Source: Arachis hypogaea (taxonomy: Eukaryota; Streptophyta; Magnoliopsida; Fabales; Fabaceae). Taken from it: 64,000 nucleotides of DNA. A program made the position numbers and the translations under genes. Positions 1-64,000 of this stretch are shown here, in pieces. Every line of letters begins with the position of its first letter. Position 1 is the stretch's first letter. A model generated the notes under the pieces. The model searched no databases. It was given only the letters and a program-made list of their open reading frames with translations, and had not been told where the DNA came from. The stretch covers positions 76,594,024 to 76,658,023 of the forward strand of contig NC_092044.1 of the NCBI RefSeq assembly GCF_003086295.3, read 5' to 3'.

Positions 1-8
1 GCACCAAG

Positions 9-56
9 CTGGCGTTAAACGCCAGAAATGGGCACCAGCCCGGCGTTTAACGCCAG
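9..56. repeat. Two palindromes phased at 31 bp
   Basis: CTGGCGTTAAACGCCAG at 9-25 and a near-copy at 40-56 start exactly 31 bp apart. They are the end of the array that is seen in full at 50338-50578. Confidence 0.8.
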
Positions 57-178
57 GATTGGCAGGAGGAGCATTTTTGCTTGCCACTTGGTGCAGGGAT
101 GAATTATCCTTGACACCTCAGGATCTGTGGACCCCACAGGATCCCCACCTACCCCACCACTCTCTCTTCTTTCTTCTT

Positions 179-216
179 TTGCTCGAGGACGAGCAAACCT
201 TCTAAGTTTGGTGTGG
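179..216 (+). promoter_or_regulatory. RGGA hairpin 1 plus TAAGTTTGGTG motif
   Basis: Perfect 7-bp stem TTGCTCG/CGAGCAA (179-185, 190-196) closes an AGGA loop. The motif TAAGTTTGGTGTGG follows at 203-216, and the accessory ORF starts 36 bp later. The same module stands at 51042. Function is unknown. Confidence 0.75.
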
Positions 217-251
217 TAAAAGCGTTGCTTTTTGTTTCTCCATAACCATTT

Positions 252-579
252 ATGGCACCTAAGGCCGGAGAAACCTCTAGAAGGAGGAAGGGGAAGGCAA
301 AAGCTTCCACCTCCGAGCCATGGGAGATGGAGAGATTCATCTCAAGGGATGCACTTTCCTCCACAAAACTATTGGGAGCAAATCAACACCTCCCTAGGAG
401 AATTGAGTTCCAACATGGGACAACTAAGGGTGGAGCACCAAGAACATTCCGTCCTCCTCCATGAAATTAAAGAAGATCATAGAATCATGAGAGAGGAGCA
501 ACAAAGGCAAGGAAGAGACATTGAGGAGCTCAAGCACTCCATAAGATCTTCAAGAGGAAGAACAAGCCACCATCACTAA
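252..579 (+). pseudogene. Accessory ORF of Athila-type element, internally deleted
   Basis: The start MAPKAGE and the basic, serine-rich N-terminus match the ORF at 51115-52263 of element A. At 341-350 the sequence jumps from the N-terminal part to the C-terminal coiled-coil part. About 0.8 kb of the intact copy (roughly 51208-52035) is missing, and the join lies in a shared TCAAG-like stretch, which suggests a microhomology deletion. The deletion also shifts the frame: the N-terminal frame ends near 464 and the C-terminal part (HFPPQNYWEQ to the stop at 577-579) is in another frame. The lost middle is the part that resembles the 'putative plant transposon protein' domain. Non-functional. Confidence 0.8.
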
Positions 580-954
580 GGTGGACCCGTTCTTTAATCT
601 CCTTGTTCTTTATTTTCTATTTTTCGAATCTTTATGCTTATGTTTATCCATGTTTGTGTCTTATTACATGATCATTAGTATCTTAGTGTCTATGCCTTAA
701 AGCTATGAATGTCTTATGAATCCATCACCTCTCTTAAATGAAAAATGCTTTACTCACAAAAGAACAAGAAGTACAGGATTTCGAATTTATCCTTGAAACC
801 AGTTGAATTAGTTTGATGTGGTGACAATACTTTTTGTTTTCCGAATGAATGCTTGAACAGTGCATATGTCTTTTGAATTTGTTGTTTTGAGAATGTTAAA
901 ATTGTTGGCTCTTGAAAGAATGATGGAAAAAGAGAACTGTTATTGAGGATCTGA

Positions 955-1053
955 AAAATCATCAAAGTGATTCTTGAAGCAAGAAAAAGCAGTGAATACA
1001 AAAAAAAACAAAAAAAAGGAGAAGAAATAGAAGAAAAAGAAGGAAATAAAGTT
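955..1053 (+). other. A/G-rich tract between the two RGGA hairpins
   Basis: About 100 bases of almost only A and G. Comparable tracts lie at the same relative place in all other element families here (52640-52760, 40905-41010, 8080-8165, and on the minus strand near 29810-29895 and 61680-61790). Confidence 0.6.
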
Positions 1054-1457
1054 GTGATCCAAGGCAAAAAGAGTGTGCTTAAGAACCCTGGACACCTCTA
1101 ATTGGGGACTCTAGCAAAGCTGGGTCATAATCTGAAAAGGTTCACCCAAGTATGTGTCTGTGGCATGTATGTATCCGGTGGTAATACTGGATGACAGAGT
1201 GCTTTGGGCCACAGCCAAGACTCATGACATAGCTATGTTCAAGAATCATTATACTTAACTAGGAGAATCAATAACATTATCTGAGTTCTGAGTTCCTATA
1301 GATGCCAATCATTCTGAACTTCAAAGGATAGAGTGAGGTGCCAAAACTGTTCGGAAGCAAAAAGCTACTAGTCCCGCTCATCTAATTGGAGCTGAGTTTC
1401 CTTGATATTTTGGAGTCTATAGTATATTCTCTTCTTTTTATCCTAATTGATTTTCAG

Positions 1458-1494
1458 TTGCTTGGGGACAAGCAACAATTTAAGTTTGGTGTTG
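1458..1494 (+). promoter_or_regulatory. RGGA hairpin 2 and LTR-proximal TTTAAGTTTGGTGTTG
   Basis: Stem TTGCTTG/CAAGCAA (1458-1464, 1469-1475) with loop GGGA, followed by TTTAAGTTTGGTGTTG that abuts the LTR at 1495. This is where the polypurine tract is expected, yet the sequence is G/T-rich rather than pure purine. Confidence 0.75.
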
Positions 1495-2995
1495 TGATGA
1501 GCGGATAATTTGTACGCTTTTTGGCACTGTTTTTAGTATGATCTAGTTGGTTTTTAGTATATTTTTGTTAGTTTTTAGTTAAAATTCACTTTTCTGGACT
1601 TTACTATGAGTTTGTGTGTTTTTCTGTGATTTCAGGTATTTTCTGGCTGAAATTGAGGGACCTGAGCAAAAATCTGATTCAGAGACTGAAAAGGCCTGCA
1701 GATGCTGTTGGATTCTGACCTCCCTGCACTCGAAGTGGATTTTCTGGAGCTACAGAAGCCCAATTGGCGCGCTCTCAACGGCGTGGAAAGTAGACATCCT
1801 GGGCTTTCCAGCAATATATGATAGTCCATACTTTGCTCAAGATTTGATGGCCCAAACCGGCGTTCAAAGTCACCCTCAGAATTTCCAGCGTTAAACGCCG
1901 GAACTGGCATAAAAATTGGAGTTAAACGCCCAAACTGGCACCAAAGCTGGCGTTTAACTCCAGAAAGAGTCTCTACATGAAAATGCTTCAATGCTCAGCC
2001 CAAGCACACACCAAGTGGGCCCGGAAGTGGATTTTTATGTCATTTACTCATTTCTGTATACCCTAGGTTACTAGTTCACTATTAATAGGATCTTTTGACA
2101 TTGTATCTATACTGGATGACACTTTACACGTTTCTTGGTGTACCTTCCACGGCATGAGTCTCTAAACCCTATGGTTGGGGGTGAGGAGCTCTGCTGTGTC
2201 TTGATGGATTAATACTGTTTCTCATTCAATCATGCTTGCTTCCATTCTAAGATATCACTTGTTCCTAAATCGGATGAATGTGATGATCCGTGACACTCAT
2301 CATCATTCTCAACTATGAACGTGTGCCTGACAACCACCTCCATTCTACCTTAGATTAAGTAGATATCTCTTGGATTCTTTAACCGGAATCTTCATGGTAT
2401 AAGCTAGAACTGATGGCGGCATTCAAGAGAATCCGGAAGGTCTAAACCTTGTCTGTGGTATTCTGAGTAGGATTCAATGATTGAATGACTGTGACGAGCT
2501 TCAAACTCCTGAGGGCGGGACGTTAGTGACAGACGCAAAAGAATCACTGGATTCTATTCCGGCCTAATTGAGAACCGACAGATGGATAGCCGTGCCGTGA
2601 CAGGGTGCGTTGAACATTTCCACTGAGAGGATGGGAGGTAGCCACTGACAACGGTGAAACCCTTGCATACAGCTTGCCATGGAAGGAGCCTTGCGTGCTT
2701 GAAGAAGAAGACAGTAGGAAAGCAGAGATTCAGAAGATGGAGCATCTCCAAAACCTCAACTTATTCTCCATTACTGCAAAACAAGTACTTATTTCATGTT
2801 CTTTTACTTTTCACAATCAACCCTGATAGTTATTGATATCCTGACTAAGATTTACAAGATAACCATAGCTTGCTTCAAGCCGACAATCTCCGTGGGATCG
2901 ACCCTTACTCACGTAAGGTATTACTTGGACGACCCAGTGCACTTGCTGGTTAGTTGTGCGGGATTGCAAAAGTGTGATTGCAATTTCGTGCACCA
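1495..2995 (+). repeat. 3' LTR of the FIDEL-like element
   Basis: Starts TGATGAGCGG and ends TTTCGTGCACCA, the same termini class as the LTRs at 4626, 32881, 53354 and 56785. Length 1501 bp. It contains a GGCGTTTAACTCC-type palindromic zone near 1890-1965. The TATA-like stretch at about 2081 is degenerate (TATTAATAGG) compared with TATAAATA in the other copies. The 23 bases after it (2996-3018) are flank up to the gap. Confidence 0.85.
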
Positions 2996-3018
2996 GCCCT
3001 CCTATCCATTGATGCTCA

Positions 3019-4018
3019 NNNNNNNNNNNNNNNNNNNNNNNNNNNNNNNNNNNNNNNNNNNNNNNNNNNNNNNNNNNNNNNNNNNNNNNNNNNNNNNNNN
3101 NNNNNNNNNNNNNNNNNNNNNNNNNNNNNNNNNNNNNNNNNNNNNNNNNNNNNNNNNNNNNNNNNNNNNNNNNNNNNNNNNNNNNNNNNNNNNNNNNNNN
3201 NNNNNNNNNNNNNNNNNNNNNNNNNNNNNNNNNNNNNNNNNNNNNNNNNNNNNNNNNNNNNNNNNNNNNNNNNNNNNNNNNNNNNNNNNNNNNNNNNNNN
3301 NNNNNNNNNNNNNNNNNNNNNNNNNNNNNNNNNNNNNNNNNNNNNNNNNNNNNNNNNNNNNNNNNNNNNNNNNNNNNNNNNNNNNNNNNNNNNNNNNNNN
3401 NNNNNNNNNNNNNNNNNNNNNNNNNNNNNNNNNNNNNNNNNNNNNNNNNNNNNNNNNNNNNNNNNNNNNNNNNNNNNNNNNNNNNNNNNNNNNNNNNNNN
3501 NNNNNNNNNNNNNNNNNNNNNNNNNNNNNNNNNNNNNNNNNNNNNNNNNNNNNNNNNNNNNNNNNNNNNNNNNNNNNNNNNNNNNNNNNNNNNNNNNNNN
3601 NNNNNNNNNNNNNNNNNNNNNNNNNNNNNNNNNNNNNNNNNNNNNNNNNNNNNNNNNNNNNNNNNNNNNNNNNNNNNNNNNNNNNNNNNNNNNNNNNNNN
3701 NNNNNNNNNNNNNNNNNNNNNNNNNNNNNNNNNNNNNNNNNNNNNNNNNNNNNNNNNNNNNNNNNNNNNNNNNNNNNNNNNNNNNNNNNNNNNNNNNNNN
3801 NNNNNNNNNNNNNNNNNNNNNNNNNNNNNNNNNNNNNNNNNNNNNNNNNNNNNNNNNNNNNNNNNNNNNNNNNNNNNNNNNNNNNNNNNNNNNNNNNNNN
3901 NNNNNNNNNNNNNNNNNNNNNNNNNNNNNNNNNNNNNNNNNNNNNNNNNNNNNNNNNNNNNNNNNNNNNNNNNNNNNNNNNNNNNNNNNNNNNNNNNNNN
4001 NNNNNNNNNNNNNNNNNN
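3019..4018. other. Assembly gap (1000 N)
   Basis: Exactly 1000 unknown bases, a typical fixed-size placeholder, so the real length is unknown. It lies between two FIDEL-like copies in opposite orientation, a context prone to assembly collapse. Any reading frame across it is an artefact. Confidence 0.98.
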
Positions 4019-4601
4019 GAGAGAAAAATTAAAAACGTCATTTTTGTGTTTTTCTCTTTTCTTTATGGATCAAAACAAAGAATGCATGCAAGAACACTAT
4101 GAATGTCAAGATGAACACCAAGAACACTATGAAGATCATGATGAACATCAAGAACATAATTTTGAAAGATTTTTGATGCAAAGAAAACATGCAAGACACC
4201 AAACTTAGAAATCTTTAATGCATGGACTCTAACAAACAAAAAAATGAATATGAAAAACAACAAACAACACAAAACAAGAAAACATCAAGATCAAACAAGA
4301 AGACTTGTCAAGAACAACTTGAAGATCATGAAGAACACCATGAATGCATGAATTTTCGAAAAATGCAAGAAAATTTTTTTAAAGCATGCAATTGACACCA
4401 AACTTAAAAGTTGACTCAAGACTCAAACAAGAAACACAAAATATTTTTGGTTTTTATGATTTTATGATTTTTTGGTATTTTCTTTATTTATTTTCGAAAA
4501 AAAAGGAAAAAAAATTTTGAAAAATTTTTGAAAACAAAACAAAAAGAAAATTACCTAATCTGAGCAACAAGATGAACCGTTAGTTGTCCATACTCGAACA
4601 A

Positions 4602-4619
4602 TCCCCGGCAACGGTGCCA
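4602..4619 (-). other. Primer binding site, tRNA-Asp type, one mismatch
   Basis: The plus strand reads TCCCCGGCAACGGTGCCA, which equals the 3' end of plant tRNA-Asp apart from one base (GGTG for GGCG). Six bases separate it from the LTR. Confidence 0.8.
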
Positions 4620-4625
4620 AAAACT

Positions 4626-6291
4626 TGGTGGACGAAATTGTGATTCGTACTCTTTGTACTTGTATGAAATTTAATTCGAGATAATAGCTCTTTACTATGT
4701 GTGGTCACAACTCCGTTCAACTAACCAGCAAGTGTACTGGGTCGTCCAAGTAATAAACCTTACGTGAGTAAGGGTCGATTCCACAGAGATTGTTGGTATG
4801 AAGCAAGCTATGGTCATCTTGTAAATCTCAGTCAGGCGGATTTAAATAAATTATGGAATTTGGAAAACCAAATAATAGTAATTAAACATAAAATAAGGAT
4901 AAAGTTACTCATGTATTTCCATGATGGGAATTTCAGATAGGCGTATGGAGATGTTGTGCTCCTCCTGAATCTCTTCTTTCCTACTGCTTTTATCCAATTT
5001 TATCACTCCCTTCTATGGCAAGCTGTATGTAGGGCATCACCGTTGTCAATGGCTACATCCCATCCTCTCAGTGAAAAAGGTCCAAATGCTCTGTCACAGC
5101 ACGGCTAATCATCTGTCGGTTCTCAATCAGGTTGGAGTAGAATCCCTTGATTCTTTTGCGTCTGTCATTAACGCCCAGCCTTTAGGAGTTTGAAGCTCGT
5201 CACAGTCATTCAATTCCGGAATCCTACTCGGAATACCACAGACAAGGTTAGACCTTCCGGATTCCCATGCATGCCGCCATCAATTCTAGCTTATACCACG
5301 AAGATTCTGATTAAGGAATCCAAGAGATATGCGCCCGGTCTAGGGTAGAACGGAAGTGGTTGTCAATCACGCGCGTTCATAGGTGAGAATGATGATGAGT
5401 GTCACGGATCATCACATTCATCAAATTGAAGTGCAACGAATATCTTAGAATAGGAATAATTCGAATTGGATAGAAAATAATAGTAATTGCATTGAAACTT
5501 GAGGTACAGCAGAGCTCCACACCCTTAATCTATGGTGTGTAGAAACTCCACCGTTGAAAATACATAAGTGAAAGGTTCAGGCATGGCCGAATGGCCAGCC
5601 CCCCAAAACGTGATCAATAGTCTCCTCAGATGAAGAATAAAATAAAACTGAGACCAAAGATGTCTAATACAATAGTAAATTATCCTATTTATACTAGACT
5701 AGCTACTAGGGTTTACATGAGTAAGTAATTGATGCATAAATCCACTTTCGGGGCCTACTTGGTGTGTGTTTGGGCTGAGCTTGATCTATCCACGAGCTTA
5801 GGCTTCTTTTGGAGTTGAACGCCAAGTTGTAACGTGTTTTGGGCGTTCAACTCCGGGTCGTGACGTGTTTCTGGCGTTTTACTCCAGACAGCAACATGGA
5901 ACTGGCGTTGAGCGCCAGTTTACGTCATCAATTCCCAAATAAAGTATGGACTATTATATATTGCTGGAAAGCTCTGGATATCTACTTTCCAACGCCGTTG
6001 AGAGCGCGCCATTTGGAGTTTTGTAGCTCCAGAAAATTCATTTTGAGTGCAGGGAGGTCAGATTCCAACAGCATCAGCAGTCCTTTGTCAGCCTCCTATC
6101 AGAGTTTTGCTCAAGTCCCTCAATTTCAGCCAGAAATTACCTGAAATCACAGAAAAATACACAAACTCATAGTAAAGTCCAGAAATGTGAATTTAACATA
6201 AAACTAATGAAAACATCCCTAAAAGTAGCTTGAACTTACTAAAAACTACCTAAAAACAATGCCAAAAAGCGTATAAATTATCCGCTCATCA
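4626..6291 (-). repeat. 5' LTR, FIDEL-like (minus strand)
   Basis: In minus sense it starts TGATGAGCGG (at 6291) and ends GTCCACCA (at 4626); 1666 bp. A minus-strand TATAAATA box lies at 5686-5693. The palindromic GGCGTT zone is at about 5805-5925. It lacks the 49-bp and about 85-bp tandem duplications found in the LTRs of element A. Confidence 0.85.
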
Positions 6292-7314
6292 ATTACCAAT
6301 CTTGTTTACTGTTTACTATTGCTGCTTATTGATAGGATGTTAGTTTAACATCATTATTGTTAATTGTCATTGTTGCATTCTTTGTTGAGGTTATATTTGA
6401 TTACTTGGTTCGGAACTTTTCATGTTTAATGCTTTTGAATACCAAGTACATGTGACATTGCCTTTAAGCTTCTTAAGTCTTTGAATTGCATGTTTTGGCC
6501 ACCATGCATTCATCATCCATTGGTAGGCAATTGTATATTATCATTTCATTTTTTTTAGGTGATGCTTGTTTATGATTCACCTTATTCACATCACCTATTT
6601 CATGCATTGAGATTTTGGAATTGTGAAATTGGATCGAAAGCTTACCTAGTGACATATTTTTGAGCTTTGTAAAGCTTTGCGAACCATGCTTGCTATGTGA
6701 TTGATTTCCGCTTCCATATTCCTTTTTCCTAAGTTCCATAGCATCCATGTGTTTCACCTCTATGTCACTAAGGTGTTGCAACAACTTCAATATGTGTCAT
6801 TGTTTGTTATGTAAGTTTCATATATACCATTTTGTTCACTAAGTTACTTACACATCAATCAATGTCCATGCACTATCTAATTTCACAATTGCTTGATTAA
6901 TTGCTTGAATGCTTCCATGCCTCTTCACTATTTGTTTGGTTAACTTACCCTACAAGTCTTTTGAAGTACCTCAAGCACACTAGAATAAACGAAGTGCATA
7001 CCTCTTTTGTATAATTGTGACATGGGTTTTAATTACTAGGGTGTGAGTTCTAAAACCGCATGCAAGTTAGGACCCACACACCTATTTTTCATCAATGTCA
7101 CACTAATTCACCCACTCAATTCTAGTGATTTACCTCATTCCAACAATTTACGCTTCCTTTCTTGCACATTCACTTTTCTTACTATCCTATTTTCTATTAT
7201 TCAGGATGAATCATCACAAGCAAAAATGGAAGCGGGAGTAGAACACGCAGCAACCGGTTGATCTACCAGCTGAAGGTAGCAACTCGGAAGGTCGCTGTAC
7301 CCCCTTGCTCATCT

Positions 7315-7362
7315 TTGAGTACACCGAGGATGGTGCAAACTTTTAAGTGTGGGGAGGTCATC
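7315..7362 (+). promoter_or_regulatory. RGGA hairpin 1 of family C plus TTTTAAGTGTGGGGAGG
   Basis: Stem CACCG/TGGTG (7322-7326, 7331-7335; last pair G-T) with loop AGGA, then TTTTAAGTGTGGGGAGG. It stands about 1.5 kb before the LTR. The equivalent in D (30638-30653) and G (62551-62568) has full G-C pairing. Confidence 0.7.
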
Positions 7363-8079
7363 CGACCACTCGGCGTTTTTGGGTAACAAGTTTCTAATCC
7401 CAACACTTTTACATTTCATTTTAGGATTTTTAGTTGCATTTTCTTGTTTTGCATATGTATATATTAAACTTAGTCAAAATCATGATATTTTCCAAGAATT
7501 TTATCTATAGGACACCCCAATTGATTGAAAAAAAAATTTTTTAGAACTTGCTTGAATTATACAATTGTGGATCATGTTTTTGAGCTAAGAACACAAGCAT
7601 GTGAGATTTGAGCCTAATTGTGTGGTTACATCATATAGCCACTTATTTTCATTCTTGTGTGCATTATTCTCTTTCTATGATTGTAATCTTTGATTTGTTT
7701 GATTCTATATGTCCATTATTTTGTGTATACATGCAGTTATATGATTGAGGCCATCGTTTCAATTAGCTCACTTACCCAAATAGCCTACCTTTTATCTTCC
7801 ATTGTTAACCAATCTTGAGCCTATGCTTAACCCATTTGTTCTTAATTTTAGCACATTACAAGCTTAAAGCGGAAAACAATAAATGTCCTTATTTAGATCT
7901 TTGATTAGCTTAGGCTAGTGAGAGTGCTTATCATTCAAGTTTGGGAGAGTTGGGAACATTGGTTGGGATAAAAGTGTGTTTTTATATTTTTTGTCAAAAT
8001 TTTGGGAAATTGGATACATACTCATGTATTAATCATGTGTAAACCGTATGCATTGATGTTCTTGTATATATTTTAGTTG

Positions 8080-8192
8080 AAAAGAAAAAAAATGAGAAAA
8101 ACAAAATATATATATATATATATATATCAAAAGAAAAAAATAGAAAAGAAAGAAAAAGAAAAGCAATAAGAATGGGACAAAATGCCCCAAGT
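8080..8192 (+). other. A/G-rich tract, TA microsatellite and GGGACAAAATGCCCC block
   Basis: A-rich purine stretch with a short AT dinucleotide run at about 8106-8127, followed by GGGACAAAATGCCCC near 8176. The last block recurs in minus orientation near 29783 and 61673 in elements D and G. Confidence 0.6.
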
Positions 8193-8810
8193 AAAGCTTA
8201 ATAAGAATCAATGCATATGTGTGGTGATAAAAAAGAGAATGCATGAGTGTATGTGAAAAGTGAAGAATGGGTAGTTAGGTTAGCTTTGAATTGTATAGGT
8301 TGTCATAGGTTAGGTGGGAAGTTTAGGTTAATCAAAGATTCAAATTCTAGTCCACTTGACCATATGCATCCTTACCTTGACCCTAGCCCCATTACAACCT
8401 ATGGGAAAGACCTCATGATATTTGTATGCATGCATGAAATAATTGTTGATTGTTAGATGAAAAACAAATCTTGAAAAGCATGATTAGGGGAGAATTGAGT
8501 GAATCAACCCTATACACTTGAGTGCCTAGAGCGGATACACATCCGGTGAGGGTTCGATCGCTCAATTACATGCCTCTACCCATGATCATCTTTTCTTGCA
8601 AGTTTGTAAAATCTTTCAATGATTCAATTCAATTGTTAGTTGATTTGATTGCTATTGCCTTAGCCCTTGTGCTTGCATATGTATTCTTGGAAGTTGACTT
8701 ATTTTGACCAAGTAGTTGCATTCATGTAGATAGATTGCATATAGATAGGTTGCATGTAGTTAGTTTGCATTGAATAAATGTTGATACCACTTTGCTTCTT
8801 TCTTGATTTT

Positions 8811-8847
8811 AGCATGAGGACATGCTTAGTTTAAGTGTGGGGAGATT
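8811..8847 (+). promoter_or_regulatory. RGGA hairpin 2 and polypurine tract of family C
   Basis: Stem AGCATG/CATGCT (8811-8816, 8821-8826) with loop AGGA. TTTAAGTGTGGGGAGATT follows and abuts the LTR start at 8848. The G-rich purine run is a plausible plus-strand primer. Confidence 0.8.
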
Positions 8848-10543
8848 TGATAAACCCCAGTTTTGTGGTTTATCTTGTGCTTAATTTGGGGGATTTTATC
8901 ACCTTTTCCCACATTTATTCAATGAAATAGCATGGTTTTGCAATTCTCCCTTGATTTGTGCTTAAATGTGAAAACATGCTTTTCAGGCCTTAAAATAGAT
9001 AAATTCAATTCACTTTAATTCCATTCGATACTTTGATGTATTTGTTGAGTGATTTCAGATTCATAGGATAAGTATTGGATGGAAGAAGTGAGGAGAAAAG
9101 CATGTAAATGGGAGAACTCATGAAGAAATGAAGGAACGTAAAGCTGTCAAGCCTGACCTCTTCACACTCAAATGACCATAACTTGAGCTACAGAGATTCA
9201 AATGAGGCGGTTCCAGTTGCGTTGAAAAGCTAACATCCGGGGCTTCGAAATAATATAAAATTTTCCATAGTTGCTTCACGTCTAAGGGACGCGCACGTGC
9301 AATGTACGCGTGCACGCCGATTGAGCACGTGGTTCACTAAAGTGAAATCGTGGCCAGCAAATTGTAGAGCATTTTGGGCCCAACCCAACTCATTTCCAAT
9401 GCTATTTCATGCAGATTTCAAGCTTGGGTAAAGGGGGAGCAATTATTTGTAGCATTAGCATCATGTAGGTTAGTTTCTATAGAGAGAAGCTCCCTCTTCT
9501 CTCTAGAATTAGGTTAGGTTTAGGTTAATTCTTCTAGATTTAAATCCAATTTCATGTTTCCATCTCATTTCTTTTATGATTTCTTACTTCTACCCTTTCA
9601 TTCTCATGATTTGTAATGTTAATTTCTCTTTTATGTTCATGGATGCTCTTGTTGGATTTGATTTATTTTCAATGCAATTTAATGTTTGATGTTTCTTTTA
9701 ATTGTTAATTTGAGTTGTGAATTTACTTTTCTTGCAATTTGTAGTTGGTAGATTTTATCATTTTTTGCAATTTACCATGCTTTCCATGTATGCCTTCCAA
9801 GTGTTTGACAAAATTCTTGGAAGGATGTTAGAGTAGATTTTGAGTATTCTTGGTTTGGAAAGAGTAATTAGGCAATCTTGAGTCATGAAAACCCAACTCA
9901 TGTTGGTGATCTAGAGTTGTTAGCTAATATTGTTTCCATTGACGCTAATCTTTTGCTAATTTAATTAGTAAATTGATTAGGACTTTTGAATTGAGATTAG
10001 CTATCTTATTAGACTTTTTCTCGTGGAAGATAATTTGATACCTTCTTCCAATGTTGGAGATGACGTAATAAGATAAATTCTTATTTATTATTGTGATATG
10101 ATTGATTAATCTTGTTTGACATTCTCCCTATGTGAAGATGACATGATACCTTCTTCCATTTGATTGGAGTTAACTAAATAAGATGAATTAATCATTGTAT
10201 GACTAGGATAGAAAGCCTATGATCTCAACCCTTGCCATGAATGTCTCTCTTTATCACTTGCTTTCTTTAATTGCTTGCTTGATTTACTTCTTGTCATTTA
10301 ATTTCTTGCCTTCTTATCAATCAAAACCCTATATACCCCTCATAGCCAATAATCATACATTTCATTGCAATTCCTTGTGAGATGACCCAGAGTCCAAATA
10401 CTCCGGTTAATTCTTATTTGGGGTTTGTTAATTATGACAAAACCAAAATTTAATTTGGTGCGAGAGTTGTTTGTCGGTTGGGAACTATACTACCAACGGA
10501 ATTATTTTGTGTGAAATTCCTAACCAACACAATTCTTGTGTCA
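8848..10543 (+). repeat. 3' LTR of family C
   Basis: Starts TGATAAACCCCAG, ends at about 10543 in TTGTGTCA (end inferred by matching the LTR end of element G). About 1696 bp. It holds a CpG-rich palindromic patch at 9287-9336 (ACGCGCACGTGC, ACGCGTGCACGC). The flank GACCC after it may be a target duplication whose partner is not visible. Confidence 0.7.
9287..9336. repeat. CpG-rich palindromic patch in the family-C LTR
   Basis: A dense group of CG dinucleotides in ACGCG/CACGTG palindromes within AT-rich DNA. It is the LTR counterpart of the arrays in D and G. Confidence 0.65.
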
Positions 10544-10781
10544 GACCCCGAACAGGAGCATCTGTGGGAATCCTCCCTGGCGAGGATCTACAAGTAATCA
10601 ATGCCATGTGACGAATACTTCAGGGAACCATCGGGTCGGTCCTCGACCATCCTTCGACAATAGGAAATCAATCGTGATGGCTGGTTCGGGGATGTGATGA
10701 ACTCCCCCAAGCTGAGATAAAATCCTGTCAACCTAATGCCATTCAATTGACGCAAAGTATATCAACGCAGTAGTTGACTTC
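10544..10781. other. Unassigned stretch
   Basis: Follows the family-C LTR. Moderate GC, no convincing ORF, no repeat that I recognise elsewhere in the window. Confidence 0.4.
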
Positions 10782-10995
10782 TGTAACGACCCAATTTCTA
10801 GTATGACATGTTCATACCGAAACATCAAGCGTTACCAACTTAAAATTACACTGACACTATTATTAATAATATCAAGCTTGAAATCGTGTTAATGGAACTC
10901 GATTTTTATGAAAAACCTTTTTAAAGAAAATAAAATTGCAACTAAAGAAAAATGCGAGATTACGCAAACAAAAGAGATAAACAGATACATACACA

Positions 10996-11033
<38 letters not shown>

Positions 11034-11205
11034 CCAAAGAACGAAAAGTTAGTTACTCCCTCTTAGTCATGAACATATATACAACTCAAAATATCTCCAA
11101 GGTTTGGCCCATATAGAAAGCCTCCTAATCTAATGCCCAGACTAGCCTAGTCTTCTAACCTAATCTCTCGAAAAACAAAAGTGAGAGTCTAAGACACAAG
11201 AAATA

Positions 11206-11492
11206 CTAAACCAAAGACCTGACAAAAGAAGATGCTGATGTCGCTACCAAATCGTTATCAGAAGTCAAGTCCATGATCTCTATGTCCATATCGCGATTGT
11301 CATCATCCTCAGAAGTCAGATCCACAATCTCAATCTCCTCATCAGAGTGCTCCTCCTCAACGTCCTCGTCGTCAGAAATAACGATGACATCTAGTGTGCT
11401 CTTGGGACTACCATCACTGCTATCGCCTGCGGAAGTTGTACCACTAGGAGAAATATGGTCAATTGCTAAGGGCTGACCACAAGCTGTGGCAA
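11206..11492 (-). pseudogene. Acidic ORF remnant with three SUMO-interaction-like motifs
   Basis: An open frame without ATG, stopped upstream by TAG and ending at 11206. It encodes a serine/acidic tail with VIVISDDED (about 11360-11390), EIVDLTSEDDD (about 11304-11340) and EIMDLTSDND (about 11251-11286). Hydrophobic cores of the form I-x-D-L-T followed by acidic residues are the classical shape of SUMO-interaction motifs. The frame differs from that of the ORF at 11628-11885 just upstream, so a frameshift separates them if they were once one protein. I do not recognise the protein. Confidence 0.45.
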
Positions 11493-11627
11493 AAGTCTAG
11501 GCTCTATGGTTAAAGGGTCAGAGGAGCAAGTAGAAAGCGACTCTATCGACATATCCAATCCTACTGGGGGAGACTCAAGGATGTAGTCATCGATAATATG
11601 GCCAGGCTCAGGCACCACCTAACTATC

Positions 11628-11885
11628 CTACTGTGCTGGAACAAGACCTGTATGTATGTCATCAAAAGGATGATGAACAGAATTGGGATGCAACCCAGAT
11701 AGCGGAAAATCATACGGTGCATCAGGATCAAAGAGAGGTGAAGCTGGCGGGTGTTGAAAGGGATGATCTCTAACTACGTACTTACAGACTCGAGGCTCTG
11801 CGGCCACTACATAAAAGCTATGAAGGACAAGATCCCCATAAACACAAGGCTGTTGGAGCTCATAGAAAATGACACCCATCTCCAT
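11628..11885 (-). pseudogene. Unknown ORF, 85 residues, probable 5' coding exon
   Basis: Starts MEMGVIFYE directly after a pyrimidine-rich CTTTAG, which looks like a splice acceptor pairing with the donor at 13304. It is rich in Pro, His and Asp (HPPASPLFDPDAP). It ends in a stop at 11628. The acidic ORF remnant follows downstream in another frame. No family recognised; it may belong to the surrounding repeat. Confidence 0.35.
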
Positions 11886-13303
11886 CTAAAGGGGGTAGGA
11901 AGATAGAGGGTAAGAACTAGAAAGTTCTTAGTAAGGTCATGATGAAACAAGTAAATATGCTTTTTATATAACGACCACGGGTCCCAGATCAATCAAATCA
12001 CAACAAAAGAACATAGAGAAAAAAACAAACAAGAGCAAACAGTAACATAATATACAACCATAAGAACTAATTCAAAACCCACAAGAGATATGCACAAACA
12101 AGTATGATGCATGTCTAGTCTTAGTACAGGTAATGAGCTCATCCGTCAGTTTTCGACCCGCAGTCAACATGACATCCTTATGGACGTTGTCTCTCATTGC
12201 CATTGCTTTGGGGGTATAGTGCCCGGTACACTCTTTGGTTATAACATCCGCACACTCTTAGGCTATAGTGCCCGTACCGCTCCCACGACTAAAGTGATGG
12301 GTCACACTCTTGAGTTATAGCGCCCGTACCACTCTTCGGCAAATTACTGGATAAATCGATGACAAGAAGAGTCATTGGTGTAGTACTTCCAACCACAATT
12401 ATCTCATCACATAATCAAATAACTTTCAAGATATAATAATTCTTTATGAAGAATTCCACGATTTCTTTAAAATAATAGACTAAAACAGCGCGGGTCATGA
12501 GATTTAACTTTAGAATCACTTTTTCAAACATCTCAAAGTTATGCTTAAATTCTACAAATACTTTTAAAAATATGCATAAATATGCTCACAGGACTAAAAT
12601 ACATAAATATGCTTAAACTTTGAAAAATGACATATTCTGCAAGTTACTTTAATTAAATTAACGTACTTTAAAATTACTCTAAATAACTCTAAACTCTGTA
12701 AAAGAGACCCAGTCTTCACTGATTACTTTATAAATTATTCAAAATATTATGCAAATTTTTAAATACTCAAAACTCCATTAAAATAAGTAAATTGGGCACG
12801 GGTCTTCGTTTCAAAATAAAACCTTTTTAGTTCAATTAGAGTCATTTTTTCCAAAGCTGTCTTCCACTTTAAACCTCTTATTGCAAACCAATTATCTTTC
12901 TCCAAAAACTAAACTCAATTAATTTCAATAAAATTTATATATTTATAAATAAAATTTTTTTATTCATTAAATCTTTCTCAAAAGTCAAACCTCTCCTCTT
13001 TTTTACTCGAAACCTCTGTTCAAAATATTCATTTAATTATAATTAATTCTAAATCAAATTCGACCGTCAGAACTTAGTTACATACTATCATATATCTCAA
13101 ATTTAAGCCAATTATTCAATAACAACATCTCAGTTCCTCATTTCTCAATATGGTCGAAACACAACAACAAATCTAGCAGCAATTCAACTAAAATTTCAAC
13201 AACCAGCAATCATAAATTTGAGCAACAAACATCAACAGACAATAATCCAACTATATATATCAATTAATTCATAATTTTAACCGATTAAAGAGTCAAATCT
13301 TAC

Positions 13304-13620
13304 CTCTGTGAAGCGTAGAATACACACAAGATACCGGAGGGGAGGTTTCTGATCGATCAAATAGAGTGAAAACATCGAAAACTTGGTAGTTCTTTCCCTC
13401 TGTTGGTTCGGCCAACTTAGTTTCTAGCAGGGGCAGCTCCACTTCACAATTTCACCAAACAAAACACACGTCACCGCATAGAGGAGGAAGATACGGTCAC
13501 TTCTATCGAACTAGAATTTTTGTGGTGGTCACAAATATCAAGAAATCAAGCTTGGAAGATCTGAAATTAACAAAATTCTCCCATTTCTCTCCATGCACGC
13601 CTTGGCTGATCTTGAGGAAA
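13304..13620 (-). other. Possible untranslated leader exon with TATA box
   Basis: On the minus strand TATAAAA at 13644-13638 is followed by a pyrimidine-rich leader that ends in a consensus 5' splice site (CAGAG/GTAAGA) at 13304/13303. It would feed the ORF that starts at 11885. Inferred from sequence signals only. Confidence 0.35.
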
Positions 13621-14222
13621 GAGAGAGAATTTTGTGCTTTTATATGAGGTGATTAAGTGGGCTAAATGGCACTTAATTAAGGGTAATGGCATGCATCATG
13701 ACACGTGGTGCATTAAGTGCTGCGTGTCGCGATTTTAAACTGCTGAATCAACAAGGTTAATTTTTAAATATCTTGGAAGGTAATTGGGCATGGTACAAAT
13801 TCAATTAATTATCTCAAGTGGTGGTACTTAACTAAAATAAAGACTGGGTAAATTACTAATGTAAATGATATTAGTAAAGTCGAGCTTTTACAATCTTTCG
13901 TCTTTCGTGAAATAAAATTAGATAATAACATAATATTAATATTACATTATTATTCATTTTATTTAAAGATCACAGAAAAAAACTTATCATAAACGTTACG
14001 CGAAAAAAAGTAAACAATTATCTTGTTTAATCGAAAGTGATTAATGGAAGCTTATATTTACATCATCTACTCCCAACCTGTCTAGCTTATGTCGAGTAGC
14101 GATGATCCGAGGACCCTTCTCGTCTGATGATGGCAGGTACCTATCCCACCTGGAAGATTCATAATGATAAGCATTAAATTTAGAAAAAAGATTTATGAAC
14201 TAGTGCACTGTAAACGTCGTCC

Positions 14223-15465
14223 ATGAAAAGTACTCATCTTGATGCAAGTGGCGAGAGTATGGTGTCAAACCCTCTGGTCCTAAACATAGGAAAATGCCAA
14301 AAAATCCAAGACTATAGCAATGCCAGTGGCCCAGCTAGATTCTTAACATTTTGGTTAGCAACCCTGCAAAGACACCTGTACAACCAAGATAAAGTAGCCG
14401 AACCCCAACTATACTTGCCTTGCCCGTCAAGGTCCGCAACATACGGAAGCCACCGTAAATGAACCCTAACAACAGGCTTGTCCCCGAAAAGCGTCGTGGA
14501 CAACAACACTATAATATAACCACGCGCATAAATTTGTACCGTTGCATCTAATGCATTGGCGGGCAAGACTTTGAACTTGTTCTGGAACCACGAAAAAGAA
14601 ACTGTGAACTCATCGGTACAATCATTTGGTAGAAGTTCACTGAACAACTCTCCAACCCACACCCAAGCAGGCTTTCCCCCTCCATCAACTGCTCGAAGTC
14701 GCTAAGACATCCACTAACTACATGTTCGTCAATAGGGAGGTCAAACTGGTATGCCATATCTTGTAGAGTTATCGTGCACTCTCCAAATGGCATATGAAAT
14801 GTATGGGTCTCAGGACGCCATCACTCCACAAATGCACTTATCAGTGGCTCATCAAGCTTGAACCAATAATTATTCAGCCTTGCAATGTAGTAAATTGACA
14901 CGATCTAAGTAGGGCACTACACAGTCATGCATTATCATCTTCTATTATCTACAGACAGTCCTAACACATCGAGTTGGTTGATAAAATAGAAATATTAAGG
15001 CCACAATTTTTGGGTATAATTCAAAGTAAAAAAAAGAATATGGAATAAGCTAATGACGTAAAACAGGTTATAGGTATTCATTATAATATCACAAGTCTAA
15101 CATCACAAGCATAAATACATTATAAACAAAATTTCTGATTTTAAGTCGCTAGGTTCACTTAAGTCTAACATCCTTTATAATCATGCAAAAACTTGAAAAT
15201 TTACTAAACAATAAAACCCTAAATTTCATAATCACAAATGTTCTAACAGTCAATCACACCTATCAGCCTTTAAACCAGCCATGATCTCATTAGATATTCA
15301 TATTGAAATTAGATTAAATTCATTAGGATATAAACATCATCAATAGATCAATGACATCAACTAAAACAACTAAATACAGATTCTGATAACTAACCTCTTC
15401 ATCGATAAATTCGGCAACATACACAATACCGTTCAGGTGGTACATATCTCCCTCATTGGCAGCCA
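14223..15465 (-). pseudogene. Plant mobile domain (MAIN-like / PMD) gene, broken
   Basis: A first exon at about 15465-15396 begins MAANEGDMYHLNG and ends in EE before a GT donor, the usual start of PMD-type genes in legumes (from memory). A second block, about 14890-14312, shows the core of the plant mobile domain: WRPETHTFHMPFGECTITL, then YQFDLPIDEHVVSGCL, WFQNKF, YSWGSATLSWLYR and ANQNVKNLAG. The domain occurs both in transposon proteins and in host MAIL/MAIN proteins. Breaks: an in-frame TGA before the WRPETHTF segment and at least one frameshift between the 14548-14793 and 14312-14662 frames. The downstream end is not seen clearly. Most likely a dead transposon-derived copy. Confidence 0.7.
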
Positions 15466-15944
15466 TCTATCCTTGCCTTAGGGCTGATTCTTCCCACTCT
15501 ACCGCACAAATCACCGCTTTGTGACACATTCTGTCGCACAGTGATTGCTTTATGCCACCCGCCACCGTAACCTCGTCGTTGTACGCTGCACGCCGCCACT
15601 CACCGCCCCTTCTTCCACCACTGCAGGCTCTTTTCCTTCCTAACCTTCACTCTAACAGCTTGGATATGGTGAAAATGGTGACTCTTTATATGCAAGGTTA
15701 ATCGTTGCAACATCTTCAGCTTCCAAACTGAGTATAAATCGTCGTAGCCTCCTCAGGGTTAGGTAAGTTGAGGGTAAATCGTGGTTTGGTGTTGAGGGTG
15801 TGTAGTTTTGAACATAAATCGTGACTAGGTGTTGAGGGTTAGTTGTTGCACATAAATCGCGCTAGCCCCTTGTGTTTTTGCCATGAAATACATAAATCCT
15901 CTCACCCTGGGATGATTTACTCTCAATTTGTAAAGTTGGCCACT

Positions 15945-15999
15945 CTAGGACGATTTATGGGTGTTTTTTCAAAAACTATTCATGCATAAATCGTCCTAG
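15945..15999. repeat. Inverted repeat CTAGGACGATTTATG
   Basis: Perfect 15-bp arms at 15945-15959 and 15985-15999 with a 25-bp spacer. Further TAAATCGT copies are scattered at 15730-15935. It lies upstream of the PMD pseudogene and may be the terminal region of the same transposon. Confidence 0.7.
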
Positions 16000-16504
16000 G
16001 TTGTAATTGTTAACATATTATATAAGCCACAAGGCCCTGAGATGATTTATATATTATTAGGAATAGAAAATTCATGTTTTGACTTTAGGAATCAAGTAAT
16101 TTTGGAAGGTGTTTATTTTATTTAAGTAAAAAAATCTGAATTCTAATTTAGTATCTGACATTTTAAATGTTTTATTTTAGTTCCAAAAATTTTCAAATGT
16201 TCTATTTCAATTTTACAAAAGTTTTAAGCGGGATTTAATATTGTCTTATCATTAAATTTGACACAAAATATTTTTCATATTAAAGAGTCAATAACATTCG
16301 ATTTCAGTATGTAAGTAAAATCGATCTATCAGCGATCAGTAATATAAAAGTTTTTCCTTTAATTTTGAAGCGTTGATGATTGATTGTTAAGATTTGGAGT
16401 TTTGTACAAAAGAAAAATTAAGAACAAGTGTTATAAAAAGATTTGGTTATATTTTTCTAACACGTGAAAAAAGATATGACTTAACTAATAACATTATTAA
16501 CGTT
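16000..16504. other. AT-rich intergenic stretch
   Basis: No ORF of note, no repeat recognised. Confidence 0.5.
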
Positions 16505-16682
16505 CAGGGGCGGAGTTAGCGTAATTTTTAAGAGGAGACTAATATTAAAATATAACTCTAGAAAAAGAAAAAAAATAAAATTAAGAGGAGCTAATATAAA
16601 AAATAAAGATCTTTATACATTAAAAATTTTAATTTGGGAGTACATTGCCCCTTAAGCTACACTAGCTTCCGCGCGCCTCCCG
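16505..16682. mobile_element. Possible MITE with CAGGGGCGGAG terminus
   Basis: The left end CAGGGGCGGAGTTAGC and the right end AGCTTCCGCGCGCCTCCCG are rough inverted complements. This terminus is common in plant hAT-like short elements (general knowledge). No clean target duplication seen. Confidence 0.4.
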
Positions 16683-17034
16683 TTAATGTCGTTGTACTCA
16701 TTCTATTGATTAATCGGTGTCAAATTTAATAGTAAAATTACATTGAACATATTTAAATTTTTTTGGAACAAAAAAAAAATTTGCAAAATGTTAAAGATAA
16801 AATTAAAATTTTGTTCAAACGTTATAGACTAAAATAATACTTTATCTATTAAAAAGTAATCATTATATATAATATTTATATAAATTATATGTTAAAATAT
16901 AAATATAAATATCTAAATTAATGTTGTAATTAATTTTTATTGTGTTTATAATATTTTTATATTAAATATTTGATACTGTGCCAATTCATAGGCATAAAAT
17001 TCGAATTCAATTTGACCCGACCAATATTAGATTT

Positions 17035-17205
17035 GGGATTTAGATCCTTTAAAGTTTGAATTTTACTTTAGAGAATTAAGTGTGATCTTTTACTCTTGAA
17101 TTGTTTCTCTTTTATATTTGTTTTTTGTTCCACCTATAAAATAAATTGTGAAAGATCACACTTTACTTTTTAAAGTAGAATTCAAACTTTAGAGAATCCA
17201 AATCC
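17035..17205. mobile_element. Foldback MITE with 8-bp target duplication
   Basis: The first and last 35 bp are inverted repeats with only a few mismatches (GGATTTAGATCC... against GAATCCAAATCC). The flanks carry an identical 8-bp TTAGATTT at 17027-17034 and 17206-17213, which fits hAT-type transposition. Non-coding. Confidence 0.8.
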
Positions 17206-17213
17206 TTAGATTT

Positions 17214-17775
17214 GCACGCATTTTCACTTTGGTTTCATCGAAAAGGGAAATACTATAGTCATCAACTATCATCGTTATGTAATTACATTTTTTATGCCAT
17301 GTGATTTGTCACATATCTTTTGGCAAAAACTCTGATTGTTTAACATTATAGAAAACATGATGAATTTTGTTGGTGAAGGCCAATAATGTTTACGTATACC
17401 ACAATGTCTTCGTGCATTATGTGTGAGAACGTAGTCTTAATGTTCAAGTCAAGGTTTTCTTACATACAAAGCAAGGAAGCAAAACTGAACTAAGAACCTC
17501 TCTGTCCCTTTTTCTCCTTATCTATGGCAATGCGGCAGTAACACCCACCACATGCCACTTTATTTTCTTTTGTGTTCTTTTTGTGTACATATGCCAGGAT
17601 GCCACCCCAACAAAAGAAAACGAAATAAAAAATATTTTATGTAAACATTTTATCTTTTGACATTAAGTAATTAGTTAAAACACACATCTTTAAATGGAAT
17701 ACAAAATTTATATCCTATCTAATAGTATAGATTATATAGAGATGTGCCGACGAACTTTGAATATGGTAATAATAT
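17214..17775. other. Intergenic stretch between MITE and Mutator-like element
   Basis: AT-rich, no ORF or repeat that I can support. Confidence 0.5.
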
Positions 17776-18144
17776 ATAATATAAGAGAAAAGCTTAGTAT
17801 ACAAGCGATTAGGGTTTGTAACTATTACAAGTTCATTAACGCCTAATCCACTAAAACGCGCTGCAACTCCTACGTCACTTACACGCGCTATACAAAGATC
17901 CCGCGTTTGTATAACTACCAAATTTAAAAGATTTGTTTCCTTCTTTGTTTTCTTTCTTTTCAAATTTCATCATTCTTCTTCTCGCGCGTCTTCCCCTGAT
18001 TTTTCGATCGTTCTTTTCCTCTCCTTTCTCATTGGTTTGTTCTTCGTCATTGACGTTAGTTTTTCTTTCTGTAACTCCAGCTTCGTTTTGACATGGTGTA
18101 TTTATAGTTTTTGACATGGTGTATTCTGCAACCTCTCTGTTGTT

Positions 18145-18318
18145 GATGACCAGTTTGTTCCGAAGGTTGGAATGACCTTTACCACCCTTGAAGATGCTGG
18201 AAAATTTTACAGGAACTATACCAAGGTTGCAGGTTTTTCTATAAGAGTTCGGAGCACAAATAGAAAGGAAAACGAGATTAAGAATCAATTGATTACATGT
18301 AGCAGAGAGGAAAAATGA
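18145..18318 (+). pseudogene. FAR1-type DNA-binding domain fragment
   Basis: 57 codons read DDQFVPKVGMTF, then EDAGKFYRNYTKVAGFSIRV and a basic stretch up to CSREEK before TGA. This pattern (P-x-V-G-M-x-F, then F-Y-x-x-Y and G-F-S-I-R) is the N-terminal FAR1/FHY3 domain found in MULE transposases and in domesticated FAR1 proteins. The rest of the protein is absent; a TGA comes where the family usually has a tryptophan codon. GGTGTATTTATAG motifs just before it resemble the tandem array unit. Confidence 0.7.
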
Positions 18319-18368
18319 AACTCTCATAGCAAAGACTCATTTGATAGGAATTGGAATGATTTTCTGCT

Positions 18369-21345
18369 AAACTTTGGTCTTGTGGACAACAAGTGGCTTT
18401 CATGTAGTGTTGGGTTAAAATCTGCAGCAGAGGTGTAAATTTAATTTTTTATCAGGTGTATTTATAGTCTGTGTTTGGGTGTATTATGCAGATCTCTATG
18501 CAGACCGTCATATATGGGTTTCAATCTATCTGATCACCACTTCATATTATAGTACATGTAAATCAGACATTTTGAATACACCAGAGAGAGTTTAATTAAT
18601 TTTGGTCTCGTGGACAACAAGTGGCTTTCAGGTAGTGTTGGGTTAAAATCTGCAGTAGGGGTGTAAATTTAATTTTTTATAGGGTGTATTTATAGTCTGT
18701 GTTTGGGTGTATTATGCAGATCTCTATGCAGACCGTCATATATGGGTTCCAATCTATCTGGATCACCACTTCATATTATAGTACCTGTAAATCAGAAATT
18801 TTGAATACACCAGAGAGAGTTTAATTAATTTTGGTCTTGTGGACAACAAGTGGCTTTCAGGTAGTGTTGGGTTAAAATCTGCAGCAGAGGTGTAAATTTA
18901 ATTTTTTATCGGGTGTATTTATAGTCTGTGTTTGGGTGTATTATGCAGATCTCTATGCAGACCGTCATATATGGGTTCCAATCTATCTGGATCACCACTT
19001 CATATTATAGTCCGTGTAAATCAGACATTTTGAATACACCAGAGAGAGTTTAATTAATTTTGGTCTTGTGGACAACAAGTGGCTTTCAGGTAGTGTTGGG
19101 TTAAAATCTGCAGCAGAGGTATAAATTTAATTTTTTATCCGGTGTATTTATAGTCTGTGTTTGGGTGTATTATGCAGATCTCTATGCAGACCATCATATA
19201 TGGGTTCCAATCTATCTGGATCACCACTTCATATTATAGTACCTGTAAATCAGACATTTTGAATACACTAGAGAGAGTTTAATTAATTTTGGTCTTGTGG
19301 ACAACAAGTGGCTTTCAGGTAGTGTTGGGTTAAAATCTGCAGCAGAGGTGTAAATTTAATTTTTTATCGGGTGTATTTATAGTCTGTGTTTGGGTGTATT
19401 ATGCAGATCTCTATGCAGACCGTCATATATGGGTTCCAATCTATCTGGATCACCACTTCATATTATAGTACCTGTAAATCAGAAATTTTGAATACATTAG
19501 AGAGAGTTTAATTAATTTTGGTCTTGTGGACAGCAAGTGGCTTTCAGGTAGTATTGGGTTAAAATCTGCAGCACAGGTGTAAATTTAATTTTTTATCGGG
19601 TGTATTTATAGTCTGTGTTTGGGTGTATTATGCAGATCTCTATGCAGACCGTCATATATGGGTTCCAATCTATCTGGATCACCACTTCATATTATAGTAC
19701 CTATAAATCAGACATTTTGAATACACTAGAGAGAGTTTAATTAATTTTGATCTTGTGGACAACAAGTGGCTTTCAGGTAGTGTTGGGTTAAAATCTGCAG
19801 CAGAGGTGTAAATTTAATTTTTTATCGGGTGTATTTATAGTCTGTGTTTGGGTGTATTATGCAGATCTCTATGCAGACCGTCATATATGGGTTCCAATCT
19901 ATCTGGATCACCACTTCATATTATAGTACCTGTAAATCAGAAATTTTGAATACATTAGAGAGAGTTTAATTAATTTTGGTCTTGTGGACAGCAAGTGGCT
20001 TTCAGGTAGTATTGGGTTAAAATCTGCAGCACAGGTGTAAATTTAATTTTTTATCGGGTGTATTTATAGTCTGTGTTTGGGTGTATTATGCAGATATCTA
20101 TGCAGACCGTCATTTATGGGTTCCAATCTATCTGGATCACCACTTCATATTATAGTACCTGTAAATCAGACATTTTGAATACACTAGAGAGAGTTTAATT
20201 AATTTTGATCTTGTGGACAACAAGTGGCTTTCAGGTAGTGTTGGGTTAAAATCTGCAGCAGAGGTGTAAATTTAATTTTTTATCGGGTGTATTTATAGTC
20301 TGTGTTTGGGTGTATTATGCAGATCTCTATGCAGACCGTCATATATGGGTTCCAATCTATCTGGATCACCACTTCATATTATAGTACCTGTAAATCAGAC
20401 ATTTTGAATACACTAGAGAGAGTTTAAATAATTTTGGTCTTGTGGACAACAAGTGGCTTTCAGGTAGTGTTGGGTTAAAATCTGCGGCAGAGGTATAAAT
20501 TTAATTTTTTATCCGGTGTATTTATAGTCTGTGTTTGGGTGTATTATGCAGATCTCTATGCAGACTGTCATATATGGGTTCCAATCTATCTGGATCACCA
20601 CTTCATATTATAGTACCTGTAAATCAGAAATTTTGAATACATTAGAGAGAGTTTAATTAATTTTGGTCTTGTGGACAACAAGTGGCTTTCAGGTAGTGTT
20701 GGGTTAAAATCTGCAGCAGAGGTGTAAATTTAATTTTTTATCGGGTGTATTTATAGTCTGTGTTTGGGTGTATTATGCAGATCTCTATGCAGACCGTCAT
20801 ATATGGGTTCCAATCTATCTGGATCACCACTTCATATTATAGTACGTGTAAATCAGACATTTTGAATACACCAGAGAGAGTTTAATTAATTTTGGTCTTG
20901 TGGACAACAAGTGGCTTTCAGGTAGTGTTGGGTTAAAATCTGCAGCAGAGGTGTAAATTTAATTTTTTATCGGGTGTATTTATAGTCTGTGTTTGGGTGT
21001 ATTATGCAGATCTCTATGCAGACCGTCATATATGGGTTCCAATCTATCTGGATCACCACTTCATATTATAGTACGTGTAAATCAGACATTTTGAATACAC
21101 CAGAGAGAGTTTAATTAATTTTGGTCTTGTGGACAACAAGCGGCTTTCAGGTAGTGTTGGGTTAAAATCTGCGGCAGAGGTATAAATTTAATTTTTTATC
21201 CGGTGTATTTATAGTCTGTGTTTGGGTGTATTATGCAGATCTCTATGCAGACCGTCATATATGGGTTCCAATCTATCTGGATCACCACTTCATATTATAG
21301 TACCTGTAAATCAGACATTTTGAATACACCAGAGAGAGTTTAATT
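18369..21345. repeat. Tandem array, 13 units of about 229 bp
   Basis: The word GTATTATGCAGATCTCT starts at 18481, 18709, 18938, 19167, 19396, 19625, 19854, 20083, 20312, 20541, 20770, 20999 and 21228, so the period is 229 bp (228 once). Units differ by a few bases only. Shared variants (ACAGCAAGTGG, GTATTGGG, CAGCACAGG) recur 458 bp apart, at about 19490 and 19950, showing a two-unit higher-order duplication. It lies wholly within the MULE. No ORF. Confidence 0.95.
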
Positions 21346-21527
21346 ATGGAAAAAAAATTTACTTATAATTGGATCAAATATATTTACACCATGTGTTCAA
21401 TTTCTTAGAACAAGAAGATCGATAAAACCTAGAAGAACATAGAAGAACAGTAAAACATAGTTCTTCGATTTCGAAATCAGAAACAGAAATGTGGAAAATG
21501 TACAAGATGAGTAAAACAATAACGTAC

Positions 21528-21717
21528 CTTGAATAATATTTTGTTGATGGTTTCTACTATTATTCGCGACGAGTTCAAATGTCTCTTCAATTTGGAATGT
21601 TGCTCGAAACTTGAGGATTTGTGTTATCTTTGAAGGAGAAGAGGAAGAGTGAGCCATAACGAGCGGTTTTTTCGAAGCGTAATCGTTCGAGTGACGCGCG
21701 TGAAATTGACGCTCCAT
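21528..21717 (-). pseudogene. Probable first coding exon of a MULE gene
   Basis: Starts MERQFHARHSNDYASKK at 21717 and runs 63 codons to a consensus donor (CAAG/GTACGT) at 21528/21527. It lies just inside the right end of the MULE and reads inward. The downstream exons are replaced by the tandem array. Not recognised at protein level beyond its position. Confidence 0.4.
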
Positions 21718-21817
21718 TTAAAGGGAGGGAGTGCGCGTGAATCAAACCTGAGTTGGGCCAACTTGTAAGGATTGTATGCGTTATTTGCTTGTATGTGTAG
21801 CGGGGCCCATAATATAA

Positions 21818-22106
21818 TACTACTAAATTACAAAAAATAAAAAATAAAACAACGCTTGTATCTGAGGATGTAATTCAACAAAATCTAGATGAACAACCAC
21901 TCTATATTTTGGTATATTTACATTCTTTTTGTAGGTGGGGAAGGTAACCATACCACAATGCTTTTTGTGAGAGACCAATCAACAACAATAGTAACTGAAA
22001 CAATTTAGGAAAAAAAGTCAAATAAGCAAAGTCCACATGTAAGCGTCAACACATGCATCACATTCTTCACTAGAACAACAAAATAAAAAGGGTCTTAAAG
22101 TGTTGT
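21818..22106. other. Upstream region of the NHL6-like gene
   Basis: AT-rich, no ORF. Probably contains the proximal promoter. Confidence 0.5.
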
Positions 22107-22113
22107 TATATAT
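22107..22113 (+). promoter_or_regulatory. TATA-like box for the NHL6-like gene
   Basis: TATATAT about 80 bp before the ATG at 22192; spacing is reasonable for a plant core promoter with a short leader. A run of A follows in the leader. Confidence 0.45.
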
Positions 22114-22191
22114 CACCACAAGAATCCAAGTGACAAAATTAGCTTCCTCATCCAAAATAAAAAAAAAAAAAAACTTCACCATTGTTCATTC

Positions 22192-22971
22192 ATGGCAGAT
22201 CATCAGAGACAGAGGATCCACCCTGTGGTGGTGGAAGCTCCAGCGCCACCTACCACTCCATTGGTACCTCCAGGTTCCTTGAGATCAGAAAAGGGCAGTA
22301 GTAACGCTTATCATCGTCCTTCTCCTCTTCTGTTGCAACATTCACATGCCATGCCACCAATCATACCGTTACCACCAAAGAAAAGATCAAGAAGCTGCTT
22401 CTGCAAGTGCTTATGTTGGACATTATTCTTGATTTTCCTCTTGTTCATTCTCATTGCTGCAATCGCCGCAACCATCTACTTTGTCTTCAAACCAAAGCTT
22501 CCAGATTACTCAGTTGACACCTTAAGGATCAGTGATCTTAGACTCAACTTCGACACGAGTTTGTATGCCAAGTTCGAAGTGAGGATCACAGCAACAAATC
22601 CAAACAAGAAGATTGGCATATACTATGAAAAGGATGGGAGAATGAGTGTATGGTATACAAACACTGAACTCTGCCAAGGCTCACTGCCGGAATTCTACCA
22701 AGGACATCAAAACAGGACAGTTCTGAATTTGTCCTTGAGTGGTCAGGTGCAGGCCGGGAGCACAATTATGGCAGCGATACAGCAGCAACAGCAGACAGGA
22801 AGGATTCCATTGGATCTTAAGGTGAAGGCGCCGGTGGCAATCAAGCTCGGGACGCTGAAGTTGAGGAAGGTGAAGGTCTTGGGGGAATGCCAGTTGCTAG
22901 TGGATAGCTTGTCATCTAATAATCTCATAAGCATCAAGGCTAGCAACTGTAAATTTAGGATGAAACTTTAG
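22192..22971 (+). CDS. NHL6: NDR1/HIN1-like protein, NHL6-type (LEA-2 domain)
   Basis: Single-exon gene, 259 residues. The N-terminal cytosolic part is Pro-rich with P-L-V-P-P-G-S near residue 23 and a basic PPKKRSRS at 61-68, then a Cys cluster (CFCKCLCW, 69-76) and one membrane span at about 77-98. The outside part begins FKPKLPDYSVD and holds the LEA-2 domain (about 120-235) with ATNPNKKIGIYYEKDG and WYTNTEL typical of the NHL family. N-glycosylation sites are possible at 174 (NRT) and 179 (NLS). It ends in SNCKFRMKL, also usual for the family. Known for the family: plasma membrane proteins tied to defence and, for NHL6, abiotic stress and ABA (from memory). The gene is complete and appears intact. 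It converges with the UPF0426-type gene, stop codons 277 bp apart. The symbol is by resemblance. Confidence 0.9.
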   Translation: MADHQRQRIHPVVVEAPAPPTTPLVPPGSLRSEKGSSNAYHRPSPLLLQHSHAMPPIIPLPPKKRSRSCFCKCLCWTLFLIFLLFILIAAIAATIYFVFKPKLPDYSVDTLRISDLRLNFDTSLYAKFEVRITATNPNKKIGIYYEKDGRMSVWYTNTELCQGSLPEFYQGHQNRTVLNLSLSGQVQAGSTIMAAIQQQQQTGRIPLDLKVKAPVAIKLGTLKLRKVKVLGECQLLVDSLSSNNLISIKASNCKFRMKL

Positions 22972-23248
22972 ATTTGAGCGTGTGCATGAGAGGGCTAGAT
23001 AGTAGATATTATGTTTGCCTTATATCATGTGATTTTATTATTTTCAATATCGGATTTGAATATTTATTGGTTTTTCACCAAGATACAGCTATAGCCAGTA
23101 TCTTAACCGTTTTTCCCCCTCCCAGACGATAGACATACAGATTTCATGATATCTGCTTTTAATGCCTATAATCAAATTGAACCAATTTTTATTGCATTAT
23201 CAGTATGGTTTCATAAAAACTTGTATACAGAAGAAACAATTCAAGTGA
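22972..23248. other. Shared 3' intergenic region of two convergent genes
   Basis: AT-rich, no ORF; expected to hold both 3' UTRs and polyadenylation signals. Confidence 0.6.
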
Positions 23249-25287
23249 TTATTCAATCTGAATCTCTTGAGGAGCTGCTTCAGTTGTTGAGCCTTGTGCA
23301 CTAGTTTCTTCTTCACTAATACCAGCAGCTTCCACGGTCCTCGTAATCCATTCCTTCAGTGGCTCCTCATTCAAGTCAAGCCTCAAAATACCCGCAAACA
23401 CGCCGCCGAAGAATGCCACCGGTTCCTGCTGATGTATACCAATCAAAGTAGAGAGGTAAGAACATCATCAAATTTCAATGCCAAAAACTATGACATCATT
23501 TCATGCAGAATGTTCCTTTAGCTAATAGTACTGTGACAAAAGTCAATTTCGCATATCCTAGGGTCAGGAGGCATGAACTGGGCAAAACCAAGTTGAGACT
23601 AGTGTTAGCCATTTATCAAACTAACAAGGTTTCAAATTGGCTAGTTCAGACAGTTAGTCAGTAATTGTTCAAAAAGGAACAAGCTTTTCATTTAGCTTCT
23701 CAAAGCTGAGCATTGAAAAGCCCTAGAGAGAAGTATTTTCATTAATGGCATAAAATTTGTCAAATAAATACATTCATCAAAAGAAGTTATGATTCTATGA
23801 TCGAACTTCTATCGGTGAGCGAATGCATGTTCTTTCTACAGTGGCCCATATGTGTATGCTTAACATATACTCCAGTATCAATCACACTCAGTTAAATTAG
23901 CAAATGTAATTCCAATTACGCAGAAAACTACTACAACTGAAAATGACTTTTGTATCATACTCGGCCTGTGAATGATATACTAATAAAAAAGAGTTACTCA
24001 TACACCGATATTATATAAGTTTATTAACTCATCTTATCTATGAAAGAAAGACAGGAAGTAGTGGAAGAAAGAAAGAGAGAGGAAAGCGATAATTAAGGAA
24101 GAAAAATAGATTTATAAGGGAAATTTTGTAAACTCAACAAAATTTTATCTAAAATTGAAATCTCTCCACCATTTCCTTAACTCCCATGTACATATAAAAG
24201 TATACAGTTATGTCTAGACTGAGGTACTAATGCTGTAAAATGGAATAATTGTAACTAATAACTTCATCCCAATGTGAAGATATTTCAGTCAAATTTTACT
24301 ACCACTTGTTGCCTTATGATAGAGAAATTCAATTTAACAGATAAGTTCATGTCATGTCATGTTTTCACCATATTAGTCCAAACTCCCAACTCACTTTAAT
24401 CGGACTTCTACCTGCAGTTTCGTCTGTTGAGAACTCAGTCATTAGCGAATCAGCATAGGGAAAGCGCTACAAAATTATGAATGTAAATAATCAATTCAGC
24501 TTAAACTGAAATTTAAAGTCGAGACACAAAGTTTCATGACACATTTATCTGGAGCAGGAATATCATTATTTGTTCACCATACCAAAACCACCAGTCAACC
24601 ATAGCAAACATTCAAAGATATCAATGGACCCCCCCTATATCATGACTACTACCAACAATGCTAAATCTTTTTGCAGTTTTGACTTTAGCCCCAAGTTAAA
24701 GCAATCATATATTTCCAAATATCCTTTTCCAGATTCTGTTTTCATTTTCACTGATTTCTGTTCTCATGATTATGTAAAGAAAAAGAAACAAAAAAATTAG
24801 GGTTTATCATATCAAGGTTTGACTAATTTCGATTTCTATTTTGCAGGTTCAGGCTACAAATTAGGGTTGCTTAAACTGTTATAAAAGCTAAGCTATTCTA
24901 GAATCACCTAAACTTTTGGAGGACTAGAACTACGTTATTAGAATAAAATTAATAATTACCTTGAGAGCTTCTTGAATGATGGGGTCTTTCGCTGGATTGA
25001 AGAAACACCATGTGACCCCATTTGAAGAATTACTGCTATCATTCTTATTATTATAATTCATATTAATAGCACTGCACCCGAAATTTCTGCTGCTTCTGCT
25101 AGCTATGAATGAGGGCGACGATAGCGGGTTTAACCTAATTTTCTGCTTCGATTTCCACTGCGACAGTACAAATAAGTTGGTTAATTAAATAATACAAGAA
25201 GAAGACGAAGAAGAAGAAGAACGATGAAGAAGGAAAACGGACCAAAGTGGATGGAAGTGGAAGATGAGAGTGAACCACAAGAGACAT
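23249..25287 (-). CDS. Plastid UPF0426-type protein, three exons
   Basis: Exons on the minus strand: 25287-25243 (15 codons), 25157-24960 (66 codons), 23425-23249 (58 codons and TAA). All junctions are phase 0 with GT..AG borders: intron 1 of 85 bp (25242-25158), intron 2 of 1534 bp (24959-23426). The 139-residue product starts MSLVVHSHLPLPSTL and is Ser/Arg-rich, a likely chloroplast transit peptide. The conserved part reads WCFFNPAKDPIIQEALK, then EPVAFFGGVFAGILRLDL and EEPLKEWITRTVEAAGIS, which I recognise as the UPF0426 type (Arabidopsis At1g28150-like, plastid, function unknown). The C-terminus is acidic. The ATG in exon 3 (23446) is not a start, since it lies in the intron. Found by joining exons; confidence in borders is good because frame and family sequence both continue. 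Confidence 0.85.
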
Positions 25288-27645
25288 AGTAAAGTAGTTA
25301 CAGTTTCCTTCTTCAATCTGCAGTGCACAACCACGAACGAATCACGCTTAAGCTTGACACAAATTGATAAAAATCCGAAGCTGTTACCTATATTTGTTTC
25401 CTCTTTCCGACTCTCGGATGCAATTGAAATAGAAAGTGTTGAATGTAGCCCATTAAAATTAAAAAAAAAAATAAAAAGAACGGAAAGTGTTTTTTAAATG
25501 GTCCATCTAGTGTATAGATGTATCATCTTACAAATTTATAGATTTTTGTTTTTATTACATCTCTTGTGGACATGTGTTTTTCATTGGCTGGAAGCAACTA
25601 GCTGTCAGAAAGCTGGCGAGACTCATTGGAAAGTTGGGCGAGCCGGTTGGACAGGGTGATTCCAAACGGAATTTCGTTCTAGAGGATTCCATTGATGCCA
25701 TAATTGGACTTTTTGGTTTGTTCCCAAAGAAGAGTGAATCTAATCTAAAAAGTTGGTTCTTTAGGTCAGTCTTCTCCTCTCATCAAAAGAAATCCTATCA
25801 GCGTTAACCAAGACTGCCGCCGCAGGTCTCGTGACTTTCACTGTCTTCGGCAATTGGGTACTGCGTCTGTTCCGGGTGCTCCCTCCTGGTCAACGACTTT
25901 TCCACGGATATCAATCTCCAGCTCATGCGTTATACCCAGGTAGCGGTGGTGCTCACAGACGTCATCTTGGCCAGGAGTGCATGTCCCATAGATAGTCGTG
26001 CTGCTCGTCCTCTGTCGTGCTTGTCAATCGAAGGTAAGAGCTGCTTTACCTACTGAATGATATACTTTGAGTGTTGGCTTCGAAACGTATTCAAGTTAGG
26101 TCAAGTATGTATATTGCATTTGAAATGTGTATTGTGAAGTTCTAGTTACTGGTATTAGCTTCAAGGGAAAAAATTTGAAATGCTGCTGATGTTGTGGATA
26201 TAGGATTAAGAATCCATGATTTTAGTCCGGTTGGAGTTTTGGTAATTGGTTAAAGTCTGAGTCACATTAGATGATTCTTCTTCTTCCACAAACTCATATT
26301 TGAACACATTGTTAGATTATTTAGACATATGTTTTAGTTAAAAATTAGTAAGTTCAATATATTGTGGGTTTGGGATATTGTTATTGCTATGGATACTACT
26401 AACAAGTTAGGCATGATAATGAATACATGGCTATGGAAAAGACACTTCCAGTTACTGAACCGTAGGTGATTTTCATGTTTTAGTAAGAACTTTGATGGCT
26501 CAGATTTTCTCTATGGAGATTGAGTTAAACTGCTAATTCGATGTAGTCTTATTGTGAAATAGTTTGTTTTTTTAAAATGGAATGTCCTTTCTCGGTTTAC
26601 GTTTAAATATTGGAGCTGTTGTAAAATTGAGGACTTGTAGCGCTCTACTAAGCATGAGCACTTTCATAGACACTAAAGACATAGATATGGTAATTTCAAT
26701 TTTTTGTTTCGTAGCGGATATGCCACAAATATATCATGTAAAGAATGTTGTAAATGATTTATAATTAGATCTTTATATGTTTTTTATATTATAAGACCTG
26801 TTGTAATTTTTTTTTAATTCCTGCCAATAAAATCCGGAAAGGGTTTTTACTCTGTTGTCTACAATTCTGCTGGGAACCTTGTTGAACTCGTGGTGCTGTG
26901 TAGGTTCTTAATTTTTTATTTTTTAACTTTAGGAAGATGTACTAAAGTTGGTGAACTATGTCAAAGAAAAGAATACTTTGTTCAACCTAATTTTTCATTT
27001 TACGAAGAAATAGATGAATTAAACTAAAGCGATTAAGTAGAAGACAAGATGAGTGAATATTTGTTGTTAGTTTGGTTAACTCCGCATTTTTTGTTTTTAT
27101 TTTTGGTGAATGTCTTGATGAATTCGGAAGTCATATAATGTGTTTTAATTAGTTAATTATAACTTTAGTAGTGGTATAATATGTTTTTTTTATAATGATG
27201 CGGTAGATTTTGTGACTTTTAATCATTGCTTGATGGGATTAGTTCATGGAGTCATGTAAGTGTCCGAACTTGAGGGTTTATATCGTTCCATGGGTGGGTG
27301 GGGTTCATGTGCATTTTTGTTGGGATCAGGAGATATGGTTATGAATATGTACATAGATTGTTGCTGCCAGGGTGGGTGATGTATGATTTTCACATTGAAG
27401 TTGGAGTAGATGAGAATTTTCGTGCAATGGCAAAGAAATTGTTTGCTCAGTTCAACTCATGTTGAGTTCTTGTAGTTTAGGAATGTTAAGAGTCTTCGAT
27501 TGAAAGAGTTATATTTTATTTGGTCACTCTATGTTTAAACATTTATAATGCAGTGGTTATGCCTTATTTGTGGAGTAAGATATAGTCCCTTTGGGATAGT
27601 TGTGGTTGATGTTTTGACTGTATCAACGATGCGATTATGAGATAC
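25288..27645. other. Intergenic region with a possible orphan exon
   Basis: About 25570-26033 has higher GC and codon-like composition, with open frames on the plus strand (e.g. RKLARLIGKLGEP, and TKTAAAGLVTFTVFGNW in another frame). It ends at 26033 in AAG/GTAAGAG, a consensus donor. After it the sequence turns T-rich like an intron and then meets retroelement G at 27646. No acceptor or downstream exon is identified and I do not recognise a protein. It could be a gene cut by the nest, a non-coding RNA exon, or an old transposon piece. Confidence 0.35.
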
Positions 27646-27667
27646 TGATGAAGGAATTTTTGTGTGG

Positions 27668-29143
27668 TGACGATCGGATTTTCTATTAGTAAAGAAATAT
27701 AAAAATATAATCACGTTGTAAGTATAGTTTCTAAACCAACAGAGAATCCTTTAGTACAAAAGTTTTGTTTGTCACTTAAGGAAACCCAATAAAAATAAAT
27801 AACCGAAGTATTCAAACCTCGCGTCGTCTTCTCAAGGAATTGCAGGAAAGTATGCTTTATTATTGGTTATGGAAAACAGTATTTTTGGGTTTTTGAAATA
27901 TTGAGCAAGGAAAATAAATTGCAAGGGAAATAAATTAATAATTGAAAAACTCTTGGCAAGGTATGAGAACTGGAATTCCTATCCTAGTTATCCTTATCAG
28001 GTGTGATGAGAATTGGGTTTCAACCCCACTTGGTCAGCCTTCACTAAACAAAGGAAGGTCAAGTGAACTAATTAGCTTGATCCTCAAGTCCTAATCAATC
28101 CCTATAGAAGGACTAGCTTTAGAGTGATCCAGATCAATCAGTAATTCCAATTTCAATCAATAGCTGAGTTTGATAACTCAAGTGTTACCAATTACTTAAC
28201 CAAATCCAAAAGGGAAAATAAATCTAATTTAAATTGAAAGTATCATAAATAGAATAAAATAATCAGGAATCTGAAATATGTCAAATTGTATTAAATAGAA
28301 CATCAATCTAAACATAAAGAGTTCATAAAATAAATTGAGAAAATAAATAAGAGGAACATTGAACCTGTGATTGAAGAAGATGAAATCCTAATTCCTTTAA
28401 GAGAAATTCTAATCCTAAATCATAAAAGAGAGGAGAGAATCTCTCTCTCTAAAAACTACATCTAAACCTAAAATTATGAATTATCAGTTTATGCTAAGTA
28501 TGGATGCATTTCTCCACTTTATAGCTTCTAATATGTGTTTTCTGGGCTGAAAATTGGGTCAAAAACAGCCCAGAAATCGCTGATTGTGAAATATGTCACG
28601 TACAGGTCGCTGCAAAGTCACGCGGAAGCGTTGTCCATGCGTTTGCGCGGATTGGGTTTTTGCTAGGTCACGCGTCTGCGTGATCCACGCATTCGTGTCA
28701 CTTGGCTTCAAGGCAGCTATGACAAATTATATATCGTTGCGAAGCCCCAAACGTTAGCTTTCCAACGCAACTAGAACCGCATCATTTGGACCTTTGTAGC
28801 TCAAGTTATGGTCGCTTTAGTACCAAAAGGTCAGGCTGGACAACTTTAGCAGTTCCTTTAGTTTCTTGTATTCCTTCCACTTTTGCATGCTTCCTTTCCA
28901 TCCTCTAAGTCATTCCTGCCCTGTAAACTCTGAAATCACTTAACACACATATCAAGGCATCGAATGGTAATAAGAGATGATTAAAATACACAAATTAAAG
29001 ACTCTAGGAAGCAAGTTTTCAATCATAGAACAAATTCTGGAAAGGAATTGTAAAACCATGCAAATTATATGAATAAGTGTGTAAAGAATTGATAAAAACC
29101 ACTCAATTGAGCACAAGATAAACCATAAAATAGTGGTTTATCA
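27668..29143 (-). repeat. 3' LTR of element D
   Basis: Minus sense: starts TGATAAACCACTATTT at 29143, ends CCGATCGTCA at 27668; 1476 bp. Minus-strand TATAAA at 28523-28518. It has a CpG-rich patch at 28596-28712. Confidence 0.9.
28596..28712. repeat. CpG-rich palindromic patch in the D LTR
   Basis: Words such as GTCACGCG, GCGCGG and CACGCGTCTGCGTG crowd here in AT-rich DNA. The copy in the other LTR (59000-59082) keeps the same pattern with somewhat more CG. Confidence 0.7.
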
Positions 29144-29182
29144 ATCTCCCCACACTTAAATATTAGCATGTCCTCATGCTAA
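29144..29182 (-). promoter_or_regulatory. RGGA hairpin 2 and polypurine tract of element D
   Basis: Minus sense: stem TTAGCATG/CATGCTAA (29182-29175, 29170-29163) with loop AGGA, then TTTAAGTGTGGGGAGAT against the LTR at 29143. The stem is 8 bp and perfect. Confidence 0.85.
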
Positions 29183-29779
29183 GCTCAAGAGAACTAAAAG
29201 AGTGAAGGGGAATGGTAGAATGTATGAAATGCAACCTATCTATATGAATGCAACTACATGCAAAAATGATTCTACCTACTTGGTGAAAAAGTAAATAAAT
29301 CTTTCAAGAACAAATATGAAATGGATTTCACTAATTCAAATCACAAAATAAAGTACAAGTAAACTTGCAAAAGAAAAAAGCTCATGAAAAATCGGGAACA
29401 AAGAATCGAGCATCGAACCCTCACTAGAAGTGTATGCACTCTAATCGCTCAGGTATTTAAGGTTCGATTCTCTCAATTCTCTACTAATCTTGCTTTCCAA
29501 GGCTTTCTTTTCTTCTACCAATCAACAAAGAATTAATGCACAGATACACATATCAAGAGGTCTTTCAAGGGTTGTAATGGGGTTAGGGTCAAGGTAGGAT
29601 TGTATTTGGCCAAGTGGACTAAAATCTGAATCCTTAATTAACTTAAACTTTTCCAACCTAACTTTAAGACAATCCATGTAATCACAATACAGAACTTAAC
29701 TATCCATTAACCATGTTTTCCACATATTCATGCATCCTAATTTCGAGTACAGTACATATGCATTGCTTTCACCATTTAC

Positions 29780-29895
29780 TTTGGGGCATTTTGTCCCCTT
29801 TTATTATTTGCTCTTTTTCTTTTCTATTTCTCTCTCTTTTTTTTCGTTACCCATTTTCTATTTTTCTTTTCTTAATCTATTTTTTTTCTTTTTCA
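29780..29895 (-). other. A/G-rich tract and GGGGACAAAATGCCCC of element D
   Basis: Pyrimidine-rich on the plus strand. The GGGGCATTTTGTCCCC block at its left edge recurs in G (about 61673) and C (about 8176). Confidence 0.6.
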
Positions 29896-30616
29896 ATGCA
29901 TATGATTAAGGTATTGAATGCATAAACATGTTCTTAACATTTTTCACATTTTCACAGAAAGTCTAACATACTCAATTCCCAAACCAAACGTTTCCAAACC
30001 CACTTTTCCCACACTTAATTCATGAGCACTTTCACTAGTCTAAGCTAACCAAGGATTCAAATTAGGGACATTATTATTTTTCACTTAGAGTTAGTGATGT
30101 GGTAAGATAAGGAACAAATGAGATAAAATAGGCTCAACTTTGGTTTGCAAAGGATAATGAAAGATAATGCCATATGGGTATGTAAGCTGAGTGAAACAAA
30201 GCCTCAATCATATAAGTATATGCATACATTAAATAATGAAAATATAGAATTAAGCAAGACAAATATCACAATTTTAGAGAGAACAACACACACCAAAAAT
30301 AAAATATTGGTTGATAAGATGCAACCAATCAATTAGGCTAAAAAATCTCACAGGTTTTTGTGTGTTCGAGCTCTAAACCATGTTCCAAAATAACATTTCT
30401 TCAAACAAGTTTAATAAAAATTTCAATTCAAATTAGTTAAATGCTGTAGAAAGTTTCTTGAAAAAGAAAATATTACTTCAACCAAGGAGTGGTAAAATAT
30501 GCACAAAATCAAGCAAACATGCAATCAAACATGCAAATGCAACAACTAATTTAACAAACAAAATTTAAACATTGGTGTTGAGATAGGAAGATACTAACCC
30601 ACGGAGATCAGTATCG

Positions 30617-30653
30617 ACCTCCCCACACTTAAAGATTGCACCGTCCTCGGTGC
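30617..30653 (-). promoter_or_regulatory. RGGA hairpin 1 of element D plus TTTAAGTGTGGGGAGG
   Basis: Minus sense: stem GCACCG/CGGTGC (30653-30648, 30643-30638) with loop AGGA, followed by TTTAAGTGTGGGGAGG. It is an internal copy of the module that also touches the LTR. Confidence 0.8.
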
Positions 30654-31339
30654 ATACTGAGATGTACAAGTGGACAGGTGACTCCAACTGATGCTTTTCT
30701 CCAATGATTGTGTAGCTGGACGTGTTTGTCTCCCTATTTACACGTCATCCGGTTCTCTTCCCGGTGGCCATCCTGAAAGAAGAGAAAAGGGAAGAAAAGT
30801 AACCCAAAAATAAAGATAAGAAAATAAATGAAGTATGGGTGGGTTAATGCCAAATGATAAGGGTCTCAATTACATGGAAGCTTCAACATGTACATGAGAA
30901 AACAGTAGGAGCAATGACATATCAATAGTGCAAGAATTGCAACAAAAGAGAGGAGTGTGGGTAATGAAAGACAATATAAATTCATGTCAATGCAAATTAA
31001 TACAAGTATCATAAAAGATTAGCATCGACTTAAATAATATTACCCAACAGTATAAAACAAGTCACTGAGCACCAAAATAATACCAAAAAAGACACAACAG
31101 TTGAATATGAACAAGGAACACCAATGGAAAAATAATAAATTTAGAAAAAAAAAGAAAAATATGCATAAAATTAAAATGTAATGAATGAAATATGCAAATA
31201 AATTAAGTAAAATAGAATGAAGGTGAAAAAGAATGAGAAGTGAAAGAAATAAAGTAAGAAAGAAAGAAGAAAGAGGAAAAGATAGAAGAAATTAGGATTA
31301 GAAAAGAAAAGAAAAGATAATTGGCGGTGATCTGGATAA

Positions 31340-31880
31340 GTTGTGCGGCGCAGGCGACGCGGACGCGTGAGTGATGCGGTCGCGTGTTGTGCGATAAGGT
31401 CAGATGACGCGATCGCGTGGGTCACGCGCACGCATGAACTGATTTGTGCTTTTGGCGCGAGTGTAGCCTCGCGTTCGCGCAACACTCTGTTTCAAACTCA
31501 TTTTGCCAAAAATTTGGGTGGCGCCTTCGCGTGTGTGACGCGATCATGTGAATGGCCATTTTTGAAAAACGATGCGGACGCGTGAGGCACGCGTTCGTGT
31601 GGTAGGGCTTGTGCTTCTAGCACGAGTCCAGCCCTACACCATCATAACTCTCTGCCATGCACCCATGTACGTCAATTTTACAGGACCACGCGTTCGCGTG
31701 GGTGACGCGGACGCGTGGGGAGGCTATTTCGCAAACGGCGCGAACGCGTGGTGCACGCGGTTGCGTGGGCAAATTTGTGCCTAAGGCACGCCTCCAGCCA
31801 CGCTTTCGCATGACTCTCTGTTCACTTTTCTTTTCTTCCTAATGCACTTGGGACGCGGACGCGTCGGCGACGCTGTTGCG
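31340..31880. repeat. CpG-rich palindrome array of element D
   Basis: About 540 bp with many CACGCGnnCGCGTG-like near-palindromes (for example CACGCGTTCGCGTG near 31688 and GACGCGGACGCGTG near 31705). GC and CpG content differ sharply from the flanks. Confidence 0.8.
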
Positions 31881-32044
31881 TCGCGTGCTTTCTTTCTTTT
31901 TTTATGCAAAATGCAGAATGCATTATGCAGATGCTGATGCAGATGTTATGAATAATTCCAGGTTCAATGAAATAAAATAAAATAAAACTCAAAAACAAAC
32001 AAAACTAAATAAAATATAATTGAAAAAAAGAACGATCATACCAT

Positions 32045-32062
32045 GGTGGGTTGTCTCCCACC
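32045..32062 (-). promoter_or_regulatory. Post-gag hairpin of element D
   Basis: GGTGGG-AGACAA-CCCACC in minus sense, about 85 bp after the end of the gag-like ORF. It corresponds to TTGGG-AGGCAA-CCCAA in element A, with a different stem and similar loop. Confidence 0.75.
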
Positions 32063-33253
32063 TAGCACTTTTAGTTAAAGTCCTTAAGTTGGACATTTGG
32101 TGAGCTACTTGTCATGGGGGCTTGTGCTTGAACTCATCTTGAAATCACCACCAATGCTTGGACTTCCATAAATCTCTATCTATTCCAAGTAAATTTTCCA
32201 AGCTTTGATGGGATTCTTCACAAGCTTTGAGTTCCCAAATTTGATCCTCATGTATTCCGGGATCCCAAATCTTGTTTCTACACCCGTCTTCAAGTTGATC
32301 ATCATGGTTCCATCCGGGTAGCAAGCACTCTGAATTCTCTGTGGAGTACCAAACTCTTCTTTTGGATCTAACCAAATTATCACCAGTTGAGCCCTTACAT
32401 TTATCTCTTGGAGTATCAACCTGGATGAGCCTTGATTTGCAACTCCAACCACTAAACAGTCTCCTCTTATGCTTTATGCCACAAAGCTTCCTGAGTTGGC
32501 CGTCCATTTCAAGAATACCGTACTCAAGTGGGATAGGAAGACGAACAGAGATAAGTTTTACCCACTCAAGTGAAGGAGTAGACGGCAACCTAGGTGGGGA
32601 AGTCTCCAACGTTCTTGACAAAGCGTACTCAACTCCCGTCCGTCCTTTTTGAAGGGCATCTACTTCCACATCATTTGCAGACTCAATCAGAGAAAAGTCT
32701 TCATACTAAAGGAGTTCGCTTGTGGATGTAGATTTATCACTAGGAGGACTTGATGCATGATTCTCATCACCAAGGGGACTTACTTCTTGATCTATCCAAT
32801 CCAAGTCTTCATAAGGAATATGCCATGGAGGTTGTACACTGGCATTCTTGACATCAATTTCAATCTTATTGAAGGGGTACTGATGAGCGGATAATTTATA
32901 CGCTTTTTGGCATTGTTTTTAGGTAGTTTTTAGTAAGTTCAAGCTACTTTTAGGATGTTTTCATTAGTTTTTATGTTAAATTCACATTTTTAGACTTTAC
33001 TATGAGTTTGTGTGTTTTTCTGTGATTTCAGGTAATTTTTGGCTGAAATTGAGGGACTTGAGCAAAACTCTGAAAAAGGCTGACAAAAGGACTGCTGATG
33101 CTGTTGGAATCTGACCTCCCTGCACTCTAAATGGATTTTCTGGAGCTACAGAACTCCAAATGGCGCGCTCTCAACGGCTTTGGAAAGTATACATCCAGAG
33201 CTTTCCAGCAATATATAATAGTCCATACTTTATTCGGAAATTGACGACGTAAC

Positions 33254-33363
33254 TTGGCGTTGAACGCCAAGTACATGCTGCTGTCTGGAGTTAAACGCCA
33301 GAAACACGTCATGATCCGGAGTTGAACGCCCAAAACACGTTATAACTTGGCGTTCAACTCCAA
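33254..33363. repeat. Four palindromes at 31-bp steps in the LTR
   Basis: Units start at 33254, 33285, 33316 and 33347. The first is TTGGCGTTGAACGCCAA; the others are variants with GGAGTT or CAACTCC on one arm. Confidence 0.85.
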
Positions 33364-33478
33364 GAAAAGCCTCAGCTTGTGGATAGATCAAGCTCAGCCC
33401 AAACATACACCAAGTGGGCCCCGGAAGTGGATTTATGCATCAATTACTTACTCATGTAAACCCTAGTAGCTAGTTTAG

Positions 33479-33487
33479 TATAAATAA
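33479..33487 (+). promoter_or_regulatory. TATA box in 5' LTR of A
   Basis: TATAAATAA, also present at 53953 in the 3' LTR. Likely core promoter of the element. Confidence 0.6.
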
Positions 33488-34684
33488 GACTTTTTACTAG
33501 TGTATTAGTCGTCTTTTGACCACGTTTCATCTTTGGTCTCAGTTTTGTTTTATTCTTCATCTTAGGAGGCCATTGAGCACGTTTTAGGGGGCTGGCCATT
33601 CGGCCATGCCTGAACCTTTCACCTATGTATTTTCAACGGTGGAGTTTCTGCACACCATAGATTAAGGGTGTGGAGCTCTGCTGTACCTCAAGTTTCAATA
33701 CAATTACTATTACTTTCTATTCAATTCTCTTTTATTCTTATTCCAAGATATACGTTGCACAACACTTTGATGAATGTGATGATCCGTGACACTCGTCATC
33801 ATTCTCACCTATGAACGCGCGTGATTGACAACCACTTCCGTTCTACTCTAGGCCGGGCGCATATCTCTTAGATTCCCCAACAGAATCTTCGTGGTATAAG
33901 CTAGATAGATGGCAGCATTCATGAGGATCCGGAAAGTCTAACCTTGTCTGTGGTATTCCGAGTAGGATCCCGGGAATCCGGAAAGTTTAACCTTGTCTGT
34001 GGTATTCCGAGTAGGATTCCGATATTGAATGACTGTGACGAGCTTCAAACTCCTGAAGGCTGGGCGTGATGACAAACGCAAAAGAATTAATGGATTCTAC
34101 TCCAACCTGATTGGGAACCAACAGATGATTAGCCGTGCTGTGACAGAGCATTTGGACCATTTTCACTGAGAGGATGGGATGTAGCTATCAACAAGGGTGA
34201 TGCCTCCAGACGATTAGCCGTGCAGTGACAGCGCATAGGACCATTTTCCTGAGAGGATTAAAAGTAGCCATTGATGATGGTGATGCCCTACATACAGCTT
34301 GCCATGGAAAGGAGTAAGAAGGATTGGATGAATGTAATAAGAAAGTAGAAATTCGAGAGGAGCACAGCATCTCCATACGCCTATCTGAAATTCCCACCAT
34401 TAATTTACATAAGTATTTCTATCTTAGTTTATTTATCTTTATTTTCTATTTATTCCATTAATGAAATTTAAACCAATAATCCAATTATACTTGAATCCAC
34501 ATGACTGAGATTTACAATGTGACCATAGCTTGCTTCATACCAACAATCTCTGTGGGATCGACCCTTACTCACGTAAGGTATTACTTGGATGACCCAGTAC
34601 ACTTGCTGGTTAAGTTGAACGGAGTTGTGAGCTTCTCTAACAGTACCTGGAACTCTTTTATCACAATTTCGTCCACCATGTTTT

Positions 34685-34702
34685 TGGCGCCGTTGCCGGG
34701 GA
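34685..34702 (+). other. Primer binding site, tRNA-Asp type
   Basis: TGGCGCCGTTGCCGGGGA is the exact complement of the 3' end of plant tRNA-Asp including CCA. Six bases after the LTR. This primer is used by Athila-type elements. Confidence 0.88.
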
Positions 34703-36266
34703 TTGTTCGAGTATGGACAACTGACGGTTCATCTTGTTGCTCAGATTAGGTAATTTTCTTTTCAAAAATCTTTTTCAAAATTTTTCTTTTCTGTTTCGTT
34801 TTTCCAAACCTTATTTTCGAAAAAAATTAATAAAAATACAAAAAAAAACATCATAAAATCATAAAAATCAAAAATATCTTGTGTTTCTTGTTTGAGTCTT
34901 GAGTAAATTTTTAAGTTTGGTGTCAATTGCATGCTTTAAAAATTTTTCTTGCATTTTTTTTTCGAAAATTTATGCATTCATAGTTTCTTCATGATCTTCA
35001 AGATGTTCTTGGTAAATCTTCTTGTTTGATCTTGATGATTTCTTGTTTTGTGTTGTTTGTTGTTTTTCATATGCATTTTTCGTTTGTTAGAGTCCATGCA
35101 TTAAAGATTTCTAAGTTTGGTGTCTTGCATGTTTTCTTTGCATCAAAAATTTTTCAAAAATATGTTCTTGATGTTCATCATGATCTTCAAAGTGTTCTTG
35201 GTGTTCATCTTGACATTCATAATGTTCTTGCATGCATCTTGTGGTTTGATCCAAAATTTTCATATTTTGGGTCATTTTTATGTTTTTCTCTCTCATCTTT
35301 AAAATTTCAAAAATCAAAAAATATCTTTTCCTTATTTCCCTCCAAATTTTCGAAATTTTGGGTTGACTTGGTCAAAAATTTTTAAAAATTAGTTGTTTCT
35401 TACAAGTCAAGTCAAATTTTCAATTTTAAAAATCTTATCTTTTTAAAATCTTTTTCAAAAATCATATCTTTTTCATTTTTTTCATTATTTTTGAAAATTC
35501 CAAAAATCTTTTTCAAATTATTTTCAAAATCTTTTTCTTATCTTTATATCAAATTTTCGAAAATAGCTAACAATTAATGTGATTGATTCAAAAGTTTGAA
35601 GTTTGTTACTTTCTTTTTAAGAAAGGTTCAATCTTTAAATTCTAGAATCTTATCTTTTAGTTTCTTGTTAGTTAAGTAATTAATTTTAAATTTTAAAAAT
35701 TAAATCTTTTCATCTTTTATCAAAATATCTTTTTCTTAGAAATCTTATCTTTTTATCTTATCTATTTATCTTATCTTTTTAATCTTATATTTTTCAAAAA
35801 TTTTATCTTTTTCAAAATTTGATTTCAAAATATCTTATCTAACCTCTTATCTTCTTATCTTTTCAAATTTGATTTTAATATCTTTTTCAACTAACTCTTT
35901 GACTTTTTGTTTATTTCTTATCTTTTTCAAAACCACCTAATTACTCTTCCCTCTCTAATTTTTGAAAATATCTCATCTCTTTTTCAAAAATTCTTTTTAT
36001 TTTAAATTTTGATTTTAATCTTATCTTATTTCTAATTTTCGAAAATTACTAACCCCTTTTTCAAAATTATTTTCGAAATTTGCCCTCTCTTTTCTTACTC
36101 TATTTAATTATTTAATTACTAACACTTATCTTCACCTCTTTCCATCTAAATATCCGAACCCACTCTTCTTCATTCTTCTCCCCTTTCTTTTTCTACTAAC
36201 ATAAAGGAATCTCTATACTGTGACATAGAGGATTCCTCTTTCTTTTCTTGTTTTCTTCTCTTTCAT
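34703..36266 (+). other. Long pyrimidine-rich leader of element A
   Basis: About 1.56 kb without a long ORF, rich in TTTTCAAAA, TTTTCGAAAA and ATCTTATCTTTT words. It contains GTTCTTGGTGTTCATC-like repeats around 35160-35230, also seen in the element at 4019-4625. Probably 5' UTR. Confidence 0.7.
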
Positions 36267-36937
36267 ATGAGCAGGAACAAGGATAAAGGCACTCTTGTTG
36301 AAATTGATCCAGAACCTGAAAGGACTCTGAAGAGAAAATTAAGAGAAGCTAAGTTACAACAATCTAAAGGTAACCTTTCAGAAATATTAGAACAAGAGAA
36401 GGAGATGGCTGCCGAAAATAATAATAATGCAAGAAGAATGCTTGATGACTTCACAAAGCCAACGTCCAAATTTGATGGAAGAAGCATCTCCATTCCTGCC
36501 ATTGGAACCAATAAATTTGAGCTGAAACCTCAGCTAGTTGCCTTAATGCAACAAAACTGCAAGTTTTATGGACTTCCATATGAAGATCCTTATCAGTTTT
36601 TAACTGAGTTCTTGCAGATCTGTGAGACTGTGATGACAAGTCATCTTAGCCTAGTTTCACTAGTCTTTTTCTTATGTTTTCACTTGAATTATGTACTTTC
36701 TTGAGCTCTAAGCAAGCCAATTTGGGTAGATTTTCATGATTCCTTTGATTGAATCAACCATAGATGAATTAATGCAATTTCATGAGGTTTTATGCTATAT
36801 TTGTTACATATTGTGAAAGAATGAATATCTCATGATTTTGAGCATAGCTTTGATATGTTTGGTTGATTAATGATAGGTGAAGAAAGCTTGGAGAAAGGTT
36901 GAAGCAAGAAGGAATGGCTAAGAGGAAGAGAGGACAA

Positions 36938-37390
36938 AAAGTTTGAGCAAAAGTTTGCCTCAAACTTTAGCTCAAACTTTTGGAATAAGTGAAAATGAAC
37001 CAGGAAGCAAAAAGCTGGACCAAAAGTTAGCCTCAAACTTTTGCACAAACTTTTGGGTGAAAAGTTTGCCACAACGGTAGCCCCTAACTTTTGGGCTAAC
37101 GTTGGCACATGCAAAACACTCCCTGGGGCACCAAAAGTTTGTGCCAATGTTAGCCCCTAACTTTTAGGCTAACGTTGGCGCATGAAAATCACTCCCTGGG
37201 CACCAAAAGTTTGCGCCAACGTTAGCCTCTAACTTTTGGGCTAACGTTGGCGCATGAAAAACACATAGGGAGGAGCAAAAGTTTGCGCCAACGTTAGCCT
37301 CTAACTTTTGGGCTAACGTTGGCGCCATAAGTGCATATGAGGAGGCCAACGTTGGAGCAAAAGTTAGACCCCTAACTTTTGCACCAACGT
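36938..37390. repeat. Hairpin array, 72-bp period, in LTR 1 of B
   Basis: Units begin near 37069, 37141, 37213 and 37285. The best has perfect 15-bp arms GCGCCAACGTTAGCC / GGCTAACGTTGGCGC (37213-37227, 37239-37253) with an 11-base loop. AACGTT and GGCGC cores are CpG palindromes. Shorter CAAACTTTTG repeats fill the edges. Confidence 0.85.
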
Positions 37391-37617
37391 TGGTATCAGC
37401 AAATTGAGGAAGCTGATATGAAAAGTTGGAGTAAAAGTTTGCCTCAAACTTTTACTCAAACTTTTACTCAAACTTTTGGCAACATTCAAACCCGGTTCAC
37501 TTGGTTCACTTCGGTTCCTCTCCAAACTCCAAGAGCAATCAACCAAGGCCTCTCTCAACCCAATTCCACCAAGAGCAAAGGCCCAACTCAAGGCTTGAAG
37601 ATCATTTGAAGAAAGTG

Positions 37618-37625
37618 TATAAATA
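37618..37625 (+). promoter_or_regulatory. TATA box in LTR 1 of B
   Basis: TATAAATA; equivalents at 42450 and 47268 in the other LTRs. Confidence 0.6.
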
Positions 37626-38517
37626 GGATAGAATTCAAGTTATCGGGGAGCTCTTCTTTTTAGTTTTCCCTTTAGTTTTGCTTAGTAGTTTTCGGAGAGC
37701 TTTTGATATTGAGTCTTAGTTTCGGGGAAGGAGAATTCCATTCTCTTCCTCTTAGTTTTATTGCTTTCAATTTCAATTACTATTGTCTTGGATCTTGGGT
37801 TGGAGAATTGAAGAAATTCTGTTTCAATCTCATCCTGGGATCTCTCTGTTTCTTTACTGCATAATTGAGTTTAAATTTCTGTTAATTGCTCTTCATCTAC
37901 TTTCTTTGCAAATTTACATTTCCCTTGCAATTGTTCTGGTTGGATCTGGGAAGGCATTGAGATCTAGACTCGGTTATCTAGTCTCTTGGGTCCTGAGATC
38001 TGAATTTCCAATTTCCAATTCTCTGTTTATTGCTTTTCATGTTCATTTACTCTGCTGCTTCAGATCCGATTCAATCCCAATCCCCTTTTACTCTTCTGTT
38101 TGATGCAATTTACTTTGCCTTATTTAATTGCTGCAAATCCAACTCCCAATTCCCTTTACATTTCAAGTCATTTACATTTTTTGCACTTTAAGATTCCGCA
38201 ATTTACATTTCTTGCATTCTAAGTTTCTGCAATTTATATTACTTGTTCTTTAAGATTCAGCAATTTAATTCTTGCTCTCTTTAATTTCATGCAATTTACA
38301 CATTCCCTTTACTTTCAATGCAATTTAAATTCTGCAAATCACAAATCACTCAACCAAATCTTGATTCGCTTGACTAAATCAACCACTAAACTAAAATTGT
38401 TCAATCCTTCAATCCCTGTGGGATCGACCTCACTCCCGTGAGTTTTTATTACTTGATTCGACCCGGTGCACTTGCCGGTGAGTTTTGTGTCGGATCGTTT
38501 TCCGCACATCAAGTTTT

Positions 38518-38535
38518 TGGCGCCGTTGCCGGGGA
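38518..38535 (+). other. Primer binding site, tRNA-Asp type (B unit 1)
   Basis: TGGCGCCGTTGCCGGGGA, six bases after the LTR. Confidence 0.88.
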
Positions 38536-38722
38536 TTGATTAGATTGACAATGATTAAGTGAAGTGGTAGTTTAGATCAAGCACTTTTTCTTTATTTTTG
38601 ACTAACCCACCAACTGTTTGAAGGTTTGCCTCTATTAACACGCTAACTGTTTGAGGTTTTGTCTCAATTAACTATACTCTATTCTCAAAAATACCACTGT
38701 GTATTCCTTGTGATTGATTTAT

Positions 38723-39887
38723 ATGTCACAGGAAAGAAGAGCAGCCAGAGGGAAGGATATCATTGAAGAAGGAGTTTCTGAGAAAGAAGAACACCACAAC
38801 ATGAAGCCGCAACTCATCACATTAATCAAGAAAAATTGTTCCTACGGCGGAAACCCAGTGGAAGATCCTGAACAGCATATATCCATTTTTCTAAGGACTT
38901 GTGGTGCTGTCAACCCCGATGGTGTAAATCATGACACCTGTAAGCTCTTGTTATTTCCCTTCTCACTAAGGGATGAAGCTGCACAATGGTTCGAAACCTT
39001 TCCCCAGGGAAGTATTACTAGTTGGGACGATTTGGTTACCAAATTTCTGGCCAAATTCCCCTCATCCCAACAAAATATCAAGGAAGAACCATTGTTCAAA
39101 GCATGGGAAAGATATAAGAAAGCAAATGACAAAGTGGGTTTCCAAGCGTTCTATGAAGGATTAACCCCAGAAACAAGAAGAGTGGTGGATTACGTCTCAG
39201 ATGACCTTCTCAAAGCAACAGCAGCTGGCCAAGGAACTGCAGAGCTAAATGACAAGAGAGCCAATAACCAACACTCATTTGAGACCCCACAAAATGCAAC
39301 TTCAAAAAAGGAGATAATGAATTGAAGGAATGAAGGCAGCCATGAATCAAAGCAAACAGCTACATCAGCAAACTCAGCAACAATTGGAGTCAATAGCTAG
39401 ACAAATTGATTTTCTCCATTCTACCACAGTGAAGGCACAATTTCCACCATGGAAGCCACATTCTTATCTAAGAATGAGGGAATCTCAATATCAGGAACAA
39501 AGGGACTTCAATTACAACAACCCCAATTTCCCAAACCTGCAAAAAATTCACCATACTAACAACAATCACTGTATACCACCACACTACCCACCCTTCCAAC
39601 CCCTAATACCCCACAACCAACCAATTTCACAAGACTCTCAGAGGATCACTAATCTGGAAATCCTAGTAGAGAGAATGATGAAACATCAAGAGATGATAAG
39701 CAAGAACCATGAGGACTCACTCGGAAGAATTGAGAGGCAAATGAGACAATTAGCCAAGAACCTCACAGAAACAAGGGAGGAGAGGGCTAACAAAAAAGAA
39801 TCACTCATCCGGGATGAGCAGCACAAAGCAAAGCCTCACTTGGAAAAACAATGGGACAAGGTGAAGGATGCTCAGAATCTGAGCTGA
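38723..39887 (+). pseudogene. Gag of element B, unit 1, frameshifted
   Basis: Starts MSQERRAARGK at 38723. Reads as the gag of unit 2 until about 39317, where two bases (CT of the AATCTTGAAGG in unit 2) are missing; the frame then stops at 39325. The rest, 39330-39887, stays open in the shifted frame. The gag core (FLRTCGAVNPD, LLLFPFSLRDEAAQWF, ITSWDDLVTKFLAKFP) lies before the break. It cannot make the full product. Confidence 0.9.
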
Positions 39888-39899
39888 GCAATCACAGAG

Positions 39900-39950
39900 A
39901 ATGTCAAGCTAGTGACAATAAAAGAGCGCTTGTTGGGAGGCAACCCAACC
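39900..39950 (+). promoter_or_regulatory. Post-gag double hairpin, B unit 1
   Basis: TGTCA-AGCTAG-TGACA at 39902-39917, then AGCGCTT and GTTGGG-AGGCAA-CCCAAC at 39932-39949, just after the gag stop. The same block follows gag in element A at 50148-50196. Confidence 0.75.
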
Positions 39951-40019
39951 TGAGGTAGTTTTCTTTTCATATCTATTTCAATAAAAAGGTTAACTAGTTT
40001 TATCTAGATTGCAAGAAGC

Positions 40020-40280
40020 TAAGTTTGGTGTTGCACACCAAAACAATCTAAGGGAGAATGAAGAATTCTAAGTTTGGTGTTCCACCAAAATCCCATTATA
40101 ACACACATTCTCACCTTATGCATAATATGGGCTTCAAGCATACTGGATGAATTAGTTAACTATTTTGCTGTTTTCTAGTTTTCAGCCTTATTACTTTTGA
40201 GAAAGAAAAAAAAGAATTTCACACATGGTTAATGAAAACCTTTGGCAAGGTACTAAGTTTGGTGTTCCTACACCAAAGTA
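40020..40280 (+). promoter_or_regulatory. Three TTTGGTGT hairpins, B unit 1
   Basis: CTAAGTTTGGTG words each followed by their complement: TTTGGTGT-TGC-ACACCAAA (40024-40042), TTTGGTG-TTC-CACCAAA (40073-40089), TTTGGTGT-TCCT-ACACCAAA (40258-40277). Confidence 0.75.
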
Positions 40281-40330
40281 AGTTCAAAAAGCCCACAAAT
40301 AAATCATGCAGACTAACCACTGTTTCTAAG

Positions 40331-40347
40331 TGCTTGGGGAACAAGCA
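40331..40347 (+). promoter_or_regulatory. RGGA-like hairpin 1, B unit 1
   Basis: TGCTTG/CAAGCA with a 5-base loop GGGAA; a variant of the RGGA hairpin. No TTTAAGT motif follows, so this copy looks eroded. Confidence 0.5.
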
Positions 40348-40904
40348 ACTTCCAATATCACTGCAGAATATCATACAAACTTTTGGAGATTTTTAGCATC
40401 ATCAACCAAAGAGGTGAAAGATGAACATGAAAGTCAGCATTGATGATGATGAGAAGAAGGAAAGCAAGTGAACTCCAACAGGTTGTATTGTTAAGTGATT
40501 GTTTTACGTCAAATATTGCTGTAATTGAAAGTTGGATTGTATCCTTATTTGTCCTGCCTGTATGCATAGTATAGTTTTCTTTATATACCCCTGCCTGCCT
40601 GCATAGCATAGTCTTTCTTTATAATTCAATAAGCAAGATGCTTGATTATTCACAACATTCTTATCTTCAAAACTTGTTTGCACTCAATTTTCAAGAATGC
40701 ATCACATGAAAGTTCTTTGAAACGAAGGATTGAGGAATTAAACAATTTTGAGGTAAGCAAAAGATTAGGAGAAGTGGTGGTTCTAGTTGTATGATTATGT
40801 ATTGAGGTTGCATGCTTGTGAAAACTTGCATGGGAGCTCATAGGCAGGATATGAAGTTCAAAGAAGTATTGTGGAGATTCTCAAAAATCAATTGATCCGA
40901 GAAG

Positions 40905-41010
40905 CAGCAAACAAAATAAAAAGAAAAGTAAAGAAAATACAAAAACAAAAAGAACATGGCCCAAGGCTCTGAGCATCAATTACTAGGCAGAAAAAGAAAG
41001 AAAGAAACAA
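40905..41010 (+). other. A/G-rich tract, B unit 1
   Basis: A-rich with AAAAAGAAAAG words; its right flank (CTCTGAGCATCAAT) is shared with element A near 52785. Confidence 0.6.
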
Positions 41011-41437
41011 AAACTCAAAGAGTTGCTATCCTAGTAAATGCTTGTGGTTGAAGTGTGTCAAGGAAAGAGGCTTGAGCAAGTAAATCCTTAGGGGTGCTTT
41101 AACACCTAATACTTTAAAACCAACTGGTTTAGGAGTATTGATTGAAAACTTATTTAAAGAGCCGCTTTGAGACATGACACTTAGAGTCGAGGCCAAAGCA
41201 CAGAAACTATAAGCTGCTTCAAGGTGATTACATATAAAGAGATCTCTATGATACCATTCGGATGAAAATCCTAAGACCTACGACTCCCAATATGTAAGGA
41301 CTAGTGAGCACTGAAGCCCTTGCATGAGCATATAATTTAGAGTTCACCCCACTGTTACTTAATCACTTCACTCACTGTACTTTACAAGTGTTCTTCAATC
41401 CATCTTAATTGAAAGAACCTCTGAGCATAATTCATTT

Positions 41438-41474
41438 CTTGCTTGGGGACAAGCAAGCTTTAAGTTTGGTGTTG
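41438..41474 (+). promoter_or_regulatory. RGGA hairpin 2 against the middle LTR of B
   Basis: Perfect 8-bp stem CTTGCTTG/CAAGCAAG with loop GGGA, then TTTAAGTTTGGTGTTG abutting the LTR at 41475. Same at 46256-46292 for unit 2. Confidence 0.85.
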
Positions 41475-43327
41475 TGATGACAAGTCATCTTAGCCTAGTT
41501 TCACTAGTCTTTTTCTTATGTTTTCACTTGAATTATGTACTTTCTTGAGCTTTAAGCAAGCCAATTTTGGTAGATTTTCATGATTCCTTTGATTGAATCA
41601 ACCATAGATGAATTAATGCAATTTCATGAGGTTTTATGCTATATTTGTTACATATTGTGAAAGAATGAATATCTCATGATTTTGAGCATAGCTTTGATAT
41701 GTTTGGTTGATTAATGATAGGTGAAGAAAGCTTGGAGAAAGGTTGAAGCAAGAAGGAATGGCTAAGAGGAAGAGATGACAAAAAGTTTGAGCAAAAGTTT
41801 GCCTCAAACTTTAGCTCAAACTTTTGGAATAAGTGAAAATGAACCAGGAAGCAAAAAGCTGGACCAAAAGTAAGCCTCAAACTTTTGCACAAACTTTTGG
41901 GTGAAAAGTTTGCCCCAACGGTAGCCCCTAACTTTTGGGCTAACGTTGGCACATGCAAAACACTCCCTGGGGCACCAAAAGTTTGCGCCAACGTTAGTCC
42001 CTAACTTTTAGGCTAACGTTGGTGCATGAAAATCACTCCCTGGGCACCAAAAGTTTGCGCCAACGTTAGCCTCTAACTTTTGGGCTAACGTTGGCGCATG
42101 AAAAACACATAGGGAGGAGCAAACGTTTGCGCCAACGTTAGCCTCTAACTTTTGGGCTAACGTTGGCGCCATAAGTGCATATGAGGAGGCCAACATTGGA
42201 GCAAAAGTTAGACCCCTAACTTTTGCACCAACGTTGGTATCAGCAAATTGAGGAAGCTGATATGAAAAGTTGGAGTAAAAGTTTGCCTCAAACTTTTACT
42301 CAAACTTTTGGCAACATTCAAACCCGGTTCACTTGGTTCACTTCGGTTCCTCTCCAAATTCCAAGAGCAATCAACCAAGGCCTCTCTCAACCCAATTCCA
42401 CCAAGAGCAAAGGCCCAACTCAAGGCTTGAAGATCATTTGAAGAAAGTGTATAAATAGGATAGAATTCAAGTTATCGGGGAGCTCTTCTTTTTAGTTTTC
42501 CCTTTAGTTTTGCTTAGTAGTTTTCGGAGAGCTTTTGGTATTGAGTCTTAGTTTCGGGGAAGGAGAATTCCATTCTCTTCCTCTTAGTTTTATTGCTTTC
42601 AATTTCAATTACTATTGTCTTGGATCTTGGGTTGGAGAATTGAAGAAATTCTGTTTCAATCTCATCCTGGGATCTCTCTATTTCTTTACTGCATAATTGA
42701 GTTTAAATTTCTGTTAATTGCTCTTCATCTACTTTCTTTGCAAATTTACATTTCCCTTGCAATTGTTCTGGTTGGATCTGGGAAGGCATTGAGATCTAGA
42801 CTCGGTTATCTAGTCTCTTGGGTCCTGAGATCTGAATTTCCAATTTCCAATTCTCTGTTTATTGCTTTTCATGTTCATTTACTCTGCTGCTTCAGATCCG
42901 ATTCAATCCCAATCCCCTTTTACTCTTCGGTTTGATGCAATTTACTTTGCCTTATTTAATTGCTGCAAATCCAATTCCCAATTCCCTTTACATTTCTTGC
43001 ACTTTAAGATTCCGCAATTTACATTTCTTGCATTCTAAGTTTCTGCAATTTATATTACTTGTTCTTTAAGATTCAGCAATTTAATTCTTGCTCTCTTTAA
43101 TTTCATGCAATTTACACATTCCCTTTACTTTCAATGCAATTTAAATTCTGCAAATCACAAATCACTCAACCAAATCTTGATTCGCTTGACTAAATCAACC
43201 ACTAAACTAAAATTGTTCAATCCTTCAATCCTTGTGGGATCGACCTCACTCCCGTGAGTTTTTATTACTTGATGCGACCCGGTGCACTTGCCGGTGAGTT
43301 TTGTGTCGGATCATTTTCCGCACATCA
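41475..43327 (+). repeat. Middle LTR of element B
   Basis: 1853 bp. It has private variants against both outer LTRs: a 16-base deletion near 42990, GAGCTTTAAG, CAACATTGGAG, CTCTATTTC, CTTCGGTTT and GGATCATTTT. Serves as 3' LTR of unit 1 and 5' LTR of unit 2. Hairpin array at about 41778-42236; TATAAATA at 42450. Confidence 0.92.
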
Positions 43328-43333
43328 AGTTTT

Positions 43334-43351
43334 TGGCGCCGTTGCCGGGGA
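43334..43351 (+). other. Primer binding site, tRNA-Asp type (B unit 2)
   Basis: Same 18 bases as in unit 1, six bases after the middle LTR. Confidence 0.88.
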
Positions 43352-43538
43352 TTGATTAGATTGACAATGATTAAGTGAAGTGGTAGTTTAGATCAAGCAC
43401 TTTTTCTTTATTTTTGACTAACCCACCAACTGTTTGATGGTTTGCCTCTATTAACACGCTAACTGTTTGAGGTTTTGTCTCAATTAACTACACTCTATTC
43501 TCAAAAATACCACTGTGTATTCCTTGTGATTGATTTAT

Positions 43539-44705
43539 ATGTCACAGAAAAGAAGAGCAGCCAGAGGGAAGGATATCATTGAAGAAGGAGTTTCTGAGAA
43601 AGAAGAACACCACAACATGAAGCCGCAACTCATCACATTAATCAAGAAAAATTGTTCCTTCGGCGGAAACCCAGTGGAAGATCCTGAACAGCATATATCC
43701 ATTTTTCTAAGGACTTGTGGTGCTGTCAACCCCGATGGTGTAAATCATGACACCTGTAAGCTCTTGTTATTTCCCTTCTCACTAAGGGATGAAGCTGCAC
43801 AATGGTTCGAAACCTTTCCCCAGGGAAGTATTACTAGTTGGGACGATTTGGTTACCAAATTTTTGGCCAAATTCCCCTCATCCCAACAAAATATCAAGGA
43901 AGAACCATTGTTCAAAGCATGGGAAAGATATAAGAAAGCAAATGACAAAGTGGGTTTCCAAGCGTTCTATGAAGGATTAACCCCAGAAACAAGAAGAGTG
44001 GTGGATTACGTCTCAGATGACCTTCTCAAAGCAACAGCAGCTGGCCAAGGAACTGCAGAGCTAAATGACAAGAGAGCCAATAACCAACACTCATTTGAGA
44101 CCCCACAAAATGTAACTTCAAAAAAGGAGATAATGAATCTTGAAGGAATGAAGGCAGCAATGAATCAAAGCAAACAGCTACATCAGCAAACTCAGCAACA
44201 ATTGGAGTCAATAGCTAGACAAATTGATTTTCTCTATTCTACCACAGTGAAGGCACAATTTCCACCATGGAAGCCACATTCTTATCTAAGAATGAGGGAA
44301 TCTCAATATCAGGAACAAAGGGACTTCAATTACAACAACCCCAATTTCCCAAACCTGCAAAAAATTCACCATACCAACAACAATCACTGCATACCACCAC
44401 ACTACCCACCCTTCCAACCCCTAATACCCCACAACCAACCAATTTCACAAGACTCTCAGAGGATCACTAATCTGGAAATCCTAGTAGAGAGAATGATAAA
44501 ACATCAAGAGATGATAAGCAAGAACCATGAGGACTCACTCGGAAGAATTGAGAGGCAAATGAGACAATTAGCCAAGAACCTCACAGAAACAAGTGAGGAG
44601 AGGGCTAACAAAAAAGAATCACTCATCCGGGATGAGCAGCACAAAGCAAAGCCTCACTTGGAAAAACAATGGGACAAGGTGAAGGATGCTCAGAATCTGA
44701 GCTGA
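43539..44705 (+). CDS. Gag-only protein of element B, intact copy
   Basis: 388 residues from ATG at 43539 (MSQKRRAARG) to TGA at 44705. The first ATG is used as the start, the upstream TTG being unlikely. Basic N-terminus; retrotransposon gag core at about residues 35-165 (NPVEDPEQHISIFLRTCG, LLLFPFSLRDEAAQWF, ITSWDDLVTKFLAKFP, FKAWERYKK); then a Gln/Asn/Pro-rich linker and a C-terminal helical, charged region. No CCHC zinc knuckle and no protease motif. Shorter than the gag-protease of A. It probably forms or joins particles made with proteins of a related element. Intact frame suggests recent activity or selection on gag. Confidence 0.85.
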   Translation: MSQKRRAARGKDIIEEGVSEKEEHHNMKPQLITLIKKNCSFGGNPVEDPEQHISIFLRTCGAVNPDGVNHDTCKLLLFPFSLRDEAAQWFETFPQGSITSWDDLVTKFLAKFPSSQQNIKEEPLFKAWERYKKANDKVGFQAFYEGLTPETRRVVDYVSDDLLKATAAGQGTAELNDKRANNQHSFETPQNVTSKKEIMNLEGMKAAMNQSKQLHQQTQQQLESIARQIDFLYSTTVKAQFPPWKPHSYLRMRESQYQEQRDFNYNNPNFPNLQKIHHTNNNHCIPPHYPPFQPLIPHNQPISQDSQRITNLEILVERMIKHQEMISKNHEDSLGRIERQMRQLAKNLTETSEERANKKESLIRDEQHKAKPHLEKQWDKVKDAQNLS

Positions 44706-44717
44706 GCAATCACAGAG

Positions 44718-44767
44718 AATGTCAAGCTAGTGACAATAAAAGAGCGCTTGTTGGGAGGCAACCCAAC
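44718..44767 (+). promoter_or_regulatory. Post-gag double hairpin, B unit 2
   Basis: Same as unit 1: TGTCA/TGACA stem, AGCGCTT, then GTTGGG-AGGCAA-CCCAAC at 44750-44767. Confidence 0.75.
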
Positions 44768-46255
44768 CTGAGGTAGTTTTCTTTTCATATCTATTTCAAT
44801 AAAAAGGTTAACTAGTTTTATCTAGATTGCAAGAAGCTAAGTTTGGTGTTGCACACCAAAACAATCTAAGGGAGAATGAAGAATTCTAAGTTTGGTGTTC
44901 CACCAAAATTCCATTATAACACACATTCTCACCTTATGCATAATATGGGCTTCAAGCATACTGGATGAATTAGTTAACTATTTTGCTGTTTTCTAGTTTT
45001 CAGCCTTATTACTTTTGAGAAAGAAAAAAAAGAATTTCACACATGGTTAATGAAAACCTTTGGCAAGGTACTAAGTTTGGTGTTCCTACACCAAAGTAAG
45101 TTCAAAAAGCCCACAAATAAATCATGCAGACTAACTACTGTTTCTAAGTGCTTGGGGAACAAGCAACTTCCAATATCACTGCAGAATATCATACAAACTT
45201 TTGGAGATTTTTAGCATCATCAACCAAAGAGGTGAAAGATGAACATGAAAGTCAGCATTGATGATGATGAGAAGAAGGAAAGCAAGTGAACTCCAACAGG
45301 TTGTATTGTTAAGTGATTGTTTTACGTCAAATATTGCTGTAATTGAAAGTTGGATTGTATCCTTATTTGTCCTGCCTGTATGCATAGTATAGTTTTCTTT
45401 ATATACCCCTGCCTGCCTGCATAGCATAGTCTTTCTTTATAATTCAATAAGCAAGATGCTTGATTATTCACAACATTCTTATCTTCAAAACTTGTTTGCA
45501 CTCAATTTTCAAGAATGCATCACATGAAAGTTCTTTGAAACGAAGGATTGAGGAATTAAACAATTTTGAGGTAAGCAAAAGATTAGGAGAAGTGGTGGTT
45601 CTAGTTGTATGATTATGTATTGAGGTTGCATGCTTGTGAAAACTTGCATGGGAGCTCATAGGCAGGATATGAAGTTCAAAGAAGTATTGTGGAGATTCTC
45701 AAAAATCAATTGATCCGAGAAGCAGCAAACAAAACAAAAAGAAAAGTAAAGAAAATACAAAAACAAAAAGAACATGGCCCAAGGCTCTGAGCATCAATTA
45801 CTAGGCAGAAAAAGAAAGAAAGAAACAAAAACTCAAAGAGTTGCTATCCTAGTAAATGCTTGTGGTTGAAGTGTGTCAAGGAAAGAGGCTTGAGCAAGTA
45901 AATCCTTAGGGGTGCTTTAACACCTAATACCTTAAAACCAACTGGTTTAGGAGTATTGATTGAAAACTTATTTAAAGAGCCGCTTTGAGACATGACACTT
46001 AGAGTCGAGGCCAAAGCACAGAAACTATAAGCTGCTTCAAGGTGATTACATATAAAGAGATCTCTATGATACCATTCGGATGAAAATCCTAAGACCTACG
46101 ACTCCCAATATGTAAGGACTAGTGAGCACTGAAGCCCTTGCATGAGCATATAATTTAGAGTTCACCCCACTGTTACTTAATCACTTCACTCACTGTACTT
46201 TACAAGTGTTCTTCAATCCATCTTAATTGAAAGAACCTCTGAGCATAATTCATTT

Positions 46256-46292
46256 CTTGCTTGGGGACAAGCAAGCTTTAAGTTTGGTGTTG
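46256..46292 (+). promoter_or_regulatory. RGGA hairpin 2 against the last LTR of B
   Basis: Stem CTTGCTTG/CAAGCAAG (46256-46263, 46268-46275), loop GGGA, then the TTTAAGTTTGGTGTTG motif. LTR begins at 46293. Confidence 0.85.
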
Positions 46293-48161
46293 TGATGACA
46301 AGTCATCTTAGCCTAGTTTCACTAGTCTTTTTCTTATGTTTTCACTTGAATTATGTACTTTCTTGAGCTCTAAGCAAGCCAATTTGGGTAGATTTTCATG
46401 ATTCCTTTGATTGAATCAACCATAGATGAATTAATGCAATTTCATGAGGTTTTATGCTATATTTGTTACATATTGTGAAAGAATGAATATCTCATGATTT
46501 TGAGCATAGCTTTGATATGTTTGGTTGATTAATGATAGGTGAAGAAAGCTTGGAGAAAGGTTGAAGTAAGAAGGAATGGCTAAGAGGAAGAGAGGACAAA
46601 AAGTTTGAGCAAAAGTTTGCCTCAAACTTTAGCTCAAACTTTTGGAATAAGTGAAAATGAACCAGGAAGCAAAAAGCTGGACCAAAAGTAAGCCTCAAAC
46701 TTTTGCACAAACTTTTGGGTGAAAAGTTTGCCCCAACGGTAGCCCCTAACTTTTGGGCTAACGTTGGCACATGCAAAACACTCCCTGGGGCACCAAAAGT
46801 TTGCGCCAACGTTAGCCCCTAACTTTTAGGCTAACGTTGGCGCATGAAAAACACTCCCTGGGCACCAAAAGTTTGCGCCAACGTTAGCCTCTAACTTTTG
46901 GGCTAACGTTGGCGCATGAAAAACACATAGGGAGGAGCAAAAGTTTGCGCCAACGTTAGCCTCTAACTTTTGGGCTAACGTTGGCGCCATAAGTGCATAT
47001 GAGGAGGCCAACGTTGGAGCAAAAGTTAGACCCCTAACTTTTGCACCAACGTTGGTATCAGCAAATTGAGGAAGCTGATATGAAAAGTTGGAGTTAAAGT
47101 TTGCCTCAAACTTTTACTCAAACTTTTGGCAACATTCAAACCCGGTTCACTTGGTTCACTTCGGTTCCTCTCCAAATTCCAAGAGCAATCAACCAAGGCC
47201 TCTCTCAACCCAATTCCACCAAGAGCAAAGGCCCAACTCAAGGCTTGAAGATCATTTGAAGAAAGTGTATAAATAGGATAGAATTCAAGTTATCGGGGAG
47301 CTCTTCTTTTTAGTTTTCCCTTTAGTTTTGCTTAGTAGTTTTCGGAGAGCTTTTGGTATTGAGTCTTAGTTTCGGGGAAGGAGAATTCCATTCTCTTCCT
47401 CTTAGTTTTATTGCTTTCAATTTCAATTACTATTGTCTTGGATCTTGGGTTGGAGAATTGAAGAAATTCTGTTTCAATCTCATCCTGGGATCTCTCTGTT
47501 TCTTTACTGCATAATTGAGTTTAAATTTCTGTTAATTGCTCTTCATCTACTTTCTTTGCAAATTTACATTTCCCTTGCAATTGTTCTGGTTGGATCTGGG
47601 AAGGCATTGAGATCTAGACTCGGTTATCTAGTCTCTTGGGTCCTGAGATCTGAATTTCCAATTTCCAATTCTCTGTTTATTGCTTTTCATGTTCATTTAC
47701 TCTGCTGCTTCAGATCCGATTCAATCCCAATCCCCTTTTACTCTTCTGTTTGATGCAATTTACTTTGCCTTATTTAATTGCTGGAAATCCAATTCCCAAT
47801 TCCCTTTACGTTTCAAGTCATTTACATTTCTTGCACTTTAAGATTCCGCAATTTACATTTCTTGCATTCTAAGTTTCTGCAATTTATATTACTTGTTCTT
47901 TAAGATTCAGCAATTTAATTCTTGCTCTCTTTAATTTCATGCAATTTACACATTCCCTTTACTTTCAATGCAATTTAAATTCTGCAAATCACAAATCACT
48001 CAACCAAATCTTGATTCGCTTGACTAAATCAACCACTAAACTAAAATTGTTCAATCCTTCAATCCATGTGGGATCGACCTCACTCCCGTGAGTTTTTATT
48101 ACTTGATGCGACCCGGTGCACTTGCCGGTGAGTTTTGTGTCGGATCGTTTTCCGCACATCA
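46293..48161 (+). repeat. LTR 3 of element B
   Basis: 1869 bp. Shares with LTR 1, against the middle LTR, the TTCAAGTCATTTAC insertion, GAGCTCTAAG, CTCTGTTTC and CTTCTGTTT. Hairpin array at about 46595-47060; TATAAATA at 47268. It ends against the restored gag frame of A. Confidence 0.92.
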
Positions 48162-50019
48162 ACTGTAAAGACGAATGGAGTTGATCCTGAAGTCTACAGA
48201 CTCATGCTTTTCCCTTTTGCTGTAAGAGACAGAGCTAGAATATGGTTGGATTCACAACCCAAGGACAGCCTGGACTCCTGGGATAAGCTGGTCACTACCT
48301 TCTTAGATAAATTCTTTCCTCCTCAAAAGCTGAGCAGGCTAAGAGTGGATGTTCAAACCTTCAAACAAAAAGATGGTGAATCCCTCTATGAAGCTTGGGA
48401 AAGATACAAGCAGTTGACCAAAAGATGTCCATCTGACATGTTTTCAGAATGGACCATATTAGATATATTCTATTATAGCCTATCTGAATTTTCGAAAATG
48501 TCATTGGACCATTCTGCAGGTGGATCTATTCACCTAAAGAAAACGCCTGAAGAGGCTCAAGAACTCATTGACATGGTTGCAAACAACCAATTCATGTACA
48601 CTTCTGAGAGGAATTCCGTGAATAATGGGATACCTCAGAAGAAAGAAGTTCTTGAAATTGATGCTCTGAATGCCATATTGGCTCAGAACAAAGTGTTGAC
48701 TCAGCAAGTCAACATGATCTCTCAAAGTCTGAATGGATGGCAACATGCATCCAATAGTACTAAGGAGGCAGCTTCTGAAGAAGCTTATGATCCTGAGAAC
48801 CCTACCATGGCAGAGGTTAATTACATGGGTGAACCTTATAGAAACACCTATAACTCATCATGGAGAAATCATCCAAATTTCTCATGGAAGGATCAACAAA
48901 AGCCTCAACAAGGCTTTAACAATGGTGGACGCAATAGGCTGAGCAATAGCAAGCCTTTTCCATCATCTTCTCAGCAACAGACAGAGAATTCTGAACAAAA
49001 CACTTCTAATTTAGCCAATCTAGTCTCTGATCTGTCAAAAGCCACTTTCAGTTTCATGAGTGAAACAAGATCCTCCATCAGAAATTTGGAGGCACAAGTG
49101 GGCCAGCTGAGTAAGAAAGTCATTGAAACTCCTCCCAGTATTCTCCCAAGCAATACAGAAGAGAATCTAAAAGAAGAGTGCAAGGCGATTGATATAATCA
49201 ATATGGCCGAATGCACAAGGGAGGAGGAGGACAAAAATCCTAGTGAGGAAGACCTCCTGGGACGTCCCTCAAGCAAGAAGGAATTTCCTATTAAGGATCC
49301 AAAGGAATCTGAGGCTCATATAGGGACCATAGAGATTCTATTAAATCTCCTTCTGCCATTCATGAGCTCTGAAGACTATTCTTCCTCTGAAGAGGATGAA
49401 GATGTGACTGGAGAGCAAGTTGCTCAATACTTAGGAGCTATCATGAAGCTAAATGCCAAGTTGTTTGGTAATGAGACTTGGGAAAGTGAACCTCCCATGC
49501 TCATTAATGAACTAGATACCTGGATTCAGCAAATTTTACCTCAAAAGAGACAAGATCCTGGCAAGTTCTTAATACCTTGTACCATAGGCACCATGACCTT
49601 TGAAAAGGCTCTCTGTGATCTAGGGTCAGGGATAAATCTTATGCCACTCTCTGTAATGGAGAAGCTGGGGATCATTGGGGTACAACCTGCCTTGTTCTCA
49701 CTACAATTGGCAAACAAGTCATTGAGACAAGCTTATGGAATAGTAGAGGACGTGTTAGTAAAGGTTGAAGGCCTTTACATCCCTGCTGATTTCATAATCT
49801 TAGACACTAGGAAGGAAGAGGATGAATGCATCATCCTTGTAAGACCTTTCCTAGCCACAGCAGGAGCTGTGATAGATGTCAACAGAGGTGAATTAGTCCT
49901 TCAATTGAATGGGGACTACCTTGTGTTTAAGGCACATGGCCATCCCTCTGTGACAAAAGAGAGTAAGCATGAAGAGCTTCTCTCAGTTTAGAGTCAAAAA
50001 GAGCCCCCACAGTCAAACT

Positions 50020-50100
50020 CTAAGTTTGGTGTTGTGAGGCCACAACCAAACTCTAAGTTTGGTGTTAAGACCCCATATCCAAACTCTAAGTTTGGTGTTG
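50020..50100 (+). repeat. Three CTAAGTTTGGTGTT repeats at 33-bp steps
   Basis: Copies start at 50020, 50053 and 50086, straight after the gag-protease stop. Between copies lie CCAAAC words that can pair with GTTTGG. The same word stands next to the LTR. Confidence 0.85.
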
Positions 50101-50147
50101 GGACTATACAACATTGACCTAATCACCTTTGTGGCTCCATGAGAGCC

Positions 50148-50196
50148 ACTGTCAAGCTATTGACATTAAAGAAGCGCTTCTTGGGAGGCAACCCAA
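50148..50196 (+). promoter_or_regulatory. Post-gag double hairpin of element A
   Basis: TGTCA-AGCTAT-TGACA, then AGCGCTT and TTGGG-AGGCAA-CCCAA at 50181-50196. Shared with B although the surrounding sequence has diverged. Confidence 0.75.
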
Positions 50197-50337
50197 TTTT
50201 ATTTATCTAATTTTTATTTTATTGTTATTTTGTGTTTTATTAGATACATGATCATGAGGAGTCATGAAAAAATCATAAAAATTAAAAACAGAATCAAAAA
50301 CAGCAGAAGAAAAATCACACCCTGGAGGAAGCACAGG

Positions 50338-50578
50338 CTGGCGTTCAACGCCAGTAAGGAGCATCTGGCTGGCGTTCAACGCCAGAACAGAGCATGAAAC
50401 TGGCGCTAAATGCCAGAAATAAGCAACATTCTGGCGCTGAATGCCAGGAATGTGCCTAGAGAAAAAGCTGGCGCTGAACGCCAGTAACAAGCATGAAACT
50501 GGCGTTCAACGCTAGAAACATGTTACATGTGGGTGTTGAACGCCCAGAATGTGCACCACTCGGTGTTTAAACGTCATA
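50338..50578. repeat. Array of eight palindromes at 31-bp steps
   Basis: CTGGCGTTCAACGCCAG at 50338 and 50369; variants start at 50400, 50431, 50468, 50499, about 50530 and about 50561. The step is 31 bp except one of 37. Changes often hit both arms (GGCGCT with AATGCC only partly). Spacers are A-rich and unlike each other. Confidence 0.9.
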
Positions 50579-51041
50579 ATGGTGTGCAAAGGCATTTTAC
50601 ATGCCTATTTGGTGCAGGGATAGAATTCCTTGACACCTCAAGATCTGTGGGGTAGGATCACCTCAGGATCTGTGGACCCCATAGGATACCCACCTACTAT
50701 ATTCCCACCTTACCTCCTAATCCTATTTTACTCTTCCCCATGTCACACTTCCCAAAACCCTTCACCAATCACCTCAATCCCTCTTCCCAATCACCCCCTT
50801 CACCACTCACATCCATCCACTCTTCCCCATAAACCCCACCTACCTTCAAAAATTCAAAAACATTTTCCCACCCATTCCCACCCTATATGGCCGAAACTTC
50901 ACTCTCCCCTCTCCCTATATATACCCTTCCATTCTACTTCATTTTCACACAACACAACCCCCTCTTCTTCACCTTGGCCGAACCTACATCTCTCCCTCTC
51001 TACCATATTCTCTTCTTCTTCTTCTTCTCTTCTTTCTTCTC

Positions 51042-51078
51042 TTGCTCGAGGACGAGCAATATTTTAAGTTTGGTGTGG
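51042..51078 (+). promoter_or_regulatory. RGGA hairpin 1 of element A
   Basis: TTGCTCG-AGGA-CGAGCAA at 51042-51059, then TTTTAAGTTTGGTGTGG. The accessory ORF starts at 51115. Confidence 0.85.
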
Positions 51079-51114
51079 TCAAAGCACAATCTTTTTTGTT
51101 TTCCACTACCATCA

Positions 51115-52263
51115 ATGGCACCTAAGGCCGGAGAATCCTCTAGAAAAGGAAAAGGGAAGACAAAAGCTTCCACCTTCGAGTCATGGGAGATGGAAAGATT
51201 CATCTCCAAGAGCCATCAAGACCACTTCTATGATGTTGTGGCAAAGAAGAAGGTGATCCCTGAGGTCCCTTTCAAGCTCAAGAAGAATGAATATTCGGAG
51301 ATCCGACATGAGATCCGAAGAAGAGGTTGGGAAGTCCTAACCAACCCCATGCAACAAGTCGGAATCTTAATGGTTCAAGAGTTCTATGCCAATGCATGGA
51401 TCACTAGGAACCATGATCAAAGTATGAACCCGAATCCAAAGAATTATCTCACAATGGTTCGGGGGAAACACTTAGATTTTAGTCCGGAAAATGTGAGGTT
51501 GGCGTTTCACTTGCCCATGATGCAATGAGATGAACGCCCCTACACTAGAAGGGTCAACTTTAATCAAAGGTTGGACCAAGTCCTTACGGACATATGTGTG
51601 GAAGGAGCTCAATGGAAGAGAGACTCCAAAGGCAAGCCAGTTCAACTAAGAAGACTGGACCTCAAGCCTGTGGCTAGAGGATGGTTGGAGTTCATTCAAC
51701 GCTCCATCATTCCCACTAGCAACCGATCTGAAGTCACTGTGGATCGGGCCATCATGATTCATAGCATTATGATTGGAGAGGAAGTAGAAGTTCATGAGGT
51801 CATCTCCAATGAAATCTACAAAATAGCCGACAAGCCCTCCACCATGGCAAGGCTAGCTTTTCCTCACCTTATTTGTCATCTATGTTACTCAGCTGGAGTT
51901 ATCATAGAAGGAGACATCTCCATTGAGGAGGATAAGCCCATCACCAAGAAGAGGATGGAGCAAGCAAGAGAGACCCTTCACGGTTCTCAAGAGATGCATG
52001 AGGAAGCTCATCATCAAGAAATCCCTGAGATGCCTCAAGGGATGCACTTTCCTCCCAACAATTATTGGGAACAACTCAACACTTCCTTAGAAGATTTGAG
52101 CCACAATGTTGAACAATTAAGGGTGGAACATCATGAGCACTCCATCATTCTCCATGAAATAAGAGAAGACCAGAGAGCAATGAGGGAGGAGCAAAAAAGG
52201 CAAGGAAGGGACATAGAAGAGCTTAAGGACATTGTTGGTCCTTCAAGAAGAAGACGCCACTAA
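51115..52263 (+). pseudogene. Accessory ORF of element A ('putative plant transposon protein' type), one nonsense codon
   Basis: 383 codons from MAPKAGESSRKG to the stop at 52261-52263, interrupted only by an in-frame TGA at 51526-51528. The N-terminal tail is basic and Ser-rich. The middle (FYANAWITRN, YLTMVRGKHLDFSPENVRLAF and the following helix-rich part) fits the domain named 'putative plant transposon protein' found between pol and the 3' LTR of Athila-type elements (from memory). The C-terminus is a Glu/Arg-rich coiled coil (LRVEHHEHSIILHEIREDQ). The TGA is followed by GATGAACG and could come from CGA by CpG deamination. Role unknown; it is not a typical env protein, no membrane span seen. 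Confidence 0.75.
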
Positions 52264-52639
52264 AGGTGGATTCATTCCTTGTTCTTATTTCTTTCTGCTT
52301 TCCGGTTTTTATGTTGTGTTTGTCTATGTTTTGTGTCTTTACTTCATGATCATTAGTAGTTAGTAACTATGTCTTAAAGCTATGAACAAATTCCATTAAT
52401 CCTTCACCTCTCTTAAATGAAAATGTTTTAATTCAAAAGAACAAGAAGTACATGAATTTCGAATTTATCCTTGAATTTAATTTAATTTTATTGATGTGGT
52501 GACAATACTTTTTGTTTTCCGAATGAATGCTTAAACAGTGCATATTTTTGATCTTGTTGTTTATGAATGTTAAAACTGTTGGCTCTTGAAAGAATGATGA
52601 ACAAAGAGAAATGTTATTGATGATCCGAAAAATCATGAA

Positions 52640-52760
52640 AATTGATTCTTGAAGCAAGAAAAAGCAGTGAAAAGTAAAAAGCTTGCGAAAAAAAATAGAA
52701 AAAAAATAAGAAAGAAAAAGAAAAAGCAAGCAGAAAAAGCCAATAGCCCTTAAAACCAAA
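52640..52760 (+). other. A/G-rich tract of element A
   Basis: Runs of A with AAGAAAGAAAAAG; lies between the accessory ORF and RGGA hairpin 2. Confidence 0.6.
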
Positions 52761-53316
52761 AGGCAAGGGTAAAAAGGATCCAAGACTTTGAGCATCAATG
52801 GATAGGAGGGCCCAAGGAAATAAAATCCAGGCCTAAGCGGCTAAACCAAGCTGTCCCTAACCATGTGCTTGTGTCATGAAGGTCCAAGTGAAAAGCTTGA
52901 GACTGAATGGTTAAAGTCGTGATCCAAAGCAAAAAGAGTGTGCTTAAGAGCTCTGGACACCACTAACTGGGGACTCTAGCAAAGCTGAGTCACAATCTGA
53001 AAAGGTTCAGCCAGTTATGTGTCTGTGGCATTTATGTATCCGGTGGTAATACTGGAAAACAAAATGCTTAGGGCCACAGCCAAGACTCATAAGTAGCTGT
53101 GTTCAAGAATCAACATGCTTAACTAGGAAAGTCAATAACACTATCCGAAATTCTAAGTTCCTAGAGAAGCCAATCATTCTAAACTTCAAAGGAAAAAGTG
53201 AGATGCCAAAACTGTTCATAAAGCTACAAGTCCCGCTCATCTAATTAGAATTAATATTCATTGATATTTTGAAATTTACAGTATATTCTCTTCTTTTTAT
53301 CCTAATTGATTTTCAG

Positions 53317-53353
53317 TTGCTTGAGGACAAGCAACAATTTAAGTTTGGTGTTG
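53317..53353 (+). promoter_or_regulatory. RGGA hairpin 2 of element A
   Basis: TTGCTTG-AGGA-CAAGCAA at 53317-53334, then TTTAAGTTTGGTGTTG abutting the LTR at 53354. Compared with hairpin 1, one C-G pair has become T-A with both arms changed. Confidence 0.88.
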
Positions 53354-55152
53354 TGATGAGCGGATAATTTATACGCTTTTTGGCATTGTTTTTAGGTAGT
53401 TTTTAGTAAGTTCAGGCTACTTTTAGGGATGTTTTCATTAGTTTTTATGTTAAATCCACATTTTTGGACTTTACTATGAGTTTGTGTGTTTTTCTGTGAT
53501 TTCAGGTAATTTCTGGCTAAAATTGAGGGACTTGAGCAAAACTCTGAAAAAGGCTGACAAAAGGACTGCTGATGCTGTTGGAATCTGACCTCCCTACACT
53601 CGAAATGGATTTTATAGAGCTACAGAACTCCAAAAAGCGAGCTCTCAACGGCTTTCGAAAGTAGACATCCAGAGCTTTCCAGTAATATATAATAGTCCAT
53701 ACTTTATTCGGAAATTGACGACGTAACTTGGCGTTGAACGCTAAGTACATGCTGCTGTCTAGAGTTAAACGCCAGAAACACGTCATGATCCGGAGTTGAA
53801 CGCCCAAAACACGTTATAACTTGGCGTTCAACTCCAAGAAAAGCCTCAGCTTGTGGATAGATCATGCTTAGCCCAAACATACACCAACTGGGCCCCGGAA
53901 ATGGATTTATGCATCAATTACTTACTCATGTAAACCCTAGTAGCTAGTTTAGTATAAATAAGACTTTTTACTAGTGTATTAGTCGTCTTTTGACCACGTT
54001 TCATCTTTGGTCTCAGTTTTGTTTTATTCTTCATCTTAGGAGGCCATTCAGCACGTTTTAGGGGGCTGGCTATTTGGCCATGCCTGAACCTTTCACTTAT
54101 GTATTTTCAACGGTGGAGTTTCTGCACACCATAGATTAAGGGTGTGGAGCTCTACTGTACCTCAAGTTTCAATACAATTACTATTACTTTCTATTCAATT
54201 CTCTTTTATTCTTATTCCAAGATATACATTGCACAACACTTTGATGAATGTGATGATCCGTGACACTCATCATCATTCTCACCTATGAACGCGCGTGATT
54301 GACAACCACTTCCATTCTACTCTAGGCCGGGCGCATATCTCTTAGATTCCCCAACAGAATCTTCGTGGTATAAGCTAGATAGATGGCGGCATTCATGGGG
54401 ATCCGGAAAGTCTAACCTTGTCTGTGGTATTCCAAGTAGGATCCCGGAAATCCGGAAAGTCTAACCTTGTCTGTGGTATTCCGAGTAGGATTCCGGTATT
54501 GAATGACTGTGACGAGCTTCAAACTCCTGAAGGCTGGGCGTGATGACAAACGCAAAAGAATCAATGGATTCTACTCCAACCTGATTGAGAACCGACAGAT
54601 GATTAGCCGTGCTGTGACAGAGCATTTGGACCATTTTCACTGAGAGGATGGGATGTAGCTATCAACAAGTGTGATGCCTCCAGACGATTAGCGGTGCATT
54701 GACAGTGCATAGGACCATTTTCCCGAGAGGATTAAAAGTAGCCATTGATGATGGTGATGCCCTACATACAGCTTGCCATGGAAAGGAGTAAGAAGGATTG
54801 GATGAATGTAATTAGAAAGTAGAAATTCGAGAGGAGCACAGCATCTCCATACGCCTATCTGAAATTCCCACCATTAATTTACATAAGTATTTCTATCTTA
54901 GTTTATTTATCTTTATTTTCTATTTATTCCATTAATCAAATTTAAACCAATAATCCAATTATACTTGAATCCACATGACTGAGATTTACAAGGTGACCAT
55001 AGCTTGCTTCATACCAACAATCGCTGTGGGATCGACCCTTACTCACGTAAGGTATTACTTGGATGACCCAGTACACTTGCTGGTTAAGTTGAACGGAGTT
55101 GTGAGCTTCTCTAACAGTACCTGGAACTCTTTTATCACAATTTCGTCCACCA
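53354..55152 (+). repeat. 3' LTR of element A
   Basis: 1799 bp, nearly identical to the 5' LTR including its two tandem duplications; TATAAATAA at 53953-53961. Followed by GGTAC. Confidence 0.92.
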
Positions 55153-56393
55153 GGTACTCTACAATCCTAGATTCCCATGGACGTTCAGCATCTCCTAAAT
55201 CTTCAACCACTTCTTCCTCTGCAACTATAATGGCTTCTTCCACTTGTTCCAATACAAAGCCATGTTCCTCATTATCCACTGGAGTTTCTAGTGTCTCCTT
55301 CATGCTACGCTCTTCTTTTGATTCTCCACATGTAGCCATGGGAGTACTTTGAGTGTTCAAATGTTGGGAAGCTAATCGATTTACTACCTCGATAAAGGCA
55401 GTCGCAAATTCTAGTACTCCCCATTTCATCTCTTCTTGCCCTTGAAGAAGAACACCAATAGTATCATGCATTGAAGGTTGAGGTGGATGTGAGGGCTCAT
55501 TATTTGGGAGGAAAGTTTCATGATAAGAGGGTGGTTCATCATAAGAATGTGGTGGTTTATCACTCTCCATCTTTTCCACTTATTGCACAGCACACTTTGA
55601 TTCTGTGTTCTCAAGTTGAGATTCTTTAGCCATGAAAGCTTCGGGTGCTGTTCAGTTTATCGCTCGGTCCAATTGATGCAGGGTTGCTTGAAATTGATCC
55701 ATTGTTTCCTTGAGACGATCCCTTGACTCTTGTTCTGCTCGGATATCATAAGTATGATCATAAGACTCTTGGATTGATGGAAATGGATGTGGTGTATATG
55801 GAGGTGGTAGTCCTTGGGAGTAACTGGGTTGGAATTGGGGTGGATCTATGTATGGTTCATATGGCTCATAGGGTGGTTGATATGGTGGGTAAAGGTTAGA
55901 ATCATGTGATGATGTTTGATAGTTGGGGGCTTGTGAGTGTGGTGGTCCAAAGATATGTTAAGGAGGGAGTTCATAAGCATATAGTGGGGCTTGTTGGTAA
56001 CTACAAGGGTCCACCATATCCATCATCTTGGTACGCTCCCTGTAATGGCTCTTGACTATAGTAATTTGGTGGAGGTTGGTTGTCACGAAAGGGTCCACCA
56101 TAACTATTGTCTTGGAATGCATTGTAGGATGGTCTTTATCTGTGGTACTGTGGAAGGTGTTGTTGCCGAAAGGGTTGATCAGATCCTCGTGGCTCCTTCC
56201 ATCTCTGATTGTTTTGAACTTGATGCATGTTCCTGTTATAATTTCCATTCCTTGCAACAACATTGGAACAAACTCAAAACGATAGGGGTGAGAACTCATA
56301 ATAGCAAATAAAAATTAAAAACGAAAATAAAAACAAATAAACAAGCAAAATAAAATATTTACAATAACCAATAATAAGGTACACGTTTGCAAT

Positions 56394-56411
56394 TCCCCGG
56401 CAACGGCGCCA
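56394..56411 (-). other. Primer binding site of element D, tRNA-Asp type
   Basis: The plus strand reads TCCCCGGCAACGGCGCCA, the 3' end of tRNA-Asp. Three bases from the LTR. Confidence 0.88.
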
Positions 56412-56784
56412 TTTTGACGATCGGATTTTCTATCGGTAAAGAAATATAAAAATATAATCGCGTTGTAAGCATAGTTTCTAAACCAACAGAGAATCCTTTT
56501 GTACAAATTTTTTGTTTGTCACTTAAGAAAACCCAATAAAAATAAATAACCAAAGTATTCAAACCTCGGGTCGTCTTCTCAAGGAATTGTAGGGAAGTAT
56601 GTTTTATTATTGGTTATGGAAAACAGTATTTTTGGGTTTTTGAAATATTGAGCAAGGAAAATAAATTGCAAGGGAAATAAATTAATAATTGGAAAACTCT
56701 TGGCAAGGTATGAGAACAGGAATTCCTATCCTATTTATCCTTATCAGGTGTGATGAGAATTGGGTTTCAACCCCACTTGGTCAG

Positions 56785-58428
56785 TGATGAGCGGATAATT
56801 TATACGCTTTTTAGCATTATTTTTAGGTAATTTTTAGTAGGATCTAGCTACTTTTTGGGATGTTTTTATTAGTTTTTATGCAAAATTTATATTTTTTGAC
56901 TTTACTATGAGTTTGTATGTTTTTCTGTGATTTCAGATATTTTTTGGCTGAAATTGAGGGACCTGAGCAAAAATCTGATTCAGAGGCTGACAAAGGACTG
57001 ATGATGCTGTTGGATTCTGACCTCCCTGCACTCGAAGTGAATTTTTTGGAGCTACAGAACTTCGAATGGCGCGCTCTCAACTGCGTTGGAAACTAGACAT
57101 CCAGGGCTTTCCAGCAATGTATAATAGTCCATACTTTGCACTAGTTTTGATGACATAAACTGGCGTTCAAACGCCCCTTCTCTGCCATATTCTGAAATCA
57201 AAACCCCAAGCTTGGCATAAAAGTTAGAGTTAAACGCCCAAACTGGCATAAAAGCGGGCATTTAACTCCAAGAGAAGTTTCTACACGTGTAAAGCTCAAT
57301 GCTCAGCCCAAGCACACACCAAGTGGGCCCGGAAGTAGATTTCTACATCATTTACCTATTTTTGTAAACCCTAGTAGCTAGTTTTCTTATAAATAGGACC
57401 TTTTACTATTGTATTTTCATCTTTTGATCATTTTTTGATCTCTTGATCACGTTTTAGGGAGGCTGGCCTCATGGCCATGCCTAAACCTTGTTCTTATGTA
57501 TTTTCAACGGTGGAGTTTCTACACACCATAGATTAAAGTGTGGAGCTCTGCTGTTCCTCGAGTATTAATGCAATTACTATTGTTCTTCTATTCAATTCAG
57601 CTTATTCTTATTCTAAGATATTTGCTGCACTTCAACATGACGAATGTGATGATCCGTGACACTCATCATCATTCTCACCTATGAACGCGTGCCTGACAAC
57701 CACTTCCGTTCTACCTTAGATCGAGCGAGTATCTCTTAGCCTCCATTTCGAAATATCGGAGTCTTCGTGGTATAAGCTAGAATTATTGGCGGCCATTCCT
57801 AAGATCCGGAAAGTCTAAACCTTGTCTGTGGTATTCTGAGTAAAATCTGAGATGGAATGACTGTGACGAGCTTCAAACTCGCGAGTGTTGGACGTAGGGA
57901 CAGACGCAAAAGAATCACTAGATTCTATTCCAACATGATCGAGAACCTACAGATTATTAGCCGTGCGGTGACAGCGCATTTGGACCATTTTCACTGAGGA
58001 TGGGAGGTAGCCATTGACACCGGTGAAACCCAAACATACAGCTTGCCATGGAAAGGAGTATGAAGGATTAGATGAAGGCAATAGGAAAGCAGAGATTCAA
58101 GAGGAATGAAGCATCTTCATACGCTTATCTGAAATTCTCACCAATGAATTACATAAGTATCTCTATCTTTACTTTATGTTTTATTTATCTTTTAATTATG
58201 AAAACTCCATAACCCATTTGAATCCGCCTGACTGAGATTTACAAGGTGACCATAGCTTGCTTCAAGCCGACAATCTCCATGGGATCGACCCTTACTCACG
58301 TAAGGTATTACTTGGACGACCCAGTGCACTTGCTGGTTAGTTGTGCGGAGTTATGAAGAAAGTGCTGAGATTATGAACGCGCATACCAAGTTGAGCGCCA
58401 TTGTTAGAGATCACAATTTCGTGCACCA
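56785..58428 (+). mobile_element. Solo LTR E, FIDEL-like
   Basis: 1644 bp from TGATGAGCGG to GTGCACCA with no internal region. Flanks GTCAG (56780-56784) and GACAG (58429-58433) match in 4 of 5 bases; the undisturbed LTR of D reads GTCAG, so the right copy mutated. TATAAATA at 57388-57395. Typical result of LTR-LTR recombination. Confidence 0.9.
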
Positions 58429-58999
58429 GACAGCCTTCACTAAACAAAGGAAGGTCAAGTGGACTAATTAGCTTGATCCTCAAGTCCTAATCAATCCCTA
58501 TGGAAGAACTAGCTTCAGAGTGATCCAGATCAATCAGTAATTCCAATTTCAATCAACAGCTGAGTTTGATAACTCAAGTGTTACCAATTACTTAACCAAA
58601 GCCAAAAGGGAAAATAAATCTAATTTAAATTGAAAGTATCATAAATAGAATAAAATAATCACGAATCTGAAATACGTCAAATTGTATTAAATAGAACATC
58701 AATCTAAACATAAAGAGTTCATAAACTAAATTGAGAAAATAAATAAAAGAAACATTGAACCTGTGATTAAAGAAGATGAAATCCTAATTCCTTTAAGAGG
58801 AATCCTAATCGTAAATCCTAAGAGAGAGGAGAGAACCTCTCTCTCTAAAAACTACATCTAAACCTAAAATTATGAATTATCAACTTATGCTAAGTATGGA
58901 TGCATTCCCCCACTTTATAGCTTCTAATATGTGTTTTCTGGGCCAAAAACTGGGTCAGAAACAGCCCAGAAATTGCTGATTGCGAAATCTGTCACGTAC

Positions 59000-59082
59000 A
59001 GGTCGCTGCAAAGTCACGCGAAAGCGTCGTCCACGCGTTCGCGCGGATTGGGTTTTTTCCAGGTCACGCGTTCGCGTCACCT
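59000..59082. repeat. CpG-rich palindromic patch in the 5' LTR of D
   Basis: GTCACGCG, CACGCGTTCGCGCGG and GTCACGCGTTCGCGTCAC. The counterpart at 28596-28712 has lost some CG. Confidence 0.7.
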
Positions 59083-59527
59083 ATCTTCGAGGAAGCTATA
59101 GCAAATTATATATCGTTGCGAAGCCCCAGACGTTAGCTTTCCAACGCAACTAAAACCGCATCATTTGAACCTCTGTAACTCAAGTTATGGTCGCTTTAGT
59201 ACCAGAAGGTCAAGTTGGACAGCTTTAGCAGTTCCTTCAGTTTCTTGTATTCCTTCCACTTTTGCATGCTTCCTTTCCATCCTTTAAGCCATTCCTGTCC
59301 TGTAAACTCTGAAATCACTTAACATACATATCAAGGCATTGAATGGTAATAAGAAATGATTAAAATACACAAATTAAATACTCTAGGAAGCAAGTTTTCA
59401 ATCATAGAACAAATTCTGGGAAGGAATTGTAAAACCATGCAAATTATATGAATAAGTGTGTAAAGAATTGATAAAAATCACTCAATTGAGCACAAGATAA
59501 ACCATAAAATAGTGGTTTATCATGTGG

Positions 59528-61012
59528 CATAGAATTTCACAATAAAGTCTTGTTGCAAGTATAGTTTCTAAACCAAACAACAATCCTCACATACAAAAAC
59601 TTGGTTGTCACAAGTAACAAACCCCTAAATAATAACCGAAGTATTGAAACCTCGGGTCGTCTCTCAAAGGAATTACAGGAAAGTGTTCTTATTATTGGTT
59701 AGGAAGTATATTTTGGGGTTTTTGAGTTAAGAAACAAGGAATGTAAATGGCAAAGGAAATGAACTAACAATTAAGAAAGCTCTTGGCTAGGAACGAGAAC
59801 TAGAAGTCCTATCTTCATTATCTTCCTCAATTGTGACATCAATCGTCCATTGCTCCCACTTAGTCAACCTCTAACTATGAAGGAAAGTCAAGTGGATAAA
59901 TCAATTTGATTTCTCAAGTCCTAGTCAACTCCTAAAGAAAGATTAGCTTTAGTGGAATTCAAATTAACTAGCAACTTTCAATTATTAATCAACAAAAGAT
60001 TTGATAACTCAAGAGTCACTAATTACTCAACCTAAGCCAAGAGAAGGAAAACCTAACTCATAACTAGAAGAAGCATTTCATCAAACACATAAAAGGCAAT
60101 AAAAGCAAACATCATAAATTGCAAGGATTAAAGGAACTACAACTAATCAAGACAAGAGATCAACAATAAAGAACTAAAGCAAGCATTAAAAGACATGAAA
60201 ACAATAAATTGCATTAAAAGAAAATGTAGATCTCAGAATTCATAAACTACAACTAACAATACAAAAGAATTACAAGTGAAGTAGAATGCTACAACTACAA
60301 GAGAACAATTAAAGATGAAGAAGGAAAATCAAAGCAAAAGAGAAGAAGTAGATCTAGATCTAAACCTAATCCTAATTCTAGAGAGAAGAGAGAGCTTCTC
60401 TCTCTAGAAACTAACAAAAGCATGTTAAAACTAAACTATGTGCTAATTGGTGACTAACTCCTTCAATCCTTGGGTTTAATAGCATCAGAAATGAGTTGGA
60501 TTTGGGCCTAGGAAGCCCAGAATTTGCCCACAGCAGATTCACTTTAAGTGGGTCATGTGCGAGCACCGACGCGTACGCATTGATCACGCATACGCGTTAA
60601 TGGCATTTTCAATCCATGCATACACATCATGTACGCGTACGTATCGCCATGCGACTTCACTTTTCCACGCGTGCGCGTCTGCTGCGTGTGCGTGTCGATA
60701 AGTGCATCCTAAATCCTTGGTTTTTCATGATTTTTCCACTTGCATGCTTTTCCTCTTCATCCCTTTGATCCATGCCTAGCCTTTTCAACCTGAAATCACT
60801 TAACTAACACATCAAGGCATCTAGTGGAATCAAAGGTGAATTAAAATCAACCAATTAAGGGCCTAAAAAGTATGTTTTTACACTTAAGCACAAATTAGGA
60901 GACAATTATGAAACCGTGCTATTCCATTGAATAAATGCGAGAAACGTGGGTAAAATCCACCTAAATTAAGCACAAAATGTACCACGAAATAGTGGTGCAT
61001 CAAATCTCTCCA
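59528..61012 (-). repeat. 3' LTR of element G, main part
   Basis: Minus sense starts TGATGCACCACTATTT at 61012; the last 22 bases lie at 27667-27646. A CpG patch is at 60560-60690. Similar to the family-C LTR at 8848 but clearly diverged. Confidence 0.8.
60560..60690. repeat. CpG-rich palindromic patch in the G LTR
   Basis: GACGCGTACGC, GTACGCGTACGT and CACGCGTGCGCGTC in AT-rich surroundings. Confidence 0.7.
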
Positions 61013-61038
61013 CACTTAAACCATGCATGTCCTCGTGC
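61013..61038 (-). promoter_or_regulatory. RGGA hairpin 2 and polypurine tract of element G
   Basis: Minus sense GCACG-AGGA-CATGC (one G-T pair), then TTTAAGTGTGGAGAGATT against the LTR. Confidence 0.75.
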
Positions 61039-61670
61039 TTAACCAAGAAGAAGACGAAAGGTAGCAACATTTATTCAATGGAAACCAAAATATATGCAAT
61101 CTATCTAAATGCAACTATCTAAATGCAAGTACCTAAATGGATGCAAGTACTTGGTCAAAATAAATCAATTTTCAAGAAAATCAATATCAGCATAAGGGCT
61201 AAGGGTATTAACAGCCAAACCAAACCACAATTGAATTGAGTTATTGAAGATTAAACAAACTTGCAAGAAAAGTGTTGATTCTAGGGGAAAACATGTAATT
61301 GAGCAATCGAACCCTCACCGAAAGTGTTTGCACTCTAGTCGCTCAAGTGTATAGGGTCGATCCACTCAATTCTCCCCTAATCATGCTTTCCAAGATTTGT
61401 TTTTCATCTAACAATCAACACTTATTTCATGCATGCATACACATATCATGAGGTCTTTTCTTTGGTTGTAATGGGACTAGGGTCAAGGTAGGATGCATAT
61501 GGTCAAGTGAGCTTGAGATTTGAATCTTTGATCAACTTAAACTTCTCACCTAGCCTATATGACAACCTATACAATTTCAAAGCTAACCTAACTACCCATT
61601 TTTTTACTTTTCGCACATGCATTCTTTTCTTGATCATAACTCATATGCATTGATTATTATTGGACTTTAG

Positions 61671-61790
61671 TTTGGGGCATTTTGTCCCCTTTTTTTATTA
61701 TTTTTCTTTTTCTTTCTTTTTCTATATTTTTTCTTTTTCATATACATATTTTTTCCTTTTTATTTTCTCTTTTTTTCTTTTTGCAATAAA
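61671..61790 (-). other. A/G-rich tract and GGGGACAAAATGCCCC of element G
   Basis: Pyrimidine-rich on the plus strand; same arrangement as in D at 29780-29895. Confidence 0.6.
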
Positions 61791-62529
61791 GAAAGTATCA
61801 ATACATATGGTCTTACATTTAATTGACACATGAGTATGTACCCATTTCCCAATATCTACAATAGAAATAAAAAACTAGCCTTTTTCTCAACCAATGTCCC
61901 AAGTTTTTCAACACTTGGATGATACACACACTCACTAGCCTAAGCTCATCAAAGATCCAAATAAAGGACAATTATTGTTTTTTTCTTTAAGGCTTGTAAT
62001 GTGCTAAAATTAATAAATAGTGGGTTAATTGTAGGCTCAAAGTTGGCTAACAATGGAAGATAAAAGGTAAGGCTATTTAGGTAAGTGAGCTAATGAAATG
62101 ATGGCCTCGATCATATAAGTGCATGTATACACAAAATAATGGACATAAAGAATCAAACAAATCAAGTATCACAATCATAGAAAGAGAATAATGCACACAA
62201 GAAGGAAAATAAGTGGTTATAAGATGTAACCACACAATTAGGCTCAAAACTCACAAGCTTGTGTTCTTAGCTCAAAACATGTTCCACAAGATATAATTCA
62301 AGCAAGTTCAAAGAAAAGTTTTCATTCAAATCAATTGAGGTGCCCTATAGATAGATTCTTGAAAATTTTCATTATTTTGACTAAGCTTATTATGTATATA
62401 TATGCAAAAATAAGAAAATGCGACTAAAAATCCTAAAAGACCTAAAATAAAATTCTAAAAGACCTAAAATGAAATGCAAAAGTGTTGGGATTAGAAACTT
62501 GTCACCCAAAAATGCCGACTGGTCGGACG

Positions 62530-62568
62530 ACCTCCCACCACTTAAAAGTTTGCACCGTCCTCGGTGCA
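62530..62568 (-). promoter_or_regulatory. RGGA hairpin 1 of element G
   Basis: Minus sense TGCACCG-AGGA-CGGTGCA (7 bp, perfect), followed by TTTTAAGTGGTGGGAGG, where the polypurine copy carries a small insertion. Confidence 0.8.
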
Positions 62569-63489
62569 TCCAAGGATGAGCAAGGGGGTACGACGACTCT
62601 CCGAGTTGCTACCTTCAGCTGGTAGATCAACCAGTGCCGCATGTTCTTTTCTTTCTTCGCTTCCATTTTTGCTTAAGATGACTTATCCTGAAATCAAAAG
62701 GCATGATAGTAAGAAAAGTAAATGTAAAAGCACGGAAGCATAAGTTGTTGGAATTAAGTAAAAGCCACTAGAATTGAGTGAGTGAATTAGTGTGACATTA
62801 GTGAAACAAGTGTGTGAGTCCTAAGATGCATGCGGTCTAGAACACACACTAGCATAAAAAGCTATATCACCAAAGAAGCATGCACTTCACCCATTCTAGT
62901 GTGCTTGAAATACTTTTAACTTGTATGTTAAGACAACTAAACAAGCAATAAAGAAGCACGAAAGCATTCAAGCCAAAAACATATGGATGCATATGTTCAA
63001 GAAACATGATGCATCAAGATAAATGCCCAACATCCATCAAAAAGTTGCCTAATCAAAGAAAGGGTTCATATCACATGGTGGCCAAATCATGTAATTCAAA
63101 AGAATTAACAAGCTTGAAGGCAATGTAACATGTACTTGGTATTCTCAAAAGTTAAGCATGAAAAATTCAAAACCAATTAACAAATTATAACCTCAACAGC
63201 GAATCCAACAATGAATATCGAAAACAATTATGCTAAAATAGCATTCAATCAATAATAAGCAGCAATGAATAGCAACCAAATTAATAATCAAACACTTATA
63301 ATGAAAATAGAAAATTAAGCAAAATTTAAACTAACTAAACAACCATTTAACTAACGAAAAGAAATGGTTGTAAATGGTGTTTGCTAGTGTTGGATGATGG
63401 GTGAAGGGTGGAAAAAAAGAGAAGAAGAAATAAGAAAGAAAGAAATAGAGAGAAGAGAAGAAAAGAAGTGTAATGGAGGAAGGCTATCC

Positions 63490-63775
63490 ACGCGTACGCG
63501 TGCAGGGGCGCGTGCATGTGGTGAGGCAAAATAGAAGTGGCGCATACGTGTGGGTCACGCATACGCGTGGTGGGTTATAGAGAGCGTCGACGCGTACGCG
63601 TGGGTTGACTTGTGCCTCAGGCACAAGTCCGGCATACTTTAGGCACAACTCTCGTGTAAAGGTATGGAGGGGTGAAACTTCTGAATCCACATGTACGCAT
63701 GAGGCACACGTGCGCGTGGGTTGGCCGAAAAGCTTGGATCACGCGTACATGTGGGTGACGCGTACGCGTGGGTTA
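63490..63775. repeat. CpG-rich palindrome array of element G
   Basis: CACGCGTACGCGTG, a perfect 14-bp palindrome, and variants recur at about 63490, 63555, 63590, 63740 and 63760. It lies between the post-gag hairpin and RGGA hairpin 1, as in D and A. Confidence 0.8.
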
Positions 63776-63960
63776 GTGCTCTGTTTCTAAAAATTTTTCT
63801 AGGTTCTTGCACCAAACCAAGCATTTCAAACCTCTTAACAGCTACCAAAACACCATAAAACCTTATTTAACATCCTGGACTACCAAATACACTCAACAAA
63901 CCAATCAACACATGAAATTAAACCATATTTACAAAAGAGGAAAAAGAAAGATTTTACCAT

Positions 63961-63978
63961 GGTGGGGTGTCTCCCACC
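63961..63978 (-). promoter_or_regulatory. Post-gag hairpin of element G
   Basis: Minus sense GGTGGG-AGACAC-CCCACC. The gag-like ORF that should precede it lies beyond the window. Confidence 0.7.
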
Positions 63979-64000
63979 TAGAACTTTTATTTATTGTCCT

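Follow-up and report, generated by a model that had tools for sequence, protein, structure and literature searches.

A hairpin with compensatory stem changes at fixed spacing before terminal and internal PPT-like words, a candidate plus-strand priming module of Athila/Calypso-like elements

The Athila/Calypso-like Ty3/gypsy elements in a stretch of Arachis hypogaea DNA of 64,000 nucleotides (the window) carry a module that consists of an often pyrimidine-rich stretch, a hairpin, a spacer of a few nucleotides and then the word TTTAAGTGTGGGG or TTTAAGTTTGGTG. The anatomy of the module, its fixed spacing, its double occurrence within elements, its copy number in the genome and the compensatory changes in its stem are all direct observations. 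The most likely reading, for which we judge the chances to be about even, is that hairpin and word together may form a structured module that primes the plus strand, both at the terminal PPT and at an internal one.

Hairpin modules of three element families

The host elements are tRNA-Asp-primed. The tRNA-Asp primer binding site (PBS) TGGCGCCGTTGCCGG occurs at 34685, 38518 and 43334 on the plus strand and at 56397 on the minus strand, and with one change at 4605 (minus strand); the accessible text of PMC1142308 gives such a PBS as a feature of Calypso and Diaspora. There is a match to Retrotrans_gag (PF03732, E 2.3e-17). Athila/Calypso-type elements have an env-like ORF between pol and the 3' LTR; the extra ORF present here matches Transposase_32. 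Family 1 has TG...CA LTRs, which are 97.3% identical over 1802 aligned columns, and a 5-bp target-site duplication, GGTAC, on both sides. Six of the longer ORFs were scanned with Pfam and gave no match to RT or integrase. Family 2 forms a tandem array (LTR-internal-LTR-internal-LTR) at 36629-48162, inside the gag of family 1. By eye, the gag ORF at 48132..49991 reads as the continuation of a gag at 36150-36704, which family 2 interrupts.

Table 1. Positions of modules and other features of families 1, 2 and 3 in the window
Feature	Position	Strand	Details
Family 1 5' LTR	32881..34678	+	GGTAC before it
Family 1 primer binding site	34685..34699	+	TGGCGCCGTTGCCGG, tRNA-Asp type
Family 1 gag ORF	48132..49991	+	Retrotrans_gag (PF03732)
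Family 1 internal hairpin	51042..51059	+	7 bp, TTGCTCG/CGAGCAA, loop AGGA
Family 1 internal PPT-like word	51063..51075	+	TTTAAGTTTGGTG
Family 1 extra ORF	51115..52263	+	Transposase_32 (PF20167), 3' of internal hairpin; in-frame stop 51526-51528
Family 1 3' hairpin	53316..53335	+	8 bp, GTTGCTTG/CAAGCAAC, loop AGGA
Family 1 terminal PPT word	53338..53350	+	TTTAAGTTTGGTG, immediately 5' of LTR
Family 1 3' LTR	53354..55152	+	TGATGAG...CACCA; then target-site duplicate GGTAC 55153-55157
Family 1, second copy, internal hairpin	178..197	+	8 bp, TTTGCTCG/CGAGCAAA; word TCTAAGTTTGGTG at 201
Family 1, second copy, 3' hairpin	1457..1476	+	loop GGGA; LTR start 1495
Family 2 3' hairpin	41438..41457	+	8 bp, CTTGCTTG/CAAGCAAG
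Family 2 3' hairpin, second unit	46256..46275	+	
Family 3 internal hairpin	7322..7335	+	decayed; 5 bp including one wobble
Family 3 3' hairpin	8811..8826	+	6 bp, AGCATG/CATGCT; LTR TGATAAACC at 8848
Family 3 3' hairpin	29163..29182	-	8 bp, TTAGCATG/CATGCTAA; LTR start 29143
Family 3 internal hairpin	30637..30654	-	7 bp, TGCACCG/CGGTGCA
Family 3 3' hairpin	61022..61041	-	decayed
Family 3 internal hairpin	62551..62568	-	7 bp, TGCACCG/CGGTGCA

All hairpins of the initial annotation were recovered on their strand and within one base of the position given there, namely those at 179, 51042, 1458, 53317, 41438, 46256 and 8811, and on the minus strand those at 29163, 30638 and 62551. Its figure of about 13 sites has to be corrected to 12 modules in the window, two of which are decayed (7322; 61022-61041 on the minus strand). 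The PPT-like word TTTAAGTTTGGTG or TTTAAGTGTGGGG, which had been said to follow nearly always, follows the hairpin in 12/12 modules after a gap of 1-6 nt; it is slightly altered in modules 62551 and 61022, and module 179 reads TCTAAG. The closing pair is G-C in all 10 perfect window modules, as had been claimed, and in 29/30 genome loci that were picked regardless of the hairpin (the exception is locus L146).

The RGGA hairpins are real beyond chance. The window holds 13 of them with 6 or more Watson-Crick pairs, while 100 dinucleotide shuffles gave a mean of 0.49 and a maximum of 2. Ten such hairpins in the window lie near TTTAAGT, compared with 0.01 in shuffles. Three of the 13 are outside modules (40258 and 45076 on the minus strand, and 49856).

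Each element had been proposed to carry two hairpins, one internal and the other touching the 3' LTR. Two copies are indeed present in two of the three window families; family 2 departs from this with a sole module in each 4.8-kb unit, directly before its LTR. The internal position also stands, about 1.1-2.3 kb inside the element. The contact with the LTR does not, as the PPT intervenes: the hairpin base is 17-21 nt from the LTR in the six 3' copies of the window that were measured. The LTR start of family 2 was taken here as TGATGAC at 41475; if it is placed at the start of the BLAST match, 41473, the distance in this family is 15 nt. In family 3 (LTR TGATAAACC) the internal and 3' hairpins form the pairs 7322/8811, 30637/29163 and 62551/61022.

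The window pairs, in which both kinds of PPT word were sought, use one kind at both sites of an element, namely GTTTGGTG twice in family 1 and a word of the GTGTGGGG type twice in family 3; the pair lists from the genome came from a pattern with a fixed PPT word, so that mixed-word pairs could not appear in them. GTGTGG-type words occur in 15 internal modules of family 3 when up to 3 mismatches are allowed. We call GTTTGGTG a PPT because of its place before the LTR; the word is not very purine-rich.

The stem is variable, with 6-9 bp, and the tip G[RGGA]C is nearly constant. The spacing from the loop to the PPT (TTTAAG) was 9-11 nt in 88/88 modules, with 8-12 nt allowed, and again 9-11 nt in 72/72 modules of an overlapping set, with 7-13 nt allowed. 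Among 100 listed matches to GAGGACN{4,12}TTTAAGTGTGGGG, which allows 4-12 nt, the gap was 8-10 nt.

We also considered a further hairpin, immediately downstream of the PPT, as a part of the module and set it aside. It reached p <=0.04 in 9/30 cluster representatives (100 plain shuffles each), with a mean of 5.3 bp compared with 3.9 bp; 7 of these 9 are 3' copies of family 3, where the LTR start is palindromic.

Pairing of the stems and occurrence in the genome

The claim that the stems differ and yet pair through compensatory changes is borne out on most measures, well above shuffled and slid controls. The 12 hairpins of the window, 10 of them distinct, have 91.3% pairing cells and two-sided changes in 7/8 pairs; they score 0.708, compared with 0.211 for shuffled stems. 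From 88 distinct modules we took 31 cluster representatives (29 distinct), each the first member of its cluster with pairing disregarded; the presence of an RRGA-type tip and of a PPT-like word was a condition for representatives, which leaves uncounted any copy that has lost one of the two. In this set 89.2% of the cells pair (55.2% when shuffled) and 83 cells are two-sided (32.3 when shuffled). The score of 0.831, compared with 0.226, was reached by 0/500 shuffles, a count that overstates independence because the copies are related by descent; the best slid register gave 0.165. An earlier, overlapping set of 30 representatives from 72 modules gave 87.5% pairing cells and a score of 0.751 compared with 0.223. 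The number of pairs changed on both sides was not above shuffles in the larger sets (402/500 and 398/500 shuffles reached it), and the number of further pair types was reached by 26/500 and 194/500 shuffles in the same two sets. At least 6 pairs in a row are present in 73/88 modules and lacking in 15/88.

The cleanest evidence for covariation is given by minimal compensated swaps, in which one position of the inner stem differs and its partner is changed to match (TGCTCG/TGCTTG, GCACCG/GCATCG and GCACCG/GCACGG). Around the TTGCTTG inner stem, the outermost pair is TA, GC or CG across sister families. These compensatory changes appear to point to selection on pairing; since the stem letters vary by family and still pair, it is the folded shape that appears to be selected. 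Folding of 63-nt stretches was modestly better than that of shuffles (z -0.5 to -3.0). Under neutral strand-symmetric decay, we reason, the wobble T.G and the mismatch C.A (TTGCTCGAGGACAAGCAA) should be equally frequent; the genome counts obtained with an AGGA loop cover C-G (13,785) and T.G (691). By eye, the stems of several decayed internal copies have their breaks at CpG sites, as expected for old methylated copies; other decayed copies are broken elsewhere.

Searches of one genome of 2,557,474,382 bases showed that the module is abundant; the loci studied in detail come, besides the window, mostly from the start of one contig. The pattern GAGGACN{4,12}TTTAAGTGTGGGG had 15,342 + 15,447 exact matches (30,789), compared with 0 for the reversed-pattern control. 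GGACN{4,12}TTTAAGTTTGGTG had 35,627 + 35,448 exact matches (71,075), with 18 + 14 (32) in its reversed-pattern control. The pattern TTTAAGTGTGGGGAGGTTGATAAACC, which holds only the PPT and the LTR start and no hairpin, gave 5,849 + 5,742 matches. These last junctions served for a refutation test set in advance, that of whether most copies have the hairpin beside their 3' LTR, and the outcome did not refute the proposal. A hairpin, defined as a 4-nt loop with at least 6 pairs directly upstream (wobbles allowed), was present at 26 of the first 30 junctions; all 30 lie on the first contig and share one LTR type, so that they are not a random sample. RGGAC is kept in 30/30 of these junctions and the closing G in 29/30.

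An internal module, in some cases decayed, is present in 24/26 family-3 elements that were examined far enough upstream. Ten of these modules lie within the locus, 5 in stretches further upstream, and 9 were located through an exact GAGGACN{4,12}TTTAAGTGTGGGG partner. No internal module was seen in the examined stretch of L131 and L138; L146, L150, L151 and L154, which were viewed to about 1.5 kb upstream only, are outside the 26. For family 1 and its kin, 19 of the first 20 GGACN{4,12}TTTAAGTTTGGTG matches have at least 7 pairs, wobbles included, with a pattern that fixed GGAC and left the 5' arm free; in the one miss, L186, the stem has lost one or more bases.

In a collection of viral contigs the search patterns gave 70, 0, 21 and 0 stretches, and two protein look-ups gave no relative. 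None of the 70 stretches has a stem of more than 1 bp; among the 21, a 6-bp stem, wobbles counted, is present in four that are identical in sequence, and a 4-bp stem in one. From a collection of prokaryotic genome contigs came 4 stretches, in which inspection by eye showed no hairpin. These two collections thus provided no comparison among plants.

A candidate structured priming module and known systems

The initial annotation had suggested a signal for plus-strand priming with an internal priming site. The tight linkage to the PPT and the double occurrence fit this suggestion; priming itself is what we infer from them. The words would then be functional PPTs, the internal word would prime, and the hairpin may aid cutting or protection of the primer. 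During minus-strand synthesis the reverse transcriptase would copy the LTR, then the PPT, and then reach the base of the hairpin. A pause at this base, or binding of Gag or RT to the GGA tip, could keep the PPT RNA in place, and the retained RNA would be cut by RNase H at the correct end. A second plus strand, with a central origin, would start from the internal module.

A more specific version of this reading is possible, and we put it forward tentatively: the plus-strand primer may be a composite of the GRGGAC-tipped covarying hairpin at fixed spacing and the PPT, giving terminal and central origins that would both be recognised via RNA structure. The weakest sub-step is a pause that would act as a ruler over the 15-21 nt from hairpin base to LTR. 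We regard it as doubtful; the two active sites of Ty3 RT are about 13 bp apart (accessible text of PMC5371799), which is a poor fit to a ruler of this length. Against the module reading as such, PPT-like words without such a hairpin exist in family 1 (34910, 35110 and 50019-50097) and in family 3 (about 820-940 nt 5' of the PPT-LTR junction).

Athila4 and Calypso are known to have an extra PPT in their linker (Wright and Voytas 2002, cited in PMC2829016). As here, these are Ty3/gypsy elements with an extra ORF, and the second PPT is placed after the coding region and before the 3' LTR. However, the accessible text on those elements makes no mention of a hairpin, whereas here a covarying hairpin stands at both PPTs, and here the internal PPT may be 5' or 3' of the extra ORF. 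In Sireviruses and further Ty1/copia elements, an inverted repeat flanks the terminal PPT (Bousios et al. 2010, PMC2829016). As here, paired sequence occurs at the PPT, and it is proposed in the accessible text to aid correct primer formation. In copia the arms straddle the PPT, with the right arm inside the LTR, whereas here both arms are 5' of the PPT; the upstream PPTs of copia are described without the repeat (PMC2829016), while here the internal PPT has its own hairpin and other PPT-like words have none. The central PPT of HIV-1 and PPT2 of Ty1 resemble the internal site in being a second site proposed for plus-strand priming. Those sites are located within coding sequence, and function is reported for them (accessible text of PMC2829016), whereas the candidate internal site here is in a linker or at an ORF end and bears a hairpin. 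For Ty3, the parts available of two sources state that there is no known central PPT (PMC5371799) and place the PPT in a base-paired region (PMC11381356). We found no report of the hairpin in the literature, as judged by titles and the openings of abstracts in a search with subscription papers mostly outside its scope; the word "hairpin" is absent from the accessible text of PMC11963269, PMC1142308 and PMC6317226. The novel part thus appears to be the covarying hairpin, with both of its arms 5' of the PPT and a copy at each of the two sites; the extra PPT itself was already known.

If the priming reading is true, these elements would be a natural experiment on what primer choice needs beyond the purine tract, one based on a hairpin at fixed distance before two PPTs in several families, with matches that number in the tens of thousands in a single genome. 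How RT chooses the stretch for its primer is an old question, usually answered by the purine tract alone. The elements would also provide Ty3/gypsy with a central priming site that can be tested, Ty3 having none known. As a possible aid to annotation, hairpin and PPT together could pinpoint 3' ends of elements and internal sites.

Other readings of the hairpin

A signal for packaging, in which nucleocapsid would bind the GGA tip and two copies near the 3' end would mark the RNA, with an incidental linkage to the PPT, is in our judgement unlikely. It agrees with the RGGA tip and closing G-C being far more constant than the stem, a constancy seen in a junction set that was free of the hairpin in its search and in other sets whose rows came mostly from searches with part of the tip fixed. 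There are retroviral packaging hairpins with GGAG tips, which is also a point for this reading, as is family 2, in which gag is the only ORF seen and the hairpin is nevertheless kept. However, packaging need not keep a spacing of 9-11 nt to the PPT at two places, nor need the hairpin always sit 5' of it.

Shared descent with upkeep at the DNA level, i.e. an old palindrome that is re-matched by template switching and has no function, seems less probable still. Template switching can re-match short imperfect palindromes, and long tandem palindromes with matching arms nearby occur at L157, as such upkeep would have it. The constant tip, the spacing to the PPT, the two places and the 26/30 unselected junctions are left unexplained by it.

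The hairpin could also be an expression signal for the extra ORF (a 3' splice site, re-initiation or internal entry), which we think very improbable. In family 1 a CT-rich tract and then the internal hairpin, ending 55 nt 5' of the ATG of the Transposase_32 ORF, would suit such a role. However, the family 3 Transposase_32 ORF is upstream of the internal hairpin and ends inside it or at it, and the 3' copy of the hairpin is followed by the LTR only, with no extra ORF. An internal copy that stands before the extra ORF in one family and at the ORF end in another is hardly an expression signal, and for the same reason RNA processing, which had also been suggested, is not supported as a general function. 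A signal for 3'-end formation or transcription on the LTR transcript has a very small probability in our view: one copy is close to the 3' LTR, as it should be, but the other is about 1.1-2.3 kb inside, and poly(A) sites of such elements are within the LTR.

The family 3 ORFs bear on the last reading. In L166, L169 and L165 the frame is open over 458, 288 and 226 codons, respectively, and ends ...EDRAKF* or ...EDRAKL*. Transposase_32 was found in the L166 ORF, and in other family 3 copies the frame is short or broken. The L166 ORF has six protein matches. Five have PF20167, four of these being named Arachis hypogaea and one bearing no name; the sixth is named Arachis ipaensis. Three of five database proteins, P0001, P0003 and P0005 (the latter two Arachis hypogaea), end STEDRAKF or GTEDGAKP, P0002 ends STENHANS, and P0004 stops short of the hairpin region. 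Upstream of the distinct 3' hairpins no more than 27 codons are open in the frame with Glu-Asp at the tip, and no more than 49 in any frame; lying outside long ORFs, these hairpins show that coding does not explain the constant tip. That the hairpin is a by-product of coding for the C-terminus of the extra ORF (T-E-D-x-A) is thus largely refuted and has hardly any probability, for although these protein ends and the internal copies of family 3, which read TEDGAN or STEDRAKF in one frame, fit it, the identical tip and pairing recur at 3' sites without a long ORF, and in intact copies the residue x (G, D, R) changes with the paired codon before GAG, as RNA pairing predicts.

Arrangement and nesting of the elements

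Nested within gag of the family 1 element at 32881-55152 is a family 2 array (window 36629-48162), whose units stand in tandem in the order LTR-internal-LTR-internal-LTR. A match to snoR71 (Rfam; score 41.7, threshold 40) lies antisense to gag at window 48336-48439 (-); it is probably a chance match or derived from the element. The Transposase_32 ORF (PF20167) is found on opposite sides of the internal hairpin and PPT in family 3 (loci L166, L168 and L169 from the host genome) and in family 1 (window 51115-52263); this placement implies that the linker was rearranged. In L169, a family-1-like LTR start, TGATGAGCGGATATTTTATACGC, follows immediately after a family 3 internal module, from position 2501 onward. 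Nested insertion and recombinant end are the two readings of this junction.

PPT-like words and the start of the family 3 LTR

The PPT-like word AAGTTTGGTG occurs 19 times in the window, copies within modules included, against an expectation of 0.25. The many copies without a hairpin, three of which are held by a 33-bp tandem at window 50001-50104, resemble the multiple PPTs of Sireviruses. Many of the family 3 loci picked without regard to the hairpin (L126-L155) have a third site some 820-940 nt upstream of the point where the PPT meets the 3' LTR; it is (T)TTAAGTGTGGG- or TTCAAGTGTGGG-like and also devoid of an RGGA hairpin. Immediately 3' of the PPT, the family 3 LTR opens with an inverted repeat of 8-9 bp, GATAAACC...GGTTTATC.

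Locations of repeats and hairpin-less words in the window and in host-genome loci (L-numbers)
Feature	Location	Orientation	Remark
AAGTTTGGTG without hairpin	window 34910, 35110, 40018-40264, 44836-45082, 50019-50097	+	
AAGTTTGGTG without hairpin	window 4396, 4197	-	
LTR-start inverted repeat, family 3	window 8848; L097, L101, L103		
LTR-start inverted repeat, family 3	window 29143	-	
Tandem palindrome array	L157 367-741	-	
Tandem arrays	window 37060-37325, 50338-50554		palindromic look judged by eye

Tandem palindromes and satellite

The array in L157 consists of five consecutive units, each with a perfect stem of 17-20 bp; the stem sequence differs between some of the units while pairing is kept. 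The palindrome arrays are a case of covariation separate from the RGGA hairpin, and possibly a stronger one. A 229-bp satellite unit is present in thirteen copies at window 18304-21350.
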